Shown here: one piece after another, positions 1 through 64,000 of the stretch
Layout: every line of letters begins with the position of its first letter
Position numbering within the stretch: position 1 is the first letter of the stretch
NCBI GenBank assembly: GCA_033064195.1
Contig: JARBJD010000178.1
Span: forward strand, 1-64,000
Direction of reading: 5' to 3'
DNA: 64,000 nt
Source of the DNA: Blattamonas nauphoetae
Taxonomy: Eukaryota > Preaxostyla > Oxymonadida
The notes under the pieces: model-generated
The model's input: only the letters and a program-made list of their open reading frames with translations
Database searches by the model: none
What the model was told of the DNA's origin: nothing
Made by a program: the position numbers and the translations under genes

Positions 1-583
1 CAAATTATTGATTCATCTTATCATTCTCCTATTCTTCATTCTTCTCCTCATTCTCCTAATTCTCAAACTTCCTTTTCAACCTATTGCTCCTCCTTCTCCT
101 ATCCTTTTCTTCTCTCATTCTCCTATTCTTCTCCTCCAAGCTCTCCAATTCTTTTCATTCTGATTCATTTTTCACCTCACCTTTGATAACTATTAAACCA
201 ATACCACCTCGCTCATTCCATACCTGGCTTATCCCCAGGCCTTTGGCCGAACAGGGCTAGCCTAGTACCATCAATGGCCTTGTGTCCGGTACTAGGTTCA
301 CAGCAGGACTTGGTGAGGAGGACAACACTGAAACACTTATTTTCATTCTTTGATTTCTTCATTAGACAATTCCATTGTATATTCTACATTTCTTCTCTTG
401 TATCAACAATCATTCTCTTCCTGTCTCTCATTTTGTAGGTTGTCGATCCTTCACCCAATTTCTCCCTCGAGATTTTGGGTCATTGCACCAAGCATACTTC
501 AGCGGGAAGGAAAATCGATATGACTCAATCCTTCTTAGTTAATTCTTTCTACCAGATTTCCTTTGCAGATAGAGACATTCTTC
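1..583. other. Non-coding flank of the minisatellite
   Basis: No convincing gene is seen. The stretch is pyrimidine-rich with many CTTCT/CATTCT words. It contains one short inverted repeat, CCTAGTACC at 261-269 paired with GGTACTAGG at 288-296, separated by an 18-base loop. The TTG-started open frame that begins near 475 simply runs into the minisatellite and is not taken as a gene. Confidence 0.5.
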
Positions 584-3500
584 CATCGCCACCAAACACC
601 CACTTCGCCCCCATCGCCACCAAACACTCCACTTCTGCCCCATCGCCACCAAACAATTCCACTTCGCCCCCTTCCATCGCCATCACCTCCCAAACACTCC
701 ACTTCGCCCCCATCGCCACCAAACACTCCACTTCGCCCCATCGCCACCAAACACCCACTTGCCCCATCGCCACCAAACACCACTTTGCCCCCCATCGCCA
801 CCAAACACTCCACTCTCGCTCCCCATCGCCACCAAACACTCCACTCTGCCCCCATCGCCACCAAACACTCCACTTCGCTCCCCATCGCCACCAAACACTC
901 CACTTCGCTCTCCATCGCCACCAAACACTCCACTTCGCTCCCCATCGCCACCAAACACTCCACTTCGCTCTCCATCGCCACCAAACACTCCACTTCGCCT
1001 CCATCGCCACCAAACACTCCACTTCGCCTCCATCGCCACCAAACACTCCACTTCGCCCCCATCGCCACCAAACACTCCACTTCGCTCCCCATCGCCACCA
1101 AACACTCCACTTTGCCTCATCGCCACCCAAACACCTGCACTTCGCCCCCATCGCCACCAAACACCCACTCTCGCTCCCCATCGCCACCAAACACTCCACT
1201 TCGCTCCCCATCGCCACCAAACACTCCACTTCGCTCCCCCATCGCCACCAAACACTCCACTTCGCTCCCCATCGCCACCAAACACTCCACTTCGCCCCCA
1301 TCGCCACCAAACACTCCACTTTGCTCTCCATCGCCACCAAACACTCCACTTCGCTCCCATCGCCACCAAACACTCCACTTCGCTCCCATCGCCACCAAAC
1401 ACTCCACTTCTGCCCCCATCGCCACCAAACACTCCACTTTCGCCCCCATCGCCACCAAACACTCCACTTCGCCCCCATCGCCACCAAACACTCCACTTCG
1501 CTCCCCATCGCCACCAAACACTCCACTTCGCTCCCCATCGCCACCAAACACCTGCACTTCGCTCTCCATCGCCACCAAACACTCCACTTCGCTCCCCATC
1601 GCCACCAAACACTCCACTTCGCCCCATCGCCACCAAACACTCCACTTCGCCTCCATCGCCACCAAACACTCCACTTCGCTCCCCATCGCCACCAAACACT
1701 CCACTTCGCTCCCCATCGCCACTAAACACTCCACTTCGCCCCCATCGCCACCAAACACCCACTTCGCCTCCCATCGCCACCAAACACTCCACTTCGCTCC
1801 CCATCGCCACTCAAACACTCCACTTCGCCCTCCATCGCCACCAAACACTCCACTTCGCTCATCGCCACCAAACACTCCACTTCGCCCCCATCGCCACCAA
1901 ACACTCCACTTCGCCCCCATCGCCACCAAACACCTTCGCCTCCATCGCCACCAAACACTCCACTTCGCTCCCCATCGCCACCAAACACCCACTTCGCCTC
2001 CATCGCCACCAAACACTCCACTTCGCTCCCATCGCCACAATTAAACACCCACTTCGCTCCCCATCGCCACCAAACACTTTCGCTCCCCATCGCCACCAAA
2101 CACCCACTTCGCTCCCATCGCCACTAAACACTCCAATTTCGCCCCCATCGCCACTCAAACACCCACTTCGCTCCCCATCGCCACCAAACACTCCACTTCG
2201 CCTCCATCGCCACCAAACACTCCACTCGCCTCCCATCGCCACCAAACACTTTGCCCCCATCGCCACCAAACACCCACTTCGCTCCCCATCGCCACCAAAC
2301 ACTCCGCCTCCATCGCCACCAAACACCCACTTCGCTCCCCATCGCCACTAAACACTCCACTTCGCCCCCATCGCCACCAAACACTCCACTTCGCCTCCAT
2401 CGCCACTAAACACTCCACTTCGCTCCCCATCGCCACCAAACACTCCACTTCGCCCCCATCGCCACCAAACACCCACTTTGCCTCCATCGCCACTAAACAC
2501 TCCACTTCGCTCCCCATCGCCACCAAACACTCCACTTCGCTCTCCATCGCCACCAAACACCCACTTCGCTCCCCTATCGCCACCAAACACTCCACTTTGC
2601 CCCCATCGCCACCAAACACCCACTTCGCTCCCCATCGCCACCAAACACTCCACTTCGCCCCCATCGCCACCAAACACCCACTTCGCCCCCATCGCCACCA
2701 AACACTCCACTTCGCTCCCCATCGCCACCAAACACTCCACTTCGCTCCCATCGCCACCAAACACTCCACTTCGCCCCCATCGCCACCAAACACTCCACTT
2801 CGCTCCCCATCGCCACTAAACACTCCACTTCGCCCCCATCGCCACTCAAACACTCCACTTCGCTCCCCATCGCCACCAAACACTCCGCACTTCGCCCCCA
2901 TCGCCACCAAACACCCACTTTGCCTCCATCGCCACCAAACACCCACTTCGCTCCCCATCGCCACTAAACACTCCACTTCGCTCCCCATCGCCACCAAACA
3001 CCCACTTCGCCCCATCGCCACCAAACACTTCGCTCCCCATCGCCACTAAACACTCCACTTCGCTCCCCATCGCCACCAAACACTCCACGCCTCCATCGCC
3101 ACCAAACACTCCACTTCGCCCCCATCGCCACCAAACACCCACTTCGCCTCCATCGCCACCAAACACCCACTTCGCCCCCATCGCCACCAAACACCCACTT
3201 CGCCCCATCGCCACCAAACACTCCACTTTGCCCTCCATCACACCAAACACCCACTTCGCCTCCATCGCCACCAAACACCCACTTGCTCCCTCCATCGCCA
3301 CCAAACACCCACTTCGCCCCCATCGCCACCAAACACCCACTTCGCCCCCATCGCCACCAAACACCCACTTCGCCCCATCGCCACCAAACACCCACTCGCT
3401 CCCCATCGCCACCAAACACCCACTTCTGCCCCCATCGCCACCAAACACTCCACTTCGCTCCCCATCGCCACCAAACACCTAATTTCGCCCCCATCGCCAC

Positions 3501-5775
3501 CAAACACCCACTTCGCTCCCCCATCGCCACCAAACACTCCACTTCGCCCCCATCGCCACCAAACACCCACTTCGCCTCCATCGCCACCAAACACCTTAAT
3601 TTCGCCCCCATCGCCACCAAACACTCCACTTCGCCCCCATCGCCACCAAACACTTTTCGCCCCCATCGCCACCAAACACCTGCACTCTGCCCCCATCGCC
3701 ACCAAACACTCCACTTCGCTCCCCATCGCCACTCAAACACTCCACTTTGCCCCCATCGCCACCAAACACTCCACTTCGCCCCCATCGCCACCAAACACTC
3801 CACTTCGCTCCCCATCGCCACCAAACACCCACTTCGCCCCCATCGCCACCAAACACTCCACTTCGCTCCCCATCGCCACCAAACACTCCACTTTGCCCCC
3901 ATCGCCACCAAACACCCACTTCGCCTCCATCGCCACCAAACACCCACTTCGCTCCCCATCGCCACCAAACACTCCACTTCGCCCCCATCGCCACCAAACA
4001 CTCCACTTCGCCCCCATCGCCACCAAACACTCCACTTCGCTCCCATCGCCACCAAACACTCCACTTCGCCCCCATCGCCACCAAACACCCACTTCGCCTC
4101 CATCGCCACCAAACACTCCACTTCGCTCCCATCGCCACCAAACACTCCACTTCGCTCCCCATCGCCACCAAACACTCCACTTCGCTCCCATCGCCACCAA
4201 ACACTCCACTTCGCCTCCATCGCCACCAAACACTCCACTTCGCTCCCCATCGCCACCAAACACTCCACTTGCCTCCATCGCCACCAAACACTCCACTTCG
4301 CTCCCCATCGCCACCAAACACCTTCGCTCTCCATCGCCACCAAACACTCCACTTTGCCTCCATCGCCACCAAACACTCCACTTCGCTCCCCATCGCCACC
4401 AAACACTCCACTTCGCTCCCCATCGCCACCAAACACTCCACTTCGCCCCCATCGCCACCAAACACTCCTCGCTCCCCATCGCCACCAAACACTCCACTTC
4501 GCTCCCATCGCCACCAAACACTCCACTTCGCCCCCATCGCCACCAAACACTCCACTTCGCTCCCCATCGCCACCAAACACTCCTCTTCGCTCCCCATCGC
4601 CACCAAACACTCCACTTGCTCCCATCGCCACCAAACACTCCACTTCGCTCCCCATCGCCACCAAACACTCCTCGCTCTCCATCGCCACCAAACACTCTTC
4701 GCTCCCCATCGCCACCAAACACTCCACTTCGCTCCCCATCGCCACCAAACACCTCTTCGCTCCCCATCGCCACCAAACACTCCACTTTGCTCTCCATCGC
4801 CACCAAACACTCCACTTCGCTCCCCATCGCCACCAAACACTCCTCTTCGCTCTCCATCGCCACCAAACACTCCTCTTCGCTCCCCATCGCCACCAAACAC
4901 TCCACTTCGCTCTCCATCGCCACCAAACACTCCACTTCGCTCCCCATCGCCACCAAACACTCCACTTCGCTCCCCATCGCCACCAAACACTCCTCTTCGC
5001 TCTCCATCGCCACCAAACACTCCTCTTCGCTCCCCATCGCCACCAAACACTCCACTTCGCTCCCCATCGCCGCCAAACACTCCTCTTCGCTCCCCATCGC
5101 CACCAAACACTCCACTTTGCTCTCCCATCGCCACCAAACACTCCACTTCGCTCCCCATCGCCACCAAACACTCCACTCTTCGCTCTCCATCGCCACCAAA
5201 CACTCCTCTTCGCTCCCCATCGCCACCAAACACTCCACTTCGCTCTCCATCGCCACCAAACACTCCACTTCGCTCTCCATCGCCACCAAACACTCCTCTT
5301 CGCTCTCCATCGCCACCAAACACTCCTCTTCGCTCCCCATCGCCACCAAACACTCCACTTCGCTCCCCATCGCCACCAAACACTCCTCTTCGCTCTCCAT
5401 CGCCACCAAACACTCCTCTTCGCTCCCCATCGCCACCAAACACTCCACTTCGCTCTCCATCGCCACCAAACACTCCACTTCGCTCTCCATCGCCACCAAA
5501 CACTCCACTTCGCTCTCCATCGCCACCAAACACTCCACTTTGCTCTCCGTCGCCACCAAACACTCCACTTCGCTCTCCATCGCCACCAAACACTCCTCTT
5601 CGCTCCCCATCGCCACCAAACACTCCACTTCGCTCCCCATCGCCACCAAACACTCCACTTCGCTCTCCATCGCCACCAAACACTCCTCTTCGCTCTCCAT
5701 CGCCACCAAACACTCCACTTCGCTCTCCATCGCCACCAAACACTCGTCTTCGCTCCCCATCGCCACCAAGCACTT
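584..5775. repeat. C-rich minisatellite array, unit about 30 bp
   Basis: Roughly 180 tandem units share the core CATCGCCACCAAACACTCCA followed by CTTCGCTCCC or a close variant. In the right part (about 4770-5770) nearly every unit is exactly 30 bp and units alternate between TCCACT and TCCTCT forms. In the left part units vary from about 27 to 31 bp (ACTCCACTT versus ACCCACTT, CTCCCC versus CCCC). The unit has no stop codon in any of the six frames, so long open frames appear on both strands. They are by-products of composition: each is a monotonous decapeptide, different in each frame. The minus strand is G-rich with GGGG runs in most units. Array edges decay into CCATCGCC at the left and CACCAAGCACTTCC at the right. 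Confidence 0.95.
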
Positions 5776-6416
5776 CCTTTTTCTTCCCTTGTCCTCCATC
5801 CATCACCTTTGTCCCTTATCTAACCACAAATCTCCTTCACAACACTCCAAAGTCATTTTTCATTCCTCATTCTTGAAGTCACTTTCATATCTCTTAATCA
5901 CTAACAATCTTAATTCAATCTTGATTATTTCCTTCTCGTTTCCTCTCAGCATCAAAACTTTCTCACAAACAACAAAACGAGTGTCGTGAGGACGATAGTT
6001 GAGAGAACATCGCCAACCGTCATAAGATCATCCCGTCAATTGTTTTTTTCTCAGTCTGATTAGATTTCTGGCGGGAAGATTTTGAAAAAAAACACTTATT
6101 AGCAGCTATTTGAGGTGTGACAAGAGTAGTTGGAGAGAGACAGGAAAAGTTGAAAAAAGAATGGCGACGGTTGGTTTCGATGTAGGCTCGAACTTTTCTA
6201 TGATGTCAAAAATATTAACCCATCTTACATCCTCACTACCCATTCTTTAGATCCATTCTCATTTCATCAATCAATATCAAGTGCAATTTCTCTCTCAATA
6301 CCATCACCAATGCATTTCTAGGAATATATAAGATGACTTTTTTCCACTATAGTTCGAATTCTGGGTCTAGGTGAATAAAAACGGGATTATATATTTTTGA
6401 CGGGTTTGTGGAGGCA
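5776..6416. other. Intergenic, no gene seen
   Basis: AT-rich sequence between the minisatellite and the first beta-helix fragment. No ORF with family character and no clear inverted repeat was seen. Confidence 0.5.
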
Positions 6417-6965
6417 CTATGATAATTGTTGAGCGACCACCAAGTCGGAAAGAGTGATTTCATGGAGTTGGAACGATCCACTTCCACATCTGCTGAAAAC
6501 TAGGGGAGCTGTTCGGAAGGGATTGGCAACTACAATGTCTGTGTGGATCATTTGTGACGTTCCAGAAACAAGGAGAGCAGCTTCATCATTGTGCAGACAG
6601 ATAGTGCAATGGACCGTCACAAAGGAGGACGAGCCATCGATTGTCGCTGTATGTCCATGAAGTTGTTCAATCTGCATCGTCTGGCACGATATTGAGGTGT
6701 TTCTCAGAATCAACATCGAACTGCGATTCGACGCAGAGTTCTCTGAGGTGAGTCTTGTGCCATCTTTCGAGCCAGACAAGGTGTAGTGTCCTCCTACGAG
6801 TGTGAGATCTGTTGCGGTGTAACATCGAGGAAGGCAATTGATTTCACTGTTCAACTGTTTGCCTTCAGAATTGTTCGGTGCAATGAACAGGTCAGAGAGA
6901 CTGTAATGAAGTGTCGGGAATCGATTGCTCAGAATATAACCGAAGAGACAACAAACGAATGGCAT
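6417..6965 (-). CDS. Beta-helix surface-protein fragment
   Basis: 182 residues ending in TAG. The body has short alternating Ser/Thr/Val strands such as LTLVGGHYTLSGSKDG and SSSFVTVHCTICLHND, the style of the parallel beta-helix (polymorphic-membrane-protein-like) proteins that recur in this window at 26.7 kb and 54-64 kb. It is far shorter than those relatives, which run to about a thousand residues or more, and has no visible membrane span or kinase tail. I take it as an N-terminal fragment or remnant. The first Met is at 6965; the first 25 residues are hydrophobic in places (PFVCCLFGYIL) and could be a signal peptide. Function is not established. It may be a stand-alone small secreted protein, but a decayed gene is more likely. 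Confidence 0.45.
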   Translation of the reverse strand: MPFVCCLFGYILSNRFPTLHYSLSDLFIAPNNSEGKQLNSEINCLPRCYTATDLTLVGGHYTLSGSKDGTRLTSENSASNRSSMLILRNTSISCQTMQIEQLHGHTATIDGSSSFVTVHCTICLHNDEAALLVSGTSQMIHTDIVVANPFRTAPLVFSRCGSGSFQLHEITLSDLVVAQQLS

Positions 6966-7182
6966 GAGAAAACGAATATAGGGCTTGATCTGGTTATCTT
7001 GGATTGGGCCAAGCTGACAATATCACGAAGAGAGGAAAGACAGAAAATGAAAACAGCCGCACATTCGAATACGTGAAATGCAACATAGTTGATTAATCAA
7101 GAGAAAGAATGATCAGAGCCGAAATCCAGCTGTCCTCACTTCATCTCCAATCAATCGGCATTCATTATCATCCAACAGCACC

Positions 7183-9050
7183 TTATTTCTTAATCAGAAT
7201 GCTCACAAGCTGAATAATCGTGTATACCAAACAAAAAGCCCCATAAATCAGCCAGATCACAGCCAGCCACGGCCGAGACCACCATCCGCTGTAAGGTGTC
7301 TGATGCTCCGGTTTCGTCTTTCGTCGAGAGTAGGAGTGGAAAAGGGTGGGAATAAAGATGCCAACGAAGATGGAGACGATCCCAGTGAAGCGAACGATCA
7401 AGCCGAGAGAGGGGAAGAAGGAGGAGAGGAAGAGGGGGATAAGGGACATAATAAGGTTGATTCCGAAGAATATGAGGTCGGGGGCTCGTGCTCGGATGGA
7501 TTCTGGAAATAGGCCGATGATGTTGGTCGCCATTGTTGTTGAGACGAGAGGGAACGATGAAAGAAGGTTCATGATTGGAAATAGCATCACAACAAGCTTG
7601 ATAATCGTTGAGAACCAGTTTTCGACGAGCGGGTCTGAAAAAGAGTGAAATGAGGAGGTGGGAAACAAACTGTCTGTGTCTGTCCATCGTTTGAAGCCCT
7701 TCGCTCCATAGTTCGAATAATTCAGGATGACAAACTGGAGAACATCATTTCCGAGGGCTAGCGTCACCAGGCATGCGGTTCTGAGATTTGAGAATGGAGA
7801 TATGATGATCATGACAGAAGAGCTGAATAAGAAACAGAAAAGTGAAAAGTGGACTAAATTGTTTTCGTATGCATCATTCACACCCCATATAGATGATTAG
7901 AACCGTCAAAAGCGAGGCGATCGTCACATGGGCAGCGTGTTTCTTGCCTGGCTTCATCGGCGACAGAATTGTCGGAAGATGGTAACAAACGGTGAATGCA
8001 ACTGAACAGGAAGAAAATAAGGCCGGAAAGCCATTCCATCGGAATTGATACCAGGGGTTGGACTCTGGACCAATCTGTTTCGTGTCCTGCAGCCAGTAAG
8101 CACCGTTGAACGCAAGAGAGATGATGCATGATAGAATGATCGTCCCAAAGGCGACAAAACGGTATATTGTGAAGAAAACTTGAATTTTGGTGAGATATTT
8201 CATTCCGAGGCATTCGATGAAGAAGGCGATGATTCCAAAACCGATCAGAACGAGGTTGTACGTTCGCTGGCAAACGTCGCTTGGATCGGCTTCCATAATG
8301 CACTCACGTTTGTCCCATCGTCCAAGAAAATATCGAACGATCAAATTCGCACTTGTGGAAGCGAACATCGAACCGTAAATCCACATACTCATAATACCAT
8401 ACGCTGCCATTATCAGAGCTATTACAGCTTGTCCGGGACGACCAAAGAAGACACGGCCGACGTCGGTGAAAGAGTACACCGCAAATGTCATTTGGTTGTG
8501 GGTATGGTGGTGTGGAACTTTGTGGACTTTGGAGTATGTCATTCCGCGGGCACGGGCAAGCATTTCAAGAGTCTGGGATGGGTTGGGATGGAGTGGTGAC
8601 GACGAGATTGATGTAGAGAAGAGATAAATGAGGACTGGAATTGACAAACCCATATTGCTCCAAGAATCGAAAATATTGAACAAAAAGACATGAGGAGGAT
8701 GGCTAATATAAGGCCGGAATTGATGAATGTTTTGGGAATGGCTGGGGAGAATGATCACGACGAAACGAGACATACAGAAGAATCCTGCTCCAATACATCC
8801 GTTAACGAGGACACCATACGCAGCGAGTTCTCCGATGACTGATAAGAAAGAAGGTGAAACCAAAATGACAGAGAAAGAGCGATTGATTGTGAATGACGAG
8901 GGAGGAAAAAATAATGATCGAATGAGAACGAAAATAAGAAACAATGATACCATTGACATTGGTTGGATCGGTGTCTTCTTTATACGCAACCAGAGGAAGT
9001 TCTTCTGGAGCAATATTGATGCTTGCATAGCTGTCTGTCTTGACAATCAT
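7183..9050 (-). CDS. Amino acid transporter, AAAP/SLC38-like (possibly TMEM104-like)
   Basis: Five exons can be joined in frame: 9050-8951, 8838-8776, 8741-8650, 8572-7884 and 7822-7183, giving about 527 residues. Introns are 112, 34, 77 and 61 nt, all GT-AG. The first membrane segment after an N-terminal tail reads VIGELAAYGVLVNGCIGAGF, then IPKTFINSGLILAILLMS after the 34-nt intron, matching the opening helices of the AAAP (transmembrane amino acid transporter) family. About ten to eleven hydrophobic spans follow, including YRFVAFGTIILSCIISLAF, CSVAFTVCYHLPTILSP and WLAVIWLIYGAFCLVYTII near the C-terminus. The helices and the VAFTVCYHLPTI motif suggest TMEM104-like members, from memory. It should sit in a plasma or endomembrane and move neutral amino acids; substrate unknown. 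It is divergent from the kinase next to it, about 165 bases apart. Confidence 0.8.
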
Positions 9051-9215
9051 TCTGGAAAAGTCTGAACTGTATGATTACAAATTCGATGACACCAAGCTTT
9101 GTCTGAGTGTCCTCGTTGGAGTCTGCCAAGAACTGGGTTCGCGGAAGATTCCCTTTATTTTTGGATTTCATCGATCGAACATGACACTCAAAGTATTTCA
9201 ATTAGAAAATCACAC

Positions 9216-10459
9216 ATGTCTCTCTTATTCCTTATATCATCCTCAGATCGGGCTGACTCTCGTTTTTATGTTGCCAAGGGAGGACAAGGGACACTGTGGA
9301 GAGTCTTCGAAGTCATCGATGGCGTGGTATGCAAGGAGAGATCTTTTGCGTTGAAGGTCCTCAGACCAGACATCCCAGTCAAGTACTATGACAGAGAAGA
9401 GGCTGCATTGCGCCATGTCAAATCATCCTTTGTTTGTCATCTTGTGGATACTTGCCGAGCACAGCGGATTATCGTCATGAATTGGGTCGACGGATATACT
9501 CTATATCAGATAGAGGAACATACTCGCTGTCGTGTTTCTGGTGTCAGGACAGAAAAACCTGAATGGAATGTCATTCCAGAACATGTATTCTCTTGCTAAG
9601 TGATCGTCTCCAGGCTATCTTCACGATATTGTGTCAATGTCTGCTCGGGATATACTCCATCCATAATTTGGATCTCATGCATCGTGACATTACACCAGGA
9701 AACATCATAATAACTCCCGTCGAAGGCCAACATATCAAAGTTACGATTTGTTTGTTCGTTTTCCGTAACTTTCCATTCTCTCAGGTGATTTAGGCTGTGC
9801 TCGTGAGAATGATGGAGTGGACTTGAGCGACGTTGGTACAACGTATCTCATTTTTCGATCATCCTTTCAGACTTTTTAAGCCTTTAAATGCCAAAGTCAT
9901 GGGACAAAACGTGTATACGGAAAAACGGGACATCTTAGGTCTTGGAAAGACCATGTACTTCATCATGTTTCATGATTACTATCGCGACTATCCGAGGCAG
10001 ATTGCGATTGATACGTCTCGGTATAAATTGGCCAAAACTAAGGAAAATAAAGATAAAGTCTACGATGACGAAGAAGAAGAAGAGGCAGACCTTTTTCCAT
10101 ACTCACCGGAGTTGCTGGAAATTATCGCTCGAATGCTGAACGAAGACGACCTTCCATCTGCCGAGACTCTCCTCAAAACGAAGTATTTGTATCGCTATGC
10201 TCGTCTTGAATGTAAGCTAATGAATGATTCTATCGAACAAAAACTGTGGAGTCAACGTTTGGCGGAATGGAAACCCAACAAAGTTGATTGGGGATCTCCT
10301 CACATCAATGAAGAATATGACAATAAGAGGGTTTATATGAATACAACATCGCAGGACTTCGCCGACCCTGACCAGGTTTATCAAGTGCCGCCATCAGTTT
10401 TGAAGGATCATTCCGAAGTCAAAACCCTTTTTGAGGCTCTCACTAATCACCATCCATAG
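9216..10459 (+). CDS. Protein kinase with three ultrashort introns
   Basis: Four exons join in frame (9216-9584, 9614-9749, 9785-9842, 9871-10459) to about 383 residues. The introns are 29, 35 and 28 nt, each GT...CAG. Kinase landmarks in order: glycine loop VAKGGQGTLWRV, lysine motif FALKVLRP, hinge IVMNWVDGYTLYQ, catalytic loop HRDITPGN, metal-binding DLG (in place of DFG) and the subdomain IX region KRDILGLGKTMYFIMF. The catalytic Lys, Asp and Asn are all present, so activity is plausible. A C-terminal acidic linker (DDEEEEEADLF) and a short helical tail follow. The DLG, and its position right after an intron, depend on correct splicing. I chose ATG 9216; an in-frame ATG at 9099 would add 39 residues of no kinase character. 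Group not assigned. Confidence 0.85.
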
Positions 10460-10662
10460 CACTTTCCACAACATTATTCTCGTTCTCTCGGTGAATATGC
10501 ACCATTCTACGAGTAAAAAGTGAAAATGAGCTCCATTCAGAACAGTTGGACGTTTTTTCCTTTTTTTCACAACTTGAGACACTAATCCAAAAGGAGGCGT
10601 GTGCGGTTGACAATACCAAAGAGAGAAAAGAATGTGGAAAGTGTGAAGTGGCAAATTCTGGT
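10460..10662. other. Convergent intergenic spacer
   Basis: Space between the kinase stop and the 3' end of the minus-strand SPRY-like fragment. Nothing else recognised. Confidence 0.5.
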
Positions 10663-11052
10663 TTATTCATCCATCTTGACAGGAATCGTTCCTCCAACCA
10701 GCTGTGGCTCTTCAGCAACTTCAACTGACTTAATCTCAACTGCATCGTTCTCCCAGAGGATGACCACAGCGAATCGGAAGGGAACTGGGATGTTGGTGAA
10801 GTACACAGGCTGTGTCTCTCCGTCTTGTGACAGTTTCAATGTTCTCTTGCCTTCTCGTCCATCTGCCTCCAACACCACTCGCTGACCGAATTTGTTACAT
10901 TTGCATACTCCGTATTCACTATTCTCTCTGGATTTCTGTCTGTGGCGTCCTGAAGTGATGTTCAACGAATATCCTGCTCCTTCCTTCAGTTTGGTGAAGT
11001 CGGTTGAGAGAGCCTTGTCGCTCAGTCGGGTCTTGTTCAACTTTCTCCACAC
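10663..11052 (-). pseudogene. C-terminal SPRY-like domain fragment, paralogue of the 18.5-20.7 kb gene
   Basis: About 129 residues that match the last third of the coiled-coil gene at 18468-20729: VLEADGREGKRTLKLSQDG, YFTNIPVPFRFAV and a C-terminal VGGTIPVKMDE line up with VMEADGREGKRTLKLSKDG, FFTNIPVPFRFVI and VGGTTPIMIDE. The fold looks like a SPRY/B30.2-type beta sandwich (inference from strand pattern and the TLKLS.DG...FFTNIP signature). The coiled coil and N-terminal part of the longer gene are missing; the sequence upstream to about 11250 is not recognisable as coding. It is probably a truncated duplicate. Confidence 0.6.
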
Positions 11053-11257
11053 ATTGCGTCAATATGTCCATGAGTAGTCACAAAACGGTTCGTTCGAGTT
11101 CTTCTCTGGACCCTTCTTTTTACTGCGTATGCAAATCCATCGTCATTCTGGGCAATGTGAAAAGTTGAAATCTGTGTAATTCTTGAATTGAGTCGAATGG
11201 GAGACGAGGCTGGTGAGGGAAGAGAGCTCTGGCGTGGCGGCAAAGGGATTGACGATT

Positions 11258-14204
11258 TCAGTTGTTTGAGACCTTCTGTGCATTGGTTCCAAGGAAATTG
11301 TTGATTTTGATTGAAAGATGGCGAACATCATTTCTATAAATCGCTTTTCTGTCATTCGACATCTTTTGTTCCATGTCGACTTGGAATCCTTCTTCATTCA
11401 GGATTCGAATCACTTCATTTCCTTTCTTACGAATCTCACCTCCCTTTATCTTCCATTCAGTGTATTTCAAGAAGAGGAGAAAGAGGGTATTGTGATTCGT
11501 GTCTTCGTTTTCCACTTTTGAGAGAAGTGATTGGTAGGCCATTGGGATGCGAGAAGAACAAATGAAATCCAGTGTTGGTTGGTGTAAGACACACACTTCA
11601 AAGATACTGATCAGTAATCGCAAGGTATCGTGGTATTCTTCTTTCCACGATAAAAGTTGACGATTGCGACTGATCTGGACGAGAGATGGTTCGATTGGGA
11701 TCAACACTTCCTTCAACACAACATCTCGGACAGATTTATAGTCAATGTTGGGAGAGGGGGAGAGATATTGTAGAGTGTGGAATGAGTAGAAAGTGAGGCA
11801 ATTTGAGAGAATCTGGATGAGTGTGTTCATGACGTCTTTATCCACAACTACTGAAAGATCCCGCAGATTTGGTGTTGAAAGAATCCTGGGAAAGAGTTTT
11901 GATGACACCATGGCAAGACAGTTTGACGGTGAACAGCGAAGAAGGCATTGATGAACCAGTGTGAGAGTAACCCCCAAAATTGATGGATGTGACCACGTTA
12001 AAAGGACAGTAATCGAATCCACAAATTGGCCTGTTAAGCTGTGTCCAGTCGAGGTGGGATTGTCCAGTCCAATGTCCAGTCTCCTATTTGGGCGATGAGA
12101 GATCTGACCCATGATATTGGTTATTTGGCTCCGAACATATTTTCTCCGCAGGGATTGTTAAATGAACGATTTGTCGTTGTGTACATGAAATGCACCCCAA
12201 ATAAAACCAATTGAAAGAAAAAGATATTTCAGTTTACAACTTTGCGAGGATCTGTACTGTTGATGTGAGATCTCGTATTCTTGCTGATATCTTGTTAGTT
12301 GGGCCGATATGTTCCTTTCCTCCCATGAATATAAAAACGCCGCTGCAGTTTATTCATTCTTATCTTTGTTGTGAACGACGTGCTGGGCAGCCACAATCGT
12401 AACATGTGCAATGAGGAGTGATGCAGATAACCAACACGGGGAAAGAACTGGAATGAGAGAGAAGAAAATGAATGAGGCATGCGGAATGACAAACAAGAGA
12501 AATGTGGACATCCGGAGGTGTCAACAACAATCTCGTTCAAAAGACATACTGACCCGACCATCAACCACAGAGGTGAAGAGAATCATCATCGACACTGAGT
12601 TTCCCGAAGTTAGAAGAGTTGTGCCGCAGTAACCCAACTCCTTGGAGAAATAGTTCGATGAGTCACAGACAGCCTTTTGATTCCGCCAAGACAGTTACGC
12701 GGTACTTCTCTGATGAATTGGTTCGAGCACACACAGCGTTGATACTTGTGGAGATGAGGGCTTGGGTGTGGTTGAGAGTGGACCTAAACATGATACCAAG
12801 AATCATCACAATTGCTGTGAATATCCGTCAAGGTATCCAGAATACAAATTCTTGCATTTGACTGCAATTCTTTGGAAATATGCGGATGATTCCAAACAGG
12901 AGCAGAGGCGTGTCCAGAACACAATCAATGGTGATCGAGCAGGTCAGCGCTCACCAATGCGTTTGGACAAATATATCTGGAAGATGAGGAAAAACATGAA
13001 AGAGAACATACTGTAGAGGATGAATCTGTGCATACGAGCAGTAGAGATTCATATTCCAATGAAAAGAACTCATTCCCCACATTGTGAGGAGTCATCATGC
13101 AATGAATCTCAGTTGCTATGAGAAGAGAAGAATTGAAAGAATGAGCAGAAGAAGCAAACAAACATTGATTAAGACAACAGGGAAGATATAAATGATCACA
13201 CAGATCATCCCAACGATTGACATAGCCGCAGAAGCGACCTGAATACAGAGAATATCGGATTCCACATCATAAATTGAAGAAACTCAAGTAAGTTGATCTC
13301 ACCAGTGAAAAGTCACGTATCATCGAGGCAGAACTTTGAGGAAAGGATGCGAAACGAAGGCTGGAACAGAAAGGAATAAAAGAAGAATTTAGAATGAGAA
13401 ATTCACACATTTGAGTTCAAGCATAGAGATTCGATGGTGATATCAATCGTGGGTGAGAGATGTTGTGTCTGGGGAAGAATGAATGAATTCTAGATCTGTT
13501 GACTTTGCGTCGCGATTTATGACCCCACGGTATTTCAAAACCGAGACGAAGTCGCCTAGTATTCAAAAAAAGTGAGAGAGACATGTGAACATCAAACCGT
13601 AATTGAGATGAGGATGTAACTCAATCCCTTAATAGGTGTCGATTGGACAGTCCAGGACTGGACAGTCCATTGGACTGTCCAATTTTGCCGACTCGTCAAA
13701 ACCTCAATAAACGGGATGCACTAATTGTGTAGACTTCAGAAAAAAAATTTCAGCGAAATGTCCAGTCACGTCCAATGACGTCCAATGGTGGGTGGATCAA
13801 GTCGAGATTCACACTTGGCTAAATATGATCAAATTATCTCCATTTCGCTATTTCTTAAGTGATTATTGTCATTTCTTTGTGAAAATGATTGAATGAGTGA
13901 ATTGAGGATGAGAGAAGCAAGTCTAAAAATGAATGTCCAATAGAGGTCGATTGTCCAGTCCAACATTGGCAACGTCCAATCCAATTAACATGCCAATCCA
14001 CAAACACTGCAGTGGGGTTTGGCGAGCCTTGTCCAATGACCTTCAATAAATCATCGATGTCATTTGATTTCGTGATCTCCTGTTTGATCGAAGAAAGGAA
14101 CTGTGAGGCTTGGCTAACAAGCTTCTCATCAAAATGGTAGCCATCTCTGACCAACGAAACAAGAGAAATGAAGACTGGTGCAACAGAATTCACAGTAGCT
14201 GGAT
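11258..14204 (-). pseudogene. Type A helical-repeat family gene split by a hAT-like element
   Basis: Two coding pieces belong to one gene: 14204-13997 (AFNPFLNWNPDDPATVNS..., SLVSLVRDGYHFDEKLVS) and 12025-11258 (SITVLLTWSHPSILGVTL..., IPIEPSLVQISRNRQLLSW, EVIRILNEEGFQVDMEQ). They align end to end with the intact relative at 14551-15654 (FVDSITVLLFSSHPSIVKDT; IPIEPSLVQISRN; EGFEVGLEQ). Taking out 12026-13996 and one 8-bp duplicate TCCACAAA gives ...PTAVFVD-SITVLLTW... in frame. The family is a large set of about 350-residue all-helical proteins; function unknown. The first exon upstream of 14204 is not resolved; a TTGATCAG acceptor lies just before AFNPFL. Confidence 0.7.
12026..13996. mobile_element. 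Non-autonomous hAT-like DNA transposon, 1,971 bp
   Basis: Direct repeats TCCACAAA at 12018-12025 and 13997-14004 are an exact 8-bp target duplication, the hallmark of hAT elements. Inside them the ends are inverted: TTGGCCTGTTAA at the left and the complement TTGGCATGTTAA at the right. Subterminal regions carry many TGGACTGGACA/GTCCAGTCC words (12050-12100, 13635-13690, 13765-13795, 13935-13985), typical of transposase-binding arrays. No transposase ORF is present. The interior (about 12200-13450) contains minus-strand hydrophobic segments with splice-like boundaries, e.g. AAMSIVGMICVIIYIF, suggesting captured pieces of a membrane-protein gene. Confidence 0.8.
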
Positions 14205-14550
14205 CATCTGGATTCCAGTTCAGGAAAGGGTTGAATGCTGATCAACGACATGAACATTAGGAGTAAAAAATGAAGACCTTCGGAAGACATCATCTATGTG
14301 TGTGTTATATCTCTAGGAAAGTGTGTTCAAGAGTGATCAACAAATCGATGGGATGATCAATTTCTCCGATCTGAATCTTCCGAAGAATTCGATGGAACGT
14401 CAGTAAAACTACATAACCCGTCAGAGAAGCATGACTGACATGATATTACTGAGGAAAAAGAGTGAATCAAGACACTGTGTCGGCATTTTGAGACGAAAGA
14501 CAAATTGGAGTGAAATGGTTCAACAAAATGTTGGATTCCGATTGGATCAT
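14205..14550. other. Spacer between two type A genes
   Basis: Probably contains the untraced first exon and 5' flank of the split type A gene. No independent gene is supported. Confidence 0.4.
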
Positions 14551-15654
14551 CTAATGAGGCCAGCAAGAGTTAACTCCTAACGATTTCAAGATGATGAAGG
14601 AGTAGAATCTCTTTCGTTTTCCATCGTCCGTGGAGATCTCGGGAAGCAGTGTCTGTTCGAGTCCCACTTCGAATCCTTCCTGTTTCAGTGTCTGCAAGAA
14701 TAATCTCCCTCTGTGCTGAATGTAGGCTTCATCTGTCTTCCGTGTGCGGATAATTTCATACATTCTCCAGAGGTTGTGTCGATTTGTCTCATCATGCTCC
14801 ACTTCGGTGAGAAATGATTGGAAGACCATTGGTAAGTGAGAAGAACCAATGAAATCTAGCGTTGGTTGGTGGTACGCACTCAGCATAAAGATATCGGAGA
14901 GAAAGTAAAAAATTGCTGTGAATTCATCTTTCCATGTCATAGCGTGACAATTTCGACTGATCTGGACGAGAGACGGTTCGATTGGAATCATCACTTCATG
15001 CAGTATTACATCTCTGAATGATTGAGGGTCTGTGTTGAAAGAAGTCTGGATATGGTCGAGAATGAAGGGAGCGGAGAGGTTGATTCTTTTTTGGAGAATC
15101 GCTATGATGTTCTTCAAGATGTCTTTATCCGTAATGATAGAAAATTCTTGAAGATGCGGTGTTGAAAGGATACTGGGAATGAGTTTGGAGGAGAAAATGT
15201 CAAGTTCGTCTTGAAGTGAACAATCACTGAGACTTCGATTGACCATAGCGAGAGTGTCTTTGACAATTGATGGATGGGACGAAAATAAGAGCACAGTGAT
15301 TGAATCCACAAACATTGGTACGGTTTCAGAGGGATTTTGTCCAATGCTCTTCAAATAATCAAAGATATTGTTCTCCGGCTTAAGACGCCATGAGCTCCAA
15401 CTTAAAAGGTCAGATGATTTGCTAAGAAGATTCGCATCAAAGTTGTAGCCATCTCTGACCATTGAAACAAGAGAGTTGAAAATTGGTGACCTGGAATCAT
15501 CTTCAACGGGATCAAACAGATCCCACTTCAGGAAGGGAGAGTATTCTTGATCAATCATGTTAAATGAAAGAAAACAGCATGTATACCGTGTGAGGAAACC
15601 AATCAAATTAATAGCGCGCTTCTCTCTCAATGGCATCGAGAAGGCTCGACTCAT
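14551..15654 (-). CDS. Type A helical-repeat family protein, intact member
   Basis: An uninterrupted frame of 367 residues. Landmarks shared with the copies at 11.3-14.2 kb and 52.4-54.0 kb are, in order: SPFLKWDLFDP, SLVSMVRDGYNFDANLLS, MFVDSITVLLFSSHPSI, a long helical middle, HEVMIPIEPSLVQISRN, HQPTLDFIGSSHLPM and the closing EGFEVGLEQTL. Predicted almost wholly helical and leucine-rich, like HEAT/ARM solenoids, though I cannot assign a named domain. The 5' end is uncertain: a likely acceptor TTGATCAAG lies just before EYSPFLKW, at the same point as in the neighbouring copy, so the first 30-odd codons of the frame probably include an intron. Role unknown. It is followed on the same strand by the carboxypeptidase, with opposite sequence relatedness and no sign of co-function. 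Confidence 0.7.
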   Translation of the reverse strand: MSRAFSMPLREKRAINLIGFLTRYTCCFLSFNMIDQEYSPFLKWDLFDPVEDDSRSPIFNSLVSMVRDGYNFDANLLSKSSDLLSWSSWRLKPENNIFDYLKSIGQNPSETVPMFVDSITVLLFSSHPSIVKDTLAMVNRSLSDCSLQDELDIFSSKLIPSILSTPHLQEFSIITDKDILKNIIAILQKRINLSAPFILDHIQTSFNTDPQSFRDVILHEVMIPIEPSLVQISRNCHAMTWKDEFTAIFYFLSDIFMLSAYHQPTLDFIGSSHLPMVFQSFLTEVEHDETNRHNLWRMYEIIRTRKTDEAYIQHRGRLFLQTLKQEGFEVGLEQTLLPEISTDDGKRKRFYSFIILKSLGVNSCWPH

Positions 15655-15726
15655 TTCAAAAAAACGTGAAAATCGAACAAAATATTCAAAACAGGAAAAG
15701 AAGAGTCCGAAATGATGGGTGAGACG

Positions 15727-18232
15727 TTAGTCTTTCTTCGGAGGGTGTGGGGAGAAGTGCCGTGCAACTTTCTTCGCATCTCGTTTGACGTTGGAAGCTA
15801 CATGACCTTGGCTCGGCACTCGTTTAACCGCAGAGGTTCTGGGAGACTTGGAAATTGACGACTGATCGGATGGGAGCTCGATTGATTGGAAGGGTGGTTT
15901 CGCTGGAGATGAGAAAGAGAACATGGATGAGAAGAAGAAAAATCATCGAGGAACAAGAAAGGATGGTTTTGAACGATTTCTGAAACACACCGACCATCTT
16001 AGCTCGTCTCAGTCTGTTTTGAGCCGAATTCGACCTCGCTCTCGATGAATCTGTGGCATCTCTCTTCATTCTCATTCCAACTCCATCAGTCGGAACAGCA
16101 GGAGGGCTGGCCGGAGCAGGTGGAGGGCTTCTGCCATCACCAAACACCATCTCAGCTCTCCTTGCCAATCGCTTTGGCTGTGCGTTGTGTTGGAAGAACG
16201 GGCGTTGAACAATTCCTGGCGAGGGCGAGATTCGAGACGGTTGGGAGGAGAAGGATGGTTGGAAGGTCTCGTGCGGAGAGACAGAGTATGCGAGTGGCGA
16301 TGCGTCGCTTCCAATATTCCCGCTGATCTCGTCATCTTCGTTTGTCGCTCGTCTCCTTTCTTTCCACTTCATCTCTTTCTTCTTCATTTGTTTCTTTCCT
16401 TTCTTCTTTCTCTTCGCTGGTTTGCTGTAATCCTGATTCGGCTCTGACATGAACTCATCAACTCCACTCGTGTCACTCCCATCCGATCCATCCTCAAGAC
16501 TCATTCCCCGATTCTGCCTTGGCTTCCCACCCATCCCTCCTCCAAACGACCACGCAAACCCTCCCGATCCGATCCGTTCATTTCCTGGTCCCACTCCAGC
16601 TGAGCTGATCACATTGCCCATTTGTGAGCTGAATAGCGTGTCCAATTCCTTTGCCTGGAGAAGAGACAACTCCCGAATGCAGTTCCACGCTGTGTGGGAA
16701 TCGGGAGAGAAGTAATCGAGCAGAGAGATGCAGAAATCTCGTCCTTGCTCTTCCCAAATGGCTGGTGTGTAATGAATGTCAGCGTAACGACCAACAGAAG
16801 ACCCAGCAAATGACGATTCCATTCCAAACGAGTTCATAATCCGCAATTCTCTCCACAACACCACCCGAGCTGTAGTTTCCTTCGATTTTTGGATTTTGAA
16901 GTCACAATCGTTGAATGTGAGGGTGAGACTGGCTTTGGAGAGCATTCGGGGATACAACTTTTCTTGAAGTGTCATTAGTCCAGATGCATCCTTGTTTTCG
17001 CATCCAAAAAGAAAAATGTTCTTTTTGCGGGAATGACCGTGGATATCAACGAAAAGATCGACTCCCCTTTCCTCTTGTAACTTCTTGATCATTTGCTTTG
17101 TTACGAAGATTGTGGGAGAAGTACGACGAAACGGATTCGCCCATTGTCTATTTAGATCGTATCCGGCAGTGTTTGTCCGATGATTTCCCAAAATCACTCC
17201 GTCCGGATTTAACATCGGAATGACTTTGAAAACAAAGTTTTCTCGAAGAATATGGGCTTCTAAAGATGAGCCTGTCAGAAAATCGAGGATTCCCTTCATG
17301 ATGAACGAAGCAGGCGTCTCACCAGGATGGACTCGAGATGTGAACACAATTGCCTTCCTTCGACGTATTTCTTCCGCAGTCCCAGCAAATTTAGTGATGG
17401 TAAGGAGGTCAAAATTGTTTCCGGCAAGTGTTTGACACATGACTCGTCTTCGAATGAATTGTTTTCGATACGAATCTTTGTCGAGTGCCTCAAGATACAT
17501 TTGAAGGTCCGAATAGCTATATGGAAAGCAATACGCGAAACAACAAGTATCCCCTTTTCCATACGGGAATTCTAATTGGAATGTGAGGGTATAAAAATTG
17601 GATCCTTTCCTTTTGAGTGGTGAACTGTAATAGCAGATATCCTCCCCGACACGATGCCATCCGATCCCTTTATCACGTGCAAGGAACTCAGAATACATCA
17701 GAGGCTGCATGCCATTCGAATACATGGACGCTGGCTTTAGAAAATTGACGATGTTGAATTTGTATCTCACATCTTTCCGAACGTTCGTTACTGTGAAGTA
17801 ATACCATTGTGTATGACCCTTGGTATTCGTATCGATGCGGAGAGTGAGGTCATATTCCCATTGATAGACCTGAACTGCCTTTTTCAGGTTGCCGCATTCG
17901 AACCGGGATTCGAACTGAAGCGTCAAGTCTTCATGTCCTTCCAGTTGGTACAAGTACGGATACATCACATTTCCGACGGTTACTTCGGTGTCGCCAGGTG
18001 AAATCGGCGCTGTGACTTTTAAATCAGGTTGTTCGTAGACAGTGCGATTCAGCAATGGCTTAGTTGAGAATGCTCGTTCAAGATCTCGGTTAGCCATATC
18101 AACATCGAGTCCTTCACGTGGTTTGTACATAGGTTCAGGTTTCTTTGCTCCATTTGGAATTAGGACAGGATGTGACATAAGGGCGAGATTCGTCCCCGTC
18201 TTGACCGTCCCAGAGTCACGTGAGTCCAACAT
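15727..18232 (-). CDS. Cytosolic carboxypeptidase (M14D, CCP2/3-like), tubulin deglutamylase
   Basis: Two exons, 18232-15991 and 15902-15727, joined over an 88-nt intron give about 805 residues. The N-terminal beta-sandwich typical of CCPs is present (LQFESRFECGNLKKAVQVYQ; YDLTLRIDTN.KGHTQWYYF; GIGWHRVGEDICYY). The M14 zinc site follows: HPGE, then NPDGVILGNHRTNTAGYDLN, then DIHGHSRKKN, and the catalytic Glu region NSFGMESSFAG. All zinc and catalytic residues are visible, so it should be active in removing glutamates from tubulin tails or similar side chains. Closest in my memory are AGBL2/AGBL3. The C-terminal 200 residues are low-complexity and basic (KRKKKGKKQMKKKEMK; AVKRVPSQ), ending PHPPKKD-TAA. 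The alternative read-through of the intron ends in LCG. This is the best-conserved housekeeping-type gene in the window. Confidence 0.9.
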
Positions 18233-18467
18233 AGAGAGTACAGGCTACTAATACCGAAAAAGAGTCTCAGGGACTTGGCGATCAGATGTAACAAAATAGA
18301 GTTCGATGGGTTGGATCAAACTGTCAGATCAAAGTCCTTTTTTAAGATAAAATGTTCCCAGTCACGTTGATGGGAATGTTCGCACAGTGTTTTCAAAACA
18401 AGTGCTGAGTATAATAGTTCCAAAATATGAAATGGAAGGGATTGGGAGTGAAGTGGGGTTTTCGGTT
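18233..18467. other. Spacer containing a 5' flank resembling that of the beta-helix gene at 26.57 kb
   Basis: On the minus strand the sequence just upstream of the carboxypeptidase start resembles the sequence at 26575-26660 (both have CGGT.TT..AGCCTG.A followed by TTGGAC). See findings. No separate gene. Confidence 0.4.
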
Positions 18468-20729
18468 CTATTCGTCTATCATGATAGGAGTCGTTCCTCC
18501 CACCATCTGCGGCTCGTTGATCACTTCTGATGACACGATCTCAGCTGAAGCACCTGTTTGGAGCATTTGAATAACGAATCGGAAGGGGACAGGGATGTTC
18601 GTGAAGAAGATCGGCTGTGTCTCTCCATCTTTTGACAGTTTCAATGTTCGCTTTCCTTCTCGTCCATCTGCCTCCATCACCACACGTTGTCCCTCTCGTC
18701 CTTCCAGACATGCTGATCCGTAGTTTGTGTCTTTTTTGTTCTGTTTTGCGTTTTGAGTTAAGGAAAACAAGTTCCATCCTGCTCCTCCCTTCAGATCGGG
18801 AAAGTACCGTGTGAGAGCCTCGCTGCTCAAATCGGAAGAGACGATCCCAACTGCGAAACCGGGGTTCGGTCCATTTTTGATGATGAGTGACAGACGGGCC
18901 ACATCTGCCCCAAACTCGAACGAGAGGAGCGAATCACAGGTATTTTGGGATTTTGAGAAGACATTTCCAGATATTATCCAGTGAGTTTTGTCTAAGAATT
19001 CGATCGCAGTTGCTCCTATTTTGGTTCGTCTTCTTCTTAATTCTTCTTCTTGTCTTTTTCGTTCCTGCTCCGCCCACTTCCTTCCTTGTTCAATCAGCTG
19101 TTGGTTTTTGTCGAGTTCAGCTTTCAAATCATGCATCGTTTGAGCAATTTCCTCCTTCTCTCTCAGTCTCTCCGATTCCAACTTCTCTCTCTCTGCGTCC
19201 AATTTCTTCAATTCTGCTTCAATCTTCTGTCTCTCAGCTTCCATCTTCTTCTCGAACTCCATCTCTCGCAGACGATTCTTCTCTTCCATCTCTCTCATCT
19301 GCATCTGCAGTTGTTCTTCCATCTTCTGTCTCTCCCTAGCAAGGTCCAATTCAATCACTCCTTCCTGCTTCGAACTTCGAGGCACGATTATGTGGGGGAA
19401 GTGCTCGATCAGAAAACCAGCAACTTCCTTTCGAAGTTCCTTTCCCGGTCGATCCAACTCGACTGGTTGTTTCTGTCTCTGAAGCTCAGTCAGCATCTCG
19501 CCCAGTGTGGACTCGATCAGCGAGAGTGCCGATGAACTGCGAGTCAAGAGCGAAATCTCAGATTTGTCCTGATTCTCCGAGATTCTTTCCGTCTGCTTCT
19601 CGTTATCTTGTCTCATCTTCTCTTTCGAAATGAACTCAGCAAGGCCAGTGCAGAATGCATCCAGTCCGCGCAGTAATGATTCTGTTTGGGCGTGACAGCT
19701 CCCACTTCGCCTCGCTGATGAGATCAAAGTCATGCATTGCGAGCACAGCCCTTCAACAATTCCATGGTTCAGAATCATATCCACATCATTCGAGGACAGA
19801 CACACACTGCACAGATGCCTGACACACGGGATCACATAACCACGATATGTGAAGAGATAGGACGAGAAGAGAAGAAGTTGGAGATAGAGAAGGAGGGAAA
19901 ATAATGAGATGATGAAACAAACCCAATCGCGCGTGTCGCTGCTTCCCCGATTCCATTCTCCATTTTCTGAGATCCATCCAAAATCCAAAAGAACCACAAG
20001 AGAGGAAGAGAGATGAGATGAGATGAGGAGACAGACAGTGATCAGGCCGAGAAGTGAAGGAAGAAGAGAGCTCACTCGACCACGAACAGGCAGCGACGCT
20101 CCACTCACAACCAACGACACCAAACTCGTCACACACACCTGCCACACCAAATTTATGCAGAAAAGGAAGGAGAATGAGAGAGTGAGAAAGAAGAGCGACA
20201 GACGAAGAGTTGGTCTGGGCAGGGTTCGGACAGTGTGCAGCACAATTCTTCTAACAATCCACTCGACACTGCATACGAACTCATTTCTCCAATTCTCCTC
20301 TCATCTGACGAAAACACGACGAAAAACAAGATGAAGGTAATGAACGAAAAAATGCAGGAAAGTCGAAAGAACAACGAGCAAAGATAGAAGATGCATGAAA
20401 AAGGAGAAAAATACCCGAAAGGATTGTGTTGTAGACATAAAATGCGATATCAATTTTGGATCTCTCGTCTCCATTCCTGAACTGGGTAAGACATTCTGTG
20501 AAGAATGACACCTGGAAATGAAAGCAAGATGATGAGAAGAAGAACATAGATGGGTATGAGACGGTATTGACATTCATCCAAAGACGAACGAACGAGTGGG
20601 AAGTTCGTGATGAGATTGATTCATGAATGAGAAGAAGAGCACAACAAAGATTTGACATACAATGTCTGCAGAGGGGCTTGTTCCAGTAAGCGCGTTAACT
20701 TCATGATTCACGGTCAGATCAGTGGGCAT
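18468..20729 (-). CDS. Multi-exon coiled-coil protein with SPRY-like C-terminal domain
   Basis: The start is ATG at 20729 (MPTDLTVNHEVNALTGTSPS). GT-AG introns separate short exons: ...PSADI, then VSFFTECLTQFRNGDERSKI...YNTILS, then DERRIGEMSSYAVSSGLLEELCC, then VCVTSLVSLVVSGASLP, and so on. The first half looks like an armadillo-type helical region (HGIVEGLCSQCMTLISS). From about 19600 down runs a strong coiled coil, rich in Glu/Lys/Arg/Gln (LARERQKMEEQLQMQMREME; AELKKLDAEREKLESE). The last 170 residues form a SPRY-like sandwich: FEFGADVARLSLIIKNGPN, VVMEADGREGKRTLKLSKDG, FFTNIPVPFRFVI. Exon borders in 19.8-20.3 kb are only approximate. A truncated relative lies at 10663 and a coiled-coil relative inside the hAT-like element at 23.4 kb. 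Function unknown. The DDE transposon begins only about 30 bp upstream of the start codon. Confidence 0.65.
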
Positions 20730-20760
20730 TCTTAGACTTTGAAACAAGTTAAGGGTCATT

Positions 20761-23268
20761 AGACCCAACCCGTGTATAATGGGAAAACTCGTGATCACGA
20801 AGGGCAATTCGGTTAACGCAACTTAACTCGAGATACCTTGTGAAAACCGAATAAACAGCAGAAAAACCGAATAAACCACACTTCACTCGAGTTCTCACCC
20901 CATAACATTTTTTTCAGGTTGATCTTGACAAACTTTCGTCGAATTGATTCATTTCATCGTGTTTCCTCATTTATAACTTGTCATTAGTACGAAAAGAAAC
21001 AAATTATTGAAGAAAAACTCTTTTAAAAAATTCGAAGTCGATCCGACCCTTATATCGAAATTTTTCCAAAATTCTCACTATAACCGTCGGCGACGCCCCT
21101 ACGTATTTGAATTGAACTTACCTCAAGTAGGTTCTGTGTCATCTCGATGTAAGTCGCTCTTGCTTGGATATTGGTTCCCCTCTCGCTGTCCGCAGACATC
21201 ATTCATGGAACTTGGGTCGGGTAGGATTTCATGGGCTCGCGCTAATATGGTCCTCCCCAAGTGTCGAAGTGAATGTCAGTCGCCAGGAAACAGAATGAGG
21301 ATGCCCAGAATGTGGGCCTAACAGCAAGACGTTGTCTAAAGAATTAGACACAGAAAACAAATCAAATATTTCTAAAAAAACATGAAAAACAAGAATGTGG
21401 GAGTTTTTATCATTTATGACAGTTTAAGACTCTTCAACGTCGTTTTGAGAACATTTTTCAACAAAATTGAGAAAAAGTAAGTGTGTGTTGTGAATTGTGA
21501 TGAATATTTTAGTCAGAATCTGAAATATCAAAGACTCCATCGAATCCTGTTGTTCTTGGATCATAATCATTCTCAAAGTCCTCAATCTCGGCTTGATGTT
21601 TTCGATAGAGTTGTTTTCTCCGTGGAATTCGTGATTCTTTTCTTGAAGAGGCCGAAAGAGCCCTCTCATGAAAATCGTCTGGAAGTCGGTAATTGTGTCC
21701 TTTTTCGAGGTGAATATTGGTTAACCAGCACGCATTTTTGAAGTCTTGCGTGATATGTTTGACGCCAGCAGTGTATTTCCCTCCCATTCGAAGCCACAGC
21801 CATTTGAGTCTTCCGAAGAATCTCTCCACTTGAACTCTGTCAGACGCAATTCTCACATTGAGTTCATTCTGTTCTTCTTCGTTTGTTCTTTCTTTTTTTC
21901 TTCTGTTCGGACGATTGAATCGAAGAGTTGGAAAATCTCCGAGATATCCCATGTCGCCTTGAATTCCCCATTTTGGGTCGTTGTCTTGTGGATAGAGCTC
22001 TTTCTCCTGGTCTGTCTTGTTCAGATATTGTTCGATCGGTTGGAGAGTCTTTTGGAGTAGAGCAACATCGTGGATTGAGCCAGCAACACAATCAGAAACG
22101 AAGAGCGCTTTGTAGGGTGGTTTGGCTTCAACACACACTTGAGCCTTCATCGCATAACAATAATGATGACCTTCCCAAAGTACTTTCTTATCTTCAAAAT
22201 CCGTCAATGGTCTGGGGACAACAATTGTTGTTGCATCAATATAAAGCGCGGTGAAAGGGAAATTGGCTTGAAAATTTGGAGTTGGGCGAGGCGGGACAGA
22301 ATATCGTTCCTGAAGGACAGTGAACAGGAGAGGGCGAATGTGTAGAATTGCTTTAGATGCGAGATTTGGACTGATTCCCAATGCCGATGCCAGTCGATTG
22401 ATTTTAACTGTTGAGCTCAACCATTCAAGATAAACGACTAATTCATCTTTGAGAGTGAGTTTCCCCTTTGGTCCTGGATGATTGTATTCTGGACAATTCG
22501 ATTGGATGAGAGCGGAGAGATGAAGAAGAGTGTCTTTCTCCAATCTGAGTTGTTTCCACAAGTTTGCATCGTCATACTTCGACCAAATGATTCCTCCACT
22601 TTCTGGAATTGGCACAATTGGTTTTGCTGACAGAAAGACTTGTCTTTGTTTGTTTTTGAGTTCTCCAAGAGACGCAATGGAAGTTGAAGATTCTCGCTTT
22701 TGAGGCCTGATAGTGGGCGAAGCTGACCGAATATCAACAGATGATCGTGACGATTGTGAAGATTGAGGTGTTGAAAAAAAGTGATCTCGAATCTGTCAAC
22801 GAGTTTTGTGATGAGAAGGGAGAATTGATGGTGAAACTTGGGGACGGGAATCCAATGAAACTTCCAGCAGAGGGTCGTAATCTTCAAAAGAGAAAGAACA
22901 AAATATCAAAATAAAAGCTCACACTGGAATGGTGTTTGTGGAGTTCCAGGTTTGAGAATGATCTGTGAATGTTGTGGTGACGGTGTCACATTTTCGTCCC
23001 TCAAATCTTGACTATCCATCTTTTTCACCTAATATGATCAGAAATCAGTTGAAAAGAAGTGATAATATCAACTTTTTCAGATGTTCTTTTTTTCTCAAAA
23101 AACAGTTATGGGAAGGAACTCGAGTGAAATGTGTCAATTCGGTTGTGAACGTGTGCAACTCGGTTTTCAAGAGTTATCTCGAGTTAACCATGAATAACTC
23201 GAGTGTCCACAGTCTTACTCAATTGTTTCATTTTTCTCGAGATTACCCATAAAACTCGGGTTGGGTCT
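20761..23268. mobile_element. DDE-transposase DNA transposon (Harbinger/IS4EU-like), 2,508 bp
   Basis: The ends are inverted: AGACCCAACCCG at the left and the complement of CGGGTTGGGTCT at the right. Longer subterminal inverted similarity includes TTAACTCGAGATA, AAAACCGA and TTCACTCGAGTTC on both sides. ATT at 20758-20760 and 23269-23271 is a possible 3-bp target duplication; a TA dinucleotide reading is also possible. The element carries one gene, a DDE transposase on the minus strand. The left end lies about 30 bp upstream of the start codon of the coiled-coil/SPRY-like gene, so it occupies that gene's promoter region. Confidence 0.8.
21509..23019 (-). CDS. DDE superfamily transposase (DDE_Tnp_4 type)
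   Basis: The catalytic part (22615-21509) reads ALYIDATTIVVPRPL (first Asp), SDCVAGSIHDVALLQ (second Asp) and SDRVQVERFFGRLKWLW (Glu), the layout of Harbinger/IS4EU-type DDE_Tnp_4 transposases. A helix-turn-helix-like segment precedes it (RLASALGISPNLASKAIL). The likely start is ATG at 23019 (MDSQDLRDENVTPSPQHSQ). A 43-nt GT-AG intron (22924-22882) follows, then a Ser/Pro-rich linker. The linker and catalytic frames differ by one base at a run of seven A on the plus strand (22774-22780). With six, ...DSRSLFF-STPQSSQSS... would continue into the transposase. So either the copy is inactive or the run is a sequencing error. Basic C-terminus (RIPRRKQLYRKHQ). Confidence 0.85.
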
Positions 23269-23426
23269 ATTCTTTGGGATCTCCCCATATTGAAACATAA
23301 TCTTGGGATCAGGGATCCAAGGATCCAGGGAACTTTCCCCAAATACACTATTAAGGGAGATAGTATTCACAGCTTCACAAATTATGCTCCTTTCTCAAAA
23401 CTAAACGACCGGGGAAGACTTTTGAG

Positions 23427-25155
23427 TAGGCTTGTCTGACCGGCACTGACCGGTCAGTTTTCGCCGAAAAGTACTGACGGTCACTGACCGGAGAAATTCT
23501 GAAACCCATTATCGAGAGTTACCGTTTCTCCGAAGGTGAACAGATTTAAATTGACCGAAACTCAATTGCATGATTTTCAGAGTCTTTTCTTCTGGATCTA
23601 AGCTGGTTTTGTTTCAAATCACTTATTTCAATCTATTCATGTAGTTTTTTTGTATATAACCGAATCTTTTGGTTCGATAACTTTTAGTGTTGATCGACCC
23701 ATTAATTGTTCCAGGCTGATTGGAAAAAGTCAAAAACAAGTGAAATCTCATATTCGTTGATAATAAAGAAATAAGAAACCAAGTAGATGTCCATGTACAT
23801 TATGTCTGGCCTGATATGTACACTGTAGTCTTCCACTGTCTTGCGCCTTTCCGTGACATGTTGTAAGCTCACTTTTCCCCATGTTCTGTTCTCCATTCCT
23901 CTCCCGTTGATATCAAGAATCAATCACAGTCGTTGCTTGGATGAGTCGAACACATCGACGATGATCTGGTCGAGGAGTGCAATTCGTAGGATTGGATGAT
24001 CCTTGCGTTCCTTTTATCAATTTATCCGTCGGCATCTCTTTCGTAATGAGCAGAATATCGGTTGATCGCGATTGTGTCCTTGCGATGACGGAAGAGGAGG
24101 TGAATGATGAAGTGGAGAAAGAGAGAGAACAAAGAAGAGTCCTGGGAAGGCGAACGAGGAGATCCTGTTGATGATGTTCGATTCTGGTTGAAGATGTCAT
24201 CTGGCACGATAGATTGGCGTGAGTCAGCTCCTGAACAAACTGCCAGTTCTTTTCACTCTTCATCCAACTCCACGTCTTGGTGCAGGAGAATGCAGGATCA
24301 AAATTGGTTCTGATGCTGGACTCATGTTTCCAGATCCGTGCGTGACGGCTACAATGATTTCTTTCGAAGAGAGAAGGACTGAATGTGTAAAGCGATGCCT
24401 CACTCGACAGCTCGTCAAGAAAACGGTAGCATGCGTTCGTGATTGTGCAGTTAATATCCTCCAACAGCATTCTGCGAAGTTCGTCTTCACTTTGCATTAG
24501 TTCTTCGTTTCTACGTTGGAGTTTGGCAAGAATCTCTTCGGTTTCTTTTCGTTTGGCTTCTTCTTCGAGCTGCCGCCGCATTTTGACTTCAAGTTGTTGC
24601 TGTTCGAGTTTTCGGTTGACTTCATCGTCTTCCTTTTGTTTCTTCCCTTCTTCTTCCTTTTCACGTTGCTTGTCATCACGGAGTTGGGCTTAATCTGAAA
24701 GACGACCGTCCTCCTCCATGTCTGAACGAGTCCACTTTGTTTGTCGTGTTGGATTGAAGCGAGTCAGATCATCCCTATCATGGAGGTTAGATCCATCCTT
24801 TTCTTGTCGTCGAGATCGACACGGCGATCGAGGACGACGACTCGTCGGACGAGACCGTCGGACGAGACCGTCGGAGTGACTGTCTTTCCATCAGGCATGT
24901 CCGATCCTTCCACTCTAATCCACAATCTAGTCCCAGTCGTGATCGAGCGCACCAGAATCAAGAAAGAGGGACGGATCGCGGACAGAATTGAAAAGTGACT
25001 GTCACATGATTTCAGTAAGAACAGAGTGACATTATTATCTGCAATCGTGCCAGTTTCTTATGAATATATGGTGTTTCTTGATCTGGTGAGATCGGACCCT
25101 TTGAAAAAAAGTGAACTGACACTGACCGGCACTTTTGGCCGGTCAGACAAGCCTA
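23427..25155. mobile_element. Non-autonomous hAT-like element carrying a coiled-coil gene piece, 1,729 bp
   Basis: An exact 8-bp duplication CTTTTGAG flanks it (23419-23426 and 25156-25163). The inverted ends are TAGGCTTGTCTGACCGGC at the left and the same as complement at the right. Further GACCGGTCAG/CTGACCGG words lie next to both ends. The 8-bp duplication and TAGG start indicate the hAT superfamily. No transposase. Its centre holds a minus-strand coiled-coil gene fragment (23913-24690), so it looks like a gene-capturing (Pack-type) element. It is nested in the CAGGG-ended element. Confidence 0.8.
23913..24690 (-). pseudogene. Coiled-coil gene fragment inside the hAT-like element
   Basis: The open minus-strand frame starts without an ATG near 24685 (QLRDDKQREKEEEGKKQ), just after an acceptor-like CTTTCAG. 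It continues as LEQQQLEVKMRRQLEEEAKR and RRNEELMQSEDELRRML, then INCTITNACYRFLDELSSEA. This order, charged coiled coil followed by a short helix with FLD, parallels the gene at 18468-20729 (EEELRRRRTKIGATAIEFLD). After that the SPRY-like part is not recognisable in a single frame. There is no start codon and no full domain, so I call it a captured, decayed gene piece. Confidence 0.6.
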
Positions 25156-25690
25156 CTTTTGAGAGAGCTGGATACGTGGTGTTACAGAATACTAAATTGA
25201 ACAGCTTGTAACTATTTTTTGCGATGAGCAATTTTTGATCGGACCCATTGCCGAAGTTGAGTCTTTTTTCAGTGATCCAATTTCGTATGAGCAGTGATCC
25301 AATTGAGTTGTTAGTCACACCATCTCTCTAACTTCGTGTCTATCCAAACATATCCTCTCGGTTATGTATTTGACAAAAGTCTGAGAAAGTGAATCGGAGA
25401 AAAACCCCTTAATAGTGTTTTTGGGGACAGTTCCCTGTATCCTTGGTACCCTGATGCTATTCAAAAACAATGAATCAAGGCAGATATATCAAGATTCATC
25501 AAATAAATCCAAGATTAGTCGATGAAAACGAATCAACTCTTTCTCAACAAGAATCTCCGCCACTTCCACTCAACACTGAATAATTCTCGAAAGGGCAAAA
25601 GACGAGTTCAGGTCTCATGGATCGACCGACACACACTCCTCCACCATCGCCAGACTGTGACGAGCGGTTTGTGAACGCGCTCGATTCAAT

Positions 25691-26574
25691 TCAGATCTGG
25701 TCTGGCCGGAAATCCTGATCAGAGTGAACAACAATCGCTCCTCCACTTCCTCTCGGCGTCACACAATTGGTGAATGTGCAGCCCTTCACGAGGAGATGAG
25801 AGGATGTCAAGAAGTGCAGGGCTCCTTCGCCCACAAACTTTGGATTTTCCGTCTCGTCCTTCAGGTCTGTAAAGATGCAGGTGGTGAATGAGATGCGTGT
25901 GTGCGGTGTTGGAAACACGTACCTTTCTGGTCTCTCCTGATTTGGCAGATTGCTGACCAGAAAGTTTGTCGATCAGAAAGCGGACCAACAAAGTCAGACG
26001 ACGTTTGTTTGAGTTTGTGCGCCTCGACGAAGACGCAGGAGCGCGTGGGGGAGGTTGTGAAGTCTGGTAAAGCCAGAAACGAGGTGTGGTAGGACGAGAT
26101 AGTGGTGTTGCGGCAAAAATGAGACCCATCGAAATAGTGGTCTTGAAAAACTGTTCCTTGAAGGGCCTCAACTGTTTTTGTGATTTTCTAGTCGTGACCT
26201 TGTTGGAAAAGTCACCAGGGCGTCTGAAGGCGACCAGTTCGAGTCAACGTCAGATTGTGGAACGAGGATGAGGTGAGTGACAGTATCTTCGTCAATGGTC
26301 TTATATTCCCGTCCTTCCGAAATATCTTGCATTTATGCAGGGATATCGATGATTGGTCGCCGAATGAAGCATCACTTTCAATCAAGAATCCAGAGGACTC
26401 TCCTGAAACTGTTAGCCCACAACTGGTCAGTGATAGTTCCGACCCAACAAGGGTTGAGAGGTGGCGTGCTTGTCCAGATGAGTAAGAGTGTCTGTGAGGA
26501 GGACAAGTGGTCCCGGTCTTGACATTTCCACCATCATACGTGTCCAATATTGAGAATGCAGGCTCCAAAGACCG
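25691..26574 (-). pseudogene. Decayed beta-helix surface-protein gene
   Basis: Pieces with beta-helix character fall in more than one frame: 26568-26212 (SELSLTSCGLTVSGESSGF, FGDQSSISLHKCKIF, SLTSSSFHNLTL), a middle part (NTTISSYHTSFLALPDF) and 25918-25691 (ISFTTCIFTDLK, ALHFLTSSHLLVKGCTF, TPRGSGGAIVVHSD). Together they look like the start and first coils of a secreted Pmp-like protein, broken by frame changes and cut off at 25690, where no continuation is seen. The N-terminus SILDTYDGGNVKTGT resembles the start of the carboxypeptidase (MLDSRDSGTVKTGT). Confidence 0.5.
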
Positions 26575-26691
26575 AAAAGGGTGTCAACGAGTGAGTTATC
26601 AGATGAGTTCCATGCCTTTTGAAGCGATTTCATTTGTTGAATGGTAAGATAAAATCCCCTTTCGACTTTGATCCGATTTCCATTCTCTAAC

Positions 26692-27975
26692 ATGGTTCTC
26701 CTTGTCCTTACAACTTTTATTTTTTCGGCTGATGATGCTACCATCTTCCTTGAATTCGGAGGGATGACAAAGTCGTGCTTGACGCCAGAAACAGCGTGTC
26801 ATTCGCTTGATCAAGCAGTAAAGCACGCAAAGTGGGAAAATGTGACTGACATTGTGATTCAAGGTCATGCGGAACTGATTGGGGAGATCATTTTTGATTC
26901 GAATGCTGATAAGTTCAAAAAGACACCAGCTGAGGATCTCAAATACATAATGACTCTCAAACACCATGTCCTCAGCTCCAACACCGATCAATATGGCCTG
27001 ACTGGTCTGGGAACAATTGTGATCAAAGGCACAGACACCTCTGAGATGCACCTTGAAGTCACATCTGATCACGACTACTTTTTTATCTCTACATCTCGAA
27101 CTCCAGGCGGAACAAAGAAAGACTATGTTCTTCGTGTTGAACAGTATGGTGCTCTTTCAATGGCGAAAAGACTTGTCATCCAACCTCTTCAACTTCAATC
27201 AACCACGACATTCACGAAGCTGACGTCACAGTTCGAGACTGAACCGTGGGACAAAAAATCGGCAGCAATCATTGTAGACAAAGGATCGATAATCATACTC
27301 GATTTTGTGCAAGTGCGTGATCCAGAACTTGGTGTTCTGATTCTGAAGGACATTGACATCGAAAAATCCCAAATTTTTACGCGTCAAAGATATGCCATGT
27401 CTCTCCCCAGCCTTGTTCCGAAGGGAATTGTGTGTTCAATCCCTGATAATTCCACGAGCACATTCAACATCAAAATCGTTGACGCAGGAAAGCAACACAA
27501 GGAAGACGACAAACTTGTTGGAATCGACCAATATCCACTCGACATCCATCTTTCTGGCAAGTGTGCTGCGTATGATTCAGATGACACAACCCAGAAGTTT
27601 CCTCTGAACAACACAGACATGACAAACATCTCCAAAGCAGCGTTTGTCTTCCCTCAAGTTTCACTCTCCCGATCGGACCTCAAATTGGCCACCCAAACAG
27701 GTGAACAATCGAATGACCTTGGTATCTATCTTCTTGCCGATTTATCCTCCCTAACAGCATCCCTGGGTATCGCCGCTCTTCGCCGCCTGAAAGTGAGCAT
27801 TGCTCCTCGCTATCACACCGAAGACACCGACGACAAGCTCATTCGTTGGGATGAGATGACGTGGTACGTCGGCCTTGTTTCAAGTCAATCCGATTCTGGG
27901 GGAGTCATCTTTGCTCAGTCAGGTGACTCGAGCCGTGCAGTGGCAGCTGTTCCTCGAGCAAATCACCAACATTGA
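26692..27975 (+). CDS. Secreted beta-helix-like protein
   Basis: About 427 residues from ATG 26692. A clear signal peptide (MVLLVLTTFIFSADD) is followed by the usual opening of the family's repeats (SCLTPETACHSLDQAVKHA), then regular strands such as VTDIVIQGHAELIGEIIF, GLGTIVIKGTDTSEMHLEV and KKSAAIIVDKGSIIILDF. No C-terminal membrane span or kinase is found, so it should be secreted or surface-bound by other means. It ends at TGA 27975, close to the start of the eIF4G-like gene on the same strand. An upstream in-frame ATG (26668) would add eight residues before the signal peptide and is less likely. No enzymatic motif is seen. Confidence 0.6.
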   Translation: MVLLVLTTFIFSADDATIFLEFGGMTKSCLTPETACHSLDQAVKHAKWENVTDIVIQGHAELIGEIIFDSNADKFKKTPAEDLKYIMTLKHHVLSSNTDQYGLTGLGTIVIKGTDTSEMHLEVTSDHDYFFISTSRTPGGTKKDYVLRVEQYGALSMAKRLVIQPLQLQSTTTFTKLTSQFETEPWDKKSAAIIVDKGSIIILDFVQVRDPELGVLILKDIDIEKSQIFTRQRYAMSLPSLVPKGIVCSIPDNSTSTFNIKIVDAGKQHKEDDKLVGIDQYPLDIHLSGKCAAYDSDDTTQKFPLNNTDMTNISKAAFVFPQVSLSRSDLKLATQTGEQSNDLGIYLLADLSSLTASLGIAALRRLKVSIAPRYHTEDTDDKLIRWDEMTWYVGLVSSQSDSGGVIFAQSGDSSRAVAAVPRANHQH

Positions 27976-27987
27976 ACTTTCCATTCA

Positions 27988-28916
27988 AAGGACACTTCAT
28001 CATTCACCCCCGCAATCAACGCATCAGCACAACCATTTCGGTCAAGAGCGACAAGCACGCCAGCAGACACCTCAACACCTTCACTTCAATCGCTCACTGC
28101 TAACTTCACACCGTTTGTGCTGAGTGAAAAGAAACAATCATCATCGTTACCTCGCTCAGACACTGGTCCAGAACCATCAATTTCGGATGTTGCGAAGGAG
28201 GCAGCCCCTTTGTGCCTGGTCAAAAACCAAAACCAGTCCAACAGGCGGAATCAATCTCTCTGCCAACCACAGCGAAGCCGTTCGTGAGTCGTAACGAAGG
28301 GGTGAACATCACACGGGATTCTTCGAGTTATTATCACTCAGCAACAGAGTTACCAGCACTGACACTTCCTGTCGATAAACCGCCCATCATGTTCAAACCG
28401 AGAGCAGCAGTTGCTCAAGCACCGCTTGTTGAGCGTGTGGAACCAATAAACTTGATTAAAGGGAGCGCGCAACGGTCTGAAGAAGGCGAGAATGGTCATC
28501 GATCTGAACCAGTGAACATTTTGAAAACAACTCACTACACTCCTGAGATTCGACCAAAGAACGACGATGAGGAGAATGAAAAGTCATCCGGACCGGTCAG
28601 TGAAACACCAACACCAACACCATTCTCGACGATGACACCAACACCGACACCCAACGCCTCGCAAACACCAAACGAAACTTTGATGAAGAACCCATTTGCG
28701 AACCTGTCGACGCCCTACGAGTCGCTTGTGCGGATTTTGGCAGCTCGCCGGCCGACGCGAAACGAGGTGGTGCCGAAATGGTACGAGTCCAAAACAAAGA
28801 CTGAGCCAATGAAGTATTCTTATTTATCATTTCTGTCGTTCGCTGGGAGGAACACGCAGGCGCCGACAGAGGATTTCTTCCCTGAAACACTCCCCCAATC
28901 AGCGAGACACACGTGA
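27988..28916 (+). CDS. eIF4G-like gene, N-terminal low-complexity half
   Basis: Two frames give a Ser/Thr/Pro-rich sequence that leads into the MIF4G domain downstream: 27988-28210 (SFTPAINASAQPF, TANFTPFVLSEKKQ) and 28212-28916 (PGQKPKPVQQAES, repeated ERVEPINLIKG / RSEPVNILKTT, then TPTPTPFSTMTPTPTPN and KWYESKTKTEPMKYSYLSF). Such disordered N-termini carry the eIF4E-binding site in eIF4G; no exact YxxxxL site was found. The frame changes once near 28205, in a short C/T run, and again near 28910. No start codon is evident. Either the gene is decaying, or the sequence has small indels. Confidence 0.5.
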
Positions 28917-31640
28917 AACATCCGGGCCTTGGGAACACGATGCAGCTGGGGAGTGGTGGAGAGGGAGTGAAGCTATCCAAGAAGCGGAAGGATCGGACGA
29001 ATTATTTGGACACGGCACGGTCCTTATTGAACAAACTGACGTAACAGAACTTCCACGATGTGATTGTTGATTTATTTGGCCTCCTGGTGAATCGGGAGGT
29101 TCTGACACAGGTGGTCGACATTGTGTATGAGAAAGCAATCCAGGAACGAAAATTCCGAGGACTATATGCGAATGTATGCAGCGCGATCAAAGAATAAGAG
29201 CGAACGAGGGGAACAACTTGGGAACGATGGCTCGTCCTTCACAAACTCACCCGCTCCACAAGAAGATGATAAGCAACAAGAACAACAGTCCGTTTTTCGG
29301 AAAGTTTTGGTAAAGAAATGCCAGCAAGAATTCTTCAACAAACCACACGAACCACTGACAGAAGAACAGCGATCAACGATGACAGAGAAGCAAATTGAAG
29401 AATGGGAGGAAATTCGGCGTCTGGACATTCTTGGGAACGTGGAATTCATTGGAATCCTGGTCAACCAAAACATCATCGCGCCGAACGTTGCCATTCAGTG
29501 TATTAAGCACCTTCTCGCGGGATCGACACCAGAACAGTCGATAAACTCGAATTTTCTGACATTAGCACATTTTCTGAAGATGATCGGAGCGATGATGCAG
29601 AGCCAAGCGTACGAGAGATTCAAGTCGCTTTTGGACTATTTGAAGCCATTTATGGATGCTGGGAAGCTGGAAAGCCAAACAAAATATGCTCTGAAGGATG
29701 TTTTTCTGATGTCGGATAGTAATACCTTCAAACGGTTTGAAGGGACTGATCAACAGAAAAACCCGACCCCTCCACCTCGGAAACAAGCATCTCCCGCCTC
29801 ACAAACACGGTACGCGCCGCAGGATGATGAGAGAAGCGGTGGGGGACGATTCCAAGTGCGGGGACGACAGGATGGTCGGCAGAGTCGAGGGTCGTTTGTG
29901 GGGGCCACACAATACGTGCCGACTCGGACAGCACAGCCAGCCGCACAGCCAAAACCGAAGATTGTGCGTTCGTCGTGGAAGGAGAAGGCGGAGAAGAAGG
30001 AGCAGCTGATGGAGAGGCCGAAGGCAGTTCGAAGGGGAGGGACAGCGGAAGAGGAGGATCTGATGAATGTGGAGAATGTGGTTGATTTCGGGACAGACGA
30101 CAACGAAGTGAGCGAAACACTTCCTCTGCCAGAACCGAGCCCGTCGATCAGCGGGGAAGAGCGGATTGCTGCGGAGTTGGAGGGAGTGTCGGGGATGGTG
30201 CAGGAGATGACGAGCTCGACAGGGAGGATTGCGAACTCGGAAATGGGGAAGTTCGCGCTTCAGACAGAAGGTTTTCAAGACGAGCAGCGGATCTGCTACA
30301 CTCGCCAGTTGCTGGCCGAGCTGTTGGGATATGTGCTGGCGTCATGCACAGTGAAGGATGAGCGAGATGAGAACACGAAGCGTCTGGTGGGAAGGATTCA
30401 GGCATTCTTCACTCGATTCCCTCGCACACTGGGGGAGAGTGTGGAAGTGGTTTCGGGGTTCCATTTGGAGTGCAGATGCTATCAGAAGATTCTGCAGCGC
30501 CGGAAGGAAGGGAATCTTCCGCTGGACGAGATTCAGATGAGAGATGACGCGATGAACCAGATGCTTGTCCGACAGATGGGGACGACACTGACGCTGTCGA
30601 AGCCGATCCGATTCCACCTCTTCTCTCTTCCTCCAACTGTCTTCAAGCCGCTCTACACCGAGACACTCACAAACGCGTCGTTCCTTCACGCGATTTCGTT
30701 GATGATGCAAACGATTCTGACGGAATGGCTGGTGAACTTCGAAAACGGATCGGATTTTGTGAAACTAGCGAATTTCTTCCGCCTTCCTGGTCAGAGTGTG
30801 TTGACTGCTCTTCGGAACTGCCTGAAGGAGGATCCGTCGATGGCAGGAAGTATTGTGGATGGGATCAGAAGAGAGAACTTCACGTGGTGCATGAATGAAG
30901 TGTCGCTGCTGCAATCGGAGCAAGAAGTGAACAGCGACGAGGACAAATCGGGATCGGAAGGAGCTGTTCTGCTGAAGCGAGTTGTGAGGTCGTCGAGTTC
31001 GAGTCTGAGTCGGCTTGGAGGGTTCATTGCTCGGAATGATGAGTGCCGCGCTGAGCTGGGCATGTTTCTGGACGAGTTGATCGTCGAGACACTGACAGAC
31101 AGGCTACTTGCGTCTCTGGACATGTCGCATCCTTCGCTGTTTGGGGAAGACGCTGGAACGTACAAGAAGTCGTTCTGCAACACTCTGAAATTGGGTGAGT
31201 TCGATCCGAAACTGGCACCTCATGTTGTGGCCACGGTTGTTCGTGTTCTGAGCATCGTGTGCTGGCAATTGGGAGATGCGTCGAGCTCGTTCACTCAGAG
31301 ATTCCAGACAAGCTTTGTGGGTCTGAAAGAACTGATAGAAGATGTGATGAACGAGGAAGAGCGAGAAGCGAGTGTGGTTGGAAGGATGTTTTTGTTGTTG
31401 GGGAGAGACTATGAGAGTCTGACGAAGTGGAATGGGCTGCTGAAGGGAGATTGGGAGATGGAAAGAACCGAATCGCTTCTGCAGTTTACATTGGAGACAC
31501 TGGACAGAGTGTGGGCATTGACAGAATCGGAGAAGAGATGGATATCAGAGGAAGATGTCGGATCGGAACTGCCTCGTGAGATGATTGGGATTGTGAGGAC
31601 GAAACTGGTGAAGAGTCGTTCATTTGATGGAGATTCATGA
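28917..31640 (+). CDS. eIF4G-like translation initiation factor, MIF4G and C-terminal part
   Basis: The MIF4G signature begins in one frame at about 28940 (RTNYLDTARSLLNKLT, NFHDVIVDLFGLLVNREVL, VVDIVYEKAIQERKFRGLYA). It continues in another from about 29200 (SVFRKVLVKKCQQEFFN, RRLDILGNVEFIGILVNQNI, SNFLTLAHFLKMIGAMMQS), matching the helical hairpins of eIF4G, where LGNIRFIGEL is diagnostic. The second frame is open for 839 codons to TGA 31640 and ends in a long helical region with a Ser-rich linker. eIF4G scaffolds eIF4E and eIF4A on mRNA. Oddities: two in-frame TAA codons (29042 and 29195) in the first frame and a frame change near 29200, so the 5' part is either degenerate or misassembled. 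The last quarter is duplicated at 40532-41295. Confidence 0.65.
30700..31463 (+). repeat. Segmental duplication, copy 1 (eIF4G 3' part)
   Basis: Near-identical to 40532-41295. Similarity starts at TGATGATGCAA and fades after GATTGGGAGATGGA. Differences are few and concentrated in the last 150 bases. It marks the left edge of a tandem duplication that also includes the following helical-repeat gene. Confidence 0.9.
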
Positions 31641-31899
31641 CTGTTCTTGATTTGCCATTTCATTTTGTTTTGAAAACATTTCATCACCTGAAAGGAAACG
31701 TTGTTCCTCGATTTTGGGAATAGATAACAATGATCGCCGTTTAGGAGAATCAACTCAACGAACTGAAGCATCGACGCGATCCACCCACATTCTTTGTTTA
31801 GATTTCTGTCCACTCGAACAGAAAGGTATGATTCTTTGTGGTTGATGTAAGATTCAGGGAAGAAGTCTTCTCGTCTGATTCTTGCGCAAGAAAAATCAT

Positions 31900-32010
31900 T
31901 AAAGCTGTCTCTGACGACATCTCGAAGTGATCCAAAGAAGTCTCGACCAGAACGTCTCAAAACACTGGTCACTCTGACTATCCACTCCAACACAACCAAT
32001 CGATAATCTT
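31900..32010 (+). promoter_or_regulatory. Duplicated 5' flank of type B gene, copy 1
   Basis: The bases before ATG 32011 resemble those before ATG 42547 (ACGACNTCTCGAAGTGATC, then CTCCAACACAAC.AATCGA.AATCTT directly ahead of ATGCAATCTCC). Conserved because of the duplication, and probably including the promoter. Confidence 0.5.
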
Positions 32011-33699
32011 ATGCAATCTCCTCCGATGACACATATCATTCCACCACTCTCACCGACCAATCGACGAGCGAAGACTCGAAGAATGAGACAAGTCCAGATG
32101 CCTGAATGTGCTGAAGATGTGATTGGAAATCTTCACCGATATCCCTTGCTTGTGTGGTATGATCCCACGGCATCCAAGGATTCTGATGATTCTTTGTTGA
32201 ATGACGATCACATGAAAACATTGAAAACTCTCGTTGCTTCGAAATGCGAGTCTGGAGAAGAAGTTGAGTGGCAGGTATGTATTCTTTTTTGATTATACGT
32301 GATTCTGTCCCTCCGGATTTTTGATTCTGCTTTCTGATTTGTTTCAGGATTTGATGGAATGGTTCGTGTGTGCTGTGATCGGACTGAAATCAAAAGCTTC
32401 ATGGTACACTGATTCGTTTTGGTTTGATTGGGAGGATGTTGTGGTTGATGGATTTGGAACAGCTCGGATTAGTTTGTCTCTTCTTCTCGACTTTCTTTTT
32501 TTCAGATGTCTCCGCCTCGCATTCGGATTCATCCCCTCCCCACTCCCCCCAATCCTTCTCCGATTGCATTACTCACCTCTCGCTGCTTTTTCTGTCTTTG
32601 ATTGATCAACTTTCCGCCTCAAACTGCCTCCCAAAACGCGTTGAACATCATTCTCCTAAAAATTTGGTTTTGTCCGTCCTTCACCATCTCATCGATCATC
32701 TCGTCAACACTGGCCATCTTATTCCCGTCTGTGACCCATCAGTGTTCCAATCGCTCGTCAGCCGAGCCATGGCTACATCCGTTCAACGTATTCAGGACTT
32801 CCCGAGTTTCTTCGACGATTGGAAATGGATGACTCTCATTGTATACGGTATAATGACTTCACTGGAAAACGCAGACATTGCGAATCACACAATTCGGCTG
32901 ACTGACACAGAAATCGATCCTCTCTCACAAAACTGCACACAATTCATCAAACTGCTCGATCCTGAGCTTGTTGAGATGAAGAAACGATTTGATCCAAATC
33001 TGATTGAAGAAGCGAGACGGATCTCGTCGTGGAAGGAGTTTCTGGAGAAAGTGGCAGGCGGAGAGGAAGTTGAGGAGCTCTCTTACCAGTCGCTCCTCAC
33101 AAACCTTAGCTCCCACTCCATTGAGATAAGTCCTATGAAGTGGCCCACAGGTCCTTTTGATCCAAATGGTTTCACAAATCCCTGAACTATGAGTGCTATC
33201 CGAGCCTGGAGAAAGTAAAATTTTTCACTTATGGACGCGATTCCCTGGAATTTTCGAGTCTGAATTTACATATACAGACTGTCACGAACAGCCTACTTTC
33301 AACTCCACCCTCAGCTCCGAGTGGTCCTACGCCTTCCGTAACACACAACAATCTGCCCTCTAAGAAGCAATTTTCAGACCAGGTTGCACTAAAAACGCAA
33401 AATGTACAAGATAGCACGGATAAGCTCTGACAAGTTGGGAGGAAGAATCATCAAGTCTGCCTTCCTCTAATGGTTACGGGAATGGAGCTACAAACACGAC
33501 ACTTCATCGGAGTCAGATGAATTGCAACGAAGGAACAAGAAGCAGAAAGCACTCATAGTTCACTCCCTCTCTCCTCGATCAAATTTGATGGGAACTCCTT
33601 GAGAGGATCCTCTTGGCGCAAGGAAAAACACTCAAGTGCACGATTGATTGGTTGATTTCAGTCTTGATGTCACATTTGAACGATTCTCACAACAACTTA

Positions 33700-36430
33700 G
33701 ACCCTCCAGCATGTGATCGAGGAGGACAAGACTAGTAGCTTTCGAAGGTCTCATTGATCATGGGCACTCCAATTATCGCCTTCTAGGCTACCATCGCCAC
33801 TGATAGATCAACCAGAGTCGACACAGAGCTCACCTTCTCTTCATGTCAGCAAGACATTCCCGTTTATTTTCCTGACGCTATTTCGACTTGTGGATCGTCA
33901 GCATATTGTTGTATGATGTTCGGAACAATGTCACTTCAGCATTTGACATCTGCGGGATTATTACATCTGTATGGAAGGTGCACGATTTAACACATCTCTC
34001 GACGGATACAGCTGAAGGCAAATCTATTACTTTGTGCACAAGTCTCATCATCTACCAAGTTTAATTCACTGTCGCCCTGCATATTTCAAGAAGGAGGTCG
34101 TTTCATCAAACTCTCTGGCTCGGACGGCGACTTAACAATGTTTCAGCATATTCATCGAATGCCGTACGTATACGAAGGAATGGTGTTACTGTTAGACACC
34201 CTGCATTTGATGGAGTCATCAGCAACGAGTCCAGTTTTGTTTTCCACGACAACCATCGAAACAATGGTATTGACGCTATCCGTTAGATATAGATGAGCAC
34301 ACACTCGACGACACTGATGTGGAGGAACAAATCAGTACAGTTCTACAAGATTGGAACAACTTCACTAACTTAGAGGAAATTGAGGTCCAACACGGCAAGG
34401 TGCAGATGTGGACATCCACAGATCCAACAGGGAACCCTCCGACGTAGTACCATTCACATCAAGCGGGAACCCGGCCTCCACTTTACCATTTTAACAAGAA
34501 AGTGAAATCGACGATAAGCTTAGAAAGATTCCCTTTGGCCCTCTCGCTCTTTTGAAAATGGTATTCACCTACTCCGTTGACAACGCCCTCAAAGACCCTC
34601 TGATTTTCTCTCCAATGCCACCACTGTCGAGATCGTGATGTGGATACAGCTAGAGGGAAGTCTCGTTTGATTTGAGTGTACTCATGCAGCATTTTCCTCA
34701 GCATCACGACTTCCACGTTTCACTCGCCTTCTCTCCAACTCCGTCGGACGAGATCGCTGTCTCCTTTCGGGTGAATTACGCTTGAATCATCTCTGTTGCT
34801 GTTACCTCTCTCAACCGCAGAGATGATCATTGATCCATTAGCAGCGCAGAATGGGAAATCTGTCTACTCGACGGGAGCCACCAATTGATCTCAAATGGTA
34901 GGACCTCGGCGTCCCAAGTACCATCGAGATGAATCAGGATGAACACAGGAGTCAAGACACTCTGGTTCATATTTCTCGTGGATCGCTCTCCGCACGTCAG
35001 GTGTCGGACCCACGTCAGCACATTCGTCACGGGAGGGCACACTGACTTCCTACTCACGCGGGAGGGGCACTCTGAGACGAGCTCACAGAGCTACCAACGA
35101 AGAGTGTTCCTGTCGAACCCGAGTGACGACGTCCCACCCGACAGTCGGATATCTCCAATACCACTACTCGCACAGTCAGTACTCCACCATTTACAGTCAC
35201 GGCACGATTGATGAACTGACACCTGGTCACGATGAAAGTGGTCACTGTCATTTGGACGTTCAGCCCACACCAATCTCGGGGTAACTTGGACATCCCTGCG
35301 CTCATCCATGAACCGGCTGTATTTCTCGCAGAGTATCCGTTGATCATGGGAGTCACACATCTTAACCATCACTGCAATGGCAGCATTGTCGGACTCGTCG
35401 TTGATCGCCAAGATTCACTCTTTCATCATAGCTGTTTCGTCGAAAACAACCTCTATCATCCTTAGTTCATCGGCCTATCGGAAACTGAAGCCGAAGAAGT
35501 CTCCATTCAGCCCAATCACTCGAACGTGGAACCCCTGTTGACTCTCTTCGCAAGTGAATAAGAAATTGTTTGTGGACAAGTCTTGAAGTAAGTCACGCCA
35601 GCGATGACACTCTCATCGGGGAATCTAACAACACCTCGATAGTCGTCCTGAAATTCCACGAAGCATTGGACGGGAGTCCAGAGAGATGAGAGTGAAGGAA
35701 GAACGTCTACCGTCAAATAATGAATCAGCGATGACCCTACTGAATACGAAGAAGGGTGTTTGAAGAGCGATGCAGGCGAAGATCAGCAAGCCAACGATGA
35801 CCTCGACCAAGAAGATAACAAGGCAATAGAGAAGAGATGGATGAAGGAGTCGGACAGACAAAAAAATGATCTCACTGGTGGTGATGATTTTCTGACTGAC
35901 GAACTGAATCCTCACTTCAGATCCTCCTTCCCCTTGCATCACTCCATTCTCCGATGTCTCCGAAATCAACATCGACAGCGGAAGCTTCACCCGTCTCGTG
36001 CATCGCGTCATAAACTCTCCGATTTAAGGTTCAATGCCGATCGTCAAGGCATCCAACAATTTGAAGACTGTCAGCGATACCATCAAGAAGAACGACGGCT
36101 TGGATGAGCTTCCCCACTCGCTCGAAACGATCAAGATGATCTCACCGAGCAGGTTCGACGGTGTTGTGTATCCCAGAGAGTTCGTCATAATTACCAACTC
36201 TCAGCATGGCTGCACGGGTCCAATGGTAGAATCGGATGAAGATTTCAGTAAGAAATGAAGAAAGATACGCTTCACGAGGGGAGAATGAACGATAACGACG
36301 ATGATCAGCCATCTCAAGATGGTCTCAACGATGCAGAGTTCAAGCCAGATGACGATCCCAAAGCGTAAGAATAGGAAAAGTCCGGCCAAGCATCTGATGG
36401 AGATAGTGATGAAGAGCGGAGTCTCACCAA
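33700..36430 (+). pseudogene. Degenerate beta-helix cargo inside the 4.2-kb element
   Basis: Scattered plus-strand pieces in several frames show the hydrophobic/Ser alternation of the beta-helix proteins (for example LLLDTLHLMESSATSPVLFS near 34180, and HCNGSIVGLVVDRQDSLFHH near 35380). No frame stays open beyond about 100 codons. I read this as an old, heavily decayed gene copy carried by the element; assignment is tentative. Confidence 0.3.
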
Positions 36431-36437
36431 AGAGACG

Positions 36438-37010
36438 ATGACAACGAGAATGAGAGAACAGCTGTCGGAAAGAAGGCAGGACAGCTATCGACGACGAAAC
36501 TACCCGAGCAGCTCGTCGCCCGCAAGGAATACTTCGCCATCAGAACAACATTTTGACCCGGACAGAGAAAGTATCAGACGTGAAAGGAAGATAAATTACA
36601 CTTCTTCACGAGCAGGTTGTACTCGCCGAACAGTACTCAGTACAACAAAGTGGGATGATCTCTCGCTTGATGTCCTTCCACTCGAAATCGGAATGCAGTT
36701 CGTCCAACAACTTCGTGAAGGACACAACCTCGAAGCGCAGCTTCTATTCCACCAGCAGCTATCGGAGGATAATATCAACAGGTCGATGATTGCATATCTG
36801 GATTGTCTCTCTCAATTCCACACTGATGTCCTCAACCAGCAGTGGACGGAGAGTAATACACTTTCCGATTTCTGGGACGAGATAGGTCATGCATGTCACA
36901 ATCTTCAAGCGTGCCTTGACCGAAACCATCAACGAAGACTCACATATTGGCAGTCGACACAGCTTTCCCAGTCTCGATTGATTCTGCCACACCGTTCTAA
37001 CTGTAAGTGA
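36438..37010 (+). CDS. Unrecognised ORF in the 4.2-kb element
   Basis: 190 codons. The N-terminal third is Arg/Ser-rich (RERQDSYRRRNYPSSSSP-like); the rest is helical with KWDDLSLDVLPLEIGMQFV, EAQLLFHQQLSEDN and NLQACLDRNHQRRL. No transposase motif, kinase motif or membrane span. It could be the element's own protein or a leftover of captured sequence. I do not recognise the family. Confidence 0.35.
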   Translation: MTTRMREQLSERRQDSYRRRNYPSSSSPARNTSPSEQHFDPDRESIRRERKINYTSSRAGCTRRTVLSTTKWDDLSLDVLPLEIGMQFVQQLREGHNLEAQLLFHQQLSEDNINRSMIAYLDCLSQFHTDVLNQQWTESNTLSDFWDEIGHACHNLQACLDRNHQRRLTYWQSTQLSQSRLILPHRSNCK

Positions 37011-37298
37011 GTTGTCCAGCCTCGTCAGCTGAGTTGTGGATGGTTGAACGCAGTCAGATCCGTCACTGAACAAGGACGGACCACACCAAATCACGATGAC
37101 AGCCACTGATCGTGGAGTCACGGTCCAAAAGGCAGTCATCACGTTCCACATTGATGAATGATTCACTCAACAGATATGTTCTTTCTTTCGATTCAACTCT
37201 CTGTTTTCGTCTTGTTTGTTTGATAGTGATCTCTGTCCTGTTCAACTCTCAATGGAGTGGGAGCTAAGGTTTGTGAGGAGCGACTGGTAAGAGAGCTC

Positions 37299-37565
37299 CT
37301 CTTACACAAACCGAAGCTCCCACGAGTTTCCCAACCTGTCCCGAGATTTGAGGGTCCTCCGGGTCCCTTGCTCCCATTTCCGTCGCGCAAGCGGCAGTTT
37401 CTTCAATCATTGGTTCGCCCTGATTGAAGAAAAAGAAGTGATAACGCTTATTAATGAAATGAATTTGGATCATTATTATTGTTGAAATGCATTTGTCCCT
37501 CAGGACCTGTGGGCCACTTCATAGGACTTATCTCAATGGAGTGGGAGCTTCGGTTTGTGTAAGAG
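37299..37565. mobile_element. Small MITE with CTCTTACACAAACC ends, 267 bp
   Basis: The left end CTCTTACACAAACCGAAGCT and the right end complement are identical for about 25 bases and continue as CTCCCAC. The ends are related to those of the adjacent 4.2-kb element (CTCTTACC...ACAAACC..AGCTCCCACTCC). The right inner sequence (GGACCTGTGGGCCACTTCAT) is also shared with the 4.2-kb element's left inner sequence, so the two are members of one family side by side. Confidence 0.75.
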
Positions 37566-38898
37566 GTGTGTCTTCATTTTTTTGACTTCGATTTTCAGAA
37601 TGACACATCGTTCCTCAAACTGTCGTTCTTTCGACCGACGCTTCTCTCGCTCCAAGCGAAGTTCCAACAACTGGCGTCATCGTTGGATGGACCAGATGAG
37701 AATTCAACATCGTCTCTGCATTCATCGCACTCTTCTCCCCACACCTCCCTCGACGCACACCACGACTCTTCTCTTCGAACAATCTCGTCGTCGTCACACT
37801 TCAAACAGGAATCCCTCCAACTTCTGAACATCCTTCACTCTCTCCTCACCTCCCCTCTCCCCCTCTCTCTCCAAAACCATCATCCACCTCACATCCCCGA
37901 CACAGCATTCACAATCTACGAACTGGACGACAACGTCAGTCCCACAGAGAGATTCAACTCTTCCCTCTTCGACGAAGTTGATAACGAGAAACTGGCTCGT
38001 TCACTTCATCGCTGTTTCTCTGTCTGTGAACTCGTTGGTGCTGAGAATTGCATCGACGACGTTCCAGAATTCTTCGATCGAACTGTCTCAGTTCTCGGTT
38101 CCTCCAACAATCTTCTTCGTGCGGCTGCTTTTTCACTCTTCCTCTCATTGGTTGACACAATGGCCATCATTCAAATGCTGCCTCATTTGTGGGATCGACT
38201 CCGCTCTGCCTTTCGCGATGGCCAACACGAAGAACAATTCGCCCTTATTCGGATTTCGACGTGCTGGATCGTCCACAATTTGGGGACACATTCTCTGCCG
38301 CCTTTTCCAGCAACAGACTTCGACTGGGATGGTTTGATCACGGCTGACTTGCAGATGGAAGAAACATTTTTGTTCTCGATCATTCTTCTCGAGTACATCC
38401 GACATCGTTCGATCGAAGCCCAGATTGGGAAGACCAATGCAACCCACATCATTCTCTCGTTCGAACGACACCAACTCGGCGTTACTCGAATCGTCTCCTT
38501 TTTCGATGGCACTGAAAAAGTCGACTATTATCTTCGATTTTCTCGAGCTCTCATTTCGTATTGTCTTATGATTTCACTTCTTTCGAATCACGACTTTCCT
38601 CCCACTCTCACAACCTTTCTCACACAATATCCACAACATCTTGGAGACATTCTTCTTCTTCATAAGAACAACCTTTTCTTACTCTGTCACTCCTCTCTCA
38701 ACCCGCACAAGCCACACCAGCCTCCTCTCGACCTCATCTTCGAGCGAACACTCCGAACCCATTCTCTCGTCTTCTCCGACCGTCGTAGTGTGCCAGACTT
38801 CGATCTTCCACCCTCTCTCCTCAACACTTCGTTGTGTGGGTTTCATGCGCTCTGTCGACGCGGAGTGCATCTCGATCTGATGGAAACAGAAGATGTGA

Positions 38899-39373
38899 TA
38901 GTACCCGGACAAACCCGTTAGAGCGGATAAACCCGTTAACCCTTCCAAAGGGACGAAACAGTCTCCCCTCTTCATCTTAATTCTCCTTCCACTTCACATT
39001 CATGCATTTCCTCATTTTTTTTAAAACTAGAGTTCTTCATGAAAGAATGATTGTGAAATGCAAAGCGAAAAGTGAACGTTGTTTTTTGAACGAAGTTGAA
39101 CCAATCTATTTCCGAGAACTAGAGGGATCATGTGTTGCGAGTCGAGCTTTTCATGGTCAGAATAACTTGCGCTGTGTCGTCGTTGGCATTTCATCCATTT
39201 GAATAGACCCATTGTCTTTGATCCAATCTCTGAAAGAGTCACAATTCCTTCCAGAATTCTCACTAGGGTTTTCTTACAGGTACAACTGATGAGTCGTGTG
39301 AAAGAGATGATATATGTGAAATGGGGGATGTTTTAACGGGTTTATCGGAGTTAACGGGTTTATCCGACCACTA
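38899..39373. mobile_element. TGA-target MITE, copy 1, 475 bp
   Basis: The ends are TAGTACCCGGACAAACCCGT and, complemented, TAGTGGTCGGATAAACCCGT. The 3-bp duplication TGA flanks it (38896-38898, 39374-39376). Subterminal AAACCCGTTA words repeat on both sides. A second copy is at 53246-53721. It interrupts exon 4 of the first type B gene. Non-coding. Confidence 0.9.
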
Positions 39374-40305
39374 TGAAAAGTGGCGACCATCTGATGAATT
39401 CACTCTGGATGTTCCTCACTCCTTTCATCTCCGAGACGTTTGATCTCTTTCTTAATTTCCCTACACCACTCGTTGTTCGATTCTTCATTCCCATTCTGTC
39501 TTCGGGATTCTTTCCTTCATTCATGACCGATCCTCTGAGAATCATGTTGAAGATACTTCTCCCCATCACTGCCCCTTTCGGCGACTGTCACAGTGTGAAA
39601 GAACTGTACCGATCAATTGACCAGCATAACGACAACAGCGAAGACAGTTCAAGTGATTCGCTTTTCACATCTCAATGCCAGTCTCTGCAATGGCTGAACA
39701 TCCCAACTGGATTCGGGTCTGCTCTCGCTCACTCAAACATTCGCATGTCTTTCGATCCCTTCGAAGACCAAGACAGACCATGCTTCCCACCTGATGTATT
39801 TCTCAAACACACTCACCTTCCCACAAAAATGCTTGAGTGTCTGTCGGGACAAGCGAACCAAACAATCGATCGTATCTTCCAACTTGGAGCTTCAACACGA
39901 GGATTGAATCGGGATTGTTTGTCTTTCGGCTTTTCTTCATCTCTTCAGATGTGGAATGGATGTTAAAATATGAGAATTTTCGACCTCTTTTGAAGTCGAT
40001 GCTGTGTGTCTTCTTCTTTCTCTCATTTCTTCAGCTCACCAATTCCAGCTGAAGTGTCGGTCAGCTTGGAGTTCTTGAAGAGAGTTGTGAGTGTCGTCAC
40101 GATTGAGAATGTGATATTTTTGATTTTTTTAGGAGTGTTGGACATTGTGATTCGGGCAGTGTCGGAATCGTCATTTCTGGAGGACTACGAAAACGGGATT
40201 TGTGTGATTGGAATTCTACTCCGATCGATTCGTGATTTGGAGAACGAACTAGAAATGGAGGACCACGACTTCTCTCGTCTTCTCTCTCGAACTGGATTGA
40301 CATGA

Positions 40306-40531
40306 ACACCACAACCAGACTCTCTCCACACTCTCTTTGTCCATCACGAACGGATCTCTCGGTATCTCTCTTGTTCAATCTTATCTGATTGATTGTGTTC
40401 GAAATGATACTGGCATTCATCAGCTGTGATATCACGGTCACACACACTTGGTCACCCTTCCTTCACTCCATTCCATCAACGCTTGACATCTTCGAGAGGA
40501 GCACCACACTTGTCGCTTGATTCACCTGCTC
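40306..40531. other. Spacer after first type B gene
   Basis: No gene seen. It lies between the end of the first type B copy and the duplicated eIF4G fragment. Confidence 0.4.
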
Positions 40532-41418
40532 TGATGATGCAAGCGATTCTGACGGAATGGCTGGCGAACTTCGAAAACGGATCGGATTTTGTGAAACTTG
40601 CGAATTTCTTCCGCCTTCCTGGTCAGAATGTGCTGACTGCTCTTCGGAACTGCCTGAAGGAGGATCCGTCGATGGCAGGAAGTATTGTGGATGGGATCAG
40701 AAGAGAGAACTTCACGTGGTGCATGAATGAAGTGTCGCTGCTGCAATCGGAGCAAGAAGTGAACAGCGACGAGGACAAATCGGGATCGGAAGGAGCTGTT
40801 CTGCTGAAGCGAGTTGTGAGGTCGTCGAGTTCGAGTCTGAGTCGGCTTGGAGGGTTCATTGCTCGGAATGATGAGTGCCGCGCTGAGCTGGGCATGTTTC
40901 TGGACGAGTTGATCGTCGAGACACTGACAGACAGGCTACTTGCGTCTCTGGACATGTCGCATCCTTCGCTGTTTGGGGAAGACGCTGGAACGTACAAGAA
41001 CTCGTTCTGCAACACTCTGAAATTGGGTGAGTTCGATCCGAAACTGGCACCTCATGTTGTGGCCACGGTTGTTCGTGTTCTGAGCATCGTGTGCTGGCAA
41101 CTGGGGGATGCATCGAGCTCATTCACTCAGAGATTCCAGACAAGCTTTGAGGGTCTGAAAGAACTGATTGTCGATGTGATGAACGAGGAAGAACAAGAAG
41201 CGAGTGAGGTTGGAAGGATGTTTTTGTTGTTGGGGAGAGAGTTTGAGAGTGTTCTGAAGTGGAATGGGCAGCTAAAGGAAGATTGGGAGATGGAGGGATC
41301 AGGATCGTTTCATCCCATAACAAAAAAACAAATGAATTCAGGACTTCCTACCGAAACTTCAATCGATACGTCAAACGTATCAACTGACTTTGTCTGTTCT
41401 CCTTTTTCCTTTCCTTAA
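40426..41418 (+). pseudogene. Truncated eIF4G-like 3' fragment
   Basis: From 40532 to 41295 it repeats codons of the eIF4G-like gene (ILTEWLANFENGSDFVKLA, SIVDGIRRENFTWCMNEV, LGGFIARNDECRAELGMF) with a handful of changes. The first 35 codons and the last 40 are unrelated. There is no MIF4G domain. It is the edge of a segmental duplication that kept an open frame by chance. Expression is not suggested. Confidence 0.75.
40532..41295 (+). repeat. Segmental duplication, copy 2 (eIF4G 3' part)
   Basis: Partner of 30700-31463, same order and orientation relative to the type B gene that follows. High identity, with AGAAGATGTG versus TGTCGATGTG and similar changes near the 3' edge. Confidence 0.9.
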
Positions 41419-41475
41419 TCTTTATTCAATATTGTTCAAAATTAGTACGAGAATTTCAATCAACTTCTTCGAGAT

Positions 41476-41781
41476 GTGACAGAGCAAAAACAAACGTTCG
41501 AGAAGCAGATTGAGAAGCAAAATGAGTTAATATCACAACTGAAGGACCAGATTCATCAGCAGAATGAATTAATCGCAGATCTGACTGCAAGAGTCGAAAG
41601 TGAAAAGAAAACGAATGAAGCAGAAAGAACGAGCTTGGAAAATCAACTTCAAACCCAGATCTCTTCTCTTTCTTCTCAAATTTCTCAGATATCCAACGAA
41701 CTGCGATCTCAAATCGATGCGATCAACACACGAGGTGAACTGGAGTGTCTCCGAAAAGGCACACAGTACACCATTGAAGGT
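41476..41781 (+). CDS. Short coiled-coil fragment
   Basis: An open stretch with heptad repeats: EKQIEKQNELISQLKDQIHQ, LIADLTARVESEKKTNEAER, QISSLSSQISQISNELRSQI. It is preceded by an open frame without ATG (YENFNQLLRDVTEQ) and ends in GTTTGTTTTATTTG, a possible donor. It looks like one exon of a coiled-coil gene (compare the gene at 18.5-20.7 kb), but no flanking domains are found. Likely a remnant. Confidence 0.45.
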
Positions 41782-42439
41782 TTGTTTTATTTGTCTTCAT
41801 CTTGCAATATGATTATCCAAGCCCAACGGTCTGCTTTTTTTGTCCAGATTGTGTTCCTCTCCATTCAGCAAACCGTATGTTCTCTCCTATTCTCAGGTTC
41901 GATCAGACGGTATCTCCTCTTCTCTCTGATCTCTCCGTAGGGGGTTTGCGATTGTTTTTTATTCATCTTGTGTCTCTTCCTCTCGTTCATCTGAGAACAG
42001 TCTGTATGCCCATTTTCTCGTCTTTGAAGCGACAATCGTTCTTGCTGGATATGCTATTTTCCTTAGAAAGTATTCCTCTTCCCTTTCTTGCAATCATATG
42101 CTGATCTCACTCAAGTTATATGTTTGAAATCGTTCTTGTTCATGTTTCACAGACTCCCAGGGTTTGATTCTGTTCTGTTCTGATCTCTGCGAAGTGCAAC
42201 TGTCACATTTCAATGAATTGCATCATAATCTCGTCAACTCCACCACATTTCGTTCATCAATCTTGTTTGATTTTGTGATGTGTTAAACTGGAGATAATGA
42301 GATGAATCCTTCCGATCCAACCATTCTTTATTGTTCAAGTTGCTCTCACCTTGAATCGATCGATATCATTATTTGTGATTGATCTGATACTCAGAGTTTT
42401 TCTGTTTTCGTCTGACTGACAAAGGAAATCAATCATTAC
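41782..42439. other. No gene seen
   Basis: T-rich sequence following the coiled-coil fragment. Short hydrophobic frames only, no family character. Confidence 0.4.
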
Positions 42440-42546
42440 CACAATTTCTGACGACCTCTCGAAGTGATCAAAAGACCTCTCGAGAATCACGCTCAAAACA
42501 ATTATCTCTCTAGATATACTCTCCAACACAACTAATCGACAATCTT
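42440..42546 (+). promoter_or_regulatory. Duplicated 5' flank of type B gene, copy 2
   Basis: Counterpart of 31900-32010, immediately upstream of ATG 42547. Shares CTCGAAGTGATC and CTCCAACACAACTAATCGAC. Confidence 0.5.
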
Positions 42547-45500
42547 ATGCAATCTCCTCCGATGACACGTATCATAGCACCACCCACACCAACCATTCGA
42601 CGAGCGAAGACTCGAAGAATGAGACAAGTCCAGCTGCCTGACTGTCCTGAAGATGTAATTGAAAATCTGCACCGATATCCTTTACTTGTCTGGTATGATT
42701 TGACCGCATCAAACGATTCTGATGCGTCTCTGTTGAAGGACGATCACCCGAAAACCTTGGAATCGCTTATTGCATCTAAATGTGAAATTGGAGAAGAGGC
42801 TGAGTGGCAAGTATGCATTCTTTTGTTCATTTGCTTTTAATTCTTGCTCTGAATTCATGATTTTGGATTCTGTTTTGTTTCAGGATTTGATGGAATGGTT
42901 CGTGTGTGCCGTGATCGGACTGAACTCGAGAGCTTCATGGATCAGTGATTCGTTTTGGTTTGATTGGGATGATGTTTTGGTTGATGGATTTGGAACAACT
43001 CGGATTAGTTTGTCTCTTCTTCTTGACTTTCTTCTTTTTCAGATCTCTTCACCTCACATTCGGATTCATCCCATCCCCACTCCCCACAATCCTTCTCCGA
43101 TTGCATCACTCACCTCTCGCTGCTTTTTCTTTCTTTGATTGATCAACTCTCCACCTCAAACTGCCTCTCAAAACGCACTGCCCATCATTCTCCAAAAAAT
43201 GTAGTTTTGTCCGTACTTCACCATCTCATCGATCATCTTGTCAACACTGGCCATCTGATTCCCGCTAGTGACCCATCTGCGTTCAAAGCACACATCAGCA
43301 ATGTCCTCGCTCTCTATATTACCCATTTTCCAGACGATCAAAGTTTAGTTGGCGACTGGAAATGGATGGTTGTCATTGCATACACTCTTGTTCATACATC
43401 GGAAGACATAGGCATTACGAATCCCACGGTTCGGCTGACCGACACAGAAGCCGATCTTCGCTCTCCACAATTCACAAGATTCGTCCAACTTCTCGATAAT
43501 GAGCTTGTTGAGATGAAGAAACAATTTGATCCAAAGATGATTGAAGAAGCGAGACGGATCTCGTCGTGGAAAGAGTTTCTGGAGAAAGTGGCAGGCGGAG
43601 AGGAAGTTGAGGTGTGTCTTATTTTTTTGGACTTCGATTTTCAGAATGACACATCGTTCCTGAAAAAGTCGTTCTTCCGACCGACGCTTCTCTCGCTCCA
43701 AGCGAAGTTCCAACAATTGGCGTCGTCATTGGATGGATCAGATGGCAGTTCGACATCGTCTCTGCATTCATCGCACTCTTCTCCCCACACCTCCCTCGCT
43801 GCACACCACGACTCTTCTCTTCGGACAATCTCGTCGTCACCACACTTCAAACAGGAATCCCTCCAACTTCTGAACACCCTTCACTCTCTCCTCACCTCCC
43901 CTCTTCCTCCCTCTCTCCCAAAAAACTCTCCACTAGACATCTTCGCCACAGCATTCCCAATCTTCGAACATGATGACATCAGTCCCACAGAGCGATTCAG
44001 AACCGACATATTCGACGAGATCGACAACGAGAAACTGGCTCGTTCACTTCGTCGCTGTCGAACTGTCTGTGATCTCGTTGGTGCGGAGAGTTGCATTCTC
44101 GACATTCCTGAATTCTTCGATCGAACTGTCTCAGTTCTCGGTTCGTCCAACATTCAACTTCGTGCTGCTGCGTCTTCACTCTTCACAGATATGGTTGACA
44201 CCACATCGAGTTTCATTCCAGTCCTGCCTCATATTTGGGATCGACTTCGTTCAGCCTTCCACGATGGCCGCCACGAAGAACAGCTCGCCTTTATTCGGAT
44301 TTCGACGTGTTGGATCGTCCATAATTTGGGGACACATTCTCTGCCGCCGTTTCCAGCCAATCAGTTCGACTGGAATGGTTTGATCACGGCTGACCTGAGT
44401 GATAGCTTCACATTCATGTATTCCATCCTTCTGATCGCGTTTATCCGACATCGTTCGATCGAAGTTCAGATTGGGCGTGCCAGAGCGACATATTTCATTC
44501 TCTCTTTCGAGCGACATCAACGTGGGAAATCTCGAATCGTCTCCTTTTTTGAAGGCAATGAGCAAGTCAATGATTACCTTCGATTTTCTCAATCTCTCAT
44601 TTCGTATTGCCTTCTGATCTCGCTTCTATCGAATTGTGCTTTTCCTCCCATTCTCACCACATTCATCACACAAGATCCTGAAATGGATGCCATCGCCCTT
44701 TTTCTTCACGAGAATAACCTTTTCTTGCTCTGTCACACCTCTCTCAACCCACACACACCACTCCAGCCTCCTCTCGACCTCATCTTCGAGCGAACACTCC
44801 GAATGCATCCTTTCCTCTTCTTCACCTGTACCCGTGAGTTCGGAGACATTTCCCTCTCTCTCCTCAACACTGCGTTGTGTGGGTTTCATGCGCTCTGTCG
44901 ACGCGGAGTGCATTTTGATCTGATGGAGTCGAAAGATGTGAAAAGAGGCCATCATCATGCCAACACATTTTGGATGTTTTTCACTCATCACATCTCTCAC
45001 ACCTTTGATCTCTTTCTATATTTCCCACCTCCACTCGTCTCTCGTCTCTTCCTTTCCATTCTGCCATTGCCGGCCAGGGATTCACGTTGTGTCGACATTC
45101 TGAAAGTGGTTTTGATCCCTCTTCTCATCGCCACAGCTCCATTTGGCGATTGTCACAGTGTGAGAGAACTGTTCCGATCAGTTGATCAGCGGAACATCGA
45201 CGAAGAGAATCCACCTGAATTGTTTGTCAAATCTCATTGTCATGCTCTGGAATGGCTGAACATCCCATCTGGATTCGAGTCTGCTCTCGCCCACTCAAAC
45301 ACACGAAAGTCTTTCGATCGCATCGAAGACCAAGACAAACAACACATCACCAGCGACGCCTCTCTCCAACTCACTCACCATCCCTTAACAATGCTGGACG
45401 GTTTTTCGGAACAGGCGACCCAAACTATTGATCTAATTTTCCGATATGGTGATTTGGTTCGAGAATTGAATCAAGATTGTTTGTTTTTTGACTTTTCTTC

Positions 45501-45876
45501 ATCTCTTCAGTCGCTCTCTGGATTTTGAAACATGATATTCTTCATCCCTTTTTCAAGGAGATGCTGTGTGTCTTCTTCTTTCTCTCATTTCTTCAGCTCA
45601 CCAGTTCCAGCTGAAATGTCGGTCCGCTTGGAGTTCTTGAAGAGAGTTGTGAGTGTCGGCACTGTCGACAATGCAGTGGAGATGGTTCGCTTCGGGATGT
45701 TGGACATTGTGATTCGGGCAGTGTCGGAATCGTTGTTTCTGGAGGACTACGAAAACGGGATTTGTGTGATTGGGATTCTTCTTCGATCGATTTGTGACAA
45801 CATCTGGAAAAGAGGGTCGATCACGACAACTTTCTTAAACGAACCATCGCTGGTTTGTACAACTTCACTCAGATGA
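42547..45876 (+). CDS. Type B helical-repeat protein, whole copy (about 1,041 residues)
   Basis: Six exons join in frame: 42547-42810, 42884-43007, 43043-43611, 43645-45478, 45511-45565 and 45597-45876. Introns are 73, 35, 33, 32 and 31 nt; the 33-nt intron contains no stop, so unspliced RNA would stay open through it. Sequence landmarks: N-terminal RRAKTRRMRQVQLPDC, then SWISDSFWFDWDDVLVDG, a Ser/His-rich stretch, VLSVLHHLIDHLVNTGHLIP, SWKEFLEKVAGGEEVE, TLLSLQAKFQQLASSLDG, ESCILDIPEFFDRTVSVLG, CGFHALCRRGVHFDLMES, IATAPFGDCHSVRELFRS, WILKHDILHPFFKEML and FLEDYENGICVIGILLRSI. Mostly amphipathic helices; no signal peptide, membrane span or catalytic motif, so an intracellular solenoid is likely (inference). 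The stop overlaps the first bases of the DIRS element, so the last 15 or so residues may differ from the original end. Confidence 0.8.
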
Positions 45877-46003
45877 TCACTCTGCAGTGATCAGATTCAG
45901 CTTCGAGCTGCAGAAGAGTGAGATCAATCTCAGAAGTGGGCAATCAACACAACAATGGGCTAGATCTCAGAAAATTTTTCTTCTCATTTCAATTAACACA
46001 ACA

Positions 46004-47128
46004 ATGGCTCTAAATGATCAATTCAATGAAATGTTTAAAGCAAGGCTACAAGAATTGAGGGGCTTAGCCGTGGAGGTCTTTACAAGCGGCCTGGAACCGA
46101 ACTCCGGAAATGCCCGAAGATTTCAAGAAATGACCATGCCAACATACCTATACCCGGTTGCTGGCGCAATATTTCACCTACTACGGTTATTCTTAGTTGC
46201 GGTTGATCGTGCACTCGGCCTCAAGAGTGCCGAATGGGAGGCACCAATCGGAGGTGCACTTCTCCCTAATGTTGTGCAGCAGCGAATTGTGACGCCTCAA
46301 CCCTTCCACGAGAGTGGGGTGGACGGGGTGGAGACCCCCAATCTCGATAATGAAGGGCTTATGACTCCAAGAATCTTCCGAACACCACCACCCCAAGATC
46401 GGCACGTGGTGTTCCAGCCAGTCCCACTTCAGCCGCAGCGAGCCGTGACTCCAGTTCAAGAAGGTCACCTGGCGGATTTTGACGAGATGCAGGCCAGAGT
46501 GGAGGCCGTTGCCCGGGACCTCCCACTATTTGTCTGGGATAGTCAGGCAGTGGCAACTCTTAAGGAGGTTATGAAGTTAGCAGAAGGTTTCAAGTTGAAT
46601 AAGGACATACTGAGAAAGTATGTGACAAGACAGTCACGAGAAGGTGATGAGTTGTTGATTGCCCTTAAAAATGAGGCTTTCCATGCAGTCAAGCTTAGCA
46701 TAGGGTTGTTCAAGGCTGTCCGACAGGGGATGCCGTTTGGCCAGGCGCTGGCCCTCCAAGGCATGAAGGCAGCTGAGCTGGTCAGACGCGTGGAGCAAGC
46801 ACGAAAGGTTCTTAATTGTCGTGTTGAGCCAACAGTTGGAGACGACGAACAACAACAAGACAATGTCAAGCGGCAGGAGGAGCTATTGCAACAGGAGATT
46901 GAGCAGACGAGACGGGCAAGGGAGACTTCGGATGCGGTCCGCCAGGTACAACAACCTCGGCCCTTTCGGACCTCCTCAACTCAGCAGTGGGGGTTTCGGT
47001 CAGCAAACCAGCCAACTCGTTGGAACGCTGGCCAGTGGAATGCAAATCGGAGCCTGGAGCAACGCTATCAAAAGAGAACGTTCGTCCCCTTTCGCAATTC
47101 TCAACCAAAGAAGTCATCTCAGCAGTAG
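46004..47128 (+). CDS. DIRS Gag-like ORF
   Basis: About 374 residues from ATG 46004. Helical, with a Pro/Gln-rich middle (PPPQDRHVVFQPVPLQPQ) and a basic, Gln/Arg-rich C-terminus. Position first in the element and overlap with the reverse-transcriptase ORF identify it as the structural ORF1 of DIRS elements. No named domain is recognised. Confidence 0.75.
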   Translation: MALNDQFNEMFKARLQELRGLAVEVFTSGLEPNSGNARRFQEMTMPTYLYPVAGAIFHLLRLFLVAVDRALGLKSAEWEAPIGGALLPNVVQQRIVTPQPFHESGVDGVETPNLDNEGLMTPRIFRTPPPQDRHVVFQPVPLQPQRAVTPVQEGHLADFDEMQARVEAVARDLPLFVWDSQAVATLKEVMKLAEGFKLNKDILRKYVTRQSREGDELLIALKNEAFHAVKLSIGLFKAVRQGMPFGQALALQGMKAAELVRRVEQARKVLNCRVEPTVGDDEQQQDNVKRQEELLQQEIEQTRRARETSDAVRQVQQPRPFRTSSTQQWGFRSANQPTRWNAGQWNANRSLEQRYQKRTFVPFRNSQPKKSSQQ

Positions 47129-48852
47129 TGGAATTAAAAGCAGAACAGACATCTCACCCACTTCACAAACCATTTCAGACACAACACATTCCAAACACAT
47201 ATCACAGTCCACAATCAATGACAACGACGTCACATGTTCAGATCAAAAGCCAATCGTTGGATTCACATCACACTCCAATCCCCTCTTGTCTTCAATTGGC
47301 ATCGACGCCACGGAAGAAAGAGGAAGAGAGGATGCAGTTTACAGAGTTCTTCCGCACACAGGAGGAGGAGCGGAGGCATTGCGGTCTTGGTGGTTTCCTT
47401 CGCAAGAAAGCAGTTGCATGGGGGAAGCATGGATTAGCAGAGGAAATGCAGTTGGGGATTCACCTCCCGTTCCGAGGGAGACCAATAGGCAGAGGACAGT
47501 CACGATGTATAGTCAAGGGCCCGAAAGAGGAGGAGGCTATGAAGTGCATTGTGGAGATGGAGATCAAGGAAGGGATCATCGAAGTAGTCAAGGAGGAGAA
47601 CATCGTCCTTTTGAACAATATCTTCCTGGTCCCAAAGAGCGACGGAACCTTCAGGAAGATTCTGGATTGTCGCCCGGCCAACATGTTTCTTCCCGTTCAA
47701 CATTTCAAAATGGAGGGGCCGATGCTGGCCAAACAGATTCTGAAACGGGAGGACTGGATGACGAAGATCGACCTTCGTCTGGCGTACCAGCATGTTCCAA
47801 TCGATCCTCCATCTCGGAGGTTTCTATGCTTTGGCTTCCACAACAAGTACTACACACACTCAACACTTCCCTTCGGACTATCACTGGCTCCACTCATCTT
47901 CACCAAGCTGATGAGGTGTATTGTCAGTCGTCTTCGACCGTTGATGGACATCGTGGTTTATCTAGACGATATGCTTGTGGTGGGGAAGTCACAGCAGGAT
48001 GTGAGGGAGAAAACTTGGATAGCTATGACGGAACTCAGCAATCACGGGTTCACGATCAACAGCAAGAAGTCGGCTTTAGCTCCAACGCAACAGATCGATT
48101 TCTTGGGATTCACCTGGGACACGCAGGAGTTGAGCGTGAGGGTCCCAGCACACAAAAGGCAGAAGGCTCGGAACAAGATTCGACAAAGGCTGAACGAGTG
48201 TCGGAAGGGGAAGAGGTGCCGAGCTCTTTCTTTAGCATCTCTGATAGGCGTACTCCAATCTTTCGGGCTCGCCGAACCCCAAGCGCTGATCAGGACGAGA
48301 CAGATGACGGCCCGGAAGGAGGAGCTCATCGACGACGGAGGTTATCGTGTCAGGGGATTGTTGGGAAAAGAAGTTGTGGAGGAACTGGAGTGGTGGGACA
48401 GAAGACTCCAGGGAGAAATCAAAGGCTCGCTCAAGCCGTTCGTCCCCCTCTCTCATCCTGACGACAGATGCGTCGGAGTGGGGGATGGGTGCTCTGTTCA
48501 GTCGAGTCGGCCATCCTGTATTCCCATTTCAGCAGACATTTCCAGACAACGAATCCAAACGGAGCAGCAACTGGAGGGAGTTCCGAGCTGTGGTGTGGGC
48601 ACTGGTACAGGGAAGAAAGGAGGGAATTATTCAAGAAGGAGATCACATTCTCCTTCAGTCAGACAATTCAACCGTCGTGTACGACATCAATCGAAAAACA
48701 GGGGCCGTGACGATGATCAGACATCTCACGGAATTCTTCGAGCTTGTGGAATGTTTGAACCTGGAAGTACGAGCGACTCACATCCCTGGGGTGGAGAACA
48801 CGACAGCGGACATGCTGTCGAGAATTGCGGATGGAGGGGGACTATCGACTGA
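46987..48852 (+). CDS. DIRS reverse transcriptase ORF
   Basis: About 620 codons. A reverse transcriptase domain occupies the middle, with YLDD at the active site (VVYLDDMLVVGK) and the preceding LPFGLSLAPLIFTKLM block. The N-terminal part is Ser/His-rich. It overlaps the Gag-like ORF upstream and the RNase H/recombinase ORF downstream, an arrangement known in the family. Confidence 0.85.
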   Translation: MGVSVSKPANSLERWPVECKSEPGATLSKENVRPLSQFSTKEVISAVVELKAEQTSHPLHKPFQTQHIPNTYHSPQSMTTTSHVQIKSQSLDSHHTPIPSCLQLASTPRKKEEERMQFTEFFRTQEEERRHCGLGGFLRKKAVAWGKHGLAEEMQLGIHLPFRGRPIGRGQSRCIVKGPKEEEAMKCIVEMEIKEGIIEVVKEENIVLLNNIFLVPKSDGTFRKILDCRPANMFLPVQHFKMEGPMLAKQILKREDWMTKIDLRLAYQHVPIDPPSRRFLCFGFHNKYYTHSTLPFGLSLAPLIFTKLMRCIVSRLRPLMDIVVYLDDMLVVGKSQQDVREKTWIAMTELSNHGFTINSKKSALAPTQQIDFLGFTWDTQELSVRVPAHKRQKARNKIRQRLNECRKGKRCRALSLASLIGVLQSFGLAEPQALIRTRQMTARKEELIDDGGYRVRGLLGKEVVEELEWWDRRLQGEIKGSLKPFVPLSHPDDRCVGVGDGCSVQSSRPSCIPISADISRQRIQTEQQLEGVPSCGVGTGTGKKGGNYSRRRSHSPSVRQFNRRVRHQSKNRGRDDDQTSHGILRACGMFEPGSTSDSHPWGGEHDSGHAVENCGWRGTID

Positions 48853-50242
48853 AGCCCCACATCTTCCGGTCGATATGTCAGAATCTTCAAGTACATCCAA
48901 CACTGGATGCTTTCGCATCTTCGGAGAACCATCAAGTCCACCGATACTGCAGCTGGAAGAAAGACCCGAACGCCGTGGCAACAAACGGATTGATGTACAA
49001 TTGGGAAAGGGAGAAGGTGGTGTGGGCGTTCCCGCCCAACCCACTTCTCCTCCAAGTTGTGAGAAAGATTCAACGAGAGAAGGTGGCTACCCTCGTCATC
49101 GCAGTGGATTGGCCGACGTTGGTCGGACTGCGAGAGCTGAAGGAAATGGCAGAGGTGGTTTTGTCGATCGGGAATGCGGAGGACGTCTTGGAAGCAGGGA
49201 TGGGAGTGAAGGCAGCCGGAGCATCGATTCCGAATGGTCCAATGATTGTCTGCTTCGTGCCAAGGATGTCTGGGATGAATTAGGGAGAATGAAAGGTTTT
49301 ACAACAGAAGCAATGAAAATGTGGCGCAATGCTTACGCTGAAACGACTAGAAACAATTACGGTGGAATGATCCGAAGATGGGTGGAGTGGTGTTCTACAA
49401 ACCACAGGAGCTGGAGGGAACTGAGTGACTCAACAGTGGTTAACTTCCTCTCTGAACTCCCTGGAGGAACTAGGAATCGTGAACTTGGACCGGCAGCCCT
49501 TGGGTTTCTGTGCCGACATATTGGCGCTGATGATGTGAGTAAGGCAAGTGCCGTTTCTCTATTCATTCGAGGACAAAAGCGGAGTCAGCCACATCGAAGT
49601 AAGTATGGTTCGATATTTGATGTTGCTGAACTAGAGACTATTCTACAATCCGCAAGGCGAACGGCTACTACCCTCAGACAGCACCAGGCGTTGCTAGCAG
49701 TTCGATTGCTGGGCAATCACGGGCTGCGATATACTGAGATGCTCACCATCAATTGTGGGAGCATTGCCATTTCAAACAATGAGGCGACGATTGTTGTTTC
49801 TGCGGAGAGGAAGGTCTCTCGAGGTGTCCAGAAAGTTATCCTCCACGAGGAGACGGTTGTGGAGGAACGACGGTCCTCTCGTTTATTCAGATTTATTCTC
49901 CATCGAATGAAAGCAGAGTTCCCGACACAATGGGAGAAGACCATGTTGTTCTGGGACGACGAGAGGAGACGCAGCAGGACAGTGGAGGAGGTGCGAGCAC
50001 TGGTGGTGCCACTAATGACAGCTGCTGGGATTGACGTGAGGAAGTTTGGACCATATTCCATAAAACATGCGTACATCTCGGAACGCATCATGGATGGTGA
50101 AGGGTTAACAACGGTGGCGGAGAGAGCACACATGTCGGTGAAGTCTGGAGTGATGGAAAGACATTATGTGGTGCCGATCCGAGCGGCACAGGAAAGAGAT
50201 GGTGAAGAGGAGAAGAGCGCATCCTCATCAAACGCTGAGTGA
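48347..50242 (+). CDS. DIRS RNase H and tyrosine recombinase ORF
   Basis: The first third carries an RNase H domain (LTTDASEWGMGALFS, NWREFRAVVWAL, LLQSDNSTVVYDINRK, TADMLSRIAD). The last half is a tyrosine recombinase: core-binding helices (AYAETTRNNYGGMIRRW), the first arginine region (NHGLRYTEMLTIN) and the C-terminal block with SIKHAYISERI and the tyrosine in MERHYVVP. These replace the integrase of LTR elements and define the DIRS order. Confidence 0.85.
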   Translation: MSGDCWEKKLWRNWSGGTEDSREKSKARSSRSSPSLILTTDASEWGMGALFSRVGHPVFPFQQTFPDNESKRSSNWREFRAVVWALVQGRKEGIIQEGDHILLQSDNSTVVYDINRKTGAVTMIRHLTEFFELVECLNLEVRATHIPGVENTTADMLSRIADGGGLSTEAPHLPVDMSESSSTSNTGCFRIFGEPSSPPILQLEERPERRGNKRIDVQLGKGEGGVGVPAQPTSPPSCEKDSTREGGYPRHRSGLADVGRTARAEGNGRGGFVDRECGGRLGSRDGSEGSRSIDSEWSNDCLLRAKDVWDELGRMKGFTTEAMKMWRNAYAETTRNNYGGMIRRWVEWCSTNHRSWRELSDSTVVNFLSELPGGTRNRELGPAALGFLCRHIGADDVSKASAVSLFIRGQKRSQPHRSKYGSIFDVAELETILQSARRTATTLRQHQALLAVRLLGNHGLRYTEMLTINCGSIAISNNEATIVVSAERKVSRGVQKVILHEETVVEERRSSRLFRFILHRMKAEFPTQWEKTMLFWDDERRRSRTVEEVRALVVPLMTAAGIDVRKFGPYSIKHAYISERIMDGEGLTTVAERAHMSVKSGVMERHYVVPIRAAQERDGEEEKSASSSNAE

Positions 50243-50249
50243 CTCCCAA

Positions 50250-50332
50250 AAACTCACTCTTCTGCAGCTCGAAGCTGAATCTGATCACTGCAGAGTGATC
50301 GCTGATTTAGCGGAGAGCGAAGAAGAGTGACC
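50250..50332. repeat. DIRS internal complementary region
   Basis: It consists of the complement of the left terminus followed directly by the complement of the right terminus, meeting at GATC. In DIRS-1 such a region templates circular intermediates; here it is inferred by analogy. Confidence 0.85.
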
Positions 50333-50555
50333 GCCCTCCCGCCCAACTAGGGAACAGTTTAAAAATTGATTCTGAGCTTCTTCGCTCCGTTTTTTAAAGT
50401 TTTGTTGTTCTGTCTATGTGGTTAAGCGTTGATTTTGGGATTTGCTCTTCTTACAATTTCTTTTGGACCTCCCAAGGGTCTAGCCCATTGTTGTGTTGAT
50501 TGCCCACTTCTGAGATTGATCTCACTCTTCTTCGCTCTCCGCTAAATCAGCGATC

Positions 50556-52078
50556 ACCGCTCGATGCTTCAATCTCTTCATCGAAGACACCCAACTCCTT
50601 CCTGTTTTTGATCCTCGCGATGCCCAGTTTCGGACCCTCCAAAGTGCTTTTCAAGATGGAACACCGATTGAACAGCAAGCAATCCTGCTTTTGTGGCAAG
50701 CCCTGCTCTCCACCCGAACAAATAATGGAACTGAACTGAAGATGAGTGCTTCCGACTTCGATTTCGATGGATTTCTGGCGGCAGAGCTGACTGGAACGCA
50801 ATTATTTGATGAAGCTTGTTCATTCGTTATCACTGTTTTATCATCCACCAATGCATCAATGACTGCACAATGGAAATCAGATCTTCTCCTTCAGTTTGAG
50901 AAGAGGCATCATGTGTTGGATTATCTCGCAGGAAAACGAGGTCCCCGGTCAGACAAGCTCGCATCCGAACTCCCTCTCACCACAACACACATCATCATCG
51001 CCCAAGTGTTGTCTCTTCTTCATGGATACACTTTTCCATCTGAGCTGACTGAACTCCTGACAATCGATTTGGAGACAAGTCCACACAGATTCGCTGGATC
51101 CATCAGCGCTGCAGTCTTTCTCTGTCACAATTCAATCGCCACCAAACACAGACGCTCCTTCTTCCCGATGGATCTGATGTTCGAAAGACATCTTCGCGAG
51201 AATCCAGACGCATTCTTCGTCGGTCTGCCTAATCTGCGTCTCTGCAGTGTGAGGCAGTTCCTTTACACTCCTCTCGTCGGACTCCACTCCCTCCTCGTTC
51301 GATCCATCCCTCTCAGCTTCAATGAAGAAGGGACTCTCACTGTCATGCTGGACATGCTGATTCATCACACAAGCAAACAGATTCCATTCCATGAATTGTA
51401 CTGCTTGTTCTCCTATTTCCCTCCTCCTCGCCTTCTCCACCTTCTCACCTCCTCTCATCGCCTCCTCAGAGCCTCCAAGGTGATTTCGATCCGATTTCTG
51501 AATTGTTTTCGAAATCTCTGTGGAAGTGTCGCTCCCTTTGGTGCTTGCTCGTCTCTCGCAGATGTGTTCCAGTTGTTATTTCCTTTCGACTCGAATCCGG
51601 ATGAGAACGAATTGAATCTGTTGAGAGATGTTGGGAGTGTTGTTGTGTCTCTTCACTGGCTCAGCATTCCCGCTCACTTCGACTCTCCACTCCTCTGCCA
51701 TCTGCCGTCTCTGGCTGGTGCTCAATGACACGTCCTCCAAACTATCTCCTCCCACTCTGGAATCGCCTCTCTGATCCCCTCTCTTTCAAGAGATCTGCTG
51801 TCTGTCTTCTCTTTCTTCATCTTCTCAGAGCTTTTGATCATTCACGTCCATCCATCGCCTTCGAGTTCTTCCATCGTTGTCTCAGTGCTTCCTCTGATAC
51901 TGTACGGTTTGAATTGGAGATGCAAGGATTGTTGGATCGTCTCGTGTTCGCTGTGTCGTGTTCATCGTACTTGGATGACTACGAGAAAGGGGTGGCTGTG
52001 ATTGGGACTCTTCTCGCCACAATCCGACGAGATTATCAAGAACAGAGAATCAAAACCTTTGATTGTCCCGACTTTTGA
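50556..52078 (+). pseudogene. Third type B gene copy, 5'-truncated at the DIRS element
   Basis: The open frame enters directly from the DIRS border (RCFNLFIEDTQLLPVFDPRD) and runs to TGA 51728. It aligns with the second half of the whole type B protein: LQSAFQDGTPIEQQAILLL with LRSAFHDGRHEEQLAFIRI, VAPFGACSSLADVFQL with TAPFGDCHSVRELFRS, SLHWLSIPAHFDSPL with ALEWLNIPSGFESAL. The last exon lies in 51820-52078 (FLHLLRAFDHSRPS, LDDYEKGVAVIGTLLATI). The equivalent of the first 500 or so residues is missing. It is more diverged than the other two copies. Confidence 0.75.
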
Positions 52079-52430
52079 AACCCCCTTCGAGAAAGGAGTC
52101 ATCCCTATGACCGTCCAGACAAGCCAAGCACGGCGGGAATGTCAGCCGTCAGGAGGGACAAACACCCAACTGTCAGACTGGTCTGTCGAGTCGGTTCAGA
52201 AGGAACTCGGAAGGGGAGGATTGGATTCATGTTCGTCCAGGCCACTGAGAGGGTTCTGATTTTTGAAAATGTATCGTTCGGATGCTTTCACACAGAATTT
52301 ATGTCATCTCATCGACACTTCCTCACCATAATGCAACTTTTTTCACCTTTGCTCTCTTTCTCACAAGTCAAAGAATCTGTGAAAAGAACCGTCTGATGAA
52401 TAGCGAGTCATTGTGAAGTGGAAAAGGTAA
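52079..52430. other. Convergent spacer, no gene seen
   Basis: Lies between the type B fragment and the 3' end of the minus-strand type A gene. Nothing recognised. Confidence 0.45.
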
Positions 52431-54028
52431 TTAATCGTTCCATTCATTCCAAAATGGAGCGTTCCCACCCATTTCACTGATCACCCAAACTCGCACGGAG
52501 GCGATGCGACTTCCACGAAATGTCAGCCCACTGAAAGTGAATGGGAGCTCCATCTCATCCTCAAACCCTTCCTCGCACAGTCTGATCAGAATCTGCTGCC
52601 CTCGCTTCCGAACAACCGCATCTTCCATCTTCCACACGCTGACGGCCCTCACCACGTTTTGGAGGAGCTGACGAGTCGGGTTGTCCGATTCCCAGAAATG
52701 AAGAGAGTCTGTGTATGCGAGAGCAAACGAAGAAGACACCATGAACTGCGTCGTCTGGCCCATGAGCGGCGTGTATCGAAGGAGTGTTCCAAGAAGTGAT
52801 GAGAAATCAGACTGTCCTCTTTCTTCTCTGACTCGTCGTCGATTGTGGAATGCGAACTCCAAAAAAGTTTCGATCGGATGGAAAAAGTTGGTGATGTACA
52901 TTTCATGGATGGAGTCCATGGAAATGTGTCTGTTCCGACAGATTCTTTCCATTGTGCCAGAGTTTGAAGCGATCAGAATCCAGACCACAACTGTCATCAG
53001 ATCCAATGTCGATGGAGCTACGACATGCATGTCATGTTCATAGAATGTGTTTGGAAGGCGTTTGAAGAATGCTGTCTCGATGATGTTAAAGCGTGTCTCT
53101 TCTGTACAAATATGAACAACTCTTTCCAAGAGCAAGATAGTTGTCTTGACAAGTTGTATATTGGTTGATGTAATGAGCGGCAAAATAGATTCTGTGAAAC
53201 CTGAACAGGATCCATCGGGTGATGGAACAAGCTCGAAGAGAATCATAGTACCCGGACAAACCCGTTAGAGCGGATAAACCCGTGAACCATTCCACATGAG
53301 CATAGCAGTCCCCCCTCTTCACTAAAATTATCCTTCCACTTCCCGTTCATTACTCTCTTCATTATTTTTAAAATAGGAGTTACTGTTGAAAGAATGATTG
53401 TGAAATGGAATGAGAAAAATGTAGGTCGAAATGTGCTCGGAACTTAGCCAATGTCTTCCCAGGCGTCCAAGGGATGGTACATTGAGATGCAACCTCTTTG
53501 TACTCAGCATCACATGCAGGGTGTCGTGGCTGGTCATTCATCGATTTGAAATGACCCATAGACCTCGATCAAACATCTAACCAAGAGACCAATCATTTCA
53601 GAATTCTACCGATTACTTTCTTTTCCACACAACATATCAGTCGTCAGAATTAAAGGATCAATATGAAGTGGGGTATGTTGGTAACGGGTTTATCCGACTT
53701 AACGGGTTTATCCGGGTACTATCAGGTCTGTTGCTGACGGATCATCACAGGAGTACATTACCTTGTACAGTAGAGTGCATGCATCTTCAGTCGCTTGATC
53801 ATCCAGATTGTTTCCTTCCCTGACGAAGTCAACAAGCGACATGAATGGCTGAGCAAGTTGTTCTCTTGTTCTGCCATTTTCGTGTCTGGGTCCGTTTCTC
53901 CGTTGCAAGAGATTCCGGTTATGATGCCGATCTGGGCTGAAGGGTCGGGGGTGACGGTCTTGTTCTGAGTTTGAATTGTTTCTCATTGAGCAACGATTGA
54001 AATGAGATGGTTTTGATCCGAACCACAA
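52431..54028 (-). pseudogene. Type A helical-repeat gene split by a MITE
   Basis: The N-terminal piece 54028-53725 (QPFMSLVDFVREGNNLDDQA, CDDPSATDL) and C-terminal piece 53245-52431 (ILFELVPSPDGSCSGFTESI, FFHPIETFLEFAFHNRRRV, QQILIRLCEEGFEDEMELPF) join in frame as ...SATDLILFELV... once the 476-bp MITE and one TCA copy are removed. The order and motifs match the intact member at 14551-15654. The first Met (54028) is preceded by a Arg/His-rich leader and is uncertain. Confidence 0.75.
53246..53721. mobile_element. TGA-target MITE, copy 2, 476 bp
   Basis: Flanked by TCA at 53243-53245 and 53722-53724 (TGA on the gene strand). Ends TAGTACCCGGACAAACCCGT at left and, complemented, TAGTACCCGGATAAACCCGT at right. 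About four-fifths identical to the copy at 38899-39373 over the left 100 bases. Confidence 0.9.
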
Positions 54029-54218
54029 TTAAACATTCCCGGATATTCCTGATGAAGTTTGACTCTATCGCAATATAATTCACATTTCGAGGGAAGAAAA
54101 ACAGACTTCAGAAAAGTAAGAGTTATTCTAGAAATGATTGAAACAATAGATGGAAAACAATGATTTATCACAAGTTACGTCCAGTTCCTTCAAATGTCAC
54201 ATGTGACTGCCTCAACTC

Positions 54219-54292
54219 ACCCACAAACTGTAGACCAGTCTACCAACCTCGATGCGTGTAGATGTCATGTCACCTCCACACATGTGTAGTAT
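54219..54292 (-). repeat. Conserved 75-bp repeat, copy 1
   Basis: Matches 58518-58592 with about five differences. On the minus strand: ACATGTGTGGAGGTGACAT, then ACACGCATCGAGGTT, then GTAGACTGGTCTAC (a perfect six-base hairpin) and GTGGGTGAG. Flanking sequence is unrelated, so the block is the conserved unit. Nature unknown. Confidence 0.7.
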
Positions 54293-54794
54293 TTCATGCA
54301 TTGATTGAAAAGTGTGGTTGACTGATATTGAATTGACTGAAGTGCGAAATGGAAGATGTGTGACGTGGTGTGACGGATACAGCGATGGCAGCGCCTCGCT
54401 TGTTTGGTCGGCCAAACAACAAACAAATCGCACAAACAAAACAGAAAAAGACTGACAACGAACAAGAACGACACCAAACTCGGAAAAGACGACGGAAAGA
54501 ATAGATTGAAAGAGGTGTGTGTGGAGTGAAGCGATGTCGTAGTCGACTCTCTTCGTCCAGACGAGAATGGCCAGTCGGAAGTAAGAACTGCGAAAAACGA
54601 GAAATGATCGGAAAAAGACAAAAGAAGACAAGAGAGAAATAGGAAGAAGCAAAAGAAGAAGAAAAAGCAAGAAACAGGACAAAAGCAAAAACGTTGGGGA
54701 GAACGAGAGGAAGAAATGGAAGAAGTTGGCAGAATGATGAGAAAAGAAGAGGGCAGGCTGATAAAGAACAGAAAGGGGAGGAATCAGGAAGGGA

Positions 54795-55088
54795 TGTCAA
54801 TCCATCAAACACATCTTGAAGGCTCGGACGCTCTTTCGCATCAAACGAAAGGCATTTCGAGATCAACTCACGAATCGATGTGTCCAACACCAGTTTCAGG
54901 TTCGGCTGAACTCCTCCCTCGTTCTGACGACACGCATTCGCTTCGTCCATCTCTTTCCAAGGCACTTCTCCCGTCCAGACTCTCCCAACACTTCCACAAA
55001 CTCGTGTGTTACGATTGGAACTGAGATTGTTTGTGGATCGGGATGGTTCAAGTTCGGATTCACTGTTTGTTGCGACTTGATCAGACAA
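54795..55088 (-). pseudogene. Kinase C-lobe remnant of the receptor-like gene
   Basis: The frame reads VPWKEMDEANACRQNEGGVQ, then DTSIRELISKCLSFDAKERP and SLQDVFDGL, the end of a protein kinase domain (PW-GEMDE...CL..d...RPs...v). The ATP-binding lobe, HRD and DFG are absent, and the membrane-anchored part upstream ends in a different frame (EFVEVLGESGREKCLGKR). The kinase is thus reduced to its last 55 or so residues. Confidence 0.65.
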
Positions 55089-58000
55089 TCATCACTGTTC
55101 CTAACAAACTTCTCCTCCATTTTTTGTTCCAGTTCCAACCGAGTTTCGTCTTCATCGTTCATCTCTTGATTTGCATTTCGTTGGTTTGTTTCAGCATTCG
55201 TCTGTTTTCGACGGTGTTGGCAGACTAACACAACGATCACGATGAGAATGAGGAGACAGACGAGAGAGACGAGGAGAGGAATCCACCATTTCATGTTCTC
55301 CTTCACTGATTGTGCTGCTCGATCCACTGAATTCTTCTGAATCACAAACGATGTCGTCGTCTCGTTCTGTCCAAACACAACACGACCACGCCATTCCAGA
55401 CTCTTGTCGAATCCTGACATTGACGCCACAGACAAACTCATTTCGATTTGAGTCTCGTTGAACGATTTCGATGAGTCGACAGAAAGTCCAATCCGAACCA
55501 TCTTTCCCTCACTCCCATCTTTCTTCTTCTCAAACACTTCCAGATACAGTGAGCACGGAATCAGTGTCGTTCCTTTCATCGTCATTTCGAATGCTTGTGA
55601 GGTTTTGTTCAGCGTGCTCGTCGACGATGAAGAGAGTGTTGGGATGAAGAAAGGCGAGTTTGATATCTCCTCTTTCGCGGTGAGTGAACAGTCATTTTGA
55701 GAGATCCACGCTGATGGCGTCTCATTTCCATCTCCTCCACTCAGACTCCCAATCTCAATTTCTCCTCCTTCAGAGCATCGAATGTTGTGGCGAAGAGATG
55801 GGAAAGACGAGGAGTGAGGATTGTTCGAGTCAAACGAAGATGTGCAGATTATCAGCTTTCCTCCTTCCATGTTGATCGCTCCTTGTGATTGATGTCTCAA
55901 ATGAGTTGAAGTGATGTTGGTTGTGGCATGTTGAAGAACAAGCCCTCCTCCACTCCACATACACAATGAAGTGTCGGAATTGGAGGGTGAGGTGGATGTC
56001 GATGTGAGTGAACATGTCTCCATCGTCAAGTGTCCTCCAACCATTCGAATGAAGATCAGCGAAGGCGAGTCGGACAGAACAACATCAACTTGATGAATCC
56101 AAAGCCGACCTCCAACAACTTCAACCATTCCCTCTACTTCCATTTCTGAAGACAACGACGAAGAAGAAGCAGACACAAACAGTTCCGGTTTCGTCGACGG
56201 TCCTGATGAGATCACAACTTCATGATCAGATTCCATTCGCACTTGCGAGTTCTGCGTCGTGTTGTGTATGATCGACATCGACAACGATGAAATCCCAATC
56301 CCTTCCACAATCTTCCATCCATCCTCAATCCAACTGCACGGTCGCTTTCGATCCCCACACAACAACGTCGAATCTGATGTCGACCCACAATCCACGAAAA
56401 TAACAACATTATCAGGAAGAGAGCCTGTCGTGTTTGAGATTGCAGGATCGAACAAGGTCTTGCCATCTTCTGGATCTGTCGCTTCAATCGATGTGATTGT
56501 GTATTTCGTGTTGTGTTGGAGAGTCGTCGGCCATCCAATCAGCAGTTCTGTGGATTGTGCTTCGGTTTCTGAGGTGATCGTGGCGATGAAGGAGAGCGAG
56601 TCGTTCAGAGTCACATTCAGCGATTCTCCAACAATCAGATCTGTTCCACTCAGAATCACAAAACAGCCAGTGTGCAGAGTGTTCGAGAAGACGAACTCCA
56701 TCTGTGTGATCATCGGAGGGAATGGAACAACAATCTTGATTCCATCTTCCACATGAAATCCACTCGATTCTGTCCAGCTTCCTTTCAGCGTGTATTCTTC
56801 TCCGTATTTCAGTTGATCCGCTGTTTCTTCTCTTCCAACTGCGAACTCAGCTGTGCAGTGTGTGTCGCTTTTAACAACCATTGTCGACAATGATTCCCAA
56901 TTTGAGGTTCCATTCGTCAGACTCACGTTTCCTGTTCGAGAGAGCAGAACACGCCCTTCAAGTGATACAATCATCGTTGTCAGAGCTTTGTTGAGAACTC
57001 TTGTTTCCATTCTCACAATGCGAGCTGGTTCAATCGGTGTCTGGATTCGTGTTGTGCTGTCTTCAAAATGGATTGGCGTTGACTCTTTTGTGAAGCTCAC
57101 CACTCTGAATTCAGTGTCGTATTCCAGCTGTCCCTTCTTCTTTTCTGGTTCAGTCTCAAATGGATACAGTTGAGCACAATGGAGCGTGAGTTGTCCAGAT
57201 GGATTTGTTTCGAGAGTGATCACTTTCTGATGAGGTGTCGTCGCATCTGAGTGCACAGATTCCAATGTCAGTGAGAAGGTGGCTTCGCTTGGAAGAGCAA
57301 CCGAATCGAACGAGAATTCCAAAAAGTCCAGTCCAACTGTGCAAGCACCCACGCTGATGGAGAGGAGACGAGGAGGGACATGAATAGTCGTGAAGACCAA
57401 TCCACTTTCAAAGAAAACTGGCTTTGTTTCTTGTGTCACACCAACCACTTCGTATCGCGAGTTGTACGGCAAATCGATGGTTGCTGGATCTGAGGAGTCG
57501 AACAGAACAGCTGTCAATGTTCCACTTCCATCCCCATCGAACGATGCCAACAGAGTGACGTTGTCAGACAAACTCGAGTTCACAGAGAGAGTCAGATTGT
57601 AGTTCCCTTCCATCCCAATCCCCGAAAGAGAGATCATCGCATTCTTCTCGTCGGATGAATATTGAAGAGAATCATCGAGAGATGTTAGACGAGATGGTTC
57701 AGTCGGTACAGAGAATGTCACATCCGCATCCACAACCGAAATCGATCCATCAACTTCGAAGCGAGTGATCTGATATTTCGTTCCGAACGAGAGCAGAGGG
57801 TTGGCTGTCCCGATGATCACCACAGAGAGCGAATGCGTCTTCGATGAAGACTCACCAGAGAGCGTTCCAGACAGCTCAATCTCATCACCAACCAATGTCG
57901 ATCCTTCCATCTTCCGAACTCCAACACTGAACGTCTTCCCTCCGCCCAACTTCACTCCCGTCAGTGTCACCATTGCTGATTTCTGTTGGTCTTCTCCCAG

Positions 58001-58182
58001 CGAGCATCTAGCATTTGTGATCCGAATCGGTTCAGGCGGTGTGGAGAAAGCAGGAGCAGACACAATTGCCACAACTGATGAACTTTTCATTTCAGCAACT
58101 GCATATTCTGTTCCATATTTCAGAGTGTCTGTCTTGCCGTACACTTCAACGAGAACGAACCCAGCTGAAATCTCAGAGGATG
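54896..58182 (-). CDS. Receptor-like gene: six beta-sandwich repeats, beta-helix, membrane span
   Basis: About 1,090 codons without a stop. Six units of about 100 residues recur with the closing pattern GTEY.V..F......F....F.TP.EP.RI (LKYGTEYAVAEMKS; LSFGTKYQITRFEV; LPYNSRYEVVGVTQ; LEYDTEFRVVSFTK; LKYGEEYTLKGSWT; LQHNTKYTITSIEA). They resemble IPT or fibronectin-III-like sandwiches. From about residue 600 a Cys-led beta-helix follows (VDCGSTSDSTLLCGDRKRPC; LTMETCSLTSTSTSPS). A single span WWIPLLVSLVCLLILIVIVV with a basic stop-transfer (QHRRKQ) sits near 55220-55290; then a Glu/Asn-rich tail. Topology: outside N-terminus, short cytoplasmic end. Confidence 0.75.
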
Positions 58183-58668
58183 CAGTCATGGACAAAAGTT
58201 CTCGGTTTTCCTGTCCAGAAACACTGAGCGGTGAAATTTGGTTTTTATGTTGTCAGACACTTCATCATCAAAAAAAACCATTGTGGCGAGAAAATCAGAG
58301 CGAGCAGTTGTTTCATGATGGAGATACGGAAGAATGAAGGGTCTGAAAAAAAGTGACAAAAATATGTGCTCAACCACAATCGACAATTTTTCACACAGTG
58401 AGAGGTGGTGATGAGATGAGATCATTGATACCGAAATTAGCGAGATCCTCAGCCTCCTCCGCAAGAAAAAGAAAACATTCGTAAAAAAACGTCTACAGTG
58501 GAATGGTTCGTATTTCTCACCCACGAACTGTAGACCAGTCTACTAACCTCGATGCGTGTCGATGTTATGTCACCTCCACACATGTGTCGTTTCAGCATCG
58601 AACTCCTTTCCCAAATCGTCAGACCAGAGTTTGTCATTTTTCCTGCCGATCACTTTTGTCCATGACTG
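58183..58668. mobile_element. CAGTCATGG-ended element, 486 bp
   Basis: Both ends read CAGTCATGGACAAAAGT (the right one as complement), with further match CTCGG/ATCGG. ATG at 58180-58182 and 58669-58671 is a 3-bp target duplication. Its removal rejoins the receptor gene in frame. Contains the second copy of the 75-bp repeat (58518-58592). No ORF of note. Confidence 0.8.
58518..58592 (-). repeat. Conserved 75-bp repeat, copy 2
   Basis: Partner of 54219-54292, inside the 486-bp element. The GTAGAC/GTCTAC hairpin is kept. Most substitutions would change amino acids in the only shared open frame, which argues against coding. Confidence 0.7.
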
Positions 58669-59626
58669 ATGTCATGGTGAGAGATACGCTTTCAATTGGC
58701 AACTGAACGGTTTCCAGGGTGAGAGTGAGATCTTCTGAAGGCATTCGTTCTGTCGAGAGAGTCAGATTCAGAATGTTTGGACTGGATGACGAGAACACAC
58801 ACGAAAGTGATGAAAGAGTCGGGCCTAGTGGAGTTTTGAATGCTGTTGATGGGAACAGGATATGCTCGTCATCTTTCCCACTTTCAGTTCGCATCACCGA
58901 TTTGATCGTGTATTCCGTGTTGTATTCCACCTCTCCACTTCTTCCAATCTTCACTGTTGATGTTCCAGCACTTGGAGAGCTGAACGAAACTGCGAAGGAA
59001 TGACCTGATGTCAATGTCACTGTGAATGTCGAGCCAGATGGCAGATTCATCCCAGAAACAGAAAGTACGAAAGTGGACGAACTCACCTCCGTTTCAGGAG
59101 TCAGAGTGGTGATCCGAGGAGGATGAGGCACTTCAATGAACAGACCAGAGTTCACAGCAAATGACGACGAACCAGATCCAATTGACAACAATTCGTATTT
59201 CCCTCCAAACACAACATCCGTGCTCGACTCACTTTCCCCAATCGAAAAGTTCACAAAACACTTTGTCGATGTCACGTTGAACAACCCTCCACTCGACGCG
59301 ATCTGTTTTGATGTTCCTTTCAAAACAACAGGCAGTCCTGTGGTCGTCAGCTTCGTTCCAGTCAGCTCAACAATCACCACGTTTTTCTTTCCATTCAGTC
59401 CACAGTCAACTGATGTGATGCGAGGTGGTTCAACTGGTGTTGTGAATGACACCGAGTCCGCAAGCAGGATGTCTTGCTCCGGTTGACTTCCTTCTGGACG
59501 CCACCTCACTTTCGTCACTTTGTATTCTGTCGACCATTCCAGTCTTCCTTTTGCTGTCGATGGATGAAGAGGGGGTGTTCCGATCAGAGTGGTTGAGTCT
59601 GAGTGAGTGAGTGTGATGTTCATTTG
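58669..59626 (-). CDS. Receptor-like gene: three beta-sandwich repeats
   Basis: Frame of about 320 codons with three further repeat units: LEWSTEYKVTKVRW...VEPPRITSV, FGGKYELLSIGSGSS...HPPRITTL and VEYNTEYTIKSVMRT. These precede the six units on the other side of the 486-bp element and share their spacing. As a separate ORF it has no signal peptide or membrane span and is read as an internal piece of the receptor gene. Confidence 0.75.
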
Positions 59627-60220
59627 CAGGGGTTAGGCATTGTGCCCACGGTGCCCAGCTTTTTTGTGCTCAGGATGTAGCGGCTGTTCAAATTCCTTTT
59701 TCTTGCATTCTGAATCTTTTATAGTGTCCACATTTCCTGTGGATTTTCGAGCAAAACGGTAAAATCTCATTTCTTGCGAAAATAGATCGCACTGTTTTTC
59801 TAGTCACATTTTGAACACATTTAGCCCGAATTGAATGATAAAGAATTAAAAAAGGAGTCAATTATGTCGAAAATGAACGAGGTGACGAATATTCATGGTG
59901 TTTTATGTGATGATTATTAATCTCAGTGACACACATTTTTTTTCGTGGGGCAGATCCAGCCAAAATCATCCACACCTCTCCTCAGTGACTTTTCATTTTA
60001 ACAACCAGTATTTAACGATGAAATGAACCATCTTTCAAGAAGTGGAAAAAAACAAAAAAAATCTTCAAAAGGGGAATTGAACCCCTTTTGCTTGAACAAT
60101 CGCTGAAATCAGTCGAAATCGTGGCGCTTATTTTGGCGCCGGTGCTCAGCCCCCCGGACGACAAGCTGAGCACCGATGTGCTCAGCTTGTCGCCATTGTG
60201 CCCAGCTCACCTAATGCCTG
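59627..60220. mobile_element. hAT-like MITE, 594 bp
   Basis: Exact 8-bp duplication TTCATTTG (59619-59626 and 60221-60228). Ends CAGGGGTTAGG at left and CAGGCATTAGG as complement at right, followed on both sides by GTGCCCA/GGGCAC words and GTGCTCAGC motifs (GCTGAGCACCGGCGCC-type inverted repeats near 60140-60200). CAGG start and 8-bp duplication indicate hAT. Non-coding. Confidence 0.9.
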
Positions 60221-60905
60221 TTCATTTGCTTCCCTCCATTCTCAACCAGCATCCAATAACTCCCTTTTTTCAAGTTTGCCCCACTCACAACAATCTCTGT
60301 CGTGTTCCAATCTTTCAATGTTGAAGATGCTTCGAAAACGAACGGTCCGATGGAAACGATGATTTGATATCCTGTCACTGCTGCAGATCGGAAGACATAG
60401 TCAGCACGAGGCAAAACTCCATTCGGTCCAGACGAAACGACAACTTTTCCCAAGTTGGACGATGTTGGGAAGTTTCCGAACACGACATTGACGACTCGAG
60501 GAACATTCGACCCATCCAGCAGCACATTCATCGTTCCGATGATTGATTCAGCTAAAGCTACTCTCACTGTCGCCTCTTCTCCATCGAATGAAATATGTAG
60601 TGATTTGAGTGTGACGTTTGTTGTCGGATCGATTTGTGGAACGAGGGTGCTGTCTGCATTGTTGTCAGGATAGACACAAACATTTGGTTCGCCTGATGTG
60701 GAGTCGCAACACATGATCATATCAGACGTGAACTGCGTTGAAGCCAGACTGTCGACATAGACATCTTTGCCGTTCGGTTCTTCCGTTGAGGAGCATCCCC
60801 GGAATCGAAGGAAGTAGAGAGTCATATAAGTCATTCTGGAGATGGTGATTCCGCCAGCACGATAATTCGCAGAGCTGTCAATGAAAGCACTGTTTGCGAT
60901 TGTGA
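60221..60905 (-). CDS. Receptor-like gene: beta-helix end and first sandwich repeat
   Basis: Reads ITIANSAFIDSSANYRAGGI, FRGCSSTEEPNGKDVYVDS, CVYPDNNADSTLVPQID, then VRVALAESIIGTMNVLLDG and IVVSGANLKKGSYWMLVENG. It connects the N-terminal beta-helix to the repeat region. Interrupted upstream by the 790-bp element and downstream by the hAT-like MITE. Confidence 0.7.
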
Positions 60906-61695
60906 TAGTGGTGTTAGAAACCCGCTCTGGTCCATAAACCCGCAACCAGCGTGATAAATCCGCCACTTCATTTTTGATTGATCATTCATTTCTAATTGTC
61001 TCAACTGAGAGTCTTGAGAAGTTTTCTGGAAAAAGTGAAGAAGAAAAACACGTCTGTGAAATGCGACATTGAAATCAATGGGTCAAGATTCAAACCGAAA
61101 TCGATGTTTCACTAGCCAGGACTCGAGATATGACAGTCAACCAAAGAACTTGTTTCAATACACAATTCCAACGCTTCATCAATTTCACTCGACCATACTT
61201 CTTGAGATTCTGTCGTTCTCAACTTTATCATCATTTGTTCAGTTAGATGTCTTGCAATCTGTAAAACTCACACAAGAGAAGCTCTGATATTCAGAACATC
61301 CGGAGGAGGAAATAAAAACAAGGATCAAACTGACACTGACATCAGGAGGGCAAGATTGCAATGGTTCAGTTTCTTCTCTTCCGATCTTCCTTTGAATCAA
61401 AGTTTCATGAAGTCAAACCACCGATCCAACGTTCATTTGACGTTCACAACAACCGATTCAACAAGAAAATACAAACGAGGAGGGATATGATGACAATGCC
61501 GAGTCTCGAGAAAGATCAGTTTCAATTGCGTCACTTCACGATTTTTTTCGATAGATTTTTTCAAAAATGTGAGAAAAATAGAGGATAATGTGAATAAATG
61601 ATGAAAGAGTGAGAGTATGATGAAGATCGTTCGGTTGCGGTTTTTTGGACACCGGTTGCGGGTTTCTGAACGCGGGCGGGTTTCTAACACCACTA
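60906..61695. mobile_element. TGA-target element, longer relative, 790 bp
   Basis: TGA at 60903-60905 and 61696-61698. Ends TAGTGGTGTTAGAAACCCGC on both sides (right as complement), with repeated AAACCCGC words just inside (CATAAACCCGCAACC; CAGAAACCCGCAACC). Same target triplet, same TAGT start and same AAACCCG style as the 475/476-bp MITEs, but a different interior. Non-coding. Confidence 0.9.
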
Positions 61696-62066
61696 TGATC
61701 GCATGCGAACTGACTTTCATTGCTCCATCGTTTACTGCTGTTGATCGTTCGAAAAAGCAATCGTCCATCGTCATCGTGGATACACCATTGGCTTCGATAC
61801 TTCCCCCACATGTTCCTGTGTACTCCCCGATGAGCGTTGAACACTCCGTGAATGATGAGGCAGAGATTGTGAATGGATAATTTGAGTACACCGCACTCTG
61901 AAAATGGATTGCTCCCCCGTGATTGTAAGGCACTGTGCAGGTGCATTTGTGGAAGAAGCAAGTCCTAACGATGAGAGCGGAATATGTCTGATGGAGGACG
62001 ATCGCTGCTCCACCCCAACCAGAATTATCCTCGACTGTCATCTCGTTGAATGTGCAGAGAGTGACG
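61696..62066 (-). CDS. Receptor-like gene: beta-helix segment
   Basis: Frame with VTLCTFNEMTVEDNSGWGGA, YSALIVRTCFFHKCTCTVP, GGAIHFQSAVYSNYPFTI and TCGGSIEANGVSTMTMDDC. The GGAI/GGSI and F..C patterns are those of Pmp-like beta-helices. It lies between the 790-bp and 1.1-kb elements. Confidence 0.7.
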
Positions 62067-63183
62067 GTGACAGATGTGCGGATCCACGTTGACTACACAC
62101 TTTCGAATTTTTTGAAACAAATCAGAGAATAAAACCGAATAAGAAGTGAGATTCCACGACGCATCTTAATTTCTCTTCTAACAAGCTCTATAGTGATGAA
62201 CGGTCGGAACTTTCTTCTGTCATCATTATCTTCGAACATGTGAGGTTTCGGTTTGGTTGAACTGGAAAATAACAGACAGTGAATGTTTTGACGCTGAAAC
62301 TGGAGCTTGAAGGACAAACAACCAAAACACGGTAATATCCGACAATGTGATCAGATTGCTGAAATTGACTTCCCAATGTCTCGTGTGTCATTCAAAATAA
62401 TCTTATTCGACTTTGTTCTTGTTTTTAGTGATAGAACATCATGAGTTTATTCTCGCAAAGGATATGGTCGACTTCAAAAGTTGGTTCGAAGCAAGCACGG
62501 GAACTGAATGGTGACTGACTAGTATCAAGTCTGAAAATGTTGATAAAAAAGGGATCAAACACGATGAAGTTGGATTGTTATGTCTGGTGTCGTCTAATTA
62601 CGAATCGCCGTGAGGTGTCTATTGGAGTCTGTTTCTCCTGTGATTGACCCAGAAGAGCATCTGTTGGGAGATGATTCCTGAAAACAGCAAAGTTTTGTGT
62701 GATTTTTTGATTGATCATGTTCGTTGAATGAAATTGAACATTGAAATCGCCTGCTTTTGACAGGATTGGTTTGAGGAGTGTATTGTCCGGAAAATGGGTG
62801 AAATAAGTTGTCAACACTGAATATGTGGTGTTTGGTCTGATCATCCCTTCTATTATTGGAGATCAGGAAAAATACGGACTTCATTTTCTTCTGATCTAAA
62901 AATACCACGAGAGAGCTGAATTTGTGAGATATTTTGATGAAAGAGGTCACATACTCGGATATTTATAAGTGGAATTCGGTCTTTCTGTGATGGACAAGGT
63001 CTCAAAAGATGACGCTGTCGATTCGATTATTCTGAAATGGGCGAGCGAAATGTCAGAATCAAGGAATGAAATGGCAAAAGAAAGGGATGAGAAGTGATCT
63101 GCTCTTCCTTGTAGTGGTCACGACTCAATCTGGTGCGTTTTTGAAGATAGTGCGAAGTCATCGTGGATTCGCACAGATGTCAC
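62067..63183. mobile_element. GTGACA-ended element, 1.1 kb
   Basis: Left GTGACAGATGTGCGGATCCA, and right as complement GTGACATCTGTGCGAATCCA, followed by CG.TGACT.C.CAC on both sides: about 36 bp of imperfect terminal inverted repeat. It separates two beta-helix pieces of the receptor gene. A target duplication is not clear; sharing of GTGAC with the host may hide it. No gene recognised inside. Confidence 0.6.
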
Positions 63184-63945
63184 AATCGAGATTACATTGT
63201 CCAGACGTGCAGGAGTCGAGGTGTTTGTTCGGTTTTCGACTGAGAATTCTAATACAATGTTTCGTTCGCGGATGCACGATGAGAATGAGGTGTTTAAGCA
63301 CATCACATTCCCTCCCAAGTTCGCTGACATCATTCCTGTCCCGCTGTCGTGGTTGGTGCTATGCGACACTGAACTCCCAACAAGTCGCTGGTTCACTTCA
63401 CTTCCGAACAGCGGATTGTTTGGCGAGAGGGGAGATGACGATGAGACATTCACAAGAGTGCTCGAGAGCAGATCAGTTTCCATTCGAAGAGCACAACCAG
63501 AGGCTCCCAAACTGCATCCCTGTTCACTCACCCCAAACGAGAACAGAGGGCCAGTTCCAAAAATCAGATCCTTCGATTCCAAATTGAGGCCTGTTCTAAT
63601 CACTGAAATCCCTTCCATTTCAGCACCAACCAAATCAGACAAGTCCGCTGATCCAGACGAGACGAGTCGTGCGTGTCCATCCCCCACACCAACAAACGGC
63701 ACAATCCAGTCCGATCTTGAGTGATGTGTCACGTCACACAGCATCACTGTCGATCCCATGCATCTCTCCCCATTTTCAGATCCCATGATCACGAACGGGC
63801 AGATATCGCTGCTCGATGTGATCGAGCTGCACGAAAACCGCACAAAAGAGCCAGCCAAAGAGCAGATTGATTTCGAGTCCGAATTCACCAGCGCATGCAC
63901 TCCTTCAACACAAAACGTGCTGTTCCGAACATTAAACATGAACAT
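63184..63945 (-). CDS. Receptor-like gene: N-terminal beta-helix segment
   Basis: Frame with VRNSTFCVEGVHALVNSDS, RCMGSTVMLCDVTHHSRSDW, ALRMETDLLSSTLVNVSSSS and the family signature GGNVMCLNTSFSSCIRERN. No signal peptide is visible within the window; the frame continues towards the right edge, so the true start is probably beyond 64000 or in an upstream exon. Confidence 0.65.
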
Positions 63946-64000
63946 TGTGACTGTTGTTTCATGATCACTCGATTGTGGAGATCTGGGTGACGTTCTTGTT

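What the first reader, a model, noticed from the sequence alone, without database searches (positions are those of the whole stretch)
54294..63945. One giant receptor-like gene hit by four different transposable elements
Between 58.1 and 63.2 kb a single minus-strand gene holds elements of four end types (CAGTCATGG, CAGG/hAT, TAGT/TGA, GTGACA). At least three sites heal to a perfect reading frame when the element is removed. The coding pieces themselves remain open for hundreds of codons. Either these are very recent hits in a non-essential gene, or elements are removed at DNA or RNA level.
Basis: partly seen in the sequence, partly recalled or inferred. Interest (0 to 1): 0.75.

Follow-up and report, generated by a model that had tools for sequence, protein, structure and literature searches.

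The report
Receptor gene struck by four transposons
One member of a large family of receptor-like genes in a gut flagellate is interrupted by four different, very recently inserted transposons; this looks like ordinary insertion damage in a transposon-rich stretch, with no sign found that the cell removes the elements.

Summary
The genome matches Blattamonas nauphoetae. Four elements with terminal inverted repeats (486, 594, 790, 1099 bp) interrupt one minus-strand gene. Taking out each element plus one copy of its target duplication (ATG, TTCATTTG, TGA, AGAT) leaves one frame of 2150 codons; paralogous proteins run through the same four positions. Each element has an identical or nearly identical copy elsewhere, so the hits are recent and open coding pieces need no removal mechanism; exact healing is what any insertion with a clean target duplication gives. 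Against removal: 50 of 50 sampled insertions have exact target duplications, they are scarcer inside open frames than their own flanks predict, E1 shows no orientation bias, and a database protein from this gene starts inside E1. A fifth, non-transposon lesion (about 148 codons missing, with frameshift) damages the kinase-like tail. At least eight recent repeats lie in 40-71 kb, so four in this gene is not exceptional locally. Verdict: recent insertional inactivation of a probably dispensable family member. No transcript or raw-read data were available.

The parts
63179..64000 (-). 5' coding piece of the receptor-like gene (continues past the window to about 64290)
   Evidence: part of the healed 2150-codon frame; four paralogues start at the same place
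62076..63174 (.). E4, 1099-bp TIR element, TSD AGAT (62072-62075 and 63175-63178)
   Evidence: copy on C76 with one indel and no mismatch; 78 first-look candidates, 40 scored
61699..62075 (-). coding piece between E4 and E3, with one TSD copy
   Evidence: healed frame; weak beta-helix match in the longer open frame 61436-62092
60906..61695 (.). E3, 790-bp TIR element, TSD TGA (60903-60905 and 61696-61698)
   Evidence: 788 compared bases identical to a copy on C39
60229..60905 (-). coding piece between E3 and E2, with one TSD copy
   Evidence: healed frame
59627..60220 (.). E2, 594-bp hAT-like element, 8-bp TSD TTCATTTG (59619-59626 and 60221-60228)
   Evidence: two sampled copies 100% identical over 594 bp
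58672..59626 (-). coding piece between E2 and E1, with one TSD copy
   Evidence: healed frame; paralogous DNA 71-83% identical
58183..58668 (.). E1, 486-bp TIR element, TSD ATG (58180-58182 and 58669-58671)
   Evidence: five other copies with the same full score
54899..58182 (-). 3' coding piece: repeated modules, transmembrane segment, start of the tail
   Evidence: open frame; database protein P0001 begins inside E1 and covers this piece
54974..54983 (-). joint of the deletion in the kinase-like tail (about 148 codons missing, frame changed)
   Evidence: P0002 residues 1096-1243 and P0011 residues 1420-1568 have no counterpart
54798..54983 (-). remnant of the kinase-like tail in another frame
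   Evidence: 79-81% identical to P0011 and P0002 over 62 residues; weak kinase match

Best explanation
The gene is one of many copies of a receptor-like family in Blattamonas nauphoetae (beta-helix-like ectodomain with repeated modules, one transmembrane segment, kinase-like tail). It lies in a stretch dense with recently mobile repeats. Four TIR elements of four families inserted independently, each making its own target duplication (shown). Each is so similar to copies elsewhere that the hits must be very recent (shown). A separate deletion with a frameshift damaged the tail (shown by comparison with paralogues; its order relative to the insertions is unknown). The gene therefore probably no longer encodes the full protein, and the loss is tolerated because many paralogues exist (both inferred). 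The coding pieces stay open because there has been little time for point mutations.
For: Healed 2150-codon frame and junctions gapless in 20 of 23, 31 of 34, 23 of 31 and 24 of 30 paralogue alignments. 50 of 50 sampled insertions with exact target duplications. Identical or near-identical copies: E1 five others, E2 two and E3 one among those sampled, E4 one indel in 1100 columns. Large family: 46 matched stretches, one of them the gene itself, 40 of 122 candidates scored. Independent tail lesion. Protein departs at only 5 of 222 otherwise invariant columns. At least eight recent repeats in 40-71 kb (E1-E4; four others); four or more in this gene given eight: probability 0.20. A neighbouring gene hit by another element has its empty site in a paralogue 17 kb away.
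Against: Four disruptive insertions with no stop or frameshift from point mutation in 2150 codons requires insertion to be fast compared with mutation; the genome-wide insertion rate was not measured. Loss of function is inferred, not measured. The density estimate rests on 31 kb and on capped searches.
Confidence: 0.93

Rival explanations
1. RNA-level removal: the elements behave as introns (introner-like) and are spliced out, so the gene is functional.
For: All four sites heal exactly and the coding pieces show no decay. Introners elsewhere carry TIRs and TSDs (PMC9860276, passages). Frame-keeping GT..AG pairs near both ends exist for E1 (6), E3 (6) and E4 (2).
Against: No such pair for E2, and the others sit at scattered offsets (no comparison with random positions was made). 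Of nine distinct E1 sites in open frames 3 have the same and 6 the opposite orientation (L078 is a repeat of L066). Insertions are scarcer in open frames than their own flanks predict: 11 against 18.0, 6 against 14.0, 5 against 11.7 expected. P0001 starts inside E1 and no joined protein was found for this gene or for an E1-hit gene on C39.
Confidence: 0.03
2. DNA-level removal or polymorphism: the elements are cut out precisely in part of the life cycle or are absent from some cells of the culture.
For: Exact target duplications at all four sites make a precise empty state imaginable; very young elements could still be polymorphic.
Against: The four families have different ends and duplications, so no shared excision signal is seen. 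Most sampled copies lie outside open frames, 36 of 47 at the 60-codon test. No near-identical empty copy of this gene was among the 40 scored matches; the best other was 83%. No reads were available.
Confidence: 0.03
3. An old pseudogene that collected elements over a long time.
For: Four insertions plus a deletion and frameshift show that the gene is broken.
Against: No stop or frameshift in 2150 codons outside the elements; normal conservation at invariant columns; near-identical element copies.
Confidence: 0.01

Closest known systems
Non-autonomous TIR DNA transposons (MITE-like) inserting in members of large gene families
   Same: short elements without a recognised transposase gene, terminal inverted repeats, fixed-length target duplications, near-identical copies
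   Different: the four families here were not found described in the papers searched; E4 is long for a MITE (recalled)
hAT superfamily (E2)
   Same: 8-bp target duplications, 4 of 4 sampled sites; ends CAGG..CCTG
   Different: no hAT domain found in the two frames searched from longer relatives with the same ends
PIF/Harbinger or pogo/Tc1-like elements (E3)
   Same: TNA target duplication in 9 of 9 sampled sites; longer elements with the same 20-bp end encode a DDE_1 transposase
   Different: TNA suggests Harbinger, DDE_1 suggests pogo-like (both recalled): superfamily unresolved
Introners (TE-derived introns; PMC9860276, passages seen)
   Same: TIRs, TSDs and exact healing
   Different: no consistent splice sites, no orientation bias, scarce inside frames
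Kinase families and repeats of Monocercomonoides exilis (PMC8767320, passages seen)
   Same: a very large tyrosine-kinase family overlapping unclassified repeats; DNA transposons 4.52% of the assembly
   Different: another oxymonad; no sequence comparison was made

Membership tests
TIR DNA transposons (E1-E4) | terminal inverted repeats with target duplications of fixed length | tested here: met
   50 of 50 sampled sites: E1 3 bp (30), E2 8 bp (4), E3 TNA (9), E4 ANNT (7)
TIR DNA transposons (E1-E4) | a source of transposase in the genome | tested here: inconclusive
   DDE_1 in longer elements with E3 ends (L045, L046, L035); no Pfam match in the other seven of ten frames searched; E4 sources not looked for
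hAT (E2) | 8-bp target duplication | tested here: met
   4 of 4 sampled sites
hAT (E2) | hAT transposase in autonomous relatives | tested here: inconclusive
   frames of 367 and 151 aa (L017, L016): no Pfam match at 0.01; the 367-aa frame has no PDB match at E up to 1; only 1.5 kb of each end of the long copies was in hand
PIF/Harbinger (E3) | 3-bp TWA/TNA target duplication | tested here: met
   9 of 9; paralogues fit the 793-bp removal better than 790 bp: gapless 23 of 31 within 7 residues against 8 of 31 in a slightly narrower test
PIF/Harbinger (E3) | Harbinger-type DDE transposase | tested here: not met
   the transposase found is DDE_1 (PF03184), in frames from two contigs
Introners | splice sites at or near the boundaries in a consistent position | tested here: not met
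   E2 none; E1, E3, E4 scattered
Introners | common in coding sequence | tested here: not met
   11 of 47 sites in open frames against 18.0 expected from own flanks
Introners | removed from mRNA | not testable with these tools
   no RNA reads; gene models not joined is indirect
Programmed DNA elimination (IES-like) | two genome states, with and without the element | not testable with these tools
   needs raw reads or different life stages
Receptor-like kinase family of B. nauphoetae | homology along the whole extracellular part | tested here: met
   P0009 aligns over 1231 columns at 69% through all four joints
Receptor-like kinase family of B. nauphoetae | kinase-like tail in frame | tested here: not met
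   about 148 codons missing and the remnant out of frame

The most novel reading that the evidence does not exclude
Several unrelated TIR element families are removed precisely, at RNA level by a non-canonical mechanism or at DNA level in part of the life cycle, so that this 2150-codon gene and others like it stay functional despite the insertions.
Probability: 0.04. Interest if true: 0.85.

Novelty: new member of a known kind. Interest (0 to 1): 0.25.

Why it matters
It documents recent activity of at least four families of DNA transposons in an oxymonad and shows them breaking a member of a large receptor-like family, with clean empty-site evidence and target-duplication rules. I found no description of these families in the papers searched. 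If removal at RNA or DNA level were ever shown, it would be remarkable, and the four junctions are an easy test.

Tried and rejected
Removal as introns: not supported, on boundaries, orientation, frame depletion and gene models.

E3 with a 2-bp AT duplication was my first reading; it left a one-codon excess against the nearest paralogues, which the TGA reading removes. For E4 a 2-bp and a 4-bp ANNT duplication remove the same 1103 bases, so the frame does not decide; ANNT is read on the 10 copies (contigs C88, C618, C39, C124, C274, C192, C190, C160, C778, C76).

Recount: my first p values for the depletion test used wrong counts for the 80- and 100-codon tests and a control that still held this gene. 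One search repeats it without the three sites of this gene: 11 of 47, 6 of 47 and 5 of 46 sites open, against 18.0, 14.0 and 11.7 expected from each site's own flanks (simulated P 0.009, 0.0007, 0.002). Flank points are not independent and the sampled sites are not random (first-listed or best hits), so these are indicative; avoidance of coding DNA at insertion would give the same picture as selection.

Transposase search: ten frames from 9 of the 22 loci listed were searched; only the DDE_1 of E3-type elements was found. PDB: no match for the E2 relative, and E 0.42 or worse for the E1 relative. Rfam: nothing at gathering scores in 54-64 kb. Literature: searches for Blattamonas and for transposable elements with Preaxostyla, oxymonad or Monocercomonoides (10 of 85 listed) listed no paper on these elements by title; in the main text of PMC10703272 the stem 'transpos' occurs 0 times. 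Searches gave nothing used apart from PMC9860276 and PMC8767320. No preprints are held.

Limits: genome searches score at most about 40 candidates, so repeat counts are lower bounds. Signal peptide and transmembrane segment were judged by eye from the translation; no predictor was run. No structure prediction was made.
Full report
What genome this is. The window is bases 1-64000 of contig C88 of an 88.31-Mb assembly in 837 contigs. A published Blattamonas nauphoetae assembly has 88.54 Mb, 879 contigs and 44.96% G+C (PMC10703272, passages seen). In the first protein search 31 of 32 rows carry that species name; the remaining one, P0001, is the window's own and shows no source. In the two later searches all 39 and all 17 rows carry it. 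Oxymonads are called gut endobionts there; that the host is a cockroach is recalled.

The elements. Inverted repeats and comparison with other copies give the limits E1 58183-58668, E2 59627-60220, E3 60906-61695, E4 62076-63174. Ends in the genome: E1 92 forward and 99 reverse exact; E2 28 and 25 with up to 2 mismatches; E3 64 and 64 with up to 1 mismatch; E4 41 matches from 78 first-look candidates, 40 scored. Of 50 sampled insertions with both ends in hand, 50 have an exact target duplication: E1 3 bp (30), E2 8 bp (4), E3 TNA (9), E4 ANNT (7); 3 of the 50 are from this gene.

How recent. E1 has five other copies with the same full score as itself. Two sampled copies of E2 and one of E3 are identical over 594 and 788 compared bases. 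The fetched E4 copy on C76 differs by one indel and no mismatch in 1100 columns. Other copies of these families are older, for example 87% for many E4 copies and 89% for some E1 copies, so the families have a history, but the hits in this gene are young.

The gene. Removing each element with one copy of its duplication leaves a single frame of 2150 codons from 64335 to 54899 without a stop (a first version with a 2-bp duplication for E3 gave 2151). Among 54 paralogous proteins whose best alignment spans a joint, the alignment is gapless within seven residues in 20 of 23 (E1), 31 of 34 (E2), 23 of 31 (E3) and 24 of 30 (E4); 200 random codons gave a median of 0.77 and a 5-95% range of 0.33-0.97. 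P0009 runs through all four joints in one alignment of 1231 columns at 69% identity. The family is large: one 955-base piece gave 46 matched stretches, one of them itself, the others 71-83% identical, with 40 of 122 candidates scored and some genes matched in two stretches. Some paralogues have a recognisable kinase domain (P0002, P0010 and P0035 of the six scanned) or beta-helix domain (P0012).

State of the gene. Outside the elements the coding pieces show no decay: the healed protein differs at 5 of 222 columns that are invariant in the others; 19 chosen paralogues range from 0.7 to 29%, and three are lower. The tail, however, is damaged independently. Similarity to P0002 stops at its residue 1095 and resumes at 1244 in another frame, the two stretches overlapping by ten bases; P0011 shows the same gap (1419 to 1569). 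Other paralogues that match both sides end at other points, so the size is best given by these two. A deletion between short repeats is my inference.

Why healing is not evidence of removal. Any insertion that duplicates its target heals exactly when the element and one duplicate are taken away. Whether the cell does this was tested indirectly. (a) Of nine distinct E1 sites in open frames, 3 have the same orientation as the frame and 6 the opposite (L078, listed there too, repeats L066). (b) Frame-keeping GT..AG pairs near both ends number 6 for E1, 6 for E3, 2 for E4 and 0 for E2, at scattered offsets; they were not compared with random positions. (c) Without this gene, 11 of 47, 6 of 47 and 5 of 46 sites lie in frames open for 60, 80 or 100 codons on both sides, against 18.0, 14.0 and 11.7 expected from their own flanks, so insertions in coding DNA are selected against or avoided. 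(d) P0001, the database protein of the 3' piece, begins with a methionine inside the end of E1; no protein of 573-1822 residues joining the 5' pieces was found, nor one of 523-1662 residues for an E1-hit gene on C39. The published annotation used RNA-seq intron hints, but low expression could also explain unjoined models. None of this is transcript data.

Is four in one gene special? Taking repeats with copies at 98% identity or more, 40-71 kb holds at least eight: 45.87-50.55, 53.25-53.72, the four here, 64.56-65.43 and 66.02-66.91 kb. Given eight, four or more in this coding sequence has probability 0.20. By contrast the four families alone are sparse genome-wide by the counts above, so the cluster would look rare if judged by them only; the true genome-wide insertion density was not measured. 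The element at 53246-53721 breaks a neighbouring gene whose paralogue at 69-71 kb keeps the empty site: the joined frame is 372 codons against 374, 78% identical over 363 residues without a gap, while unremoved the longest frame is 277.

Conclusion. Shown: elements, duplications, youth, empty positions in paralogues, the extra deletion. Inferred: loss of function, tolerance through redundancy. Not tested: transcripts and raw reads.

Noticed in passing
53246-53721: A 476-bp element (ends TAGTACCCGGA, TSD TCA, E3-like target rule) breaks a second minus-strand gene; its paralogue at 69-71 kb of the contig (L062) has the empty site.
   Followed up: yes
L062:2022-2910 (C88:66022-66910): An E1-like element (TIR CAGTCACGGACAAAAG, TSD CCA) 2 kb upstream of the gene, 99% identical to a copy on C268.
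   Followed up: partly
L062:562-1430 (C88:64562-65430): A repeat just upstream of the gene with copies at up to 99% identity; its ends were not resolved.
   Followed up: no
45874-50554: A 4.7-kb repeat with large open frames, near-identical on C701, C46 and C55; not examined further.
   Followed up: no
54216-54301: An 86-base stretch 91% identical to the inside of E1, just downstream of the gene.
   Followed up: no
1-6000: Strong C over G skew (about -0.7) with long open frames overlapping on both strands, suggestive of low-complexity or tandem repeat DNA.
   Followed up: no
30700-33085 and 40532-43621: Duplicated stretches within the contig, 96 and 81% identical.
   Followed up: no
L045, L046 (C104): Two inverted copies of the same 348-aa DDE_1 frame between two E3-type ends 5.8 kb apart.
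   Followed up: partly
L084 (C39), L043 (C91): Other members of the same receptor-like family carry an E1 and an E3-type insertion in open frames.
   Followed up: partly
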